From: Bacillota bacterium
GTDB lineage: Bacteria > Sysuimicrobiota > Sysuimicrobiia > Sysuimicrobiales > Segetimicrobiaceae
DNA: 47,509 bases
Assembly (NCBI GenBank): GCA_021324295.1
Contig: JAJPJJ010000080.1
Span: 1-47,509, forward strand
Direction: 5' to 3'
Both the position numbers and the translations under genes were made by a program. Within the stretch, counting starts at the first letter, position 1, and each line of letters starts with the position of its first letter. The notes under the pieces were generated by a model. It did not search any database. It had not been told where the DNA came from and saw only the letters and a program-made list of their open reading frames with translations. Below are positions 1 to 47,509 of the stretch, piece after piece.

Positions 1-101
1 GACCGTCTGCCTTACGATGCCGCCCATCACAGATCCGCCCACTCCCTCCCACACATCGCCGCAGCGAGTGCCTGAGCCATCAGGGGTTGACACAGGATGT
101 C
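1..101. other. left-edge spacer, possible start of the next minus-strand gene
   Basis: No complete gene is visible here. On the minus strand a purine-rich GGGAGGG tract is followed about 17 nt later by an ATG (reverse complement of bases 25-27) that opens a frame of nine codons running off the left edge. Because the livH-type gene at 102-968 is usually followed by a livM-type permease gene, this could be the beginning of livM. Nine residues are too few to identify it. Confidence 0.25.
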
Positions 102-968
102 TCACGGCGCGGCCTCCCCGCCGAGGCCGCCGGGCCGCGCCAGCAGCACCAGGACGACGAGCACGGAGGCAACGATCCGGGCCAGCGTGGGCGAGAAGAA
201 GATCGACACCGCGCCGTCCGTGAGCCCGATCAGGAACGAGGCCGCCAGCGTGCCCCCGAGGTCGCCCAGGCCTCCGATGATGACGACCATGAACGAGAGG
301 AGCAACGCGTCGAGGCCCATCAGGTAGTGGGCCTGCTGCACCGGGACGACGAGGGCGCCGGCGACGGCCGCCAGTACCGCGCCCAGCGCGAACGCGGCCG
401 CGTAGATCCGCTGCACGGGGACGCCGAACGCCTGGGCCACCTCGCGGTCCTGCTGGGTCGCCCGCATGTAGAGGCCCAGCCGGGTCCGGGTGACAAGGAG
501 CCACGTGCCGGCCACGAGCGCCGCCGCGACCCCGGCGATGACGAGCTTGTACCCGGAGTAGCCGAACCACGGGAAGTCGACGCGGAAGTAGAACGGAGGA
601 GCGACCGGACGGGCGTAGGGGCCGTAGACGATCAGCACGAGCTGTTCGAGGATGTACAGCAGGCCGATCGTCGCGACGATCGTGGCCTCGGGCGCATAGC
701 GAATCGGCCGCAGGACGAACCGGTCGATGACCAGGGCGATCGCGCCGACGAGGAGGGGGGCGGCGAGCACCGCCAGCGCGAAGCTGCCCGAGGCCGTGGA
801 GACGTACCATGCGAGCACCGCGCCCAGCATGAAAAACTCGCCGTGCGCGATGTTCACGATCCGCATCACGCCAAAGACAAGCGACAGGCCCAGGGCCGTG
901 AGCGCGAGCACGAGGCCGGAGACGAGCCCTTCGAGCAGGGCGAGGACGAGCTGGCCGCCGAGGCTCAT
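102..968 (-). CDS. livH: branched-chain amino acid-type ABC transporter permease, LivH family
   Basis: This encodes a 288-residue integral membrane protein, the usual LivH length, forming one half of the membrane channel of a Liv-type (HAAT) ABC importer. Hydrophobic segments run through the whole length. The N-terminal stretch 'NIAHGEFFMLGA' near residues 38-49 is a hallmark of LivH permeases. It lies downstream of the Liv-type binding protein (1137-2456) on the same strand, with a 168-nt gap that contains a stem-loop. The matching LivM permease and LivG/LivF ATPases are not seen and would be left of the window. The ATG at 968 has no clear Shine-Dalgarno sequence; an 8-bp hairpin lies immediately before it. 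The real substrate may be an amide, urea derivative or short acid rather than a branched-chain amino acid, since this family is broad. Confidence 0.9.
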   Translation of the reverse strand: MSLGGQLVLALLEGLVSGLVLALTALGLSLVFGVMRIVNIAHGEFFMLGAVLAWYVSTASGSFALAVLAAPLLVGAIALVIDRFVLRPIRYAPEATIVATIGLLYILEQLVLIVYGPYARPVAPPFYFRVDFPWFGYSGYKLVIAGVAAALVAGTWLLVTRTRLGLYMRATQQDREVAQAFGVPVQRIYAAAFALGAVLAAVAGALVVPVQQAHYLMGLDALLLSFMVVIIGGLGDLGGTLAASFLIGLTDGAVSIFFSPTLARIVASVLVVLVLLARPGGLGGEAAP

Positions 969-970
969 CG

Positions 971-997
971 GCGAGGGGCAGGCCCCCGCCCCCTCGC
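971..997 (-). promoter_or_regulatory. stem-loop between binding-protein gene and livH
   Basis: GCGAGGGG (971-978) and CCCCTCGC (990-997) are perfect 8-bp complementary arms around an 11-nt loop, ending 3 nt before the livH start codon. No T-run follows it on either strand, so it is not a classical intrinsic terminator. Hairpins between a binding-protein gene and its permease gene commonly protect the upstream mRNA or damp translation of the downstream gene. That role is inferred from position. Confidence 0.4.
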
Positions 998-1136
998 CGT
1001 CGCTGCTACCACGCGTCCGCGACGCTCCCCCGGTGCCCTACCGCGTCGGGCCTGCGGGAGGTGACAGCGGGTGTGGACCGCGACGCGCAGACCCCACACC
1101 TTCCCGTCTCCGGCACGGAACGCCCGCCGCGGTGCA

Positions 1137-2456
1137 CTAAAGGGGCTGCTTGGTGTAGTCCGCCTCCGGCGGGTACATCCCGTCCTCGATCCGCGTGGTG
1201 TACACAACCCGGAGCTTCTTGTTCTCCACCCGGGAGATGAACTGCCGGCCGAAGCACTGGTGGATGCGGCCGACGAACCGCTTCGCTCCCTGCGGGTGCT
1301 GCAGCCCCTCGGGGAAGGCTTCTACCTTCTCCAGCGTCTCGATCAGCGCCTTGTAGGCGGCGGGGCCTGGCGTTCTGTACCCGCTCTTCTCCACCGCCTG
1401 CTTGATGACGAACAGCGTCTCCCAGCACCCGAACATGTGCGAGTACGTGGAGACATCTTTGGGGTCGCGGATGCTCGCCCCATTGGCGTCGACCCCCACC
1501 CGCTGCCGGTACGTCCGCTCCGCCGCGGTGTTGACGTTGCCGGCGTACCGGGGAAAGGCCTCCCAGATGTACGATCCCTCGAGGAACTCCAGACCGGGGC
1601 TCGCGACATCCACGCCCTCCAGCGAGTCGATGAAGCCGAAGAGCTTCGGTTTCCGCGCGCCGAAGTACTCCCCCATCTCCTTTACGAACGTGAGCACGCC
1701 GGGTCCCACCATCACGTGGTAGACCACGTCGGTGTCAGCGGGGATGCGTGAGAAGTACTTCGTGAACGACGTCTCCGTCGGGGGGATCGGGATCAACGCC
1801 TGGATCTGGCCCCCCTGCCGCTCCGCGGCGCGGCTGAAGAAATCGCGGTGATCGTAGCCGAAGGCGTAGTCGGGGAAGATCATAGTGATCTTCTTGCCGA
1901 GATTCTTCACGATCCACGGCGCAAGCGAGGTCACCTGCGCGCGGACGTCGGTGATCCCGGGTTGAAACACGTAGCGGTTCAGCTTGCCCGAGGCCACGTG
2001 GTAGCCCTCGCTCACGACGAAGTAGGGCACCTTGAGCTCGCCCGCGCGGGGCGCGGTCGCGATCACGACGTTGGAAAAGAGCGTCCCGAAGAGGAAGTCC
2101 ACCTTGTGCTCGAGCACGAGCTTGTCGATGACCAGGACGCCGCGGGCCGGGTCGGTGCCGTCGTCCTCGGCCACGATCTCGACCGGCCGGCCGGCGATGC
2201 CGCCGGTCTCGTTGATCAGCCGGACCGCCGCGAGCGTCGTCCGCTCGAACCACCGGCCGTACACCGCGCCGATCCCGGTTCGATGGACCTCGAACCCGAT
2301 GCGGAGCGGAGCCCCTGACGGCGCGGCGGCGCGAGCCCGGGGCACGGGCGCCGGTCCGGGCGGCAGGAAGCCCCCGAGGCCCCCTGCGGCCGCGGTGCCG
2401 GCGAGCACACCCGCCGCCTTCACAAGCTCGCGCCTGCTCATCGTGCGGTACGGCAT
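1137..2456 (-). CDS. Liv-type ABC transporter substrate-binding protein with Tat signal
   Basis: The 439-residue product belongs to the periplasmic-binding-protein type 1 (Liv/amide-urea) group and delivers its ligand to the LivH-type permease encoded just downstream. The N-terminus carries a twin-arginine signal, 'SRRELVKAAG' followed by a Gly/Ala-rich hydrophobic stretch and an ARAAAP-type cleavage region, so export of the folded protein is expected. The mature part opens with 'LRIGFEVHRTGIGAVYG' and contains 'GRPVEIVAEDDGTDP', both typical of this fold. I chose the ATG at 2456 rather than the adjacent GTG at 2459 because GGAGGG sits 6 nt upstream of it. It ends in 'TKQPL'. The upstream neighbours are two cupins and an isochorismatase-fold hydrolase on the same strand, so the ligand may be an amide or carbamoyl compound. 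The ligand cannot be named from sequence. Confidence 0.88.
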   Translation of the reverse strand: MPYRTMSRRELVKAAGVLAGTAAAGGLGGFLPPGPAPVPRARAAAPSGAPLRIGFEVHRTGIGAVYGRWFERTTLAAVRLINETGGIAGRPVEIVAEDDGTDPARGVLVIDKLVLEHKVDFLFGTLFSNVVIATAPRAGELKVPYFVVSEGYHVASGKLNRYVFQPGITDVRAQVTSLAPWIVKNLGKKITMIFPDYAFGYDHRDFFSRAAERQGGQIQALIPIPPTETSFTKYFSRIPADTDVVYHVMVGPGVLTFVKEMGEYFGARKPKLFGFIDSLEGVDVASPGLEFLEGSYIWEAFPRYAGNVNTAAERTYRQRVGVDANGASIRDPKDVSTYSHMFGCWETLFVIKQAVEKSGYRTPGPAAYKALIETLEKVEAFPEGLQHPQGAKRFVGRIHQCFGRQFISRVENKKLRVVYTTRIEDGMYPPEADYTKQPL

Positions 2457-2546
2457 CACGATCCCTCCCCCGGAACATCCCGCCGCGCGTGGACAGCGGG
2501 GGGTTCGTCTCGCGCGCAGGGGAATCCTGCGGTCGGCCGCGTCTCC

Positions 2547-2918
2547 CTACTCCGAGCGCAACCCCAACTGCCGCATCATCGCCTCGTCCGGAGGACACGG
2601 CCCGCCCACGCTCACCATCCGCGTCTGTGCGGTGACAGCGTGTCCGACGCCGACCGGCACGTGCACGATGCAGCCCGCCTCGACCGGCTGCACGCCGCCG
2701 TTGTCGGTATTGGTCACGATGCCTCTGCCCTCGACGACGAAGATCGTGTCCTCGGACTGCTCGTGGCGGTGCGGGACGTTGGCCTCGCGGGGCTCCAGGA
2801 CCACGTAGTTCATCTGCGCCTGCCGCGCGCCGACGCCCGGCCAGGCGACCAGCCTGGCCTGTCGGCTGATCATCGGCACCGCGACGCCTTCGCGGGCGGG
2901 GTCGAAGACGCGGATCAT
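2547..2918 (-). CDS. small cupin protein with intact metal site
   Basis: This is a 123-residue single-domain cupin. The first cupin motif is visible as 'PHRHEQSEDTIFVVEG' (His, His, Glu ligands) and the second as 'VPVGVGHAV' with the fourth ligand His, so a metal ion is probably bound. It begins by ATGA overlap with the stop of the neighbouring cupin gene (2915-3316), and a GGGGGGAG tract precedes the ATG, so the two are translationally coupled. The two proteins are clearly related: both carry 'WPGxGARxxxMxYVxL' before the cupin motif and 'GGPCPPD' near the C-terminus. Small cupins of this kind act as dioxygenases, isomerases or ligand sensors; which applies here is unknown. Its place between a hydrolase and an importer suggests a role with the imported compound. 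Confidence 0.82.
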   Translation of the reverse strand: MIRVFDPAREGVAVPMISRQARLVAWPGVGARQAQMNYVVLEPREANVPHRHEQSEDTIFVVEGRGIVTNTDNGGVQPVEAGCIVHVPVGVGHAVTAQTRMVSVGGPCPPDEAMMRQLGLRSE

Positions 2919-3316
2919 CGCGGCTCCCCCCGCCCCGCTCGCCGCGCCCGGGGCACCGCCGCGTAGAGCGACGGGTCAGGGGGGCAGGGTCCGCCGACGC
3001 AGACGAGCGGCTCGCGCGCACGCATCGCGTAGGGCGTGCCGGCCTCGACGTGCACGATGAGGCCCGCGCGGACCTCGTGGCGCGCGCCGGTCGCGCGGTC
3101 TTCGAACCACCCGGAGCCGCTCAGCACGTAGTAGACGGCCTCGCCCTCGTGTTGCCATTCCGCGCCGGCCTCCCCCGCGGCGAGGCTGACGTAGTGCATG
3201 CTCCGGTGGCGCGCGCCCATCCCTGGCCAGACGACCGCCCGCACGTCGCCGGGACGCGGGAGCGGCACGTAGTCGCGGTCCACGCGCAGGACCCGGATCT
3301 CGTCCGGGCGGCTCAC
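2915..3316 (-). CDS. small cupin protein with degenerate metal site
   Basis: This 133-residue cupin is a tandem paralogue of the one at 2547-2918. In the first cupin motif the sequence reads 'EWQHEGEAVYYVLSG', so the first metal His is replaced by Trp. In the second motif 'EAGTPYAM' puts Tyr where the last His should be. Two of the usual ligands are therefore missing and metal binding is doubtful. The C-terminal 'GGPCPPD' motif is shared with the partner. The GTG start at 3316 overlaps the stop of the isochorismatase-family gene by 4 nt (GTGA), and its own stop overlaps the next ATG. A heteromeric pair of one catalytic and one structural or ligand-sensing cupin is a reasonable guess but is not shown. 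Confidence 0.8.
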   Translation of the reverse strand: MSRPDEIRVLRVDRDYVPLPRPGDVRAVVWPGMGARHRSMHYVSLAAGEAGAEWQHEGEAVYYVLSGSGWFEDRATGARHEVRAGLIVHVEAGTPYAMRAREPLVCVGGPCPPDPSLYAAVPRARRAGRGEPR

Positions 3317-4002
3317 GACGGCACCACCTGCGCCTGCCAGACCCGCAGCACCTCGTCCGAGTCGGTCACCAGCCCCAGGTGGAGCGAGACGATGCGCAGC
3401 GCCGCGTCCTCCATCTCCGGGTTGGTTCCTCGCACGAGATCGCGCAGCACCACGACCCGGAAGTCACGGTTCGACGCGTCGAACGCGGCGTTGAGGACGC
3501 AACAGTCGGTGAAGCCGCCGTCGAGCACGAGAGTCTCCCTCCGGAGATTGCGCAGCAGAAACTCCAAGTCCGTCGGGTAGAAGACGGAGAGGCGCTTCTT
3601 GGTGGTGACCGGGAGGTCGCGCTCGGGATCGACGTGGGTGACAAACTGCGTCCACCGCGATCCCTCGATCCCGTGCTCGTCGGCGTTGGGAAGGGGGCCG
3701 GCGTAGAGCGGGAAGACCTTGCGCCACGCCGCGACGTTCCCCCTCACGTCGTCCACGCCGCCGCGCCGCAGGGTCGTCTCGACGTGGATGACCGGCACGC
3801 CGAGGCGGCGGCACGCCGCGTGGAAGCGATCGATCGGCTCGACGATCTGCCGCGCCCGCGGGGCCGGGCAGGGGCAGTCAGGGGAGTCCTCCAGGTGCCC
3901 TCGGTGCATATCGATCGACACGACCGCCGTCCGGCGGACATCGAAGAACTCATCGAACCCGGCGGGCAGCGTCCGCTTCTCGCCGTAGACGTATGCGTAC
4001 AC
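3313..4002 (-). CDS. isochorismatase-family cysteine hydrolase
   Basis: The 229-residue protein has the isochorismatase/nicotinamidase/N-carbamoylsarcosine-amidase fold. The catalytic triad can be read off: Asp in 'VVSIDMHRG', Lys in 'TTKKRLSVF' and Cys in 'GGFTDCCVLNAAFDAS'. Enzymes of this group hydrolyse amide, carbamoyl or vinyl-ether bonds in the cytoplasm. The open frame extends far upstream, but I place the start at the GTG at 4002 ('MYAYVYGEKRTL') because AGGAGG lies 7 nt before it and the upstream extension is arginine/proline-rich shadow sequence. It is first in a unit with two cupins, each joined by 4-nt overlaps, followed by a Liv-type binding protein. The substrate is unknown. 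It is one of three isochorismatase-fold genes in the window. Confidence 0.86.
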   Translation of the reverse strand: MYAYVYGEKRTLPAGFDEFFDVRRTAVVSIDMHRGHLEDSPDCPCPAPRARQIVEPIDRFHAACRRLGVPVIHVETTLRRGGVDDVRGNVAAWRKVFPLYAGPLPNADEHGIEGSRWTQFVTHVDPERDLPVTTKKRLSVFYPTDLEFLLRNLRRETLVLDGGFTDCCVLNAAFDASNRDFRVVVLRDLVRGTNPEMEDAALRIVSLHLGLVTDSDEVLRVWQAQVVPS

Positions 4003-4364
4003 GCGGCCACCTCCTGATCTCACGGCCCGGGCCCCCATCGCACCGAGCCGGGCTGCTCCAACTCCACCGCCGTTTCCCCACGTCGCGCTCCTTGCTCGCC
4101 CAGCAGAGCAGCAGCTCCCCGACGGCTGCGGCGGGGGGTGGGGGCCGTCCGCCGCCTTCCTTCGAGCAACCGATTCGACCGGAGGGCCGAGGGCCCGACG
4201 GGGGCGAGGCCTTGCGCTCATGCCTTCGATCGAGACCACCGCGGGGCCGAGTGGCCCGGGAGGTCGAGGTCTTCCGCGGATTTGTGTGATCAAGACCGAG
4301 ACCAAAGGGCGCTCGGGCCAGCCCCCACCCCCCTCTCCTGCCGCCCAACTAACGCGATGATGCA
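4003..4364. other. 362-base intergenic region, no gene recognised
   Basis: Both flanking genes are on the minus strand; the nucleoside-permease gene ends at 4365 and the hydrolase begins at 4002. The only clear signal is the hydrolase ribosome binding site (AGGAGG at 4010-4015). A possible stem-loop has arms GCGGCGG (4128-4134) and CCGCCGC (4149-4155) around a G-rich loop; it could mark the end of the upstream importer transcript, but no T-run follows it. No convincing -35/-10 pair, riboswitch consensus or T-box core was found. Open frames here look like GC-driven shadows. Confidence 0.5.
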
Positions 4365-5297
4365 TCAGCCGTACCGCTCCTCGCGGAAGTAGGGGCGGCC
4401 CAAGTTGCCGGGCACGCCGGGCCGCCGCGAGCGCATCGTCACCACGAGCAGCACTCCCAGCGTGAAGAGGTACGGCAGCATCCGGAGGAAGTAGCTCGGC
4501 GTCGTTCCTCCCACCGCCTGGATCCGGAAGCCCAGCGCTTCCACGCCGCCGAACAGGTACGCGCCCGCGGCGGCCCGCAGGGGGTTCCAGGTGGCGAAGA
4601 TCACGAGCGCGATCGCGATCCACCCCTGGCCGCTCGTCATGTTATCCGTCCACGCCGGCGTGTAGGCGAGCGACAGGTACGCGCCGGCCAGGCCGGCCAG
4701 GGCGCCGCCGGTGAGCACGCCGGTGTACCGCAACGCCGCCACGTTGAGGCCGAGGGCATCGGCGGTGGCCGCGTCCTCGCCGGCCGCCCGCAGCGCGAGG
4801 CCGGGCCGGGTATGGGACAGCGCGGCCCACACCGCCGGCACGAGCAGGTAGCTCGCGTATACGAGGAGGTTCTGCTGGAAGAGAACGGGCCCGAGCCCCG
4901 GGACGTCGCCGAGCACGGGCAGCGGAACCGGGCGGAAGACGACCGGGGACGGGATCCCGATGTACGGCTTCCCGAGGAAGCTCGAGAGCCCCGCCCCGAA
5001 CAGGGTCAGCGTCAGCCCCGTGACCGCCTGATCGGCTCCGAGGGTGATCGTGAGCACGGCCAGGAGCAGGGCGACGGCCGCCGCCGCGCCCATCGCCACG
5101 GCGATCGCGAGAGCGAGATCCCGCGTGTGCACCGCGACGATGAAGCCGCTGACGGCGCCGACGAGCATCATCCCCTCGACCCCGAGGTTGAAGACCCCGC
5201 CGCGCTCAGCCACGATCTCGCCGACCGCGGCGAAGACGAGGGGAGTGCCCGCCGCCACGGCGCTGGCCAGCCACGCGAGCACGACGTGGACGGTCAC
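4365..5297 (-). CDS. BMP/nucleoside-type ABC transporter permease, second subunit
   Basis: The 310-residue membrane protein matches the YufQ/NupC-type permeases (BPD_transp_2 family) that pair with a BMP-family lipoprotein or periplasmic binding protein. The motif 'ERGGVFNLGVEGMMLVGA' near residues 28-45 is the family hallmark, followed by multiple hydrophobic helices. The GTG at 5297 overlaps the TGA of the preceding permease gene (GTGA, 5294-5297), so translation is coupled, and GGAGG lies upstream inside that gene. It is the last gene of the regulator-binding protein-ATPase-permease-permease unit. The likely substrate class is nucleosides or purine-like compounds, by family knowledge and by the neighbouring molybdenum hydroxylase. 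Confidence 0.9.
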   Translation of the reverse strand: MTVHVVLAWLASAVAAGTPLVFAAVGEIVAERGGVFNLGVEGMMLVGAVSGFIVAVHTRDLALAIAVAMGAAAAVALLLAVLTITLGADQAVTGLTLTLFGAGLSSFLGKPYIGIPSPVVFRPVPLPVLGDVPGLGPVLFQQNLLVYASYLLVPAVWAALSHTRPGLALRAAGEDAATADALGLNVAALRYTGVLTGGALAGLAGAYLSLAYTPAWTDNMTSGQGWIAIALVIFATWNPLRAAAGAYLFGGVEALGFRIQAVGGTTPSYFLRMLPYLFTLGVLLVVTMRSRRPGVPGNLGRPYFREERYG

Positions 5298-6385
5298 GGC
5301 TCGGCGGCCGCCTCCTGCGCCGGCAGGGCGGCCGCGCGCCCGCGCCGCACGGCCACGCGGTGCGAGACGAAGAAATCGCCGACGAGCACGCTGAAGAGCA
5401 CGAGGGCCTGCAGCATCGAGGCGATCGCCGCGGGCACCCCGCTCGTCTGCAGCGCGAACCCGCCGTTGATCAGCGCGGCGAACAGCACCGCGACGCCCAC
5501 CGTCCCCCACGGGCTCAGGCGGGCGAGCCAGGCGATGATGATGGCCGAGTAGCCGTAGCCGGGCGAGATCCCCTGCTGGATCCGGCCGATCACGCCCGAC
5601 ACCTCGCCCATCCCGGCCAACCCGGCGACGGCGCCCGACAGCACCATGACCAGCAGGACGTTGGCCCGGACCGGCATGCCCGCGTAGGCGGCCGCTCGGG
5701 GACTGTGTCCGGTCACGCGGATCTCGTATCCCCAGGCCGTACGGCGCAGCACAAAGCCGAGCGCCGCGGCGATCGCGACGACGAACAGCGCGCCGGCGTG
5801 CACCTGCGTGCCCGGGAGGAGCGGCAGCCGCGCCGCGTCCGGGAACGGGCGCGAGTACGGGAACGAGAACGCGGAGGGGTCGGCCCAGGGCCCGAACACG
5901 AGGTAGTCCACCCACAGCAGCGCGACGTAGTTCAGCAGGAGCGTCGTGATGATCTCGTTCGTGCCCCACAGCGCACGGGGAACGGCCGGCAGGAGCGCCC
6001 ACAGCCCGCCGCCGACGAGGCCGAGCAGCCCCATCGCCGGCAGCAGCGCCCACGCCGGCCAGGAGAGCCCCAGCGCCGCCCACGAGGCCAGGAACGCGCC
6101 CATCGCGAGCTGCCCTTCCGCCCCGATGTTCCACAGGCCGGCGTGGAACGCGAGCGCCACGCCGAGGCCGGTGAGGGCGAGCGGGATCGCCTTCACCGCC
6201 GTCTGCTGCGCCGCGTAGGGCGACCCCACCGCGCCGCGCAGCATGTCGAGGTACGCCTGGCCGGGGTCGTGCCCGGTCGCCGAGAGGAACGCCGCGCCCG
6301 CCAGCAGCGCGCCCGCCACTCCGGCGAGGCGCAGGCCCGCCGCCGCCTCCCGGGACATCGGCGCGCGCCGCTCGATGCGGATCAC
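5294..6385 (-). CDS. BMP/nucleoside-type ABC transporter permease, first subunit
   Basis: This 363-residue membrane protein is the YufP/NupB-type partner permease. It carries the characteristic 'FHAGLWNIGAEGQLAMGAF' segment near residues 75-93 and about eight to ten hydrophobic stretches. The GTG start at 6385 overlaps the stop of the ATPase gene by 4 nt, with GGGAGG just upstream; the long frame continuing upstream is a shadow of the ATPase gene. It would form a heterodimeric channel with the 4365-5297 product and be driven by the double ATPase at 6382-7872. Fusion or frameshift is not seen. Confidence 0.9.
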   Translation of the reverse strand: MIRIERRAPMSREAAAGLRLAGVAGALLAGAAFLSATGHDPGQAYLDMLRGAVGSPYAAQQTAVKAIPLALTGLGVALAFHAGLWNIGAEGQLAMGAFLASWAALGLSWPAWALLPAMGLLGLVGGGLWALLPAVPRALWGTNEIITTLLLNYVALLWVDYLVFGPWADPSAFSFPYSRPFPDAARLPLLPGTQVHAGALFVVAIAAALGFVLRRTAWGYEIRVTGHSPRAAAYAGMPVRANVLLVMVLSGAVAGLAGMGEVSGVIGRIQQGISPGYGYSAIIIAWLARLSPWGTVGVAVLFAALINGGFALQTSGVPAAIASMLQALVLFSVLVGDFFVSHRVAVRRGRAAALPAQEAAAEP

Positions 6386-7872
6386 GCCGCGCCTCCCGCC
6401 ATGAGCAGGCCGATGCGCGGCCGGTCGAACTCCGCCCGCTTCAGGATCGCGGAGATCCGCCCGTCGTACATCACGGCCAGGCGGTCCGCCAGGAGCAGCA
6501 GCTCGTCCAGGTCCTCCGAGAGCAGCAGCGTGGCCGTCCCGCGCGATTGCGCCTCGAGCAGCGCCCGGTGCACGTCGGCCGCCGCGCCGACGTCGAGCCC
6601 GCGCGTCGGGCTCATCGCGACGACGGCCCGCGGCGCCTCGGCCAGCTCGCGGGCCAGGAGCAGCCGCTGCAGCATGCCGCCGGACAGCAGCCGGACGGGC
6701 GCCTCGGCGGGCACGGCGAGGGAGAAGCGCCCGAGCGCCGCCCGCGCTCGGGCCCGAACCGCGCGTGGGTCCAGGACGCCGCGGCGGGAGAGCGGCGGTT
6801 GACGGTAGCTCTTGAGGATCAGGTTGTCCGCCGCGGTCATCTCGCCCACGAGGCCCACGTCCAGCCGGTCCTCCGGGATCAGGGCGAGCCCGGCCTCGAT
6901 CCGGTCCCTGACCGTGGCCCGCTCGAGCGGCCGGCCGTCGAGCCGCACCGCGCCGGAGGCGATCGGGCGCAGGCCGGCGAGCGCCTCGGCGAGCTCCCGC
7001 TGGCCGTTGCCCGCGACGCCCGCCACCCCGACGATCTCGCCGGCGTGAACCGTGAGCGTGACCTCGCGCACCGCGAGCGGCCGGCGGTCTCCGGGAACGG
7101 TCAGGCGGTCCACCTCGAGCACGGGCGCGCCGGGCGGGGGCGGGGACGGCTGCGGCGGGGTCACGTGACGGCCCACCATCAGCGCCGCGAGGTCCGCGGC
7201 CCTGGCGTCCTGGGACCGCAGCGTCGCGATCGCGCGGCCGCCGCGCATCACGGTGATCCGGTCCGCGGCGCGCAGCACCTCCTCCAGCTTGTGGCTGATG
7301 AACACGACGGTCCGTCCGGACCGGGCAAGCGACCGGAGCGTCGCGAACAGGGCCTGCGACTCCTGGGGCGTGAGCACGGAGGTGGGCTCGTCGAGGACCA
7401 GCACCCGCGCATCGCGCAGGATCAGCCGCAGCAGCTCGACCCGCTGCCGCTCGCCCATGGAGAGCTGCCAGACGCGCGCCAGCGGATCGACGTCGAGGCC
7501 GTGCTCGCGGGCGAGCGAGGCGACCCGCGCGGCGTCGCGGCGGCGGTGCAGCCACAGCGGGCCCCGCACGCCGAGCAGCAGGTTCTCGTGAACGGTCAGC
7601 GGAGGCACCAGCTTGAAGTGCTGGTGCACCATGCCGATCCCGGCCGCGATCGCGTGTGCCGGCGAGCGCCATCGCCGCCGCTGCCCCCCGAGCCAGATGC
7701 TGCCCTCGTCTGGCTGGTACAGGCCGGCCAGGATGTTCATCAGCGTCGTCTTGCCGGCGCCGTTCTCCCCCAGGAGCGCGTGCACCTCGCCGGGCCGGGC
7801 CTCGAACGAGACCCCGTGGAGCGCCACCGTCTCGGGGAAGGCCTTGCGGATGTCCTGGAGGTACACATCCAC
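6382..7872 (-). CDS. BMP/nucleoside-type ABC transporter double ATPase
   Basis: The 496-residue cytoplasmic ATPase has two ABC modules in one chain, as in YufO/NupA and sugar importers such as RbsA. The N-terminal module is complete: Walker A 'GENGAGKTT' (residues about 35-43), signature 'LSMGERQR', Walker B 'VLVLDEPTS' and H-loop 'ISHKLEE'. The C-terminal module has a degenerate Walker A ('GVAGNGQRE') and 'SPTRGLD' in place of the usual Walker B Asp-Glu, which is normal for this family and means that only one site hydrolyses ATP efficiently. The start is the GTG at 7872, preceded by GAGGAG. A strong stem-loop lies in the 109-nt gap separating it from the binding-protein gene. Confidence 0.92.
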   Translation of the reverse strand: MDVYLQDIRKAFPETVALHGVSFEARPGEVHALLGENGAGKTTLMNILAGLYQPDEGSIWLGGQRRRWRSPAHAIAAGIGMVHQHFKLVPPLTVHENLLLGVRGPLWLHRRRDAARVASLAREHGLDVDPLARVWQLSMGERQRVELLRLILRDARVLVLDEPTSVLTPQESQALFATLRSLARSGRTVVFISHKLEEVLRAADRITVMRGGRAIATLRSQDARAADLAALMVGRHVTPPQPSPPPPGAPVLEVDRLTVPGDRRPLAVREVTLTVHAGEIVGVAGVAGNGQRELAEALAGLRPIASGAVRLDGRPLERATVRDRIEAGLALIPEDRLDVGLVGEMTAADNLILKSYRQPPLSRRGVLDPRAVRARARAALGRFSLAVPAEAPVRLLSGGMLQRLLLARELAEAPRAVVAMSPTRGLDVGAAADVHRALLEAQSRGTATLLLSEDLDELLLLADRLAVMYDGRISAILKRAEFDRPRIGLLMAGGAA

Positions 7873-7944
7873 GGGGATCGCTCCTCGGCGGCCGGTGCTC
7901 GCCCTCGGAAGCCCGGGCGGGCGGCCGCGCGGACAGCACAGGCC

Positions 7945-7975
7945 GGGGTCCCGGGCCGTGGGCTCCCGGGGCCCC
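7945..7975 (-). promoter_or_regulatory. strong stem-loop after the BMP binding-protein gene
   Basis: The arms GGGG-t-CCCGGG (7945-7955) and CCCGGG-g-CCCC (7965-7975) form an 11-bp stem with one mismatch around a 9-nt loop, 6 nt after the stop codon of the binding-protein gene. No T-run follows it. Placed between a binding protein and its ATPase and permeases, it is likely to stabilise the upstream message or cause partial termination, so that binding protein exceeds channel. That role is inference from position. Confidence 0.5.
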
Positions 7976-7981
7976 GACGAC

Positions 7982-9073
7982 CTACTTGGGCGACTTCCCC
8001 TCCACGCCCTCTACCAACCAGTCGAAGGTGAGGATCTCCTTGAGCGACATCGTGTGCCCGGCCGGCACCCTCACCTTCCCCGTCTGGTCACGCAGGGGGC
8101 CTGTGAAGATCTCCAGCCTGCCGCTCTCGATCGCCCGCTTCTTCTCGGCTACCTGCGCCCGGACGGCGGCCGGCACTGCCGGGTTGAGCGGCCCGAGCCC
8201 CACGACGCCGTCCCTGAGGTTCCCGTAGTAGTCCTGCGAGGCCCACGCGTGCGTCTCGGAGGCCTTGACGATCTTCTCCACGAGCGGCCCCCACGTCCAC
8301 GTGGTGCCGGTCAGGTACGCCTTCGGGGCGAAGCGCTGCATGTTGGACTCCGATCCGATCCCCCACTTGCCCGCCTCGGCGGCGGCGAGCAGCGCGCTCG
8401 GGGTATCCTGGTGCTGGGCGATGACATCGGCGCCGGCATCCAGGAGGCTCTGGGCCGCCTGCTTCTCCTTCGGAGGATCGTACCACGTGCCGGTCCAGAC
8501 TACCTTGACCTTGGCGCTCGGGTTCACCGACCGGACGCCGAGGGCGAACGCGTTGACGCCGGCCACGACCGTCGTGATCGGGTGGGCGGCCACGAACCCG
8601 ATGACGTTCGCCCGGGTCATCTTCCCGGCGACGATGCCGGTGAGGTAGCGTCCCTCCCACAGCTTCCCGTACACGGTCGAGACGTTGGGAGCGAGCTTGA
8701 TCGCCGGGCCGATGCCGACGAACGTCACGTTCGGGTGGCGTCGGGCGACGTCGATCGTGAAGTTCTGGTAGCCGAACGCCGTCGCGAAGATGACCGAGAA
8801 GCCCTTGGCGATGAAGTCGTTCTCCACCCGCGCCACGTCGGCGGTCTCCGGCACCGACTCCACGTACGACGTCTGCACGCCCGGGACGTGCTGCGCGAGG
8901 TACCGGCGCGCCTGATCCCACTGGAAGGTCCAGCCCGCATCCCCGACGGGCCCCACATAGATGAAGGCCACCTTCGGTCCCGCTGCTCCCCGCGCCGCGC
9001 CCGGGGCCGCGAGCGATACGGCCACCAGAGCCGCCAGAGCCCAGAGCATCCCCCGCCGCCAACCCATCCTCAT
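7982..9073 (-). CDS. BMP-family ABC transporter substrate-binding protein
   Basis: The 363-residue protein belongs to the basic membrane protein (PnrA-like) family, which binds purine nucleosides or related ligands outside the cytoplasmic membrane. A Sec-type signal peptide covers residues about 1-30 (Arg-rich start, hydrophobic core, 'APGAARGA'). No lipobox Cys is visible, so it is probably a soluble periplasmic form. The mature start 'KVAFIYVGPVGDAGWTFQWD' corresponds to the family's 'VGLVTDxGGxxDxxFN' strand. The ATG at 9073 overlaps the stop of the regulator gene (ATGA), so regulator and binding protein are translationally coupled. The ATPase and two permeases follow in order, making a complete importer. 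Related proteins with a cytoplasmic enzyme partner often handle nucleobases or ureides. Confidence 0.92.
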   Translation of the reverse strand: MRMGWRRGMLWALAALVAVSLAAPGAARGAAGPKVAFIYVGPVGDAGWTFQWDQARRYLAQHVPGVQTSYVESVPETADVARVENDFIAKGFSVIFATAFGYQNFTIDVARRHPNVTFVGIGPAIKLAPNVSTVYGKLWEGRYLTGIVAGKMTRANVIGFVAAHPITTVVAGVNAFALGVRSVNPSAKVKVVWTGTWYDPPKEKQAAQSLLDAGADVIAQHQDTPSALLAAAEAGKWGIGSESNMQRFAPKAYLTGTTWTWGPLVEKIVKASETHAWASQDYYGNLRDGVVGLGPLNPAVPAAVRAQVAEKKRAIESGRLEIFTGPLRDQTGKVRVPAGHTMSLKEILTFDWLVEGVEGKSPK

Positions 9074-9696
9074 GACAGACCCCCTTTGTGTGACGACCAG
9101 CGACTGCCGTGCACGTTGATCCAGAGCGTCCGTGCCGTCCTCCGACCCACGTTGACGAACCGATGCGGCCGCCCGGAATCGAGGACCACCGCGTCGCCCG
9201 GCCGCAGTACGTAGCGCTCGCCGCCCACCTCGACCGCGAGGATCCCCTCGAGCAGCACGCCCATCTCCATGCCCAGGTGGCGCACCGGCACGTCCGCGGA
9301 GGCCGTCCCGGGCGCGTAGGTGTTCTCGGCGACCTCGATGTTGCTGTCCGGCTCGCGAATCACCAGGCGGCGCCTGACGCCCCGCCGCGTCGTCATGACG
9401 GGCTGCTGACCGGCGCGGATGACCGGGCTGGCCGCCCGTGCCGGGTCACCGAAGAGGCTCACCATCGGCACGCCCAGCGCGGCGGCGATCGCCATCAGCG
9501 TCCCGATGCTCGGGTTCGCCTGCCCCCGCTCCACCATGCTGACCATCGAGACGCTGAGCCCGGTGGCGTCCGCGAGGTGCCGCAGCGTCCGCCGGCGCGT
9601 GAGGCGCAGCGTGCGGATGCGCGTCCCGATCTCGCGGACCGCGCCGTTGAGGACGGCGTCCTTCGGGCGCACCTTCACCGGCGTCGGTGTGATCAC
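9070..9696 (-). CDS. XRE-family transcriptional regulator with C-terminal cupin domain
   Basis: The 208-residue regulator has a helix-turn-helix domain at residues about 15-75 ('LRHLADATGLSVSMVSMVER' is the HTH core) and a cupin sensor domain at the C-terminus ('LGMEMGVLLEGILAVEVGG', 'VVLDSGRPHRFVN'). It resembles PuuR-type regulators that sense the transported compound. I chose the GTG at 9696 because AGAGGA lies just upstream and the longer upstream frame is antisense to the molybdenum hydroxylase gene. It is the first gene of the nucleoside-type importer unit. A perfect inverted repeat (9753-9768) lies 57 nt upstream, between it and the divergent gene at 9889, so it probably represses both directions and itself. 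Confidence 0.88.
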   Translation of the reverse strand: MITPTPVKVRPKDAVLNGAVREIGTRIRTLRLTRRRTLRHLADATGLSVSMVSMVERGQANPSIGTLMAIAAALGVPMVSLFGDPARAASPVIRAGQQPVMTTRRGVRRRLVIREPDSNIEVAENTYAPGTASADVPVRHLGMEMGVLLEGILAVEVGGERYVLRPGDAVVLDSGRPHRFVNVGRRTARTLWINVHGSRWSSHKGGLS

Positions 9697-9752
9697 CGTC
9701 GTCCTCTCGCGCCCGCCTCGGCGGCGGGGCGCAGGCAGGGGCTTCAATGACA

Positions 9753-9768
9753 CTGAAAGAAGTTTCAG
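9753..9768. promoter_or_regulatory. probable operator of the XRE-cupin regulator
   Basis: CTGAAA-GAAG-TTTCAG is a perfect 6-bp inverted repeat with a 4-nt spacer. It sits in a short AT-rich patch of an otherwise very GC-rich divergent intergenic region between the regulator (start 9696) and the molybdenum hydroxylase (start 9889). A further TTCA/TGAA pair overlaps its left side. Position and symmetry fit a dimeric HTH regulator. Binding is inferred. Confidence 0.55.
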
Positions 9769-9888
9769 CACGGACGGGCCGGTTCCTGCCGCGCCGCGGA
9801 CGCCCGCACGACCCGGGGAGAGGGCGCCGCGCGGAGCGGCGGGGCGACGGCAGGAGGACGAGGACACCCCGGCAAACCAGGGCACGCC

Positions 9889-12225
9889 GTGATCATCGGA
9901 GCGTCTGTCAAGCGGAAGGAAGATCCCCGGCTCCTCACGGGCCGTGGCTGCTACGTCGCGGACGTCGAGCTTCCCCGCATGCGGCACGCCGCCCTGGCCC
10001 GCAGCCCGCATGCGCACGCGGCGATCGCGGGCGTCGACTGCCGGCGCGCCCGGGGGCTCCCCGGCGTCGCGCTCGTGGCGACCTCGGCCGATCTGGGAGA
10101 TGTCCCGCCGATTCCCATCCGGCTCGGACCGCGCCCGTCGCTTGCGCCGTTCCTGCAGTACCCCCTCGCACGGCGCCGGGTGCGCTACGTCGGGGAGCCG
10201 GTCGCGCTCGTCGTCGCATCCGACCGGTACGTCGCGGAGGAAGCCGCTGACCTCGTCGAGGTGCGCTACGAGCCGGCACCCGCCGTCGCCACCGCGGACC
10301 AGGCGCTGGACCCCGCGTCTCCGGTGCTGCACAGCGATGCCGCGAGCAACGTCGCCGCGCGGCTGCAGGTGGTGGTGGGCGACCCGGAGGCCGCGCTGGA
10401 GGCCGCCGAGATCCGCATCCGCCGGCGCCTCAGCATCCAGCGCCACACGGGCATCCCGATGGAGACGCGGGGGGTGGTCGCCGCCTACGAGACCGGGACC
10501 GGCGCCCTCAGGGTCTGGGGACCGACCAAGGTGCCGCACTTCAACCGCGAGGTGCTCTCGGAACTCCTCGGCGTGCCGATCCACCGGATCCACTTCGTCG
10601 AGCCCGACGTCGGCGGCGGCTTCGGCATCAGGGGCGAGTTCTACCCCGAGGACTTCCTGATTCCTTGGGCCGCGATGCGCCTCGGATGCCCCGTGAAGTG
10701 GATCGAGGACCGGCGGGAGCACCTCCTGGCCGCCAACCACTCGCGCGAGCAGACGCACGAGATCGAGCTGGGCGCGGCCCGCGACGGGCGCATCGTTGCC
10801 CTGGTGGATCGCGTGACCGCGGACATGGGCGCGTACCTGCGCACGCACGGCGTGACGGTGCCCGAGCTGACGGCCGCCATGCTCCCGGGACCGTACCGCA
10901 TCCCGCACTACCGGTGCGACGTGTCGTGCGCCCTCACGAACAAGACCCCGACCGGGACCTACCGGTCCCCCGGCCGGTACGAGGCGACGTTCGTCCGCGA
11001 GCGCATGATGGACATGCTCGCGCGCACCCTCGGGATGGACCCGGTCGAGGTCCGGCGCCGGAACCTGATCCCTCCCGAGGCGATGCCGTACCGGGTCGGG
11101 ACCACGACCTTGGGGCAGCCCACCGTGTACGACACGGGCGCCTACGCCTCGGCCCTGGACACCGCCCTCCGCGCGGTGGACTATCCGCGGCTGCGCGCGT
11201 ACCAGGCCGAGCAGGCGATGCGGGGCCGCTACATCGGCATCGGCGTGGCATGTGTGCTCGAGAAGGCCGGCTTCGGGCCGTGGGAGATGGGCCGCGTGGA
11301 GATCGACGTATCCGGGCGCGTCGTCGTGTATACCGGGCTGGCCTCCGTCGGGCAGGGCATGGAAACGATCCTGGCCCAGATCTGCGCCGAGGAGCTGCGC
11401 GTCGCTGTCGACGACGTCACGGTGGTGCACGGCGACACGGACCGTGTCCCGTACGGCATCGGAGCGTTCGCCAGCCGGGGGACCGTCGTCGCGGGCAGCG
11501 CCGTGCTACTGGCCGCCCGGGCGGTCAGGGAGAAGCTCCTCGATAGTGCGTCCCGGCTCCTCGAGGCGGCCCCGGCCGACCTCGTGCTCGAAGCGGGCCG
11601 CGTGTCGGTACGCGGCGTGCCGGCGCGCGCGCTCGGCTTCAGAGACCTGGCGGCCGCGGCTGCGCCGGATCGGACGCTCCCGCTGGGGCTGGAGCCGGGT
11701 CTATCGGCCACACGGTTCTTCCAGGCCCCGGAGATGACGTACCCCTATGGGACGCACGTCGCGCTCGTCGAGGTCGATCCCGAGACCGGCCAGGTGGCCC
11801 TCCTCCGGTACGCCATCGCGTACGACGTGGGCAGGGCGATCAACCCGATGCTCGTGGAGGGCCAGCTGGTCGGCGGGCTGGCGCAGGGCATCGGCGGCGC
11901 GCTGCTGGAGGAGCTCGCATACGACGCCGACGGGCAGATGCTCACGACGACGTTCATGGACTACCTGCTGCCGACGTCCATGGAGATGCCGGAGGACCTG
12001 TCCATCAGGATCCTTGAGGAGACGCCGAGCCCGCTGAACCCGCTCGGGGTGAAGGGCGCAGGCGAAGGCGGCACGGCCGGGGCGGGCGGGGCGATCGCCA
12101 ACGCCGTGGCCGACGCGCTCCGGCCCTGGGGCGTCGAGGTGACGGCCCTGCCTCTCTCCCCCAGTCGCATCCACGCGCTCACCGCCGGCGCGGCGGGGGC
12201 CCGCGTCGGCGCGGGCCAGAGGTAG
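9889..12225 (+). CDS. xanthine dehydrogenase/CoxL-family molybdopterin-binding subunit
   Basis: The 778-residue protein is a full-length large subunit of the molybdenum hydroxylase family (xanthine, aldehyde and CO dehydrogenases). It hydroxylates a carbon next to nitrogen or an aldehyde with water as the oxygen source. Family signatures are present: 'DVGGGFG' for the cofactor site, 'TYRSPGRYEATF' near residue 356 in the place of the form II-type AYRGAGR loop, and 'GAGEGG' near residue 724 with the expected catalytic Glu. The form I CO-dehydrogenase loop (AYxCSFR) is absent, so CO is not the expected substrate. The GTG start at 9889 has only a weak ribosome binding site; AGGAGG lies about 32 nt upstream. 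No FAD or 2Fe-2S subunit gene is adjacent. It diverges from the nucleoside importer unit, which suggests a nucleobase or another N-heterocycle as substrate. Confidence 0.92.
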   Translation: MIIGASVKRKEDPRLLTGRGCYVADVELPRMRHAALARSPHAHAAIAGVDCRRARGLPGVALVATSADLGDVPPIPIRLGPRPSLAPFLQYPLARRRVRYVGEPVALVVASDRYVAEEAADLVEVRYEPAPAVATADQALDPASPVLHSDAASNVAARLQVVVGDPEAALEAAEIRIRRRLSIQRHTGIPMETRGVVAAYETGTGALRVWGPTKVPHFNREVLSELLGVPIHRIHFVEPDVGGGFGIRGEFYPEDFLIPWAAMRLGCPVKWIEDRREHLLAANHSREQTHEIELGAARDGRIVALVDRVTADMGAYLRTHGVTVPELTAAMLPGPYRIPHYRCDVSCALTNKTPTGTYRSPGRYEATFVRERMMDMLARTLGMDPVEVRRRNLIPPEAMPYRVGTTTLGQPTVYDTGAYASALDTALRAVDYPRLRAYQAEQAMRGRYIGIGVACVLEKAGFGPWEMGRVEIDVSGRVVVYTGLASVGQGMETILAQICAEELRVAVDDVTVVHGDTDRVPYGIGAFASRGTVVAGSAVLLAARAVREKLLDSASRLLEAAPADLVLEAGRVSVRGVPARALGFRDLAAAAAPDRTLPLGLEPGLSATRFFQAPEMTYPYGTHVALVEVDPETGQVALLRYAIAYDVGRAINPMLVEGQLVGGLAQGIGGALLEELAYDADGQMLTTTFMDYLLPTSMEMPEDLSIRILEETPSPLNPLGVKGAGEGGTAGAGGAIANAVADALRPWGVEVTALPLSPSRIHALTAGAAGARVGAGQR

Positions 12226-12252
12226 CGCCGAGTCAGCGAGAGGAGGTCTGGG

Positions 12253-13011
12253 ATGCGCGTCGTCGACCTCAGCCATCCGGTGACGATCCACTCGCCGGGG
12301 TGGGTGGGCTACCCGGGCCTCAGGCTCTGGTACTTCCAGACGCATCAGACACACGGCATCGTCAGCCAGATGATCGAGACCCCGCTGCACCTCAGCACCC
12401 ACCTGGACGCCGAGATGCACGGCGTGTCCGGCGGCCGCGACATCGCCACGGTGCCGCTGGAGCAGTGCGTGGGGCCGGCCGCGATCGCCGACCTGAGCGA
12501 GGTCGGCGAGTGGGGCGTCTACACGCCCGAGCTCGTGCAGCGCAAGGTCGAGGTCCGCCCGCGGGACATCCTCATCATCCACACCGGGTGGCACCGGTAC
12601 TACGCCGGCATGCCGGAGGAAGACCTGGTGACCTACTTCTGCCGGCACCCGGGGCCGGACCACCGTTTCGCGGAGTGGGCCGTGCGCATGCGGTTTCGCT
12701 GGATCGGCGTCGATACCGGATCCGCCGACCACCCGATGAACACGTCGATCCGCGACAAGCGGCCCGACCTGGCACGGGAGTTCGAGCGCCGCACGGGCGC
12801 CCGGGTCGAGGAGCGGTTTCCCGCGGAGCACCTCTTCTGCATGCACCGGGAGCCGTTCCGGCATGGGGTCATCCACGCGGAAAACCTGGGCGGGGAGATC
12901 GCCCAGCTTCTCAACCGCCGCTGCGTCGTCGGCGCGTTCCCGTGGAAGCTCGTCGGCGGGGAGGCGTCGATCTGCCGCATCGTCGCGTTTCCGGATCTCA
13001 CCGCCGATTGA
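12253..13011 (+). CDS. cyclase-family metal-dependent hydrolase (kynurenine formamidase-like)
   Basis: The 252-residue protein belongs to the cyclase family (PF04199), which includes kynurenine formamidase, isatin hydrolase and related metal-dependent amide or lactam hydrolases. The signature is present as 'PLHLSTHLDAEMHG' at residues about 48-61, keeping the His-x3-His-x-Asp-x3-His metal ligands, although the usual Gly before Thr is Ser and the Pro is replaced. AGGAGG lies 6 nt before the ATG. It follows the molybdenum hydroxylase by 27 nt on the same strand, so the two are probably one transcript: ring hydroxylation followed by ring opening is a sensible pairing. The substrate is not established. 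Confidence 0.87.
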   Translation: MRVVDLSHPVTIHSPGWVGYPGLRLWYFQTHQTHGIVSQMIETPLHLSTHLDAEMHGVSGGRDIATVPLEQCVGPAAIADLSEVGEWGVYTPELVQRKVEVRPRDILIIHTGWHRYYAGMPEEDLVTYFCRHPGPDHRFAEWAVRMRFRWIGVDTGSADHPMNTSIRDKRPDLAREFERRTGARVEERFPAEHLFCMHREPFRHGVIHAENLGGEIAQLLNRRCVVGAFPWKLVGGEASICRIVAFPDLTAD

Positions 13012-13044
13012 TCTCAATCGCCGGGCGGCGAGGCAGCCGGCGCG

Positions 13045-14238
13045 TCACCGCGGAGAGATCACCCAGCGGCCCGCGGCCATCACGAGGAGCGGCGCCGGCC
13101 GGTCGGCCAGCAGGTGGGCATCCCCGGGGAAGGCCACGAGGTCGGCGGCCGCGCCCGGCGCGAGCCCCCAGGGGCCCAGCCCGATCGCCCGCGCGGCCTC
13201 CGTCGAGACCATGTCCAGCAGCGCGGGGACCTCCCGCGGCCCCAGGCGCGCGGCCAGCGCGGCCACCCACGCCGTCTCGAGCATGTTGCCCTGCCCGTAC
13301 GGGTAGTAGACGTCCCGCAGGTTGTCCGAGGCGATCGCAACGGTGACGCCGGCGCGGCGCAGCGAGCGGATCCGCGTGACCCCGCGCCACGTCGGGTCCG
13401 CCGCGTCGGCCTCCTGCAGGAAGAGGTTCGTGGTCGGGCACGCGACGACCGAGATCCCGGCCGCGCGGATCTTCTCGATGATGCGCGAGGCCTCGGGGTC
13501 GCTCACGGCCGAGAGCGCGCAGCAGTGGCTGGCGGTGACCGAATGGGCGGGACGTCTCTCGAGGACGCGGTCCGCCAGGTACTCGACCCATACGCCGGCG
13601 CGGGGCGGCCCCTCGTCGATGTGCAGGTCGAGGGGACGGCCGTGCCGCATCGCTACGTCGAGGAGCACGTCGATGCAGGCCCGCGGGTCGCCGTCCAGGT
13701 TCGGGACGCCGCCCACGACGTCCGCACCCATCGCGACGGCGTCCTCCAGCAGGCGCAGATCCGCGGGGTCGCGAGGGGTCATCGCGGAGGAGGCGTACGC
13801 CACGACCTGCAGCGTGAACCGGCCCGCGTACTCGCGCCGCAGCGCCAGGAGGGATTCGACGGCCGCCAGGCCGACGTACCCGTCGACGTCGGCGTGTGTC
13901 CGCGCGGCGGTCGTCCCGAAGCGCAGCAGGCGGTCCAGCAGGCTCCGGCCTCGCCGGCGGAGCTCCTCGCCGGTGTGGTGCGCCTTCACCGTCTTCCAGT
14001 GGGCGATCGCCTCCCGCAGGGACAGCGCCGGGAGGTCCGGCCTCCACGTCCACGCCTTATCGACGTGCAGGTGCGCCTCGACAAACGCGGGGAGGAGCAG
14101 CGCGCCGTCGAGATCGACGACCTCCCGCCCCCGGGCCTCGAGGGGCCGGCCCACCTCGGCGATCTGGTGGCCCGTGACCGCGACGTCTATTGGTCCGTCG
14201 CGGTCGATCGTCCGGGCGCCGCGGAACAGCACCGCCAT
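13045..14238 (-). CDS. amidohydrolase, cytosine deaminase-like
   Basis: The 397-residue protein is a metal-dependent amidohydrolase close to cytosine deaminase (CodA) and related N-heterocycle deaminases. Visible ligands are 'EAHLHVDKA' (His-x-His on strand 1), 'LHIDEG' (His), 'ASHCCALS' (His) and the Asp in 'ASDNLRDVYYPYGQG'. The C-terminal small beta domain ends in 'AAGRWVISPR'. An upstream in-frame ATG (14253) exists, but I prefer 14238 because GAGG is 7 nt before it and 'MAVLFRGARTID' is the normal family start. It ends 33 nt from the convergent cyclase gene. It lies 82 nt after the dihydropyrimidinase-like gene on the same strand, so it may be the last gene of the long catabolic run. Substrate candidates are cytosine, creatinine or other cyclic amidines. 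Confidence 0.87.
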   Translation of the reverse strand: MAVLFRGARTIDRDGPIDVAVTGHQIAEVGRPLEARGREVVDLDGALLLPAFVEAHLHVDKAWTWRPDLPALSLREAIAHWKTVKAHHTGEELRRRGRSLLDRLLRFGTTAARTHADVDGYVGLAAVESLLALRREYAGRFTLQVVAYASSAMTPRDPADLRLLEDAVAMGADVVGGVPNLDGDPRACIDVLLDVAMRHGRPLDLHIDEGPPRAGVWVEYLADRVLERRPAHSVTASHCCALSAVSDPEASRIIEKIRAAGISVVACPTTNLFLQEADAADPTWRGVTRIRSLRRAGVTVAIASDNLRDVYYPYGQGNMLETAWVAALAARLGPREVPALLDMVSTEAARAIGLGPWGLAPGAAADLVAFPGDAHLLADRPAPLLVMAAGRWVISPR

Positions 14239-14320
14239 GGCGCTGCCTCTCATTGGCTCCCGCCCGGCCGGACTCCTGGCGCGACGGCCCGTGTCCGTTG
14301 GGCCATCCGGGACCCTCGCC

Positions 14321-15667
14321 TCAGTACGATCGCAGGATCCGGCCGGTCGGCGGACCCACGATCTCGCCGTTACGGAACACGACCCGCCCGCCTTTAATCG
14401 TCAGCTTCGGCCATCCGCGGACCGCCATGCCGTGCGCCGGGGTCTTCCACTTCGAGAACGTGGTGCCCGGGCTCACCACGCGCTCCTCGTACATGTCGAC
14501 CAGGACGAGATCGGCATCCTTGCCGACGGCGATGGACCCCTTCCTGTCGTCGATGTGGTAGAGGCGGGCGGGGTTGAGGCAGGCGACCCGGACGAGATCC
14601 TGGAGCGTGAGGCGGCCCTTGTGCACGCCCTCGGAGAGGAGCAGCGGGAGGGCGACCTCGATGCCGGGCATGCCGGCGGTCGCCCGCCAGAGGTTGTCGG
14701 TCTCGTTCTTCTCGCAGGAGATGTGATCGGTGCCCACGGTGGCGATGGCGCCCGAGCGGAGGCCAGCCCACAGCCGCTCGCCGTTGGCGCGGTCGCGTAG
14801 CGGCGGGTTCATCTTGCCGATGGCTCCGATGCGAGGGCCCGCCTCCTCGGGGAACACCGTGAGAAATTGCACCAGCGTCTCAAGGATCAGGGGGCGGCGC
14901 ACCCACTTCCGGGCGGCGTCGATCCCGTCAGCGGCGGCCATGTGCAGCACGATGGCCCGGCAGCCGGTGACCTCGCTGAGGTAGGCCATCGTGTGGATGT
15001 CCGCCACCTCGCAGAAAGCCGGCCGGGCGTCGGTCCAGGCCTGGAGGTCCTGCCTGCCCGAGAGCTGGACGGCAGGCAGAGTATAGCGCACGATCTCCAC
15101 GTCCTCGCAGTGCAGCGCGCAGAGGCCGTCGAACCGCGCGCACTGCTGCATGGTGAGGTAAGCGTCGCCGTCGTCTAGGGGCTCGATGTCCAGTTCGGCG
15201 ACCGCCTTGGCCCGGTAGTCCAGGTGGAGCTTGTAGCACAGGACGCCAAATCGCTCCCGGTACAGCGGGATCTCGTCGATGTGCTGACGATTTTGGATCT
15301 GGAGGTGCACGACCACGTCGCAGTACGATCGCGCCGCTACCACGTGCTCCCACCGCGGGTAGACCTCGAGATAGGAGACTTTGGCCCGGTTGTGGGGCAT
15401 CATCACGGTTGTGCCGCCGGCCACGGCCGAGGCGCTGGTCTGCTCCACGTCGACGTCGAAGGGATAGTGGACACCGAGGTGGATGTGAGGTTCGACGCGA
15501 CCCGGCAGCAGCACGTGTCCGCCGCCGTCGATGGCCTCCTCGGCAGGGGGCGGGTCGCCGTCGCCCACCGCCGCGATCCTCCCCTCCCGCACGGCGACCC
15601 ACCCCCGGAAGGTCGTCTCGGGCGCCACGACCAGGCAATCGCGAATCACAAGATCAGCTCTGGGCAC
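14321..15667 (-). CDS. dihydropyrimidinase/hydantoinase-family amidohydrolase
   Basis: The 448-residue enzyme is of the dihydropyrimidinase, hydantoinase and allantoinase group, which opens cyclic ureides or imides. Metal-site features are 'EPHIHLGVH' (His-x-His), 'VLCYKLHLD' with the Lys expected to be carboxylated, 'ALHCEDVEIV' and 'IVLHMAAADG' for two further His ligands, and 'TVGTDHISCE' for the Asp. The small beta domain closes with 'TIKGGRVVFRNGEIVG'. I chose the GTG at 15667 because GAGGAGG is 5 nt upstream; the longer frame runs antisense-like through the neighbouring gene. It follows an isochorismatase-fold amidase by 38 nt, an arrangement expected for hydantoin-type cleavage followed by removal of the carbamoyl group. 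Confidence 0.9.
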   Translation of the reverse strand: MPRADLVIRDCLVVAPETTFRGWVAVREGRIAAVGDGDPPPAEEAIDGGGHVLLPGRVEPHIHLGVHYPFDVDVEQTSASAVAGGTTVMMPHNRAKVSYLEVYPRWEHVVAARSYCDVVVHLQIQNRQHIDEIPLYRERFGVLCYKLHLDYRAKAVAELDIEPLDDGDAYLTMQQCARFDGLCALHCEDVEIVRYTLPAVQLSGRQDLQAWTDARPAFCEVADIHTMAYLSEVTGCRAIVLHMAAADGIDAARKWVRRPLILETLVQFLTVFPEEAGPRIGAIGKMNPPLRDRANGERLWAGLRSGAIATVGTDHISCEKNETDNLWRATAGMPGIEVALPLLLSEGVHKGRLTLQDLVRVACLNPARLYHIDDRKGSIAVGKDADLVLVDMYEERVVSPGTTFSKWKTPAHGMAVRGWPKLTIKGGRVVFRNGEIVGPPTGRILRSY

Positions 15668-15705
15668 GCTGGCCTCCTCGCCGCTGCCGCAGCCCGCCGC
15701 GGGCT

Positions 15706-16347
15706 TCAGGATCCCTGCCCGGACGTCGAGGCGGCAGCGAGCATCGCCAACACCCGATCCGAGGTGACTACGAGGCCGCAGTACTGGGCCCAGACGGCCA
15801 GCGCGGCCTCGTGCCAGTCGCGCCGGACCCCGGCGATGCAGTCCGATACGATGAGCAGGTCGTAGTCCCGCATGTACGCCTCCCGGACGGTGGTGTCCAC
15901 GCACGCGTTGGTCGTCGATCCCGTGATGATCAACGTGCGACGCCCGAGGATCCGCAACAGCACCTCGAGCCGGGTATTGTAGAACACGCTGAATTTGTGC
16001 TTCTGAATGATGTGGCTTCGATCGTCGATGTACGACTTGAGTTCGGCCACGACCTCGGCGTCCCAGGTGCCCGGCTGGCATGCCAGCCGGGCCCGCTTCC
16101 CCGTATGCGGCTGGATGCGGTGCAACGCGGGCGTCCGGTCGCCGGGCAGGTGATGCTGCACGCTCCAGATGTCAGGGATCCCCCGGGCCTTGCAGGCTTC
16201 GATCACGCGGCGCAGGGGCGGGATGATGGCGGTCAGCGGGGCCATGTCAACGCCGCTGATGCCCAACGTCCCTTCGGGATGGAGGAAGGCGTTCTGGGCG
16301 TCGATGACCAGCAGGGCGGTGTCGCTTACGTCGAGGCTGTAATCCAC
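15706..16347 (-). CDS. isochorismatase-family amidase (N-carbamoylsarcosine amidase-like)
   Basis: The 213-residue cytoplasmic hydrolase keeps the cysteine-hydrolase triad: Asp in 'LLVIDAQNAFL', Lys in 'IQKHKFSVFYNT' and Cys in 'STTNACVDTTVREA'. The last motif with 'TNxCVxxTxREA' is typical of N-carbamoylsarcosine amidase and related carbamoyl or amide hydrolases. The GTG at 16347 is preceded by GGGAGGTGG. The dihydropyrimidinase-like gene follows it. Together they could open a cyclic ureide and then strip ammonia and CO2 from the N-carbamoyl product; this is inferred from families, not shown. A 172-nt gap containing two palindromes separates it from the gene upstream. Confidence 0.88.
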   Translation of the reverse strand: MDYSLDVSDTALLVIDAQNAFLHPEGTLGISGVDMAPLTAIIPPLRRVIEACKARGIPDIWSVQHHLPGDRTPALHRIQPHTGKRARLACQPGTWDAEVVAELKSYIDDRSHIIQKHKFSVFYNTRLEVLLRILGRRTLIITGSTTNACVDTTVREAYMRDYDLLIVSDCIAGVRRDWHEAALAVWAQYCGLVVTSDRVLAMLAAASTSGQGS

Positions 16348-16447
16348 GGCTCCACCTCCCTCGCGTGCCGGCCGTCGCCTGCGGCCGCACCTCGGATGAA
16401 TCCGCGGACGCCACGCCCCACGCAGATCCGACCGGCGCGGACCTCGA

Positions 16448-16462
16448 GCTGCGGTCCGCAGC
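16448..16462. repeat. perfect 15-bp palindrome in spacer
   Basis: GCTGCGG-T-CCGCAGC is a perfect inverted repeat in the 172-nt spacer between the dipicolinate-synthase-A-like gene and the isochorismatase-fold gene. It may be a regulator site for an internal promoter or part of an RNA structure. No promoter elements were found next to it. Confidence 0.4.
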
Positions 16463-16479
16463 CGACCATCCCCGGGGCA

Positions 16480-16495
16480 GCCGAGGCCCCTCGGC
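16480..16495 (-). terminator. short GC hairpin after the dipicolinate-synthase-A-like gene
   Basis: GCCGAGG-CC-CCTCGGC is a perfect inverted repeat starting 25 nt after the stop at 16520 on the minus strand. A 7-bp stem with a minimal loop is possible, but there is no T-run, so it is at best a weak or factor-dependent termination or mRNA-stability element. Confidence 0.3.
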
Positions 16496-16519
16496 CGTCC
16501 TTCCCGCGCGCGCCGTCCC

Positions 16520-17446
16520 TCATCGGTGGACCCACGGCTCCGCGTCACGCGGGGCGGGCGGATCCAGCTCCGCCTCGAGAATCCGGACGATGCCGGACCA
16601 CTGGGCTTGCCCGACCGTCCGCGGCGCCCGGCCCCCGAGACCACGGGCCCACACGGTTCGGACGCCGAACTCCTGCGCGGCGTCCCGGTCGACGGCCCCG
16701 GGCGGCCCCGCGAGGTCGATCAGCAGGGTGTCGCGCCCCAACCGCTGCACGATGTCGCGGGTGAACAGCCGCGCCGGCGCGGTGTTGAAGACGACGGCCA
16801 TGCGAGGGGCATACTCAGCCAGCGCCGAGAGAGGAATGGCCTCGCACCCCATGACCCATGCCCGCGCCCGCTGCACGGGGTTGCGCGCGGCCACGGTCAC
16901 GCGCGCGCCGAGGCCCACCAACGCCGCCGCCACGGTGGGACCGATCTTCCCGAAGCCCACAACCATGCACGGATTGCGGTGCAAAGTCACGTCGGTGTGC
17001 TCGATGGCCAGACGAATAGCCCCTTCGGCGATCGCCGGCGCGCGCAGCAGCATGAGCTCTTCGTCCTGCTCGTACTCTCGGAGCTTGAGGCGGAGCGCCT
17101 CCGCCGCCTCGCGCATCTGGGCGCTCGCGCGGCCGGTGATGAGGATGCCGTTGCGCCGCATGCCCCGCAGCGCCTCGGTATCGGGGACCAGCCTCGCGCC
17201 CGTCAGCGGGGTGAACAGGCTGCCGTCCGCCGCGGGGAGCGGGACCGGACAGATCACGATATCCGCGTTGTCGACGGCATCCGCAATCGTGGCGACGGGA
17301 TACGCGCCCACCGCACGGACCGCGTCGGCCGGCAACCCGCAGGTGCGCACCTCGGCGCCCGCCAAGGCGGCGTGCCGTGCAATTTCGACATCGCGGCCGT
17401 CCCCGCCGAGCACGGCAACGGTGCGGCCGTGAAGGTCGAGGCTCAC
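16520..17446 (-). CDS. dipicolinate synthase subunit A-like NAD(P)-binding protein
   Basis: The 308-residue protein matches the architecture of dipicolinate synthase subunit A (DpaA/SpoVFA). Its N-terminal domain opens with 'VAVLGGDGRDVEIARHAA', followed by 'CPVPLPAADGSLFTP' (residues about 66-80). The second Rossmann domain starts at about residue 161 ('MVVGFGKIGPTVAAAL', then 'VTVAARNP'), and the C-terminal part has 'VVFNTAPARLF' and 'LIDLAGPPGAVD'. The ATG overlaps the stop of the opine-dehydrogenase-like gene by 4 nt. The flavoprotein partner DpaB is absent and no sporulation gene is near, so true dipicolinate synthesis in spores is unlikely. In this setting it may oxidise or reduce an imino or opine-type intermediate. 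Confidence 0.82.
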   Translation of the reverse strand: MSLDLHGRTVAVLGGDGRDVEIARHAALAGAEVRTCGLPADAVRAVGAYPVATIADAVDNADIVICPVPLPAADGSLFTPLTGARLVPDTEALRGMRRNGILITGRASAQMREAAEALRLKLREYEQDEELMLLRAPAIAEGAIRLAIEHTDVTLHRNPCMVVGFGKIGPTVAAALVGLGARVTVAARNPVQRARAWVMGCEAIPLSALAEYAPRMAVVFNTAPARLFTRDIVQRLGRDTLLIDLAGPPGAVDRDAAQEFGVRTVWARGLGGRAPRTVGQAQWSGIVRILEAELDPPAPRDAEPWVHR

Positions 17447-18546
17447 GGAGCAGCCTCCACCAGCGCCCGCACGACCTCGTGGGGAGGAAGGCCGGCAAAC
17501 CCGAGGGCCTCAAGCGTACGCGCCTCGGCTCGGTAGTCCCGCTGCCCGAGCAGGCTGCCGAGCGTCACGACCGCGTCCATGACCGGGGTCGGCACGCCGG
17601 CCGCACGGCCGAGATCCGCAAGGGGCAGAAGCCCGAAGGGGATGTCCTCGTGGAGGTAGCGATGGTCGAGGCTCGGCGGTGCCTTGATGTGGCGGTTCGG
17701 CGCGCTCTCCTGGAGAGCGCGCCGGTGATCGCCGGATGCCGCGGCTTCCCGCGTCGTGGATCCGATGCGCGCGAAGAGGTCGAGGAAGGACGGAACCGAC
17801 ACGTGCCACGCCCGCGCTACCGCCACGCGCTCGGCATCCAGCGCTGCCAGTAACCGCCCGACCGCCGGTGTGGCGGCATCGTAATAGAAGCAGAAGTCGC
17901 CCGCGCTATGCTCGATCCACGCGGCAGCCAGAAGCATCCCGGGGGGATGGAGGATCGCGTTCACGTTGGCAAACCCCGCCGCCAGGACGTGTGCCTGGGG
18001 GTCGAGAGCCGGCAGGAGGTCGCGGACCCGCGCCACCAGACCCGCGGTCGCCCGGCCCGGAAATGCTGCGAAGGGAACGTCGGCCAGCGCGCTCGTCACG
18101 TGGACGCTCCCCGGGTCGGTCTTGCGGCAGATGTACGTCAGGGTTCCGGTCTCCCCGATCGTGATCCCGCCCCGGTAACCGGCGCGGCGGAGGGCCCGGG
18201 AGAACGCCACCGAGCCCAGCAGGCCGCCGGGGTTCAGGACGATGGGCTGCGTCGGCTTCAGGTACGGCGCCATGGCGCTGGCCAGCCCCTCGTGCGCCGA
18301 GGCGGTGGTGCAGACGAGAATCACGTCCGCCTCTCCGATCAGATCGCCGAGACGGGTGCTGCACCTCGCCACCGGCGCAAACCCAGCGTCGAACACGCCG
18401 CTGTAGCGGATACCGCCCTGCTCGGCCACCGGCCGGAGGGGCTCGGCCGAGCGGTTGTACATAGCCACCGTCGCCCCGCGCCTCGCGAGATCCGCTGCGG
18501 CGGCAAACCCTCCGTTTCCGGCTCCGACGACGAGCACTCGTGTCAT
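17443..18546 (-). CDS. octopine/nopaline dehydrogenase-family NAD(P)-dependent enzyme
   Basis: The 367-residue protein has an N-terminal Rossmann domain with 'VLVVGAGNGGFAAAADLARR' at residues 4-23 and a C-terminal octopine-dehydrogenase helical domain (PF02317-like). The conserved 'NVNAILHPPGMLL' near residue 200 contains the catalytic His expected in this family. Family members join or split an amino acid and a 2-oxo acid by reductive amination. Here the context is catabolic: importer, deaminase, peptidase-fold and enolase-superfamily genes precede it. The stop codon overlaps the start of the dipicolinate-synthase-A-like gene (ATGA), so the two NAD(P)-binding proteins are made together. An 8-nt gap separates it from the enolase-superfamily gene. 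Confidence 0.86.
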   Translation of the reverse strand: MTRVLVVGAGNGGFAAAADLARRGATVAMYNRSAEPLRPVAEQGGIRYSGVFDAGFAPVARCSTRLGDLIGEADVILVCTTASAHEGLASAMAPYLKPTQPIVLNPGGLLGSVAFSRALRRAGYRGGITIGETGTLTYICRKTDPGSVHVTSALADVPFAAFPGRATAGLVARVRDLLPALDPQAHVLAAGFANVNAILHPPGMLLAAAWIEHSAGDFCFYYDAATPAVGRLLAALDAERVAVARAWHVSVPSFLDLFARIGSTTREAAASGDHRRALQESAPNRHIKAPPSLDHRYLHEDIPFGLLPLADLGRAAGVPTPVMDAVVTLGSLLGQRDYRAEARTLEALGFAGLPPHEVVRALVEAAP

Positions 18547-18554
18547 GGGGTGAG

Positions 18555-19718
18555 CTATCGCAACCGCTCCCCGTACCGGCTCAGCTTCCGCTCGTCGACC
18601 TCGACGCCGAGCCCAGGGCGATCCGGGACGTGCAGCACGCCGGCCTCGTATCGGAAAGGCGCGCTGACGATGTCATCCTGATAGTAGACGCCCGCGACCG
18701 ACGTGGGGCCTGCCCCGTCCGCATTGGGCACCGGGCAGACGGAAGCCCAGCTCAGCGCCTCGACCGCGACGCCCAGGTGAAGGTTCGCGGCTACGCCGAT
18801 GCCCATCTCGATCGATCCGCCGATATCGCATGTCATGCCGCACGCTCGAACCACGTCCGCGAGCTGCCGGGCCCGGTAGAGCCCACCGGGCTTCGAGTAG
18901 TACAGGCTGATGATGTGTGCCGCCTGCAACTGCCACAGGCGCAGGACGTCCTGGGGAACCCACGCGCTCTCGTCGGCCATCAGGGGAACGGAGACCAGCC
19001 GGGCGACCTCCGCCAGGGGTTCGAACCCCATGACCGGCTGCTCGCAGAACAGGATGCCGTGCGGCTCCATGGCGCGCGTGATCCGCGCCGCTTCCCTCGC
19101 GGACGGGTACGCTTCGTTCGCGTCCACTCGAAGGCCGATCTCCGGCCCGAGGCGCTCCCGCAGCGCGGCCACGAGGGCGATATCGCGCGCGGGGTCGAGG
19201 CCGGTCTTGCACTTGATCGTACGGATGCCCTCGGCGCACGCCGCCTCCGCCTCCTCGAGCGCCTCGCGGGTCCCCATGATCCCCAGCGAGTGGCAGACCG
19301 GGATGCCGTCGCGGAGCTTGCCGCCGAGAAGCCGGTACACCGGGACGCCGGCGGCTTTGCCCGCCATATCATGCAGCGCGAGATCGACGGCTGCCTTGGC
19401 GTACGGATGTCCCTTGATCGCCCGGTCCATGCGCTCGTGGCACTGGACGATCTCCTGGGGGTCCGCATCGGCGAGCGCCGGGACGAGGTACTCGGCGACG
19501 ACATGATCGACCGTTGTCGCCGTCTCGCCGAAGTAGGCACCGTGCGGCCCGCCCCACGTTGCGATGGCGGGCGCCTCCCCCCAACCGTCGATCCCCGCGT
19601 CGCTCAGGAGCCGCACGACGTAGTGGTGGCCGATCGGCGCCGACATCTTGGTGGCCCAGTTATGCGCCCGCCGCGCGGGCAACTGGACGACGTACGCCTG
19701 AAATGCGGTAATCCTCAC
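18555..19718 (-). CDS. mandelate racemase/muconate lactonizing enzyme family protein
   Basis: The 387-residue enzyme belongs to the enolase superfamily, muconate-lactonizing subgroup. The barrel carries 'IKCKTG' (the Lys-x-Lys acid/base pair on strand 2), the metal ligands in 'RVDANEAY', 'CEQPV' and 'ADES', and a second catalytic Lys in 'YYSKPGG'. The N-terminal capping domain is complete. Members abstract a proton alpha to a carboxylate to racemise, epimerise or cycloisomerise acids and N-acyl amino acids. The GTG at 19718 overlaps the stop of the M24-family gene by 4 nt. With the neighbouring opine-dehydrogenase-like gene, an amino-acid derivative is a plausible substrate. Confidence 0.9.
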   Translation of the reverse strand: MRITAFQAYVVQLPARRAHNWATKMSAPIGHHYVVRLLSDAGIDGWGEAPAIATWGGPHGAYFGETATTVDHVVAEYLVPALADADPQEIVQCHERMDRAIKGHPYAKAAVDLALHDMAGKAAGVPVYRLLGGKLRDGIPVCHSLGIMGTREALEEAEAACAEGIRTIKCKTGLDPARDIALVAALRERLGPEIGLRVDANEAYPSAREAARITRAMEPHGILFCEQPVMGFEPLAEVARLVSVPLMADESAWVPQDVLRLWQLQAAHIISLYYSKPGGLYRARQLADVVRACGMTCDIGGSIEMGIGVAANLHLGVAVEALSWASVCPVPNADGAGPTSVAGVYYQDDIVSAPFRYEAGVLHVPDRPGLGVEVDERKLSRYGERLR

Positions 19719-20836
19719 GGCCGCGCTCTGGGCGCCATGCGCCACAACCCCCGCGTATCGAACCGGTCGGTGAGCACGCGGCATCCCGTACCCGTGACGA
19801 CGACGGTGTCTTCCAACTGCATCCCGAGCTGCGGGAAGGTGACCAGCGGCTCGACCGCGAGCACCATCCCCTCCTCGAGTGTCGCATCGGCATAGCGATT
19901 GAGATAGGGCTCCTCGTGCAGGGTCAGGCCGAGCCCGTGGCCGAGGAAGTGCAGCGTCGGCAGCCCCCAAGCGTCCATCTTCTCACTGTAGGCTTGAAAG
20001 ATACCGCGAGTGCTCGCGCCCGGTCGGATCATCTCGAGTGCGAGGTCTCGGCAGTCCACCAGCTTCTGCCAGATCGCCAGGTGCTCCGCCCGTGGCTCGC
20101 CGGCCACGGCCGTCCGCGCCACGTCGCAGACGTAGTTATCCACGATCCCGATCACGTCGATTCGGACGACGTCCCCGTCCGCGATCCCGCGGGGGCCCGC
20201 CGGGGCGTTGAGCATCGGCGTGCGGTCCCCCGCCGTCACGCTCAACATGGTCAACGTCCCGCCGCCCCGCGCCGCAAACGCGTCGGCAACCCGACGGCCC
20301 AGATCGATCTCCGTCATGCCGGGCCACCAAGTGCTGAGGCCCTCGTGGGCCGCTGCCTCCGCGATCCGAGCGGCGCGCTCCAGGCGGGTGATCTCCTGGG
20401 ACACCTTCACCATGCGCAGACGCTGCAGGGTCGCGTCGATGGGGACGAGGCGTGCCGTTCCGTCGAGCGCGCGCTCGAGCCGAAGATAGTCAGCGTGGCT
20501 CAGGTATCCCGCCTCGATCCCCACCGCCCGCATGCCGCGCGCGCGAATTACGTCGGCGAGGACACGCATGGGGTCTTGGGTGAACTCGTTGTATACGTGG
20601 ATCCGGTCGACGTCGGCGTGGACCCGGGCAAACCCCTCCTCGACGTCGACCACGATCATCTCAGCCTCGCCCTCCGCCGGCACCAGGATGATGGCATGCC
20701 GGTGGCGCACCGTCTTCTGTGACGGAATGAACGTGCCGGTCGTCCAGCAGACGTTCTCCGGGGCAATGATGGCCATGCCGTCCAGGTCCAGACGCGCCAT
20801 CGCCTGCCGCTGGCGCCCGCGGATCTCTTCCGGCAT
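19715..20836 (-). CDS. M24-family metallopeptidase/creatinase-fold enzyme
   Basis: The 373-residue protein has the two-domain layout of Xaa-Pro dipeptidase and creatinase. The C-terminal pita-bread domain shows dinuclear metal ligands: two Asp in 'VRIDVIG...VCDVART', His in 'HGLGLTLHEEPYL', Glu in 'AVEPLV' and Glu in 'QLEDTVVV', so it is likely to be an active metalloenzyme rather than a metal-free creatinase. I chose the ATG at 20836 ('MPEEIRGRQR') because GGAGG lies 8 nt upstream; a GTG 13 codons earlier is possible. It lies between an MtaD-like deaminase and an enolase-superfamily enzyme. It could cleave an imido bond in an imported dipeptide- or opine-like compound. Confidence 0.88.
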   Translation of the reverse strand: MPEEIRGRQRQAMARLDLDGMAIIAPENVCWTTGTFIPSQKTVRHRHAIILVPAEGEAEMIVVDVEEGFARVHADVDRIHVYNEFTQDPMRVLADVIRARGMRAVGIEAGYLSHADYLRLERALDGTARLVPIDATLQRLRMVKVSQEITRLERAARIAEAAAHEGLSTWWPGMTEIDLGRRVADAFAARGGGTLTMLSVTAGDRTPMLNAPAGPRGIADGDVVRIDVIGIVDNYVCDVARTAVAGEPRAEHLAIWQKLVDCRDLALEMIRPGASTRGIFQAYSEKMDAWGLPTLHFLGHGLGLTLHEEPYLNRYADATLEEGMVLAVEPLVTFPQLGMQLEDTVVVTGTGCRVLTDRFDTRGLWRMAPRARP

Positions 20837-20876
20837 AGATCGATCCTCCGTCCGCCGCGACCGGCCCCGTGACACG

Positions 20877-22310
20877 TCAGTCGTAGGCCGTTGAGACCAG
20901 CGGGGTGCGGCCGGCGCACACCCCCGACCGGTCGATGACCCGACGGGCGTGCTCGCGTGCCAGCGCGTAGACTTCCCGTTCGTCGACGGTCAACACCCGA
21001 CGGTCACGCATGACGACGCGACCGTCGATCAGCACCGTGTGGACGCAGTGGGCGCCGGCGGAGTAGACGAGCGTCTGGACCGGGTCGGTGTAGGGGACCC
21101 AGTCGCAGTCGTCGAGATTCAGCAGGATCAGGTCGGCCCTCTTCCCCACCTCGATCGACCCGATCTGGTCATCCCAGAGAAGCGCCCGGGCGCCGTCGAT
21201 CGTCGCCATGCGGAGTGCCGTGACCGCGCCGATGAGGGACGCGTCCATGCGGGCGTCCTTGAAGAGTCCGGCGGCGAGGTACATCTGGCGCATCATGTCG
21301 AGCGAGCCCGCCGCGGACGCACCATCGCACCCCAGGGACACCGTGATGCCGGCGGCAAGCATCTCCGGGTACTTGCCGATCCTGGTCGCCCCCTTGGCGA
21401 GCTTCAGCGACGTCCCCGGGCAGAAGGCCACCTTCGTGCCCGCCTCGGCCAAGAAGCCGATCTCCTCGTCGCGCACCGCCACCACGTGGGCCAGCACGAG
21501 GTTGTCCCGCAGGGCGCCCCACTCCTTGAGACGGGTCACCGGCCACTTCCCGGTCTTGCGCTCGCTGACCAGCGCCTCCTCCAGCGACGACGCGATGTGG
21601 TAGGTCGTCCCCACGCCCAACCTCGCCGCGAGGGCCGGCGCGGCGGCGTGCAGCTCCGGGGAACAGGGTTCCTTCCCTTCGATATTCACCCAGACACGGA
21701 TCCGGCCGCCCGCGGCGTTATTGTAGGTGCGCACGGCGCGCTCCAGCTCCGCCAGGGCCGCGTCGGCGTTGGGGAAGAAATGGCGTTCGATCATCTCCGT
21801 CGTCCAGTGCGGCGGGAGTACCTCGGGCAGCCGGTCCGCCGCGTGACGCCCGGTCACCGCTCGGATCCCCACCTCCTCCAGCGCCCGGACCGTGTTCCCG
21901 ACGTCGTTCTGCGCGCCCATATCGAGACAACACGTCGTCCCCGTCTTGATCATCTCGATCCCGGCAAGTAACGTCGCCACGTACTCGTCGTCGGGGCCCA
22001 TCGCCGCGTACACGGGCTTGGCCCAATTGAACACCCACGGCCGGGTGGCCAGCGTATCGGGGAAGACGCCGCGGCTAAGCTGCTCGGAGAGGTGGAGGTG
22101 AGCGTCCACAAACCCGGGCATCACCAGCCGGTTGCGTCCGTCGATGACCTCATCCAGGACGACGCCCCGATACCGGTCCTCGATGACCGCTGTCGGCCCC
22201 AGGGCCGCGATGCGCGTATCCTCGACGAGAACCGAGCACTGGGTGAGCACCCGGTCGGCGGGATCGACCGTCAGGACGACCTCGGCATCCCGGATGAGAA
22301 TGCGCCCCAT
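20877..22310 (-). CDS. amidohydrolase, MtaD/SsnA/TrzA-type deaminase
   Basis: The 477-residue enzyme is of the TRZ/ATZ amidohydrolase group, which includes 5-methylthioadenosine/S-adenosylhomocysteine deaminase, guanine deaminase and s-triazine hydrolases. The site is visible as 'GFVDAHLHLSEQLSRG' (His-x-His), 'YHIASSLEEA' and 'LAHVVAV' (His ligands) and 'LGCDGASAAGSLDM' (Asp). The length is normal. The VOC and tautomerase genes lie immediately upstream, 6 nt away. Enzymes of this group remove amino or chloro substituents from N-heterocycles in the cytoplasm. The exact substrate is unknown; the cluster has no methionine-salvage genes, so methylthioadenosine is not favoured. Confidence 0.88.
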   Translation of the reverse strand: MGRILIRDAEVVLTVDPADRVLTQCSVLVEDTRIAALGPTAVIEDRYRGVVLDEVIDGRNRLVMPGFVDAHLHLSEQLSRGVFPDTLATRPWVFNWAKPVYAAMGPDDEYVATLLAGIEMIKTGTTCCLDMGAQNDVGNTVRALEEVGIRAVTGRHAADRLPEVLPPHWTTEMIERHFFPNADAALAELERAVRTYNNAAGGRIRVWVNIEGKEPCSPELHAAAPALAARLGVGTTYHIASSLEEALVSERKTGKWPVTRLKEWGALRDNLVLAHVVAVRDEEIGFLAEAGTKVAFCPGTSLKLAKGATRIGKYPEMLAAGITVSLGCDGASAAGSLDMMRQMYLAAGLFKDARMDASLIGAVTALRMATIDGARALLWDDQIGSIEVGKRADLILLNLDDCDWVPYTDPVQTLVYSAGAHCVHTVLIDGRVVMRDRRVLTVDEREVYALAREHARRVIDRSGVCAGRTPLVSTAYD

Positions 22311-22316
22311 GCGCGC

Positions 22317-22688
22317 TCACCGATCGTGAAGCTCGATGCGATTACCGTCGGGATCGCGGACGTAGATCGAGGTCCCGTACGTCGGCGTGGTCACAGGCCC
22401 CTCGTAGGGCAGGTTGTCCCGTGCCATCCGCCGCACAAACGGCGCAAGATCCCGGACGCGGAACGCGATGTGGTCTACCGTCCTCTCTCCGGACGCGACA
22501 CCGGGCGGGAACACGGTCAGCCCGAGTCCTTGCCGCAGGACAACGAGGGGGCGGCCGTCCCGCAGCGCCCCGCGGTCGCGGACGGTAAAGCCCAGGACGC
22601 CGACGAAGAACCGCTCCGCGGCGTCCAGGTCCCGAACCTGCACCAAGACGTGGGTGAGCCCCAGGACGGGCGGTTGCTCCGGCGCCAC
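22317..22688 (-). CDS. VOC-superfamily (glyoxalase/dioxygenase-fold) protein
   Basis: This is a 123-residue single-chain VOC protein with two paired beta-alpha-beta modules. Candidate metal ligands are the His in 'GLTHVLVQVRDL', the His in 'VDHIAFRVRDL' and the Glu in 'NRIELHDR'; 'FVGVLGFTVRDRG' is the typical strand-turn before the second strand. It starts with GTG directly after the stop of the tautomerase gene (TGAGTG), so the two are coupled. VOC proteins include glyoxalases, epimerases, extradiol dioxygenases and resistance proteins; no choice can be made here. Confidence 0.86.
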   Translation of the reverse strand: MAPEQPPVLGLTHVLVQVRDLDAAERFFVGVLGFTVRDRGALRDGRPLVVLRQGLGLTVFPPGVASGERTVDHIAFRVRDLAPFVRRMARDNLPYEGPVTTPTYGTSIYVRDPDGNRIELHDR

Positions 22689-22880
22689 TCAGGCCTCCGT
22701 CCCGTCGGACAGCCTGCCGGCGCGGCCCCAGTTCTGCTTCGGGACCTCGTGGATGATCACGTGCAGGTGATCCGGTTTCGCGCCGGCGTGCCGGACCATC
22801 GCCTCCGTGATGGCGGCGACCAGCGCGCGCTTCTGCCGGCGGCTCCGACCTTCCCACATCTCCACGGTGACAACAGGCAC
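22689..22880 (-). CDS. 4-oxalocrotonate tautomerase-family protein
   Basis: The 63-residue protein has the standard length for the tautomerase superfamily. Pro follows the initiator Met ('MPVVTVEMWEGRSRRQK'), giving the catalytic N-terminal proline after Met removal, and an Arg occurs in the expected loop. The core 'LVAAITEAMVRHAGAKPDHL' matches the family helix. The start is GTG with a purine-rich leader. It lies 31 nt after the ATPase gene of the SsuABC-like importer, linking transport to catabolism. It would tautomerise an enol or 2-hydroxy-dienoate intermediate. Confidence 0.88.
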   Translation of the reverse strand: MPVVTVEMWEGRSRRQKRALVAAITEAMVRHAGAKPDHLHVIIHEVPKQNWGRAGRLSDGTEA

Positions 22881-22911
22881 GTCGCTCCCTCCCTCGCGTT
22901 CTCGACCGAAG

Positions 22912-23730
22912 TCACCGTCCCCGGCCCGCGATCTCCGGCGTCTTCTCCCAGAGCATTCCGCGCGCCTTGAATAGCTCCCGAATCGTGTGCACGACGTCGT
23001 GAAAGCGACGATCCTCCTTGACGTCGAGGCCCCGCGGCCGGGGGAGCCCGACGTCCACGGCCTCCACGATGCGGCCGGGTCGCGGCGACATGACCACGAC
23101 GCGATCGGCCAGCGCCACGGCCTCTTCGATGGAGTGGGTAACGAAGATCACCGTGCTCCGCTCATGCCACAGGCGCAGCAGATACGCACCCATCTCCTCC
23201 CGGGTGAAGGCATCCAACGCAGCGAATGGCTCGTCCATGAGGAGCAGCGGCGGATCGTGAATGAGGGCGCGGCACAGCGCCACGCGCTGGCGCATCCCGC
23301 CGGAGAGCTCGTACGGATAGCGATCCTCGAACCCGGCCAAGCCCACTTCGTCGAGCAGGTGGAGCGCACGCTCCCGGCTCGCGGGCAGCGACAGCCGCTT
23401 GATCTCTGCCGGGAGCAGGACATTGCCGAGGATCGTCCGCCATTCGAACAGCACGTCGCGCTGAAAGACAATCCCCACGTCGGTGTAGGGTCCGGCCACC
23501 GGCCGGCCGTCGATAGCGATCGCGCCACGCGTGGGCGGGAGGAGGCCGGCGATGAGCATCAGGAGCGTGCTCTTCCCGCATCCGCTCGGCCCGACGACAG
23601 CGAGAAACTCTCCAGATCGAACGGTCATCGTGATGCTCTCCAGCGCCACGATCTGCTGGGCACGCCCGTGGTAGGCCTTGTGCACGTCCTCCACCGCCAC
23701 CGAGACCGTGAGCTGGCGTGGCCCACTCAC
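22912..23730 (-). CDS. ABC transporter ATPase, SsuB/TauB type
   Basis: The 272-residue ATPase carries Walker A 'GPSGCGKST', Q-loop 'FQRDVLFEW', signature 'LSGGMRQR', Walker B 'LLLMDEPFAALD' and H-loop 'VTHSIEEA'. It belongs to the nitrate/sulfonate/taurine/pyrimidine-type importers. The GTG at 23730 overlaps the stop of the permease gene by 4 nt (GTGA) with GAGGG upstream, and I prefer it over the in-frame ATG at 23775. The system is completed by the permease at 23727-24566 and the binding protein at 24553-25548. Confidence 0.92.
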   Translation of the reverse strand: MSGPRQLTVSVAVEDVHKAYHGRAQQIVALESITMTVRSGEFLAVVGPSGCGKSTLLMLIAGLLPPTRGAIAIDGRPVAGPYTDVGIVFQRDVLFEWRTILGNVLLPAEIKRLSLPASRERALHLLDEVGLAGFEDRYPYELSGGMRQRVALCRALIHDPPLLLMDEPFAALDAFTREEMGAYLLRLWHERSTVIFVTHSIEEAVALADRVVVMSPRPGRIVEAVDVGLPRPRGLDVKEDRRFHDVVHTIRELFKARGMLWEKTPEIAGRGR

Positions 23731-24566
23731 ATCGTATCCCTCGCCGCTTCCATCTGCGCCTCGCCGGGCTTCCAACGGATCACGAGGCGCTCGACCAGGC
23801 CTACAAGGTTGAACAGCACGATCCCGAGGAGCGAGAGCACGACGATGACGGCGAACACGAGCGGTGTATCGAGGTTGCTGCTGGCAACCAGTTGGACATA
23901 CCCCAGGCCCGCGTTGGCGCCGATGTACTCGCCGACGACCGACCCGACGACCGCGAGGGCCATCGCCACCTTGAAGCCGCCGAACATGCTGGGCAGCGCC
24001 TTAGGCAGTCGGACCTTGAGGAAGATCTGCCAGGCGCTCGCGCCCAACGACCGGGTGAGGTAGAGCATCTCCGGCTCCACCGATCGCATGCCGATGACCG
24101 TGTTGACGACGATCGGGAAGAACGCGATGAGGAAGGCCACCGCCACCTTGGACAGCAGTCCGTAGCCAAGCCACAGGACGAACAGGGGGGCGAGCGCCGT
24201 CTTGGGCACGGCCTGAAAGGCCACAATCAAGGTGTAGCTCACGCTCTCGAGCATCCTCGAGTAGACAATCCCGATGGCCACCGGGACGCCTATCGCGATG
24301 CTCACCAAGAAGCCTGCGAGGACCTCCTGCGTTGTGTACACGAGGTGCTTGGCGAAGAGCGCCCACCGGCCCAGGAGGATCACCGCGATCTGCGACGGGC
24401 GCGGCAGCGCGTAGGATGGGATCGCCAGTACCCGCGCAAGCAGTTCCCACATAGCCACGAGTGCGACGAGCGCGGCCGCCCCGATCGCCTGCCGCCGCGC
24501 CGCGCGGGCGAGGCCGTGCGCCATCCCCCGCCCCGGTCGCGCGCCGAGCGGCTTACTGACCGACAT
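23727..24566 (-). CDS. ABC transporter permease, SsuC/TauC type
   Basis: The 279-residue membrane protein has about six hydrophobic helices and the EAA-loop region 'RSLGASAWQIFLKVRLPKAL', which contacts the ATPase. It is the channel subunit for the NMT1/THI5-type binding protein. The ATG at 24566 lies inside the end of the binding-protein gene (14-nt overlap, different frame). Its N-terminal 20 residues are Arg/Gly-rich, so an internal start at 'MAHGLARAARR' cannot be excluded. Confidence 0.9.
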   Translation of the reverse strand: MSVSKPLGARPGRGMAHGLARAARRQAIGAAALVALVAMWELLARVLAIPSYALPRPSQIAVILLGRWALFAKHLVYTTQEVLAGFLVSIAIGVPVAIGIVYSRMLESVSYTLIVAFQAVPKTALAPLFVLWLGYGLLSKVAVAFLIAFFPIVVNTVIGMRSVEPEMLYLTRSLGASAWQIFLKVRLPKALPSMFGGFKVAMALAVVGSVVGEYIGANAGLGYVQLVASSNLDTPLVFAVIVVLSLLGIVLFNLVGLVERLVIRWKPGEAQMEAARDTM

Positions 24567-25548
24567 ACCGGTTTGTATAGTACGCCGAGGCCGACTCCAC
24601 GCCTCGCACCAGCCCGCCGCGCGACAGAATCGCGATCGTCCTGCGCCACTCCTCCTCGGAGTTCCACCCCAGCGGGTGACCGGCGGCGGCCTTCGTGTGG
24701 AGCAACTGCAGCATCGAGCTGATCTGCAGCGGTGTTGTCTCGCGATCCAGGGCCTCGGGGAAGAGCTTGATGACCAGGTCGGCTGCCTCCGCCGGATGGC
24801 GCAGCGTATAGTCGAACCCCTCCGTGGTGCCCGCCACGACCGCTCTGACGACCTGCGGGTTCTGCTCGGCGAACTTGCGCGTCGTCACCAACCCATGGCC
24901 GAGGATGTTGAACCCATAGTCGGCGACCCACAGAATGTGAAGAGGTCGCGCGGAGCGCGCGTAGACGATCGGGATCTCGTTGGTGTAGAACGCCGACAGC
25001 ACGTCCACCCGTCCCTGGAGAAACTGTGTGAGCCGCGCGCTGGGGTCGAGGTTGACCATCCGGACCTTGCCGGCATCGACGCCGTTGGCACGCGCGAAGG
25101 CCTCCCAGATGCGCTGGAACGTATCCTGCGGCGACGTGCCGATGCTCTTGCCTTCGAGATCACGTGGCGTCTGCAGTGGCTCGAAGGAGGCCAGGACCAT
25201 GGGGCTCCGATGAATGTAGTTGGCCACCATCAGGATGGGCATCCCCTGTGCGATCCCCTGGGCGGTCTCGATAGCGCCCACGTACGCGAATTGGTCGTTC
25301 CCGTTGGCCAGGGCCGTGAGCGTGGGGCCGGCGCCGGTGCCTTCCAGCACCCGCACCTTCACCCCGTGTCGCTCGTAGAAGCCCTTTTGGACCGCCACGA
25401 ACAGCGGGGCGAACTCACCCTTCGCCTTCCAGCTGAGCCGAATCGTGATGACCTTCTCCGGCTGCGCGCCCGCGGCGTGGTGCAGACCGTCCGCCAGCGC
25501 TGCGGAGACGATGATCCCCACCGCTATGCAGATCCATCGCGCTCGCAT
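24553..25548 (-). CDS. NMT1/THI5-like ABC substrate-binding protein
   Basis: The 331-residue protein is exported by a Sec signal ('MRARWICIAVGIIVSAALAD', ending near 'HHAAGAQ') and has the SsuA/THI5/NMT1 fold ('IRLSWKAKGEFAPLFVAVQK', 'GKSIGTSPQDTFQRIWEAF'). Such proteins bind sulfonates, pyrimidines, ureides or aromatic acids. The ATG at 25548 has an excellent GGAGGGAGGACT leader; the longer upstream frame is not used. Its first 134 nt overlap, in another frame, the end of the GntR gene. It opens the structural part of the long catabolic run, so its ligand is probably the substrate of the downstream enzymes. Confidence 0.9.
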   Translation of the reverse strand: MRARWICIAVGIIVSAALADGLHHAAGAQPEKVITIRLSWKAKGEFAPLFVAVQKGFYERHGVKVRVLEGTGAGPTLTALANGNDQFAYVGAIETAQGIAQGMPILMVANYIHRSPMVLASFEPLQTPRDLEGKSIGTSPQDTFQRIWEAFARANGVDAGKVRMVNLDPSARLTQFLQGRVDVLSAFYTNEIPIVYARSARPLHILWVADYGFNILGHGLVTTRKFAEQNPQVVRAVVAGTTEGFDYTLRHPAEAADLVIKLFPEALDRETTPLQISSMLQLLHTKAAAGHPLGWNSEEEWRRTIAILSRGGLVRGVESASAYYTNRYVGQ

Positions 25549-26380
25549 AGTCCTCCCTCCCCGTCCGGTGGACGGCCTGGACTGCCCGCACCGGCGTCTC
25601 GGGACGCCCATCCTGGTGCGAGGACTCGTCCGGGCGCCCATCCGCCTGCCTCGTCGCCCGGATATCCCGGACCGACGCGATCGTAGATGCAAGATGCCAA
25701 GACATTGCCTCGGCCGCCCGCCCTGGGTCCCCGGAAGAGATTGCGTCGATGATCTGACGGTGCTGGTGGATCGACTGAGCCGCGCGGCCGGGTAGCGCCA
25801 TGACCGCACGGCGGTCGGCGAAGATATGGTTCACCGACCGCGACAGGTACACGAGGTACGGATTACCGGCCAGCTCCGCAACGAGGGAGTGGAACCGGAG
25901 GTCGGCCTGCTCCAGCCCCGCGAGGTTCCCTTCTCGAGCGGCAGCCTCCATAGCGTCGACGCTGTGCCTCAAGGCCTCGAGGCGCGCCGGAAGACCGGCA
26001 TCGTCGGATTTGACGGCCTCCGCCGCCAAGGCTGCCGCCTTGCTCTCCAAGACCTCGCGCACCTCCAGAAGCGCCAGCACGTCGTCGCGGTGGGCTTCCA
26101 GCCAGGGGAGCCAGTAGGCCGGGTCGTCGGGTGCGCCGGCGAGGGGCGCCACGAAGGTACCACGTCCTTGCCGCACATCCACAAGGCGCAGCGTCGACAG
26201 GATCTGAATCGCCTCGCGGATGGTGGCCGTGCTCACGCGCAGGCTGGCCGCAAGCTCCTTCACCGATGGCAGGCGATCTCCGGGACTGAGGCCTCCGTCG
26301 CGGATCAGCTGACGGATCCGCTGGACTACCTGCGCGGCGCTGGTCTGGTGCCGTATGGGCTGGAGGGCCGGAGTAGACAT
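25415..26380 (-). CDS. GntR-family transcriptional regulator, FadR/FCD subgroup
   Basis: The 321-residue open frame has a winged-helix domain at residues about 12-78 ('LSPGDRLPSVKELAASLRVS', 'STATIREAIQIL') and an FCD ligand-binding domain at about 100-242 ('EVREVLESKAAALAA', 'DLRFHSLVAELAGNP', 'HQHRQIIDAI'). The family normally stops near 230-250 residues. Here a Gly/Arg/Asp-rich tail of about 80 residues follows and runs 134 nt into the binding-protein gene in another frame. The tail is probably only lack of a stop codon in GC-rich DNA, or a frameshift. The start ATG (26380) is without a clear ribosome binding site and sits 4 nt from a perfect palindrome. It should control the importer and enzymes that follow. 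Confidence 0.85.
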   Translation of the reverse strand: MSTPALQPIRHQTSAAQVVQRIRQLIRDGGLSPGDRLPSVKELAASLRVSTATIREAIQILSTLRLVDVRQGRGTFVAPLAGAPDDPAYWLPWLEAHRDDVLALLEVREVLESKAAALAAEAVKSDDAGLPARLEALRHSVDAMEAAAREGNLAGLEQADLRFHSLVAELAGNPYLVYLSRSVNHIFADRRAVMALPGRAAQSIHQHRQIIDAISSGDPGRAAEAMSWHLASTIASVRDIRATRQADGRPDESSHQDGRPETPVRAVQAVHRTGREDYASAMDLHSGGDHRLRSAGGRSAPRRGRAAGEGHHDSAQLEGEG

Positions 26381-26383
26381 CAG

Positions 26384-26396
26384 GTCATCAGATGAC
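26384..26396. promoter_or_regulatory. probable operator of the GntR/FCD regulator
   Basis: GTCATC-A-GATGAC is a perfect inverted repeat with a one-base centre, 4 nt upstream of the regulator start codon. FadR-subgroup regulators bind short palindromes of this form (GTC/GAC half sites). Its place over the start region implies autorepression by blocking transcription or early elongation. Binding is inferred. Confidence 0.5.
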
Positions 26397-26524
26397 TAGA
26401 TTCCTCGCCAGCACATCCGACTCCTCCACCCACTCGGCCCGGCCTCGGACCTCCGCCCGCTGCGGCGTGGCATAATAGCGGCCGGGAGGAGCCACAGGCC
26501 GTGCGGAGGCCCCCGGAGCGATCC
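26397..26524. promoter_or_regulatory. divergent spacer between gntR and era
   Basis: The spacer holds CATAAT at 26471-26476, a fair -10 element for era, with only a poor -35 match upstream. GGGAGGAG (26483-26490) and GGAG (26515-26518) precede the possible GTG (26501) and ATG (26525) starts of era. Nothing else is recognised. Confidence 0.3.
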
Positions 26525-27475
26525 ATGCCTGCCATGATGGCCGCAGGGGCCGGAGATCTCGACCGGCCGGGCGCGGCCGCCGCGTTCCGCTCCGGCTTCG
26601 CCGCGGTGGTCGGCCCGCCCAACGCGGGCAAGTCCACGCTCCTCAACGCGCTCGTCGGCTCGAAGGTCGCGATCACGACCGCGGTGCCCCAGACCACGCG
26701 CACGGTCCTGCGGGGGATCGTGCACCGGCCGGGGGCCCAGATCGTGCTCGTGGACACCCCCGGCGTGCACCGGCCGCGCCACGCACTCGGCGAGGACATG
26801 GTGCGGGCCGCGCGCGGCGCGCTGGCCGACGCGGACGTCGTGGTGCTCGTCCTCGATGCCTCCCGGGAGCCGGGCGAGGAGTCGCGGATGGCGGCGGAGG
26901 CGGCCCGGGAGTCGGGCGTGCCCGTGCTGGTCGCCCTGAACAAATCCGACGAGGCGGGCCCGGACCGGCTCGCGGCCTGGAGCCGCTGGGTCCGTGACGT
27001 CCTCGGCACGCCGGAGGTCGTACGGATCAGCGCCCTGCGCGCCGAGGGCCTGGACGCGCTCGTCGAGGCGATCGTCCGGCGCCTCCCCCCAGGTCCGCCG
27101 TACTTCGAGGACGCGGACCTCACCGACCAGCCGGTGCGGTCGATCGTCCAGGAGATCATCCGGGAGAAGGCGATGACGCTGACCCGCGAGGAGGTCCCGC
27201 ACGCGATCGCCGTCGACATCGAGGAGATCGCGCCCCGGCCGGAGCGCGGCCTGACCTACATCCGCGCGACCCTCCACGTGGAGCGGCCGTCGCAGAAGAA
27301 GATCCTCGTCGGACACGGCGGCCGCCTGATCCGCGAGATCGGCAGGAGGAGCCGCGAGGACATCGAGCGCCTGATCGAGGGCCGCGTCTACCTCGACCTC
27401 TGGGTAGCGGTCAGCCGGGACTGGCGGGATCGGCCGGCGCTCGTGCGGCAGTTCTACCCCGACCTGCCCCGGTGA
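26525..27475 (+). CDS. era: GTPase Era
   Basis: The 316-residue protein is the ribosome-assembly GTPase Era, which binds 16S rRNA near its 3' end during 30S maturation. G1 'GPPNAGKST' is at residues 30-38, G3 is 'DTPG', G4 'NKSD', and a SAL-type G5 'ISALRAEG' follows. The C-terminal KH domain is recognisable ('AIAVDIEEI', 'VERPSQKKILVGHGG', 'VYLDLWVAV'). I use the ATG at 26525 with GGAG 6 nt before it; GTG 26501 and a second ATG at 26534 are alternatives. The usual companions (ybeY, recO, cdd, dgkA) are absent and the gene stands alone between two accessory blocks on the other strand. Confidence 0.95.
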   Translation: MPAMMAAGAGDLDRPGAAAAFRSGFAAVVGPPNAGKSTLLNALVGSKVAITTAVPQTTRTVLRGIVHRPGAQIVLVDTPGVHRPRHALGEDMVRAARGALADADVVVLVLDASREPGEESRMAAEAARESGVPVLVALNKSDEAGPDRLAAWSRWVRDVLGTPEVVRISALRAEGLDALVEAIVRRLPPGPPYFEDADLTDQPVRSIVQEIIREKAMTLTREEVPHAIAVDIEEIAPRPERGLTYIRATLHVERPSQKKILVGHGGRLIREIGRRSREDIERLIEGRVYLDLWVAVSRDWRDRPALVRQFYPDLPR

Positions 27476-27502
27476 GCGGGGACACCCGCGCGGGCGCGCT
27501 CA
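27473..27502. terminator. possible bidirectional hairpin between convergent genes
   Basis: TGAGCG (27473-27478) and CGCTCA (27497-27502) pair around a GC-rich interior with GGG/CCC potential. The two arms contain the stop codons of era and of the convergent membrane-protein gene. There is no T-run on either side, so termination would be weak or Rho-dependent. Confidence 0.25.
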
Positions 27503-27916
27503 GCCGGTCAGGCTACCGAGCAGCACGAGCGCGGAGAGGACCGCAAGCAGCGGGCCGGACGCCCACATCAGCGTGTGCCCCAGGGGCAGACCAGCGGCGG
27601 CGCGGGCGTGCACCCTGAGCCAGAGGAACCCCAGGCCGCGCAGCGCGAGGCTCGCGATCACAACGACGACGAGCGCGCGCCAGGGCAACGCCGTCCCGTG
27701 AGCGCGCCGGCGGCAGGCCTCCTCGCGGCCGAGACGGAACGCCGCGAGGCCCGCAGCGAGCGCCAGGCCGGCGGCCGCGACGATCAGCGCGACGAGGGCC
27801 GCGGCGGTCGCAGCGGCCGGATCCGGATCCGGCCCCGCCAGGCAGAGCTGGCCAAGCAGCTTCACACAGGCCGCGAGGCCCACGGTGACGAGCGCGATCG
27901 CCCGGGCAGCGCCCAT
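27500..27916 (-). CDS. small hypothetical membrane protein
   Basis: The 138-residue protein is not recognised. It has about four hydrophobic segments: an N-terminal one ('AIALVTVGLAACVKLLGQL'), a long Ala/Val/Leu-rich one, 'ALVVVVIASLALRGLGFLWL' and a C-terminal one ending 'LSALVLLGSLTG'. A short Arg-rich loop ('EEACRRRAHG') lies in the middle. I start it at the ATG 27916 ('MGAARAIAL') because the upstream 40 codons are low-complexity. It is the last minus-strand gene of block 5, 161 nt beyond the PotC-like gene, and it converges with era. Confidence 0.55.
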   Translation of the reverse strand: MGAARAIALVTVGLAACVKLLGQLCLAGPDPDPAAATAAALVALIVAAAGLALAAGLAAFRLGREEACRRRAHGTALPWRALVVVVIASLALRGLGFLWLRVHARAAAGLPLGHTLMWASGPLLAVLSALVLLGSLTG

Positions 27917-28046
27917 CGAGGCCCCCCCGCTATCGGAATCTGGCCCGGCGCCTCGACGGCCCGGTCCCTCCGTGCGAGGAATCGCCTTCGCGCAGGGCGG
28001 GACGGTGCTGCGCAGGCCGCGCGGCGAGCCCGCCACGCCCCCGGCT

Positions 28047-28062
28047 GCCGGCCTGGGCCGGC
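28047..28062 (-). terminator. GC hairpin after the PotC-like gene
   Basis: GCCGGCC-TG-GGCCGGC is a perfect inverted repeat 15 nt after the PotC-like stop codon at 28078 on the minus strand. It could end or stabilise the importer transcript. No T-run follows, so the call rests on position and symmetry only. Confidence 0.35.
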
Positions 28063-28077
28063 GGCACCCCCGTCATG

Positions 28078-28917
28078 TCAGCGCGGCAGCAGCCGCCGCA
28101 CATCGGTCCCCCTCGCCGCCAGCGCTACGATCGCGACCAGCGCGCCGGCAAACGCGATCAGCAGCGTGGACAGGGCCGCGATCGTTGGATCCTGCCACTT
28201 CTCCATATAGAGAAACATCTCGATCGGCAGCGTGTTGTTCTCGCCCCTGACCAGGAAGATGGAGCTCTCCACCTGATCGAACGACACGATGAACGCGAGC
28301 AACCCGCTCACCAGCAGCCCGCCGCGGATCTGCGGCAGGACGACGCGCCAGAGCGTCACCGCGGGCGATGCGCCGAGATCCTGCGCGGCCTCCTCGAGCG
28401 ACGGGTCGAGCCCGACGAGGTTGGCCGCGAGGATCGTGACCACGAAGGGCAGCACGATGATCGTGTGGGCGAGGATCAGGGGGACGAGCCCGCCCTGCAT
28501 GTTGAGCCGCGCGAAGAAGATGAACCACCCGACGCCCAGCACGATCTTCGGCATGACGATCGGCGACAGGAGAAACGCCCGCAGCATCTCCCGGCCGCGG
28601 AACGCGGAGCGCACGAGCGCGAGGGCGCAGAGCAACCCCGCGGCCAGGGCGGCGGCGGTCGCCACCACGCCCACGGTCAGGCTCCGCAGGAAGGCGCCCC
28701 GGAACGCGGCCTGGGCCCACAGGTTCGCGTACCACCGCAGCGAGAACCCGGGAGGAGGGAAGACCCCGTACGCGACGCTGCTGAACGAGTAGACGATCAC
28801 GATCGCAAGCGGGAGGAGCGTGAAGCCGACCCCGATCCAGAGGAAGGCGCGCAGCAGCGCGGTGCGGGCCGCGCCGGCCCCACGGGCCTCCGCGATCAGC
28901 GGGCGCGCCTCAGCCAT
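28078..28917 (-). CDS. ABC transporter permease, PotC type
   Basis: The 279-residue membrane protein belongs to the spermidine/putrescine and 2-aminoethylphosphonate-type permeases. The EAA-type loop 'EEAAQDLGASPAVTLWRVVL' is clear and about six helices are visible. Its ATG shares one base with the stop of the PotB-like gene (TGATG). With PotB, PotA and the binding protein it completes an importer. No polyamine enzymes are near; the neighbours (aspartoacylase-like, TcuAB) suggest an acidic or acylated amino acid or a tricarboxylate. Confidence 0.9.
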   Translation of the reverse strand: MAEARPLIAEARGAGAARTALLRAFLWIGVGFTLLPLAIVIVYSFSSVAYGVFPPPGFSLRWYANLWAQAAFRGAFLRSLTVGVVATAAALAAGLLCALALVRSAFRGREMLRAFLLSPIVMPKIVLGVGWFIFFARLNMQGGLVPLILAHTIIVLPFVVTILAANLVGLDPSLEEAAQDLGASPAVTLWRVVLPQIRGGLLVSGLLAFIVSFDQVESSIFLVRGENNTLPIEMFLYMEKWQDPTIAALSTLLIAFAGALVAIVALAARGTDVRRLLPR

Positions 28918-29765
28918 CACGCGGCGGACACCAGGCGCAGCGCACGGCCGAGCGTCCACACGGCCGCGAGCGACAGCACAAGCAGCACCGTCGCCGCCAC
29001 CGCCCCCTCGGGCCAGTTGATCTCGACGGTGCTGTTGTAGACATCCAGCGGCAGCACCTGCACGCGGCCGCCGCCGAGCAGTTGCGGGGTGACGAACGCG
29101 CTGAGCGAGAGCGTGAAGCAGATGAGCGACGCGGCCACGACGCCCGGCATGCTCTGCGGAAGCGTGATGCGGACGAAGACCTGCTGCCAGTCGGCGCCCA
29201 GATCGCGGGCCGCCTCCGCGAGCGTCCAGTCGAGGCGGCTGAGCACGCTGTAGATCGGAAACACCGCAAACGGCAGCAGGATGTGGGTCAGGCTGACGAC
29301 CACGCCCGTGAGGTTGAACAGGAGGCCGAGCGGCGCCTGGATCAGCCCCGCCTGGCGCAGCAGCGTGTTGACCAGTCCTCGGTCGGCCAGCAGGATGAGC
29401 CACCCGTAGGTGCGCACCACCACGCTGACGACAAGGGGCGAGAAGAGCAACAGCCCGGTGACGACCCGCGCCCCGGGGCGCGCGACGCGTGTGTGCAGCG
29501 CGTACGCGAGCGGATATCCGATGCCGAGCGTGAGGGCGGTCACGATGAAGGAAAGGCGCAGGGAGGCCCAGATCACGCGGTAGGAAAACGGGTCGGCGAA
29601 GAACCGCCGCGTGGTCTCCAGCGTCCAGACGGGGACGATCCGGCCGTCCCGGAAGGCGTGAAGCCCGTTCACCAGGTACACGGCGAGCGGCACGACGTAG
29701 AGCACGGCCATGAGCCCCAGCGCCGGGGTCAGCAGGAGCAGGGCCGTCCGCCCCTCGATCCGCAC
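28917..29765 (-). CDS. ABC transporter permease, PotB type
   Basis: The 282-residue membrane protein is the partner permease of the PotC-like protein. It starts 'MRIEGRTALLLLTPALGLMA' with a first helix at residues about 8-30 and carries the ATPase-contact loop 'AEAARDLGADWQQVFVRITL'. The GTG start lies 24 nt after the aspartoacylase-like gene. The length is typical. Confidence 0.9.
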   Translation of the reverse strand: MRIEGRTALLLLTPALGLMAVLYVVPLAVYLVNGLHAFRDGRIVPVWTLETTRRFFADPFSYRVIWASLRLSFIVTALTLGIGYPLAYALHTRVARPGARVVTGLLLFSPLVVSVVVRTYGWLILLADRGLVNTLLRQAGLIQAPLGLLFNLTGVVVSLTHILLPFAVFPIYSVLSRLDWTLAEAARDLGADWQQVFVRITLPQSMPGVVAASLICFTLSLSAFVTPQLLGGGRVQVLPLDVYNSTVEINWPEGAVAATVLLVLSLAAVWTLGRALRLVSAA

Positions 29766-29789
29766 CGGCCCGTCTCCGGCGTCTGCGTC

Positions 29790-30773
29790 CTACGGCCTGA
29801 ACGCGATGAACGCGAGGATGTCGCCGGTCGCGACCGCCTGGTTGCCCAGCAGCGGCCAGGCCAGGATCCAGCCGTCGCGCGGCGCGCGGATCTCCTCGAC
29901 GATATCCCCCCAGGGGTTGCGGATCACCGCGATCGTCTCCCCTTCCGTGACGGGATCGCCGGGGTACTTGTAAGGGTGGACGAGCCCGCCCCGGTTTGCG
30001 GTCACCTCCGTCCGGGTGAGCGGTCCCTCGATCATCGGCACATCCCGCTGCGGCTCGATCGCCCCGTCCAGCATCCCGAGATGGCGCATGACGTTGAGGG
30101 TCCCGCGCACGCCCGTGGCGAGGGAGGCGGCGTCGAAGCGCCGCCATGCGATCAGCTCCAGGACCAGGCACGGCTTGCCGCGCTCCTGCACGTGATCCGT
30201 AAACGTGCCGGTTCGGTGCTGCTCGTGCGTGGGGATCATCTGGATCGTGGTGATCCCAAAGGCGCGGGCGAGCCCCTGGCTCCGTTCCCACAGCGCGTCG
30301 TCCCCCGAATGCTTGATGATCGCGAACTGGAGCGCGGGCGTGGGGTTCGCGTGGAAGTCCAGGTAGACATCGCAGGGGTCGGCCAGCTCCGCGATCTGCG
30401 CCGCGAGCCGGTGGCTGAGCAGCATCACGCGGCTCCCGGGGAACACGCGGTTGAGATTGTAGCCGTCCTGCGGCGTGAGCATCTGGTGCTGATGGAAGCT
30501 GAAGGGGTTGAGCAACGGGGCCGCGAGCAGCGCGCCGCGCAGCCGTCCGGGGTCGACCAGCTCGCGCGTGATCCGACGGATCACCTCCATCCCCGGGACC
30601 TCGGTACCGTGCAGGCCGGCGCCGAGCCAGAGGGTCGGTCCGTCCCCCGCCCCGTTCACCACGATCAGGGGGAGCCGGACGGCGGTGCCGTCCGGAAGCT
30701 CGCCGCAGGCGACCTCGCTAAGCGCTCGCTGGCCCGGCGGGACGGAGATCCCGGCGATCCGCAACGTCTGCAT
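29790..30773 (-). CDS. succinylglutamate desuccinylase/aspartoacylase-family protein
   Basis: The 327-residue protein has the zinc carboxypeptidase-like fold of AstE/AspA. Zinc ligands are seen as 'GLHGTEVPG' (His-x2-Glu) and 'LDFHANPTP' (His), and the catalytic Glu is likely to be in 'LVLELIAWR'. The C-terminal beta domain ('TANRGGLVHPYKYPGD', 'GDIVEEIRAP') is shared with ectoine-utilisation deacylases. It deacylates N-acyl amino acids in the cytoplasm. The ATG at 30773 is preceded by GGAGGAGG and lies 56 nt inside the end of the PotA-like gene. It is embedded in the importer operon, so it probably acts on the imported compound. A paralogue lies at 45401-46492. Confidence 0.87.
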   Translation of the reverse strand: MQTLRIAGISVPPGQRALSEVACGELPDGTAVRLPLIVVNGAGDGPTLWLGAGLHGTEVPGMEVIRRITRELVDPGRLRGALLAAPLLNPFSFHQHQMLTPQDGYNLNRVFPGSRVMLLSHRLAAQIAELADPCDVYLDFHANPTPALQFAIIKHSGDDALWERSQGLARAFGITTIQMIPTHEQHRTGTFTDHVQERGKPCLVLELIAWRRFDAASLATGVRGTLNVMRHLGMLDGAIEPQRDVPMIEGPLTRTEVTANRGGLVHPYKYPGDPVTEGETIAVIRNPWGDIVEEIRAPRDGWILAWPLLGNQAVATGDILAFIAFRP

Positions 30774-31869
30774 GCTCGAAGCCTCCTCCATCGGCGGGCA
30801 CGGGGACCGCCTGCCCGGCATCCCAGCCCACCGCCACAGTTTCGCCAACGGCGAACAGCGGCGTTCCGCTCCGATACGGCACCGAGGCGCGAAGCGGGAG
30901 CCCGTCGACATCGATCCGGTACTTCACCGCCTGACCGACGAAGGCGCGGTCTTCGATGCGCCCCCTCAGGCCGCCGGCGGAGTCCCCCGCCGCCGCCACC
31001 CACACCCGCTCCGGCCTGATGCAGACGCTGATCGGCGCGCCGAGCCTCTCCCACCCATCGCGGTGCGCGTGGATGCGGAGAGCCCCGGCCCGCACGGCGA
31101 TGGTCCGCGGCTCCAGGGCATCCACGGTGCCCTGGATCAGGTTGGCGTCGCCGATGAAGTGGGCGACGAACGGCGTCTGAGGGCGCTCGTAGATGTCGAG
31201 CGGCGTGCCCACCTGGAGCAGGCGGCCCGCGTCCATCACGCCGACGCGGTCGCTCATGGCCATCGCCTCGCCCTGATCGTGCGTGACGTAGATGAACGTC
31301 GTCCCCAGCTCACGCTGCAGCCGCTTCAGCTCCTCCTGCATCTGGAGGCGGAGCTTCAGATCCAGCGCGCTGAGGGGCTCATCGAGCAGGAGCACCCGGG
31401 GCCGGTTGACGAGCGCGCGCGCCAGCGCGACCCTCTGCTGCTGGCCGCCCGATAGCTCGCTGATCCGCCGTGTCTCCATGCCCTCGAGCCGCACGAGCGC
31501 GAGCGCCTCTCGCGCCCGCCGCCGCACCTCGACCTCCGGCAGCCGCTTCATCCGCAACCCGAAGGCCACGTTGTCGAAGACATGGTAGTGGGGGAACAGC
31601 GCGAGGCGCTGGAAGACCATATAGGTCTCCCGGCGGTTGGGCGGGAGCTGCCCCATCGGCCGGCCGTCGATGAGGACGTGCCCCGCGTCCGCCCGCTCGA
31701 AGCCGCCGATCACGCGCAGGGTCGTGGTCTTCCCGCACCCCGACGGGCCAAGCAGGGAGAAGAACTCCCCTCCCCCCACGGTAAAGGTCACGTCGTCGAC
31801 GGCCGCCGTGGTGCCGAAGCGCTTCAGCAGGTGGCGAACCTCAACCGGTGCCCCGCCGCTCAGCGCCAT
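30718..31869 (-). CDS. ABC transporter ATPase, PotA type
   Basis: The 383-residue ATPase carries Walker A 'GPSGCGKTT', Q-loop 'FQRLALFPHYHV', signature 'LSGGQQQRVALARAL', Walker B 'VLLLDEPLSALD' and H-loop 'VTHDQGEA', plus a C-terminal TOBE domain ('ICIRPERV'-like region, here 'SVCIRPERVWVAA'). It energises the PotB/PotC channel. The last 56 nt overlap the start of the aspartoacylase-like gene, and the C-terminal tail 'FEHADVADRRDLRPAGPASA' looks like read-through sequence. Confidence 0.93.
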   Translation of the reverse strand: MALSGGAPVEVRHLLKRFGTTAAVDDVTFTVGGGEFFSLLGPSGCGKTTTLRVIGGFERADAGHVLIDGRPMGQLPPNRRETYMVFQRLALFPHYHVFDNVAFGLRMKRLPEVEVRRRAREALALVRLEGMETRRISELSGGQQQRVALARALVNRPRVLLLDEPLSALDLKLRLQMQEELKRLQRELGTTFIYVTHDQGEAMAMSDRVGVMDAGRLLQVGTPLDIYERPQTPFVAHFIGDANLIQGTVDALEPRTIAVRAGALRIHAHRDGWERLGAPISVCIRPERVWVAAAGDSAGGLRGRIEDRAFVGQAVKYRIDVDGLPLRASVPYRSGTPLFAVGETVAVGWDAGQAVPVPADGGGFEHADVADRRDLRPAGPASA

Positions 31870-31878
31870 CCCACAGCC

Positions 31879-32958
31879 TTACAGGCGCGACTTCACCTCG
31901 CGCTCCCAGCGCTGCCGCCATTCGCTCGCCTTCTGGCCCATCGTGGCCCAGTCCAGCCAGATCGCGTGGTCCAGCAGCTTGGGGCTGAGGATCTGCTCGA
32001 CGCCTGGCGACAGGCGGACCTCCGGCTCGGACGGGACCCCGATCGTGAGACGCGCGTACCGCGCGTTGTTCTCCGGTTTGAGCAGCTCGTTGATGACCTG
32101 CTCGGCGACGTGGATCTGCTCCGGGGTGCTGCCCTTCACGATCTGCAGGTACAGGGGGAACGCGACGACCCCCTCCTTCGGGTTGGCGAACCCCAGCGGG
32201 GCTCCCTCCTCCTCCCAGAACTTCCAGATGCTCGTGAACCAGGGCCCCAGCAACGCCTCACGGCTGACGATGAGGTTCTTCAACTGGTCGTTGCTCGTAA
32301 CGAGCGCGCGGATGTTCTTCGCGTTTTGCTCCCACACCCGGAAGCCCGGGTCGATGTTCTTCTCGCTGCCGCCGTTCAGCCGGGCGGCCAGGACGAGCGG
32401 GATGAAGTTGTTGTCGAAGAATGTGACCTTGCCGCGCCACTTCGGGTCCCAGAGGGCCGTCCAGGAGGTGGGCGGGTCCTTCACCGCGTCCTTGTTGTAC
32501 ATGAGCCCCATCGCGCTCATCTCGTACCCGATGCCCCGGTTGTCCGGCCGCCGGAGGCTCTTGTGCACGCGGGCCATGTTCGGGATGCGGGCGGGATCGA
32601 GCGGCACCCACATATCGTCCACGTCGCCCCGGTTGGTGGCGTCGACGTTGAAGAACCCGAAGTTGATGAGCGGGTTGCTCGGGTTGGCCTGCTTTGCCGC
32701 CACCATCTTCGGATACGTGACGGTGTTGTTGGACTCCCAGAACTCGATCTGGACGGAGGGGTGCGTCTTCAGGTACGCGGCCACGACCTCTCGGGGGACC
32801 ACGCCCTGGTTGGCGCCGGCCCAGATGAACATCGTCAGCTTCACCTGCTGCGCCGCGCCGACCCCCGACAGGGGCAGCAGCGCGAGCCCGACCGCAACCG
32901 CTGCGACGATCGTCCAGAGAAGCCCGGAGCCGGGCGTGGTATGGCGCGCGGTACGCAT
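31879..32958 (-). CDS. PotD-like extracellular solute-binding protein
   Basis: The 359-residue protein has a Sec signal peptide ('TIVAAVAVGLALLPLSGVGAAQ') and the binding-protein type 2 fold seen in PotD, FutA and similar proteins ('KLTMFIWAGANQGVVPREVV', 'DPKWRGKVTFFDNNF'). The ATG at 32958 is preceded by AGGAGG about 9 nt upstream. The ATPase gene follows after 9 nt. It lies 167 nt downstream of tcuB on the same strand, so a tricarballylate-like or citrate-like ligand is a reasonable test, besides an N-acyl amino acid suggested by the aspartoacylase-like gene. Confidence 0.9.
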   Translation of the reverse strand: MRTARHTTPGSGLLWTIVAAVAVGLALLPLSGVGAAQQVKLTMFIWAGANQGVVPREVVAAYLKTHPSVQIEFWESNNTVTYPKMVAAKQANPSNPLINFGFFNVDATNRGDVDDMWVPLDPARIPNMARVHKSLRRPDNRGIGYEMSAMGLMYNKDAVKDPPTSWTALWDPKWRGKVTFFDNNFIPLVLAARLNGGSEKNIDPGFRVWEQNAKNIRALVTSNDQLKNLIVSREALLGPWFTSIWKFWEEEGAPLGFANPKEGVVAFPLYLQIVKGSTPEQIHVAEQVINELLKPENNARYARLTIGVPSEPEVRLSPGVEQILSPKLLDHAIWLDWATMGQKASEWRQRWEREVKSRL

Positions 32959-33125
32959 CGGTGGTCCCTCCTTTCCACGTGCCGGGCAGCAATACCGGCC
33001 CTTCCGCGTCCGGCCGGGCGGATCCTCCCGATGCGAAAGCCGCCGGACCATCTCCCCGCGGCCGGCCGGCCATAGGCCTCGGGCGGACGCGCCCGCCCGG
33101 GCCCCGCGGAGACCGGCGCGGGCCG

Positions 33126-34235
33126 TCAGCGGTCCTCGCGCAGGGATGCCTCCTGCTCGAGCCGGCTCCTGAGGAGCGCCAGCAGGCGATAGACGGCGTG
33201 GACGAACTTGCCGTACGGCGCGGTCACAAAGAGGGCCGCGACCACGCCCAGGTGGATGGTCAGCATCGCGCCCATCGCCTGCGTCGCGCGGAGCGCGAGG
33301 GTCAGCATCCCGGTGAGCGCGGCCAGCCCGATCGTCACGAGGAACGCGTAGTCCGCCCCGGCGGCGCCGGCGCCCGCCGGCGCCCGGTCGCTGCCGCCCT
33401 TCGCGACGATCAAGCCGGCGGTGCCGGCGATCATGGCGAGCCCGCCCACGCCGCCGAGCACCACCGGCGCGCTGGTGAGCGGATACGGAGGCAGCCGGCC
33501 CAGCAGGTCCTGGTAGACGGCCGCGAGCGTCGTCGACGCCAGGGCGCTCAGGAACCCGTAGAAGACGAGCCCGTGGAGCACCCCGCGCGCGTGCGAGGGG
33601 CGTTCGCGGGGGTACGGGCAGCCGGGGCCGCCGCCGCGCAGGTAGCGCAGGGCCAGCGCGTCCCACAGTGCCCGCAGCACCCCCCACGGCGTCACGGGCG
33701 CCCGCATCGCGTCCCCGGTCTCGCGCCAGAAGCGCGCGGCGCCCGCCCCCCATACCGCGACGACGTAGCAGGCCGCCGCGAGACCCGGAACCAGCATCGC
33801 CGCGTACGGGATCACGCGATAGAAGGCGCCCGGGCCCTCGTGGACCGCGAACAGGCGGCCCGGGCCGGCCAAGAGCAGCGCGAGCCCCGCGACCGCCGCC
33901 ACCGCCCCGGCCGCCACGGCCGCGGCCAGCGGGATGCTCGCAAACAGCCGGGAGAGCGCGGCAGGCCAGGTGTACTGCTCGTAGCTCTGCCGCCGCACGT
34001 CGGAGAGCACCTGCGGGATGTTGACGGCGAACTCGTGCGGCGGCGCGTACATGCACGCGTAGTAGCAGGCGCGACAGTCGTGGCAGAGGTTGGCCAGGTA
34101 CACGATGTCGCCGGTCCCGAACGCCCGCCGCAGCTCCATCGCCGGAAAGACCGCGCAGTAGCCCTCGCAGTACCGGCACGCGTTGCAGACCGTGAGCTGG
34201 CGCTCCGCCTCGCGAAGGACGTCAGGCCCGGGCAT
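33126..34235 (-). CDS. tcuB: TcuB-like 4Fe-4S/membrane electron-transfer protein
   Basis: The 369-residue protein matches CitB/TcuB, which re-oxidises the FAD of TcuA and passes electrons to the membrane. Two Cys clusters of the form C-x2-C-x2-C-x3-C occur at residues 17-27 and 51-61, fitting two 4Fe-4S centres. The remainder has about six hydrophobic segments with His residues ('HAVYRL', 'HARGVLHG') that could bind haem. The gene overlaps tcuA by 14 nt (34222-34235). In characterised systems tcuABC converts tricarballylate to cis-aconitate; the MFS transporter TcuC is not present here. Confidence 0.88.
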   Translation of the reverse strand: MPGPDVLREAERQLTVCNACRYCEGYCAVFPAMELRRAFGTGDIVYLANLCHDCRACYYACMYAPPHEFAVNIPQVLSDVRRQSYEQYTWPAALSRLFASIPLAAAVAAGAVAAVAGLALLLAGPGRLFAVHEGPGAFYRVIPYAAMLVPGLAAACYVVAVWGAGAARFWRETGDAMRAPVTPWGVLRALWDALALRYLRGGGPGCPYPRERPSHARGVLHGLVFYGFLSALASTTLAAVYQDLLGRLPPYPLTSAPVVLGGVGGLAMIAGTAGLIVAKGGSDRAPAGAGAAGADYAFLVTIGLAALTGMLTLALRATQAMGAMLTIHLGVVAALFVTAPYGKFVHAVYRLLALLRSRLEQEASLREDR

Positions 34236-35628
34236 GCGCCGCCGCCTCCCGTCCCGCCAGGCGCCCGAAGACGCTGCCGATCGTCAGGCCGAACCCGGCC
34301 AGGTAGCCGCGGGCGAGGATGTTGCCCGACATGATCTCCCCCGCGGCGTAGAGGTTGGAAAAGGGGCGACCGTGCTGATCGAGTACCCGCGCATCCCCGT
34401 CCACCGCCACGCCCATGTACGTGAACGTGATGCCGGGCCGCAGCGGAAGGGCGTAGAACGGGGAGCGATCGATCGGTCGCGCCCAGTTGCTCTTGGGCGG
34501 CACGAGGCCTCGCGTGCACATCCCGTCCAGGACGTCCGGCCGGACCGCTGTGTTCCCCGCCGCCGCCCGGTTGAACTCCGCCACCGTGCGGGCGAGCCGG
34601 AGCGGCTCGAGCCCCAGGGCCGCGGCCAGCTCCTCGATCGTCCCGGCCTGGATCGGCCGGTACAGCGGCGGGAGGAAGCAGCCGATGGCCGCTGCGTCGA
34701 CGATGCAGTACGCGACCTGGCCCGGCTGCTCGGCGATCAGCCGGCCCCAGATCGCGTAGCGCTTGGGCCAGAGGTCCTCGCCCTCGTCGTAGAATCGCAG
34801 CCCGTGCCGGTTCACGACGATCCCGAAGGGGATCGCGTCCAGCCGGGTCGCGATCCCCCCATCGAACCGGGGCGCGCGGGCATCGACCGCCACGGCGTGG
34901 AACCCCTTGGGGTCGCCGACCGGCGTCGCGCCCTTGTCCAGCAGGACGGCGAGCATCGTCCCGTCGTTGTAGGGCGTGCCGCGGACGGCGAAGTTGTCGG
35001 CCGCGTCCCCCCAGTAGCGCCTGAGCCAGTCCACGTTCGCCTCGAAGCCCCCGGATGCGACCACCACCGCCCGTGTGGGCACCACCTCGCGTATCCCCCC
35101 GCGCTGCACGACCACCGCCTGGACGCGGTGGTCCTCCAGGAGGAGGTCCTCCGCACAGGATTCGTACCGCACCTCGACCCCCATCTTTCGTGCCGCCTCG
35201 TAGTAGGTGTTGACGAGGGCCTTGCCGCCGCCAAGGAAGAACCGGTTGGTGCGTCCGAGCTGCAGCGTCCCCCGCAGCGGCTGCTGCCACCGCACCCCGT
35301 GCTCGCTCATCCAGGCCGGGAGCGTCCGGGACTCCCTGATCGTGAACCGCGCCAGCTCCCGGTTCACCTGGCCGCCGCCCACCGCGAGCAGATCCTCGAG
35401 GAACTCCTCCTCGGTATACTCGCCGCGGAGGTACGGGTCCCCCGCGGCATGGGCGCAGCGGAGGTTCCGCGTGTGCCGGGTGTTGCCGCCGCGCATGTGC
35501 TCGGGGGCCCGCTCGAGCAGCAGGACTCGCCCCGCGTGGCGCCGCGCGGACAGCGCCGCGCAGAGCGCGGCGTTGCCGCCACCCACGACGACGACGTCAT
35601 AGCGATCTCCTTGATCCCGCGGCCTCAT
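34222..35628 (-). CDS. tcuA: TcuA-like FAD-dependent tricarballylate dehydrogenase
   Basis: The 468-residue flavoprotein belongs to the fumarate reductase/succinate dehydrogenase flavoprotein family and is closest in context to TcuA. The FAD-binding motif 'VVVVGGGNAALCAALSARR' starts at residue 12. 'ERAPEHMRGGNTRHTRNLR' and the C-terminal 'GEIMSGNILARGYLAGFGL' are typical. TcuA oxidises tricarballylate to cis-aconitate. The ATG at 35628 has no clear ribosome binding site. tcuB follows with a 14-nt overlap, supporting the assignment; fumarate reductase or 3-ketosteroid-type activities are less likely given TcuB. Confidence 0.87.
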   Translation of the reverse strand: MRPRDQGDRYDVVVVGGGNAALCAALSARRHAGRVLLLERAPEHMRGGNTRHTRNLRCAHAAGDPYLRGEYTEEEFLEDLLAVGGGQVNRELARFTIRESRTLPAWMSEHGVRWQQPLRGTLQLGRTNRFFLGGGKALVNTYYEAARKMGVEVRYESCAEDLLLEDHRVQAVVVQRGGIREVVPTRAVVVASGGFEANVDWLRRYWGDAADNFAVRGTPYNDGTMLAVLLDKGATPVGDPKGFHAVAVDARAPRFDGGIATRLDAIPFGIVVNRHGLRFYDEGEDLWPKRYAIWGRLIAEQPGQVAYCIVDAAAIGCFLPPLYRPIQAGTIEELAAALGLEPLRLARTVAEFNRAAAGNTAVRPDVLDGMCTRGLVPPKSNWARPIDRSPFYALPLRPGITFTYMGVAVDGDARVLDQHGRPFSNLYAAGEIMSGNILARGYLAGFGLTIGSVFGRLAGREAAAHARA

Positions 35629-35687
35629 CCGTGTGGCGATGCGCTGCCCCGTGGGCGGGGTGCCCCCCTGCGCGGAGCGCGGCCCGG

Positions 35688-36710
35688 TTACCGTGGACTC
35701 GCCGGCGCAGCCGCCCTGCGGAATCGCGGCATCACGTCGCGCGCGAACAAGGCGATGCGTTCATGGACGGCATCGAGAGACGGACCGATAAACCCCAGGC
35801 CGACGAAGTCGACGCCGGCAGCGGCGTAGGCCTCGAGCTTCTGCGCAACCACATCCGGCGTCCCCACGAACGCCGCGTCCCGCTCGCTGTATATCTGGCG
35901 CTGCTTCCGGAGCCACGCCGCCCGCTCCCGCTCCCGCAGCGTGTACTCCGCCGTCGCCTCGGCGCGGGCGCGCTCCGTGTCGATGCTGATCATCGCGAGC
36001 GCGCCCATCGTGAAGGGAGTCCCCCCGCGCCCGTACTGCTCCCGGAGCGCAGCGACCTTCGACCGGAGCTGGCCCAGCACCGGGGCCGGCCCGCCGACGA
36101 GCAGCCCGTCGCAGTACCGGGCCGCACGCCTCAGACCGCGCGGGGCGGTCCCCCCGTACCAGATCGGGAGGTCCGGCGCCTTCGGGCACATCTCTGCGTC
36201 GGCGAACCGCACGTGTGCGCCGGCGTAGGACAGCGGCCCGTCCTCCCGCAGCGCCCGCACCACGACCTCCAGATGCTCCTCGGCCACCGCGGCCCGGTGG
36301 TCCCAATCGACGCCGAGCACCTCGAAGTCGCGCGGGACGTTGCCGACGCACACGCCCAAGACGAAACGGCCCCCCGAGAGGTGGTACAGCGTCAGCGCGA
36401 GGCGAGCCAGCATGAGAGGATGCCTCCACGCGAGCACGATGGCAGCCGAAACGAACCGGATGCGGCACGTCATCCCGGCCAAATACGCCATGGTGCAGAA
36501 CGCGTCGTAGAAATCGGTGGGGCGGGGATGGGCGTCCGCGAGCTCGAGGCCTCCGCAGTAGAAGTGGTACTTGTCCCCCATGCCCCACTGCACGTGGTCA
36601 TGCGTCAGGACGGCGGCGAACCCGAGCTGTTCCGCCTGTCGAGTGATGGCCCGGACCGCGGCGGGCGAAGCCAGCGGCCCGGAATGAGGCAGGCGGATGC
36701 CAAACTCCAT
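35688..36710 (-). CDS. LLM-class flavin-dependent oxidoreductase
   Basis: The 340-residue protein has the bacterial-luciferase-like TIM barrel ('MEFGIRLPHSGPLASP', 'GGRFVLGVCVGNVPRDFE', 'ADAEMCPKAPDLPIWYGG'). It would use FMN or F420. GGGAGGGG precedes the ATG. It sits between the family-5 binding-protein gene (24 nt upstream) and tcuA (59 nt downstream). The substrate is unknown. A second LLM gene lies at 42410-43432. Confidence 0.87.
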   Translation of the reverse strand: MEFGIRLPHSGPLASPAAVRAITRQAEQLGFAAVLTHDHVQWGMGDKYHFYCGGLELADAHPRPTDFYDAFCTMAYLAGMTCRIRFVSAAIVLAWRHPLMLARLALTLYHLSGGRFVLGVCVGNVPRDFEVLGVDWDHRAAVAEEHLEVVVRALREDGPLSYAGAHVRFADAEMCPKAPDLPIWYGGTAPRGLRRAARYCDGLLVGGPAPVLGQLRSKVAALREQYGRGGTPFTMGALAMISIDTERARAEATAEYTLRERERAAWLRKQRQIYSERDAAFVGTPDVVAQKLEAYAAAGVDFVGLGFIGPSLDAVHERIALFARDVMPRFRRAAAPASPR

Positions 36711-36734
36711 GGGTCGTCCCCTCCTCCCCGCACC

Positions 36735-38285
36735 CTACCGGCGGACTTTGATCGTCTCCCCCCAGAACATGCTGAACGCCCCCGGGGTCATGGACACCAC
36801 GGGGTCGGTCATGGCCAGCACATACGCGCGATAGAACAGCGGGATGATCGGCAGGTCGGTCATCAGCTTCCGCTGGAGCGCCCGGTAGATCTGGGCCCGC
36901 CGCCCTTCATCCAGGGTAATGCGCCCGGCTTCGATGAGATTGTCGGCGTCGGTATAGTGGAAATAGTTGGAGCCGTACGGCGGAAAGGCCTCGGAGTCGA
37001 ACACATCCCAGAAGAACAAGTGTGGATCCCCAGGCCGGGCGGTCGCGGAGATGGTGATGTCGAACTCCCCCTTGTCCCTCTGGTCGAACGCGGCGGTGGG
37101 GTCGAGCACGCTCAGCCTGACCGCCAGACCAACCGCCCGCCACTGCGCCGCGAGGATCTGCGCGACCGTGGTCTCGGGTTCCCGGTTCTGAATCATCAAG
37201 GTCACGGGAAACCCGTCGGGGTAACCGGCCTCGCGCAGGAGCTGCCGGGCCTTGTTCGCATCGTAGGGGTACGTCGGGACGTCGCGGGTACCTCCGAAGA
37301 GCTGCGGCGGGCGCATCACATCCGCCATCTCATCGAGGCCGGGCAGCGCGCCGGCGATCGCGCGGCGGTCGATCGCATAGGCCAGCGCCCGGCGGACGCG
37401 GACATCCTGGGTCGGCCTGAACCGCCAACTGAACTGGACCTGGAAGAGGTTGTAGTACTCGATCACCCGGACCGTCCGAACCTTGGGATCGCCGCGCAGG
37501 ATCTTGACGACCTCAGGATTGCCGCGGGTCCAGATGACCTGGACGTCCCCGTGACGCAGCGCCTCGGCAGCCGTGTTCTCGTCGGCGATATGGACGAAGG
37601 TGATCTGACGCACCGCGGGCTTTCCCCGGAAGTACGCGTCGTTGGCGCGGACCACGACCTCTCCCTGGGGGGTCAGCGCAACAAACTCGAACGGCCCCGT
37701 CCCGACGGGGCTCCTCGCGAAACCATCGCCCAAGCGCTGCACGGCCCTCTTCGAAACGATGAGCCCGGGCCGGTACGAGATGACGGTCCACAGGAAGGAT
37801 CCGTCGCGCTGCTTGAGGGTGATCCGCACCGTGTGCTTGTCCACGGCCTCGACGCTCTTGACGTTCTCCAGCGCATGGTGGAAGGACATCTTCGGATCGT
37901 CCATCTGACGCTGGAACGAAAAGGCCACGTCGTCGGCGGTGAGCTCCCCGTACCCCTTGGTCAACTGCACGCCCTTTCGCAATGTAAAGGTATAGGTAAG
38001 CCCGTCGGGCGAGACGCTCCACTTCTCCGCCAGATCGGGCTCGAGGACGCTCGGGGCCGGACCCGGCTTCCACCTCAGGAGCCAGTTGAACAGGTTAGGA
38101 TACACGAACCAGTCGGACGTATAGCGCCATCGGGCCGGATCGAAGACTCCCCCGGCGCGGGCGAACTGCAGCCGGACGCGAATCGCGGGGCGCGCGTCCG
38201 GCTGCGCCCCACCTCCCTCCGAGAAGACGGCGAGGATCAAGAACACGGACAGCACCATCGCGATGGTCGTGCGCATGCGGTTCAT
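36735..38285 (-). CDS. family-5 (DppA/OppA-type) ABC substrate-binding protein, copy 1
   Basis: The 516-residue exported protein has a Sec signal ('MVLSVFLILAVFSEGGGAQ' region) and the SBP_bac_5 fold of peptide, nickel and oligosaccharide binders ('EPDLAEKWSVSPDGLTYTF', 'ADDVAFSFQRQ', 'VGTGPFEFVALT'). The ATG at 38285 with GGGAGG 7 nt upstream overlaps the stop of the TctC-like gene (ATGA). It is closely related to copy 2 (39709-41256), sharing blocks such as 'RWRYTSDWFVYP' and 'WTRGNPE/WTRGSPE'. No permease is adjacent; DppB/DppC at 43494-45354 are the likely partners. The ligand is unknown. Confidence 0.9.
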   Translation of the reverse strand: MNRMRTTIAMVLSVFLILAVFSEGGGAQPDARPAIRVRLQFARAGGVFDPARWRYTSDWFVYPNLFNWLLRWKPGPAPSVLEPDLAEKWSVSPDGLTYTFTLRKGVQLTKGYGELTADDVAFSFQRQMDDPKMSFHHALENVKSVEAVDKHTVRITLKQRDGSFLWTVISYRPGLIVSKRAVQRLGDGFARSPVGTGPFEFVALTPQGEVVVRANDAYFRGKPAVRQITFVHIADENTAAEALRHGDVQVIWTRGNPEVVKILRGDPKVRTVRVIEYYNLFQVQFSWRFRPTQDVRVRRALAYAIDRRAIAGALPGLDEMADVMRPPQLFGGTRDVPTYPYDANKARQLLREAGYPDGFPVTLMIQNREPETTVAQILAAQWRAVGLAVRLSVLDPTAAFDQRDKGEFDITISATARPGDPHLFFWDVFDSEAFPPYGSNYFHYTDADNLIEAGRITLDEGRRAQIYRALQRKLMTDLPIIPLFYRAYVLAMTDPVVSMTPGAFSMFWGETIKVRR

Positions 38286-39211
38286 GTCGTGGCCTCCCGC
38301 CCGATCCCTGCCCGCAGGAGCGCCCCGGCGTAGCGCCGGGTATCCTCCTGCAGGAATGCGCGAAACGCCTCCCCGACAAGCAGGAGAGGGAACCAGTTGC
38401 TCTCCCGCAGGACGCGTCCCCACGTCGGCGTCCGGCACAGCCGCGTAAACGTCTCACTCCAGAAGGCGACGGCTCGAGCGGGCATCGCCGGCGGCCCGTA
38501 GAACCCGCGCCACATCGGGAAGACCACGTCGAGCCCCTGCTCCCGCGCATTCGGTGCGTCCGGAAGCTCCGGGAGTCGCCGCTCCGCCAGTACGGCGAGC
38601 ACGCGCAGGCGGCCCTCGCGGACCTCGCCGAGCACGTCCGCGGCGCCGAGCGCCGCCACCGGGGCCTGGCCGGTGCGTACGCTCCTGAGCGCCTCGGCGA
38701 CGCCGCCCTGCCCGAGATAGGGCACGGCCGCAGCCGGCACTCCCGCGGCGGCCGCCACCACGCTGACCATGCCGTGATGCATCGCGCCCGGCCCCGAGCC
38801 ACCCGCAATGGGAACCTCGGCGGGGCGCCGCCGCAGCGTGTCTATGAGCGCCGGCAGCGTGGAGATGGGAGATCCCGGGTGGGCAACCAGCGCGCCGTAG
38901 TCCGTGCTGAGCGCGGCGATCGGCGTGATGTCCGCGTACGAATGTCGGCTTCCCTTCATCAAGATCTGCATCGTCAGGCCGGGCGAGAACGCGATCAGCG
39001 TGCGGTCGTCGCCTCGACGGGCTGCGATCGTCTGCTCGAACACCGCGAGGCCGCCCGGGGTGACTACGACCTCGATCCCCGCCGGCACCAGCCCTTCCGC
39101 TCGCAGCGCGTCGGCCGTCTTCACACAGATCTGGTGCCACCCACCGCCCGGAGGCGCGGCGGAGACGAAGGTCACCGGACCGGCAGGGTACGCGCGGGGC
39201 GCGGCGCTCAT
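38282..39211 (-). CDS. TctC-family binding protein without signal peptide
   Basis: The 309-residue protein matches the tripartite tricarboxylate transporter receptor family ('YPAGPVTFVSAAPPGGGWHQ', 'SYADITPIAALSTDYGALV', 'EVPIAGGSGPGAMHHGMVSV'). Unlike normal TctC proteins, it starts almost at the mature domain ('MSAAPRAYPAGPVTF') and the in-frame upstream sequence is Arg-rich, with no hydrophobic signal. No TctA or TctB gene is nearby. Start and stop each overlap a neighbour by 4 nt (CMD-like gene and family-5 binding protein), so it is translated as part of that group. A cytosolic ligand-handling role is possible, or the true start or export signal is lost. Confidence 0.82.
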   Translation of the reverse strand: MSAAPRAYPAGPVTFVSAAPPGGGWHQICVKTADALRAEGLVPAGIEVVVTPGGLAVFEQTIAARRGDDRTLIAFSPGLTMQILMKGSRHSYADITPIAALSTDYGALVAHPGSPISTLPALIDTLRRRPAEVPIAGGSGPGAMHHGMVSVVAAAAGVPAAAVPYLGQGGVAEALRSVRTGQAPVAALGAADVLGEVREGRLRVLAVLAERRLPELPDAPNAREQGLDVVFPMWRGFYGPPAMPARAVAFWSETFTRLCRTPTWGRVLRESNWFPLLLVGEAFRAFLQEDTRRYAGALLRAGIGREATT

Positions 39212-39621
39212 CGTTGTGCCTGCCGTCCGCCCGCGCCGTCCATGCGTCGCCGCCGCGCCGCGTGCCGCTCGGCGGCCCGCACGGCCGCCATGCCGTGGTG
39301 ATATGCCGGCATCCCGGCCAGCCACAGCGCGAGCGCCACCGCATCGTGGACTTCTTGAGGGGTCGCCCCGGCCTCCACCGCGATGCGGGCGTGCCCGATC
39401 GGATCTTTCTTGAGCGCCGCTTCCACGGCGATGATAATCAGCTCCCGGACCTTCTTGGGCAGCGAGCTCTCAACGGTCGTGGCTCGCCGGAGGCGGTAGA
39501 ATCCCTCCATCGCGCCCGGGAGGTAGCGCTCGAGCATGCGGATGCTGTCCGGGGCGCGGCCGTTCATTTCGGCCTCGAAATATGCGTAGATCTCCCTGTA
39601 GGGCGCCTGCCTCCGTGCCAT
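39208..39621 (-). CDS. carboxymuconolactone decarboxylase-like (CMD/AhpD-fold) protein
   Basis: The 137-residue helical protein has the CMD domain layout ('SSLPKKVRELIIIAVEAAL', 'GHARIAVEAGATPQEVHDAV'). The paired redox Cys of AhpD-type members (C-x2-C before the His) is absent; 'KKDPIGH' is found there, so peroxidase activity is not expected. A decarboxylase or structural role remains open. The stop overlaps the start of the TctC-like gene (ATGA). The Arg-rich C-terminus ('RHAARRRRMDG') is probably translated, because it lies before the overlap. Confidence 0.8.
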   Translation of the reverse strand: MARRQAPYREIYAYFEAEMNGRAPDSIRMLERYLPGAMEGFYRLRRATTVESSLPKKVRELIIIAVEAALKKDPIGHARIAVEAGATPQEVHDAVALALWLAGMPAYHHGMAAVRAAERHAARRRRMDGAGGRQAQR

Positions 39622-39708
39622 GGACCACCGCCTCCCTCATGATGATTCTGGACGCGCACGCGCCCGGTGGCGCCGTGGCGCCGCGCGACCGCGAGAAAGC
39701 CGCCGTCC

Positions 39709-41256
39709 CTACCGGCCGACCTTGATCGTCTCGGACCAGAAGTTGTTGTTCCGACCGCTGGTCACGCTGACGACCGGGGATCGCCAGGCCGCGGTAAAGA
39801 CCTGCAGCGAGAGAGGAATGATCGGCAGATCGCTCATCAGCTTCTTGTTCACCTGCTCGTAGATCCGCTGCCGCTTCGCCGGGTCTTGCTCCCGCCTGCC
39901 CGCCAGGATCAAGCTGTCGACGCCACTGTACCCGAAGTAGTTTGAGCCTCCGGGGGGCTTGGATGTGGAGAGAAAGAGATCGGAGAAGAACAGGTCAGGG
40001 TCTGCCGGCCGGCCGACCGACGTCACGGTCACGTCGAAGTCGAAGCGGTTGCGGCGGTCGAACGCGGCCGTCGGCTCGGCCGGATCCAGGCTCGCATCGA
40101 TCCCGACCGCGCGCCACGCCGACTGTACGATGTTGGCCAGAATATCCTCGGGGGAGCGGGTCTGGTACATGATCCGGACCCGGAATCCGTTCGGATATCC
40201 GGCGGCAGCCAGCAGCTGTTTCGCCCGTTCAGGGTTGTAGGGATAGCGGGGGACGTTTGCGCTACCCCCGAGCAGCCGGTTGGAGCGCATGAGGTCCGTC
40301 GGCAGCTCGAGCCCGGGCAGCGCCGCCTCGATCTGCTGGCGGTTGATGGCGTACGAGAGAGCCTGCCGAACGCGCACATCCTGGGTCGGCTTGAAGTTGG
40401 GATTCATGGCGATGTGGCGCAGCGAGTCGTAGACGATGACCCGCTCGGTCTTCACCCCCGGAGCCCTGCGCAGGACCGCGACGGCTTCCGGGCTGCCCCG
40501 GGTCCAGATGATCTGGAACTCCCCCTTGATGAGCGCTTCCGCGGCCACGACCTCGTCCGGGATGTGCTGGAAGGTGATCCGGCGGACGGAGGGCCGGCCC
40601 CGATAGTACCGGTCGTTCGCGGCGACGGTCACCTCGCGGCCCGCGGTGAGCCGCTCGAACACAAACGGCCCCGTGCCGACCGGGTTCCTCGCAAAACCGT
40701 CCCCCAGCTGGTCCACGGCGCGCCTCGAGACGATCACCCCGGGGCGGTAGGCGATCACCGTCGCGAGAAAGGCCGCGTTGGGCTCCCGCAGCCGGATCCG
40801 CACCGTGTACCGGTCCACCGCTTCGACCTGCGCCACCTGCTGCAGGTCCTCGTAGAAGGACATCTTGGGATCCGCCATCTGCCGCCGGAACGAGAAGACC
40901 ACGTCGTCGGCCGTGAGCTCGCCGAACCCTCGGTGGAACTGCACGCCCTTGCGGAGAAAGAACGTGTACGTCAACCCATCGGGGCTGATCGCCCAGCGCT
41001 CCGCCAGGTCGGGCTCGAGCTGGCTGCCCCCTGTTCCAGGCTTCCACCGTACCAGCCAATTGAACAGGCTGGGGTACACAAACCAGTCCGATGTGTAACG
41101 CCACCGCGCCGGATCGAAGATGCCTCCCGGCCGCGCGAACTGAAGGCGGACACGCAGCTCCGGCCGTGTGTCCTCTTGCGTCCAGCCGGGGCTCACCGCG
41201 GCCCCGAGCGCTACCACGATCACCGTGGCGGCGACCACACGCAACGATGTTCTCAC
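39709..41256 (-). CDS. family-5 (DppA/OppA-type) ABC substrate-binding protein, copy 2
   Basis: The 515-residue exported protein has a Sec signal ('VVAATVIVVALGAAVSPGWT') and the same domain order and length as copy 1, with long identical blocks ('FDPARWRYTSDWFVYP', 'SPDGLTYTFFLRKGVQ', 'NPVGTGPFVFERLT'). The GTG at 41256 is preceded by AGGAGGGT. The two copies flank the CMD-like and TctC-like genes, suggesting a segmental or tandem duplication. A third copy begins at 47388 on the other strand. Different ligand preference between copies is the simplest reason to keep all three. Confidence 0.9.
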   Translation of the reverse strand: MRTSLRVVAATVIVVALGAAVSPGWTQEDTRPELRVRLQFARPGGIFDPARWRYTSDWFVYPSLFNWLVRWKPGTGGSQLEPDLAERWAISPDGLTYTFFLRKGVQFHRGFGELTADDVVFSFRRQMADPKMSFYEDLQQVAQVEAVDRYTVRIRLREPNAAFLATVIAYRPGVIVSRRAVDQLGDGFARNPVGTGPFVFERLTAGREVTVAANDRYYRGRPSVRRITFQHIPDEVVAAEALIKGEFQIIWTRGSPEAVAVLRRAPGVKTERVIVYDSLRHIAMNPNFKPTQDVRVRQALSYAINRQQIEAALPGLELPTDLMRSNRLLGGSANVPRYPYNPERAKQLLAAAGYPNGFRVRIMYQTRSPEDILANIVQSAWRAVGIDASLDPAEPTAAFDRRNRFDFDVTVTSVGRPADPDLFFSDLFLSTSKPPGGSNYFGYSGVDSLILAGRREQDPAKRQRIYEQVNKKLMSDLPIIPLSLQVFTAAWRSPVVSVTSGRNNNFWSETIKVGR

Positions 41257-41302
41257 ACGCAGACCCTCCTCGGCCCGGGATGTCCCGCTGCGCAACGGTG
41301 GC

Positions 41303-41704
41303 TCACGGCGGCGGTTCGCTGGCCGGGGCCTCCGGGCCGCGCGTGAGGCCGGCGAAGATCACCGTCACGGGCGACGCGCTGCGATTTACCAGCCGATGCG
41401 TGCATCCCACCGGAAACCAGATCGCGGTTCCGGCGCCGACCTCCCGCGTCTCGCCCCCCGCCTCGAGCACGCCCCTGCCCGCCTGGATGAAGAACAGCTC
41501 TTCCCGATCCTCGTGTGTGTGCCGTGGGATCTCCCCTCCGGGATGGACGGTCGCGACGCCGAACGAGAAGAGGACCGGACTGGGAACGTTCTTGCCGAGC
41601 GGCAGGTCAGTGCGTGCGCCGATGATCGCCCGGACCTTCGAGATGCCGTCGGGATACGTGCGTTCCACGGTCTCATCGAACCGCGCGACAACCGCCTTGG
41701 GCAT
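41303..41704 (-). CDS. small cupin protein
   Basis: The 133-residue single-domain cupin has an intact metal motif: 'IPRHTHEDREELFFIQAG' (His, His, Glu) and 'FPVGCTHRLVN' (His). The ATG at 41704 lies 32 nt inside the end of the isochorismatase-family gene, with GAGGTGAG upstream. It is probably not an orthologue of the tandem cupins at 2547-3316, since 'GGPCPPD' is missing. Function is unknown; the same hydrolase-plus-cupin pairing recurs at 2547-4002. Confidence 0.83.
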   Translation of the reverse strand: MPKAVVARFDETVERTYPDGISKVRAIIGARTDLPLGKNVPSPVLFSFGVATVHPGGEIPRHTHEDREELFFIQAGRGVLEAGGETREVGAGTAIWFPVGCTHRLVNRSASPVTVIFAGLTRGPEAPASEPPP

Positions 41705-42398
41705 GGGGCTCGCTCACCTCGCGGGACAGGTTCTCAAGATACCGCTCGACCTCTGCCAGCGACATGACATCGGCGTACTTCGCGTTCAGGTCGAACAGCG
41801 CCACATGGTGCGAGATCTCGAATCGGTCGAACACGCACTCCTCCACCACGCTCACGCGGAACCCATACGACGCGGCATCGACGACTGTCGCCCGAACGCA
41901 CCCGCTCGTGGTACACCCGGCCACGAGCAGGGTGTCGATGCCGCGCTGGATGAGGTGCGCGAGGAGCGCCGTCCCGAAAAACGCGCTGGGGCCAGGCTTG
42001 GCCAGGACCAGGTCGCCGGGCGCTGGCGCGATTTCCGCCACGATGGCCAGGTCGTCGGCCTGCGGGGGCGCCTCCCCGTGCTGGCGGCTCTTGAGGAACT
42101 GCGGGCCGCGCGGACGATCCCCCTGTCCCGTGGTATAGATGACCGGGATATCCGCCGCGCGGCTCAGCGAGAGGAGACGACGCACGTGGGCCACCGCCGT
42201 CCACCCCCGCTCCCCCGAGCTCTTGGGCCACAGCGCTACGGAGCGCAGGATCGGCTCGGGACGCCGGCCCAGGAAGCGGTAGTTCAAGTCGATGAGGAGC
42301 GCGGCGGGATGCGTCCCCAGTCCGAGGGGCTTCCCGTATCCGGCCGCCGCGTGGACCTCCAGGTCCGTCGCAGGGATCACCCTCTCCCAGCTTCGCAT
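41673..42398 (-). CDS. isochorismatase-family cysteine hydrolase
   Basis: The 241-residue hydrolase keeps Asp in 'ALLIDLNYRFLG', Lys in 'LAKPGPSAFFGT' and Cys in 'GCTTSGCVRATVVDAASYG'. The 'TTSGCVRAT' form is common in N-carbamoylsarcosine amidase and ureidoacrylate amidohydrolase (RutB)-like enzymes. It follows an LLM oxidoreductase gene by 11 nt, recalling the RutA-RutB pairing of pyrimidine ring cleavage, and precedes a cupin gene with a 32-nt overlap. The substrate is not established. Confidence 0.87.
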   Translation of the reverse strand: MRSWERVIPATDLEVHAAAGYGKPLGLGTHPAALLIDLNYRFLGRRPEPILRSVALWPKSSGERGWTAVAHVRRLLSLSRAADIPVIYTTGQGDRPRGPQFLKSRQHGEAPPQADDLAIVAEIAPAPGDLVLAKPGPSAFFGTALLAHLIQRGIDTLLVAGCTTSGCVRATVVDAASYGFRVSVVEECVFDRFEISHHVALFDLNAKYADVMSLAEVERYLENLSREVSEPHAQGGCRAVR

Positions 42399-42409
42399 GC
42401 GCGTCCCTC

Positions 42410-43432
42410 CTATGCCCCGACCGGTCCGTGGCCGGCTTTCTCGGGGCCGGATCGGAATCGGGGGATCACCTCATCTGCAAACATCTGGAGGCCTTCCAGG
42501 GTCGGCCGCCCGACGGTCACGTAGGTCGCCCCCGCCTCCACATACCGCTCGACGAGCGCGGCCGCCTCCTGTGGCGTGCGCACAGCAGACTCCAGGCTGT
42601 GCGCGAGACGCCGGCGCTCCGGCTCGGAGAGGCTGTGCTCGGCGGCCTCGCGGCGGAACCGGGCTTCGACGGCGTCCCTGGCACGGCCCCACAGCATCGC
42701 GTTGACGCCACAGGAGAGGGCGACCTCGGTGGGATCGCGCCCAACGTCGCGGCAGTGGTCCAACAGGACCCGCCGCTTGTGCAGAAAGTACTCGACGGGA
42801 TCGGACGGACCTCCGCCGATGCCCGGGCCCGCGAAATTCACCCCGTCGGCATACCTCGCGGCGATGCGCAGCGTCCGCTTCTCCCCGGCGCCACCGATCC
42901 ACAGCGGCGGGTGCGGACGCTGGACGGGACGCGGATTGCACACCGCGTTGGACAGGGTGAAGTACCGCCCGGCCAGGCTCGCCTCGTCGCGCGTCCACAG
43001 CGCGAGGATCACGCGGCACGCCTCGTCGAGCCGGTCCAGGCGTCCTCGGGGGCTGTCCCACGGCATCCCGTACGCGCGCGCCTCCTCCTCCTTCCATCCC
43101 GCGCCGATCCCCAGCTCCAAGCGGCCGCCCGAGATCGTGTCGATCACGGCCGCCATCTTGGCCACCAGGGCGGGGGCGCGATACATCGAGCAGAGAACCG
43201 TCGTCAGGAGCCGGACCCTCACGGTGAGGACGGCGAGCGCGCTCAGCGTGCTCAGCGACTCGAACACGCGCCCTCCCTCGCCGCGCTGGAGGTGATCGTC
43301 CACTGAGATGTAGTCGTACCCGAGACGCTCGGCCTCGCGGGCCATCGTCGCGATCTGGTCGAAGCTCACGTCGTCGTAGACGTGGTAGTCCCACATCGGA
43401 AGCATGACGCCGAAGCGGATGCGCGGCATCAT
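42410..43432 (-). CDS. LLM-class flavin-dependent oxidoreductase
   Basis: The 340-residue luciferase-like protein ('IRFGVMLPMWDYHVYDD', 'DTISGGRLELGIGAGWKEEE', 'RPHPPLWIGGAGEKRTL') is of the F420/FMN class. Two adjacent ATG codons (43432, 43429) open the frame, and the ribosome binding site is weak. It lies 61 nt downstream of DppC and 11 nt upstream of an isochorismatase-family gene. It is not a close copy of the LLM gene at 35688-36710. Confidence 0.86.
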   Translation of the reverse strand: MMPRIRFGVMLPMWDYHVYDDVSFDQIATMAREAERLGYDYISVDDHLQRGEGGRVFESLSTLSALAVLTVRVRLLTTVLCSMYRAPALVAKMAAVIDTISGGRLELGIGAGWKEEEARAYGMPWDSPRGRLDRLDEACRVILALWTRDEASLAGRYFTLSNAVCNPRPVQRPHPPLWIGGAGEKRTLRIAARYADGVNFAGPGIGGGPSDPVEYFLHKRRVLLDHCRDVGRDPTEVALSCGVNAMLWGRARDAVEARFRREAAEHSLSEPERRRLAHSLESAVRTPQEAAALVERYVEAGATYVTVGRPTLEGLQMFADEVIPRFRSGPEKAGHGPVGA

Positions 43433-43493
43433 CTGGCTGCCACCGGAGTGTCGACCCGCACGCTCGCTCCCCCTTTCCCCTGGCGCGATGTCC

Positions 43494-44390
43494 TCAGCGA
43501 TGCCTGAGCCGGGGATCGAAGACATCGCGCAAGCCGTCGCCGACAAGGTTCAGGCTCAACACCGCCATGCCGATGGCCGCGCCGCTGAACATCATGCCCC
43601 AGGGGGCGACCACGAGGTACTTCTGGCTATCGTTGGCGATGTTTCCCCACGTGGGCGTCGGTGGTGGGACCCCGAGCCCGAGGAAGCTCAGGGCGGCCTC
43701 CACGAGTACCGCGGAGCCGACGTTGAACGTGAGGGCGACGATCAGCGGCGCGAGCACGTTGGGCAGGATGTGGCGGCGCATGATCCGGATCACCGTGCCG
43801 CCGAGCGCGCTGGCCGCCTCCACGAACTCCACGTCACGCACCCGGAGCACCTCGCCGCGGACGACACGGGCGATCCGGGGCCAGATCGCCAGCGAGATCG
43901 CCACGATCACGTTCTCAAGGCCGGAGCCGGTGATGCTCACCAGGACGAGCGCGATCAATTCCATGGGAAACGCCAGGAACACATCGATGATCCCGCCGAG
44001 GACGAGGCCCGCGCGGCCGCGCGAATAGCCGCTCGCGGACCCGACCACCCAGCCGATGACCGCCCCTGCGGCGATCGCCGTGACCGCCACCGCCATCGAA
44101 AAGCGAGCGCCGTAGAGGATCCGGCTCAGGAGATCACGCCCCAGTTGGTCGGTGCCCAGCCAGTGAGCCGGGCTCGGCGGCTGCAGACGGCTCACGGGGT
44201 TGATCGCCAGCGGATCTGCCGGCGCGAGCGCCGGCCCCGCCGCCACGACGACCGCGAGGGCCGCGAGGATCATGACCCCGAACAGGAAGCTCCGGTGGCC
44301 CAGCAGACGATGCCACCCGGCGCGCCTGCCCGACTGGGGGGCGGCCGATGGAGGAACGAGGGCGCCGGCCCCGACGAGACTCACGCGCAC
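43494..44390 (-). CDS. ABC transporter permease, DppC/OppC type
   Basis: The 298-residue membrane protein has the N-terminal 'LAPADPLAINPVSRLQPPS' and 'HWLGTDQLGRDLLSRILYGAR' segments and the EAA loop region 'EAASALGGTVIRIMRRHILP' typical of DppC. It ends 'GLRDVFDPRLRHR'. Candidate starts are a TTG at 44393, the GTG I use at 44390 and a GTG at 44384; none has a good ribosome binding site, and the gene directly follows DppB. With DppB it should serve one or more of the three family-5 binding proteins. No DppD/DppF ATPase gene is in the window. Confidence 0.9.
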   Translation of the reverse strand: MRVSLVGAGALVPPSAAPQSGRRAGWHRLLGHRSFLFGVMILAALAVVVAAGPALAPADPLAINPVSRLQPPSPAHWLGTDQLGRDLLSRILYGARFSMAVAVTAIAAGAVIGWVVGSASGYSRGRAGLVLGGIIDVFLAFPMELIALVLVSITGSGLENVIVAISLAIWPRIARVVRGEVLRVRDVEFVEAASALGGTVIRIMRRHILPNVLAPLIVALTFNVGSAVLVEAALSFLGLGVPPPTPTWGNIANDSQKYLVVAPWGMMFSGAAIGMAVLSLNLVGDGLRDVFDPRLRHR

Positions 44391-44397
44391 CAACAGG

Positions 44398-45354
44398 CTA
44401 CGTGAAGCGGATGCGCGGGTTCAGCCATGCGTACCCCACGTCGACGAGCACGTTGACCAGGAAGACGCCCAGCGCAAACACGAGCACCGTCCCCTGCACC
44501 AACGCGTAGTCGCGCTGCGTGATCGACTCGACGAGCAAGCTCCCGATGCCCACCCGGCCGAAGAGCGTCTCGATGATCGCCGACCCGCCGAGCGCTCGGC
44601 CGAGAGAGAGACCGATCACCGTCGTGATCGGCACCATCGCGTTACGAAGGGCGTGGCGGATCAACACGCTGCGCTCCAGCACGCCCTTGGCGCGCGCGGT
44701 CCGCACGTAGTCCTCGCTCAGTACTTCGAGCATCGCGCTCCGCGTCATCCGCGCGATGTAGGCGGCCCCGGCTAGCCCCAGGGTGCAGGCGGGGAGCGCG
44801 AGGTGGTAGAGGATGTCCGGCGCGTTCCCCGGGGCGCCCACACCGATCACGGGGAACAGCCGGAGGCCGACCGCGAAGACCAGGATGAGGATCATGCCGA
44901 TCCAGAATCGGGGCACGCTGTAGCCCACGGTCGCCGCCGCGGTCGCCGCGTAGTCGAGCACGCCTCCGTGGTGGGTGGCGGCGTAGACGCCGAGGGGAAT
45001 CCCGATCGCCACAGAGGTCAGCAGGGAGGCCAGAGCCAAGTGGATCGTGTAGGGGAGCTGGCTCAGGATGACGTGGAGGACAGGCTCGCTCTGGGTGTAC
45101 GAGATGCCGAGATCCCCACGCGCCACGCGCCCGAGGTACCGCCAGAACTGCACGACCACCGGCCGGTCGAGCCCCAATTGGCGCCGCACCTGCGCCACGT
45201 ACTCCGGCGAGACCGTCGCCTCGCTCTGGACGCGCGAGAGGTACGCGGTCACGGGGTCGCCCGGAGTCAGTCGGATCAGGATGAAGCTAATGACCAGGAC
45301 GACCCAGACCTGGGCCAGCGCGGCCAGTAACCGCCTGCCTATGTAGTGCAACAT
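44398..45354 (-). CDS. ABC transporter permease, DppB/OppB type
   Basis: The 318-residue membrane protein begins 'MLHYIGRRLLAALAQVWVVL' and carries 'FILIRLTPGDPVTAYL', 'RARGDLGISYTQSEPV'-like and 'DYVRTARAKGVLERSVLIRH' (the ATPase-contact loop), all characteristic of DppB. About six helices are visible. It lies 46 nt downstream of the aspartoacylase-like gene and immediately upstream of DppC. Confidence 0.92.
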   Translation of the reverse strand: MLHYIGRRLLAALAQVWVVLVISFILIRLTPGDPVTAYLSRVQSEATVSPEYVAQVRRQLGLDRPVVVQFWRYLGRVARGDLGISYTQSEPVLHVILSQLPYTIHLALASLLTSVAIGIPLGVYAATHHGGVLDYAATAAATVGYSVPRFWIGMILILVFAVGLRLFPVIGVGAPGNAPDILYHLALPACTLGLAGAAYIARMTRSAMLEVLSEDYVRTARAKGVLERSVLIRHALRNAMVPITTVIGLSLGRALGGSAIIETLFGRVGIGSLLVESITQRDYALVQGTVLVFALGVFLVNVLVDVGYAWLNPRIRFT

Positions 45355-45400
45355 CCCGGCCTCGCCCCCGCCGGCGCCCCGTCAGGTCGATCGCTCGCCG

Positions 45401-46492
45401 CTATCCCGCGGCACGCACCGCCTGCGCCTGTCGGCTGACCCCGGGAACCACGATCTGCTGCTCGAGAGCCGGCGGGGTGCGCCTGGCCCACTCCCGGCGA
45501 TCCGTCTGGTACACGTTGCACACGCGGGCGCCTGTCGCCACGGTCGGCAGCAGCGAACAGCGGATGATGATCCCGTTGAAGGGGGAGCGGAGCTCCTCGA
45601 TGACGTCGCCGAACATGTTGTGAACCTCCGCCACCACCTGGCCCTGCTCGACGTAGTCGCCCGGCTTCACCCTCAGGTGGGACATCCCGCCGCGGTTGGC
45701 GGTGACCTCGTGCCGTGTCGTCACCTCTACCTGCATCTCGGGCATCTCCGGCGTCCCGTCGAGCGCGCCCGTATGTCTCAGGAAGTTCACGATCGCCCGC
45801 GCCATCATCGAAGGAAACGGCTCCAGCGCCCGCCAACCCTCCCCCGCCTCGATCGCGATCGTGGGGATTCCCTTGCGGTTCAGGATGGCATCCACGCCGC
45901 CGTGTCCCGCTCGCTTCCACAGGTGGATCACCTCGAACCCGACGGCGCGGCCGAGCTCCAGCCGCTGCGCCTGAACGTCCTCCGGCTCGGCACCCGTGAT
46001 CGTCACCATCGCGCGCGGGTAGTTGACGCTGTCCAGGTGCGTGGCATGGACGTCGAGAGCATACTGCGCTCTCGTCGCGATCGCATCGGTCAGCGCGGAG
46101 ACGACACGGCTGCTCATCACGCCGCCGGGATCGCCGCTCTGCATCCCCGCGACGTCCCCCACGTTCGGCGCGTCCAGGGGGAAGTGCCGGGACCGGAAGG
46201 CCCACGCGGGCGGGTTTTGCAGTGGGACCGCGATGACCGTCCCCTTCACATCCTCCGGCGCCAGCCGCCGCATCACGGAGGACACAGCCACCATGCCCGC
46301 CGGCTCCTCGCCGTGCTGCCCCGCTCCGACGAAGACCGTGGGGCCCTTGCGCTTCCCCGCGATGACCTCCACCGGGATCTCCAGCGGCGAGCCGGTGCTC
46401 AGCTCACCGACGTAGACGAGGTAGCGGGACCGGGATCCTGGTTCGAATGGCTGTGCCTTGAACTCGTCTGGCGTAACATGCTTCGCCTCCAT
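45401..46492 (-). CDS. succinylglutamate desuccinylase/aspartoacylase-family protein
   Basis: The 363-residue protein is a paralogue of the AstE/AspA-like protein at 29790-30773. Zinc ligands are 'AGQHGEEPAG' (His-x2-Glu) and 'LDVHATHLD' (His), and 'IAIEAGEGWR' holds a likely catalytic Glu. The C-terminal beta domain ('TANRGGMSHLRVKPGD', 'GDVIEELRSP') resembles that of the first copy. I use the ATG at 46492 ('MEAKHVTPDEF') with GAGAGGGGGG upstream instead of the one six codons earlier. It is the first structural gene behind the GntR-2 regulator and lies upstream of the Dpp-type permeases, so the imported compound may be an N-acyl amino acid or peptide-like conjugate. Confidence 0.86.
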   Translation of the reverse strand: MEAKHVTPDEFKAQPFEPGSRSRYLVYVGELSTGSPLEIPVEVIAGKRKGPTVFVGAGQHGEEPAGMVAVSSVMRRLAPEDVKGTVIAVPLQNPPAWAFRSRHFPLDAPNVGDVAGMQSGDPGGVMSSRVVSALTDAIATRAQYALDVHATHLDSVNYPRAMVTITGAEPEDVQAQRLELGRAVGFEVIHLWKRAGHGGVDAILNRKGIPTIAIEAGEGWRALEPFPSMMARAIVNFLRHTGALDGTPEMPEMQVEVTTRHEVTANRGGMSHLRVKPGDYVEQGQVVAEVHNMFGDVIEELRSPFNGIIIRCSLLPTVATGARVCNVYQTDRREWARRTPPALEQQIVVPGVSRQAQAVRAAG

Positions 46493-46516
46493 GCGTCCCC
46501 CCTCTCTCACTACGGC

Positions 46517-47245
46517 CTACCCGACGGGCGCCGCCTGTCGGTGGTACAGGGCGAGGCGTGCTCTCATCGCCTTTTCCTTGTGGGCTCTCGCGATGGCCTC
46601 GGCCCGTTCAGCGTCGCGGTCGCGGATCGCCGCCACGAGTTGTTCGTGTTCTTCCAGCGCCTCCTGAGCGCGCTCGGGGATCGAGAGCGTCGACTGCCTG
46701 AAGCGCTGCACGGCATAGTGCAGCCGGTTCAGCAGCTCGGCCAGCGATGCGTTGCGGGCGGCCTGGTAGATCGCCTGATGGAACTCGCGATTCAAGGTGG
46801 TGAGCTGCTGAACATCGCGGCTGTGCGTCGCGCGAGCGATCCCTTCGTTCAGCGACGAGAGGATCTCGATGTCCCCGGCGGAGGCGCGCTGCGCCGCGAG
46901 GCGGGCGGCGACACCTTCGAGGGCGATGCGGATGATGTAAATGTCCTCGATCTCCTGAGGGGTGATCTCGGCCACGATGAGGCCGAGTCGCGGCACGTTC
47001 TTGAGGAATCCCTCGGCCTCGAGGCGCTGGAGGGCCTCGCGCACGGGTGTCCGGCTGACGCCGAGCTCGAGCGCGAGCAGGCGATCCTGGATCCGCTGCC
47101 CTTCGGGGAGCACGCCACGGATGATCGCCTCACGCAGGGTGCGGTACACGAACTCGCCTCGGAGGCCTTCCCGTGCGAAGAGATTCTTGATCGCGACCAG
47201 TTGAGCGCTTCTATCCTTGGCGGGTGCCGCTTCGCGTGGTGGCAC
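46517..47245 (-). CDS. GntR-family transcriptional regulator, FCD subgroup
   Basis: The 242-residue regulator has a winged helix at residues about 29-92 ('YRTLREAIIRGVLPEGQRI', 'LALELGVSRTPVREALQRL', 'VPRLGLIVAEITPQEIED') and an FCD domain ('IYIIRIALEGVAARLAAQRA', 'NREFHQAIYQAARN', 'EEHEQLVAAIRDRD'). The GTG at 47245 has AGGAGGGAG upstream; the frame continues across the promoter region but that part is not used. It diverges from a family-5 binding-protein gene; a perfect palindrome lies between them. It probably controls both the minus-strand run below it and the divergent gene. Confidence 0.89.
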   Translation of the reverse strand: MPPREAAPAKDRSAQLVAIKNLFAREGLRGEFVYRTLREAIIRGVLPEGQRIQDRLLALELGVSRTPVREALQRLEAEGFLKNVPRLGLIVAEITPQEIEDIYIIRIALEGVAARLAAQRASAGDIEILSSLNEGIARATHSRDVQQLTTLNREFHQAIYQAARNASLAELLNRLHYAVQRFRQSTLSIPERAQEALEEHEQLVAAIRDRDAERAEAIARAHKEKAMRARLALYHRQAAPVG

Positions 47246-47318
47246 GTTCGCTCTCCCTCCTCGCACCGTGGTCGATGCGAGTACCCCTTCTTCCACGCCC
47301 CCGGACCTCCTCTCGCCG

Positions 47319-47348
47319 TTGGCATGGGTTGCTATGCCGTTGTATACT
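47319..47348 (+). promoter_or_regulatory. sigma70-type promoter of the divergent binding-protein gene
   Basis: TTGGCA (47319-47324) and TATACT (47343-47348) are separated by 18 nt, close to the consensus -35/-10, in an AT-rich island. The start codon follows about 40 nt downstream of the -10. The -10 hexamer is also the left arm of the operator. On the opposite strand TTGTGC (47374-47379) and TATACT (reverse complement of 47351-47356), with a 17-nt spacer, could drive gntR. Confidence 0.6.
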
Positions 47349-47356
47349 TCAGTATA
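47343..47356. promoter_or_regulatory. probable GntR operator over the divergent promoters
   Basis: TATACT-TC-AGTATA is a perfect 6-bp inverted repeat with a 2-nt centre in the divergent region. It overlaps the -10 of the plus-strand promoter and a candidate -10 of the minus-strand one. This symmetry and position fit repression by the adjacent FCD-type GntR dimer. It is a rare AT-rich patch in a GC-rich window. Confidence 0.6.
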
Positions 47357-47387
47357 TGTAAGAGTTTCGGGTTGCACAAGGGGGGCC

Positions 47388-47509
47388 ATGATGCGCCGGG
47401 TCGTGGCGTTGGTGCTCTGGGGACTCGCACTGCTCTCTCTCCCGTTCGTCCAGGCGCACGGACAGGGGGCCCGCCCCGAGATCCGCGTCCGGCTGCAGTT
47501 CTCCCCACC
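47388..47509 (+). CDS. family-5 ABC substrate-binding protein, copy 3 (partial, runs off the right edge)
   Basis: Only the first 40 residues are in the window: 'MMRRVVALVLWGLALLSLPF', a Sec signal, and then a mature start with 'RPEIRVRLQFSP'. That start closely matches the mature ends of copies 1 and 2 ('RPAIRVRLQFARAGG', 'RPELRVRLQFARPGG'), so the protein is a third paralogue. AAGGGGGG precedes the two ATG codons (47388, 47391). It is transcribed from the promoter at 47319-47348, away from the GntR gene. Confidence 0.85.
   Translation, partial: MMRRVVALVLWGLALLSLPFVQAHGQGARPEIRVRLQFSP

Follow-up and report, generated by a model that had tools for sequence, protein, structure and literature searches.

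A recurrent bacterial operon pairs an opine dehydrogenase-like gene with a relative of dipicolinate synthase subunit A

Genes encoding an opine dehydrogenase-like protein (ODH) and a relative of dipicolinate synthase subunit A (DpaA-like) form the signature NADP(H) enzyme pair of a catabolic operon that brings known protein families together in a new combination; the operon is genuine, it recurs, and, as far as we have checked, it is undescribed. In the window, i.e., the whole 47,509-nucleotide stretch of DNA analyzed here, the operon is a minus-strand run of approximately 14 genes that extends from position 26380 down to 13045 and comprises a regulator, an importer, enzymes, and the pair (Table 1). 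Several of the genes overlap or nearly abut, and the widest gap, approximately 170 nt, separates the DpaA-like gene from ISO. Both open reading frames of the pair, first recognized from the sequence by the initial annotation, are present on the minus strand where they had been placed. That annotation described them as fused by a four-nucleotide ATGA overlap: the four-nucleotide overlap stands, but the genes are separate, and their junction in the window reads GTGA, formed by a GTG start and a TGA stop. ATGA is the usual form of the overlap outside the window. A genome search found a single ODH gene and a single DpaA-like gene in the window genome.

Table 1. Features of the window operon, listed in gene order from position 26380 down to 13045. 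G032 is a genome of the same order as the window genome, and L020 is one of its loci.
Feature	Position	Strand	Basis
GntR-type regulator, predicted	25415..26380	(-)	GntR-type winged helix at translation start; G032 L020 orthologue 61%
NMT1/THI5-type solute-binding protein	24553..25548	(-)	PF09084 1.7e-40; start by inspection
ABC importer permease	23727..24566	(-)	47% identity to Aminobacter cluster permease
ABC importer ATPase	22912..23730	(-)	54% identity to Aminobacter cluster ATPase; start by inspection
4-oxalocrotonate tautomerase-like protein (TAUT)	22689..22880	(-)	Pro1 in 42/42
VOC/glyoxalase-fold protein	22317..22688	(-)	PF00903; matches C-terminal part of Aminobacter fusion
AMH, TRZ/ATZ, SAH/5'-deoxyadenosine deaminase-type amidohydrolase	20877..22310	(-)	Metal ligands invariant; 54% identity to Aminobacter orthologue
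M24 pita-bread hydrolase	19715..20875	(-)	Metal ligands D,D,H,E,E kept in window
MLE/enolase-superfamily enzyme	18555..19718	(-)	PF13378/PF02746; KxK..D..E..D..K intact; start by inspection
Opine dehydrogenase-like protein (ODH), CENDH-type, 367 aa	17443..18546	(-)	Pfam scan: PF02558 (N-terminal) and PF02317 (Octopine_DH) 1.4e-40, above cut-off; PDB sequence search: closest solved relative 1BG6 (CENDH), 3.1e-61
Overlap of ODH stop and DpaA-like start, 4 nt, GTGA	17443..17446	(-)
DpaA-like NADP-type oxidoreductase, 308 aa	16520..17446	(-)	PF16924 (DpaA_N) 2.7e-18; PDB 2RIR 2e-33, 3D4O 6.7e-30; 2RIR/3D4O also by fold
ISO, isochorismatase-family cysteine hydrolase, RutB/biuret/carbamoylsarcosine amidase type	15706..16347	(-)	PF00857 3.5e-39
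HYD, hydantoinase/allantoinase-type cyclic amidohydrolase	14321..15667	(-)	HxH, K, H, H, D invariant 41/41; start by inspection
CDA, cytosine deaminase-type amidohydrolase	13045..14253	(-)	PF07969; NCBIfam PRK05985/PRK07572

Enzymes of the ODH type act on secondary amines via imines. The active-site residues of N-(1-D-carboxylethyl)-L-norvaline dehydrogenase (CENDH; 1BG6), His202, Arg292, and Asp297, correspond to H200, R296, and D301 of the window ODH and are invariant in 42/42 ODH proteins of the clusters, so that, judged by aligned residues, the opine dehydrogenase active site is kept. The GxGxxG motif is likewise retained in the cluster ODHs, and an arginine (Arg32) follows the second β-strand in 41/42 of them. 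Because CENDH has an acidic residue at this position, Arg32 suggests that the cofactor is NADP rather than NAD.

DpaA is one half of the spore dipicolinate synthase and acts on a ring imine precursor. The predicted model of the DpaA-like protein (pLDDT 89) found 3D4O as its best fold match in the PDB (E 6e-23, TM 0.73–0.83); across 3D4O and 2RIR the TM scores span 0.69 to 0.83. Its nucleotide-binding residues G164, G166, and R188, the last being the NADP-type arginine after the second β-strand, are kept in 46/46 sequences; the loss of the NAD(P) site that had been proposed as a reason to discard the pair was not seen, and the description of both partners as NAD(P)-binding proteins holds. Since the fold, the NADP site, and an AP.T.G region are common to this family and true DpaA, the DpaA-like protein might still make or break dipicolinate-like pyridine or tetrahydropyridine dicarboxylates, with the operon degrading such rings, but we consider this very unlikely. 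The protein misses both NCBIfam DpaA equivalog cut-offs (221.6 versus 261 bits, and 197.9 versus 319.65 bits), and 46 positions conserved among the DpaA-like proteins, including E124, E126, R135, R268, and W283, differ in all three Firmicutes DpaA proteins compared. No match to DpaB (TIGR02852) was found in the window genome by a search that was positive in the B. subtilis control, in agreement with the earlier remark that the pair sits in a catabolic run without DpaB. In both of the true DpaA genes that we examined, dpaB is the next gene. By sequence criteria the protein is DpaA-like and not DpaA, because it falls below the curated cut-offs and no DpaB was found, whereas true DpaA precedes dpaB.

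To search for the adjacent pair elsewhere, as had been recommended, we scanned GTDB genomes with a DpaA-like alignment as the only seed. This recovered 39 loci, of which 38 are non-clostridial and the other is a clostridial DpaA relative; a scan of the genome contigs with the single DpaA-like sequence had given no match. ODH lies directly upstream of the DpaA-like gene in all 38 non-clostridial loci, and the four-nucleotide overlap is present in 33 of these, or in 38/43 when four plasmids and the window are included. The loci, again with the window and plasmids, fall into 17 groups that are less than 85% identical to each other, and the pair is thus not a peculiarity of this contig. The correlation between the distance matrices of ODH and DpaA-like (r = 0.965) ranks with the highest values for the other cluster genes (0.79–0.96). 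In plasmids, tblastn detected DpaA-like in 18 records and ODH in 286. Fourteen of the 18 DpaA-like records are from Aminobacter, Shinella, and Phyllobacterium, and these 14 also gave the best ODH matches. The fact that most plasmid ODHs have no DpaA-like partner would fit two unrelated oxidoreductases that overlap as chance neighbors. We rejected chance adjacency as extremely improbable, given the identical order in 38/38 loci, the 17 divergent groups, and the correlated divergence; the presence of a single ODH gene and a single DpaA-like gene in the window genome also argues against coincidence.

The functional unit extends beyond the pair to the importer-plus-hydrolase operon of approximately 14 genes. 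The operon conserved across the GTDB loci contains the NMT1-type ABC importer, the GntR regulator, MLE, M24, the amidohydrolase/deaminase, the hydantoinase, the carbamoyl hydrolase, VOC, and the 4-oxalocrotonate tautomerase, and the annotated plasmid clusters of Aminobacter, Shinella, and Phyllobacterium repeat the operon gene set. The regulator of the Aminobacter cluster belongs to PF00392/PF07729. Adjacency of ODH and DpaA-like within the operon is strongly favored but is not obligatory, as can be seen in G032, where the DpaA-like protein is 71% identical to that of the window and is accompanied by M24, AMH, HYD, ISO, VOC, tautomerase, and importer genes, whereas MLE and ODH lie together on the same contig approximately 13–14 kb away. 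We had considered whether G032 had lost ODH; its location with MLE rejects this.

Other features of the G032 genome were observed. A gene for a RibD_C-domain reductase (L073:4726-5862), possibly another redox step, is directly upstream of MLE and ODH. On contig C35 a second DpaA-like protein (L021:7198-8100), 40% identical to that of the window, has no detected ODH neighbor; the genes beside it encode an SDR, ABC components, an isochorismatase-family protein, an M24-like protein, and an aminotransferase. Possible extra steps are also found in or beside clusters of other lineages, namely a cytochrome P450 gene in a gammaproteobacterial MAG (L045:362-1714) and an aldehyde dehydrogenase gene in an actinomycete MAG (L060:3517-5001).

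MLE, HYD, AMH, ISO, and the tautomerase all retain their active-site residues. The catalytic and metal-binding residues of MLE are invariant (33/33), and the D-K-C triad of ISO, the feature expected of the carbamoylsarcosine amidase type, was found with D and C in 40/40 and K in 40/41 sequences. ISO and VOC, encoded by separate genes in the window, form one fused protein in Proteobacteria (L022:18116-19105), which provides a Rosetta-stone link between them. An orthologue or analogue of CDA is present in about half of the loci. The M24 metal site is complete (D,D,H,E,E) in the window lineage, but almost all of the other clusters have E,G,H,E,K at these positions, so the M24 step may differ between lineages. 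Comparison of MLE, AMH, ISO, HYD, and M24 with the PDB found no close characterized orthologue and therefore left the substrate without assignment from that source. No homologue of RidA, the CobW GTPase, or RESOL was matched in the window operon; in other clusters, one of these could be an essential step. RESOL (L022:17234-17917 and its orthologues, A4) is annotated as a resolvase in Aminobacter and Phyllobacterium. It has no Pfam match, and its predicted fold gave only a marginal match of the phytanoyl-CoA hydroxylase (PhyH) type (CytC3, E 1.2e-3); the name looks wrong.

Two of the loci, from a Bauldia MAG (L056) and a Hyphomicrobiales MAG (L059), divide the gene set. AMH, HYD, and the hydrolase domain of ISO are jointly absent from both, whereas MLE, M24, ODH, DpaA-like, and the tautomerase are kept, and of the ISO-VOC protein only the VOC part persists. 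Searches of the two genomes, both MAGs from which contigs may be missing, found nothing close to HYD (best 35%) or AMH (30% or none) elsewhere. Because AMH, HYD, and ISO vanish together while the remainder stays, the gene content suggests a pathway of two modules, one that would remove a ureide or guanidine group (AMH, HYD, and ISO) and a core that contains the pair.

Genes beside the operon were also noted. Convergent with it in the window, on the plus strand, are genes for a molybdenum hydroxylase large subunit-like protein (9889-12225) and a PF04199 cyclase (12253-13011), and L054 and L059 have relatives of the former close to the cluster. Upstream, the minus-strand genes between 28917 and 38438 are likewise of kinds associated with transport and hydrolysis; they encode a permease, two solute-binding proteins from different families, a deacylase of the AstE/AspA type, and an FAD-binding_2 oxidoreductase.

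We propose, with a confidence that we put midway between doubt and acceptance, that the operon encodes an undescribed catabolic pathway in which an imported amino acid derivative bearing a cyclic guanidine or ureide is degraded and ODH and DpaA-like act in succession, with NADP(H), on an amine or imine. The substrate would be an amino acid-like molecule with a cyclic guanidine or cyclic ureide, which is the most economical guess because a deaminase, a ring-opening amidohydrolase, and a carbamoyl hydrolase match the logic of the creatinine route, which runs through N-methylhydantoin and N-carbamoylsarcosine (PMC8864220). AMH, sometimes with CDA, would deaminate the cyclic guanidine, HYD would open the resulting cyclic urea, and ISO would strip off the carbamoyl group, giving CO2 and NH3, so that an amine remains. 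MLE may set the stereochemistry or the isomer, and M24 may hydrolyze a C-N bond. ODH would then oxidize a secondary amine to an imine, freeing an amino acid along with a 2-oxo acid that may be glyoxylate, and DpaA-like would oxidize or reduce a neighboring, probably cyclic, imine, while the tautomerase and, where present, RidA would handle enamine and imine intermediates. In many Hyphomicrobiales loci, genes for a D-amino acid dehydrogenase and malate synthase G are located just before ODH, and this suggests that glyoxylate is among the products. NAD(P) transhydrogenase genes adjoin several of the plasmid clusters.

Several considerations count against the proposed pathway: the hydantoinase, TRZ/ATZ deaminase, MLE, and M24 families are broad and change substrate easily; tight coupling of ODH to DpaA-like is not essential, given the distance between them in G032; and the lineage differences in the M24 metal site and the lack of a RidA, CobW, or RESOL match in the window operon, both described above, weigh in the same direction. 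A narrower form of the proposal, which we advance only tentatively and hold to be considerably less probable than the general one, is that the two enzymes constitute a dedicated NADP/NADPH-recycling module on a shared imine, one oxidizing and the other reducing, at the core of a widespread undescribed pathway for N-substituted amino acids bearing a cyclic guanidine or ureide, e.g., 2-iminoimidazolidinone or glycation-type compounds.

An alternative scheme would confine the operon to nitrogen scavenging of the creatinine/hydantoin type from a small ureide, with ODH and DpaA-like processing only the N-substituted amino acid released, e.g., a sarcosine-like amine. AMH/CDA, HYD, and ISO correspond in role to the deaminase, the hydantoinase, and the carbamoylsarcosine amidase, and the loss of metal ligands from most M24 orthologues (E,G,H,E,K) is reminiscent of creatinase, a member of the M24 fold that has no metal. 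We nevertheless think this scheme unlikely, since L056 and L059 keep ODH, DpaA-like, MLE, and M24 without AMH, HYD, or ISO, which argues for a second module independent of ureide chemistry; in addition, the annotation of the plasmid clusters includes neither a sarcosine oxidase or dehydrogenase nor an ATP-dependent HyuAB hydantoinase.

NADP-type sites could equally well serve reduction, a further point against the proposed pathway. In a biosynthetic role, ODH would join an amine to a 2-oxo acid with NADPH to give an opine-type metallophore, and DpaA-like would make a ring. The NADP-type sites of both proteins are compatible with such a role, a CobW/ZigA-type GTPase occurs in many clusters, and bacteria are known to carry clusters for opine-type zincophores (PMC7438024). 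However, the plasmid clusters have no annotated nicotianamine synthase-like gene or exporter, hydrolases and an NMT1-type importer dominate the operon, and the window operon has no CobW match, and we regard metallophore synthesis as improbable, to about the same degree as a role in dipicolinate-type ring chemistry. The gene content supports the initial view of a catabolic setting.

The operon places a clear DpaA relative in bacteria without DpaB and gives it an opine dehydrogenase as fixed partner. Its hosts are widely separated, and include the window lineage, Alpha-, Beta-, and Gammaproteobacteria, and an actinomycete MAG. A complete gene set from importer to product is carried by culturable strains (Aminobacter, Shinella, and Variovorax), and the substrate should be findable by growth and knockout tests. 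Two annotations would be corrected: "dipicolinate synthase" for the DpaA-like proteins and "resolvase" for the RESOL gene. The open-access literature that we searched does not describe the pair or the operon, which is in line with the earlier statement that no described pathway uses this pair; this novelty is provisional because subscription papers and preprints were largely outside the search. Two reports were considered and set aside: we found no link to metformin degradation in Aminobacter in PMC9699525, and no sign of DpaA-like or hydrolase genes with the serpentine opine dehydrogenase of Mesorhizobium (PMC5315480).

Among known systems, the Rut and biuret pathways (RutB and BiuH) share with the operon the ISO-type hydrolase: ISO is closest to the biuret hydrolases and RutB in the PDB and NCBIfam, and the Aminobacter orthologue is closest in the PDB to the biuret hydrolase-type cysteine hydrolases and RutB. 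ISO falls well short of the cut-offs for RutB and BiuH, and the annotation of the plasmid clusters lists no further genes of the Rut or cyanuric acid pathways. The creatinine pathway resembles the operon in its deaminase, its hydantoin-opening enzyme, its isochorismatase-family carbamoyl hydrolase, and the creatinase fold of M24. In contrast to the ATP-dependent HyuAB of that pathway, HYD is a metal-dependent cyclic amidohydrolase, and the operon adds MLE, ODH, DpaA-like, the tautomerase, and the VOC protein. CENDH of Arthrobacter 1C is identical to ODH at 129 of 352 aligned columns (37%) and shares with it PF02317 and the His202, Arg292, and Asp297 positions; the two differ in the residue after the second β-strand, which is Arg32 in ODH and acidic in CENDH, and ODH sits in a multi-enzyme operon with its DpaA-like partner. 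DpaA/SpoVFA (TIGR02853 and PRK08306; 2RIR and 3D4O) is similar to the DpaA-like protein over its full length with 26–30% identity, and has the same fold, DpaA_N domain, GxGxxG motif, and NADP-type arginine, whereas the DpaA-like protein, with its private conserved residues and sub-threshold equivalog scores, is encoded outside any sporulation or lysine locus and is partnered by ODH instead of DpaB.
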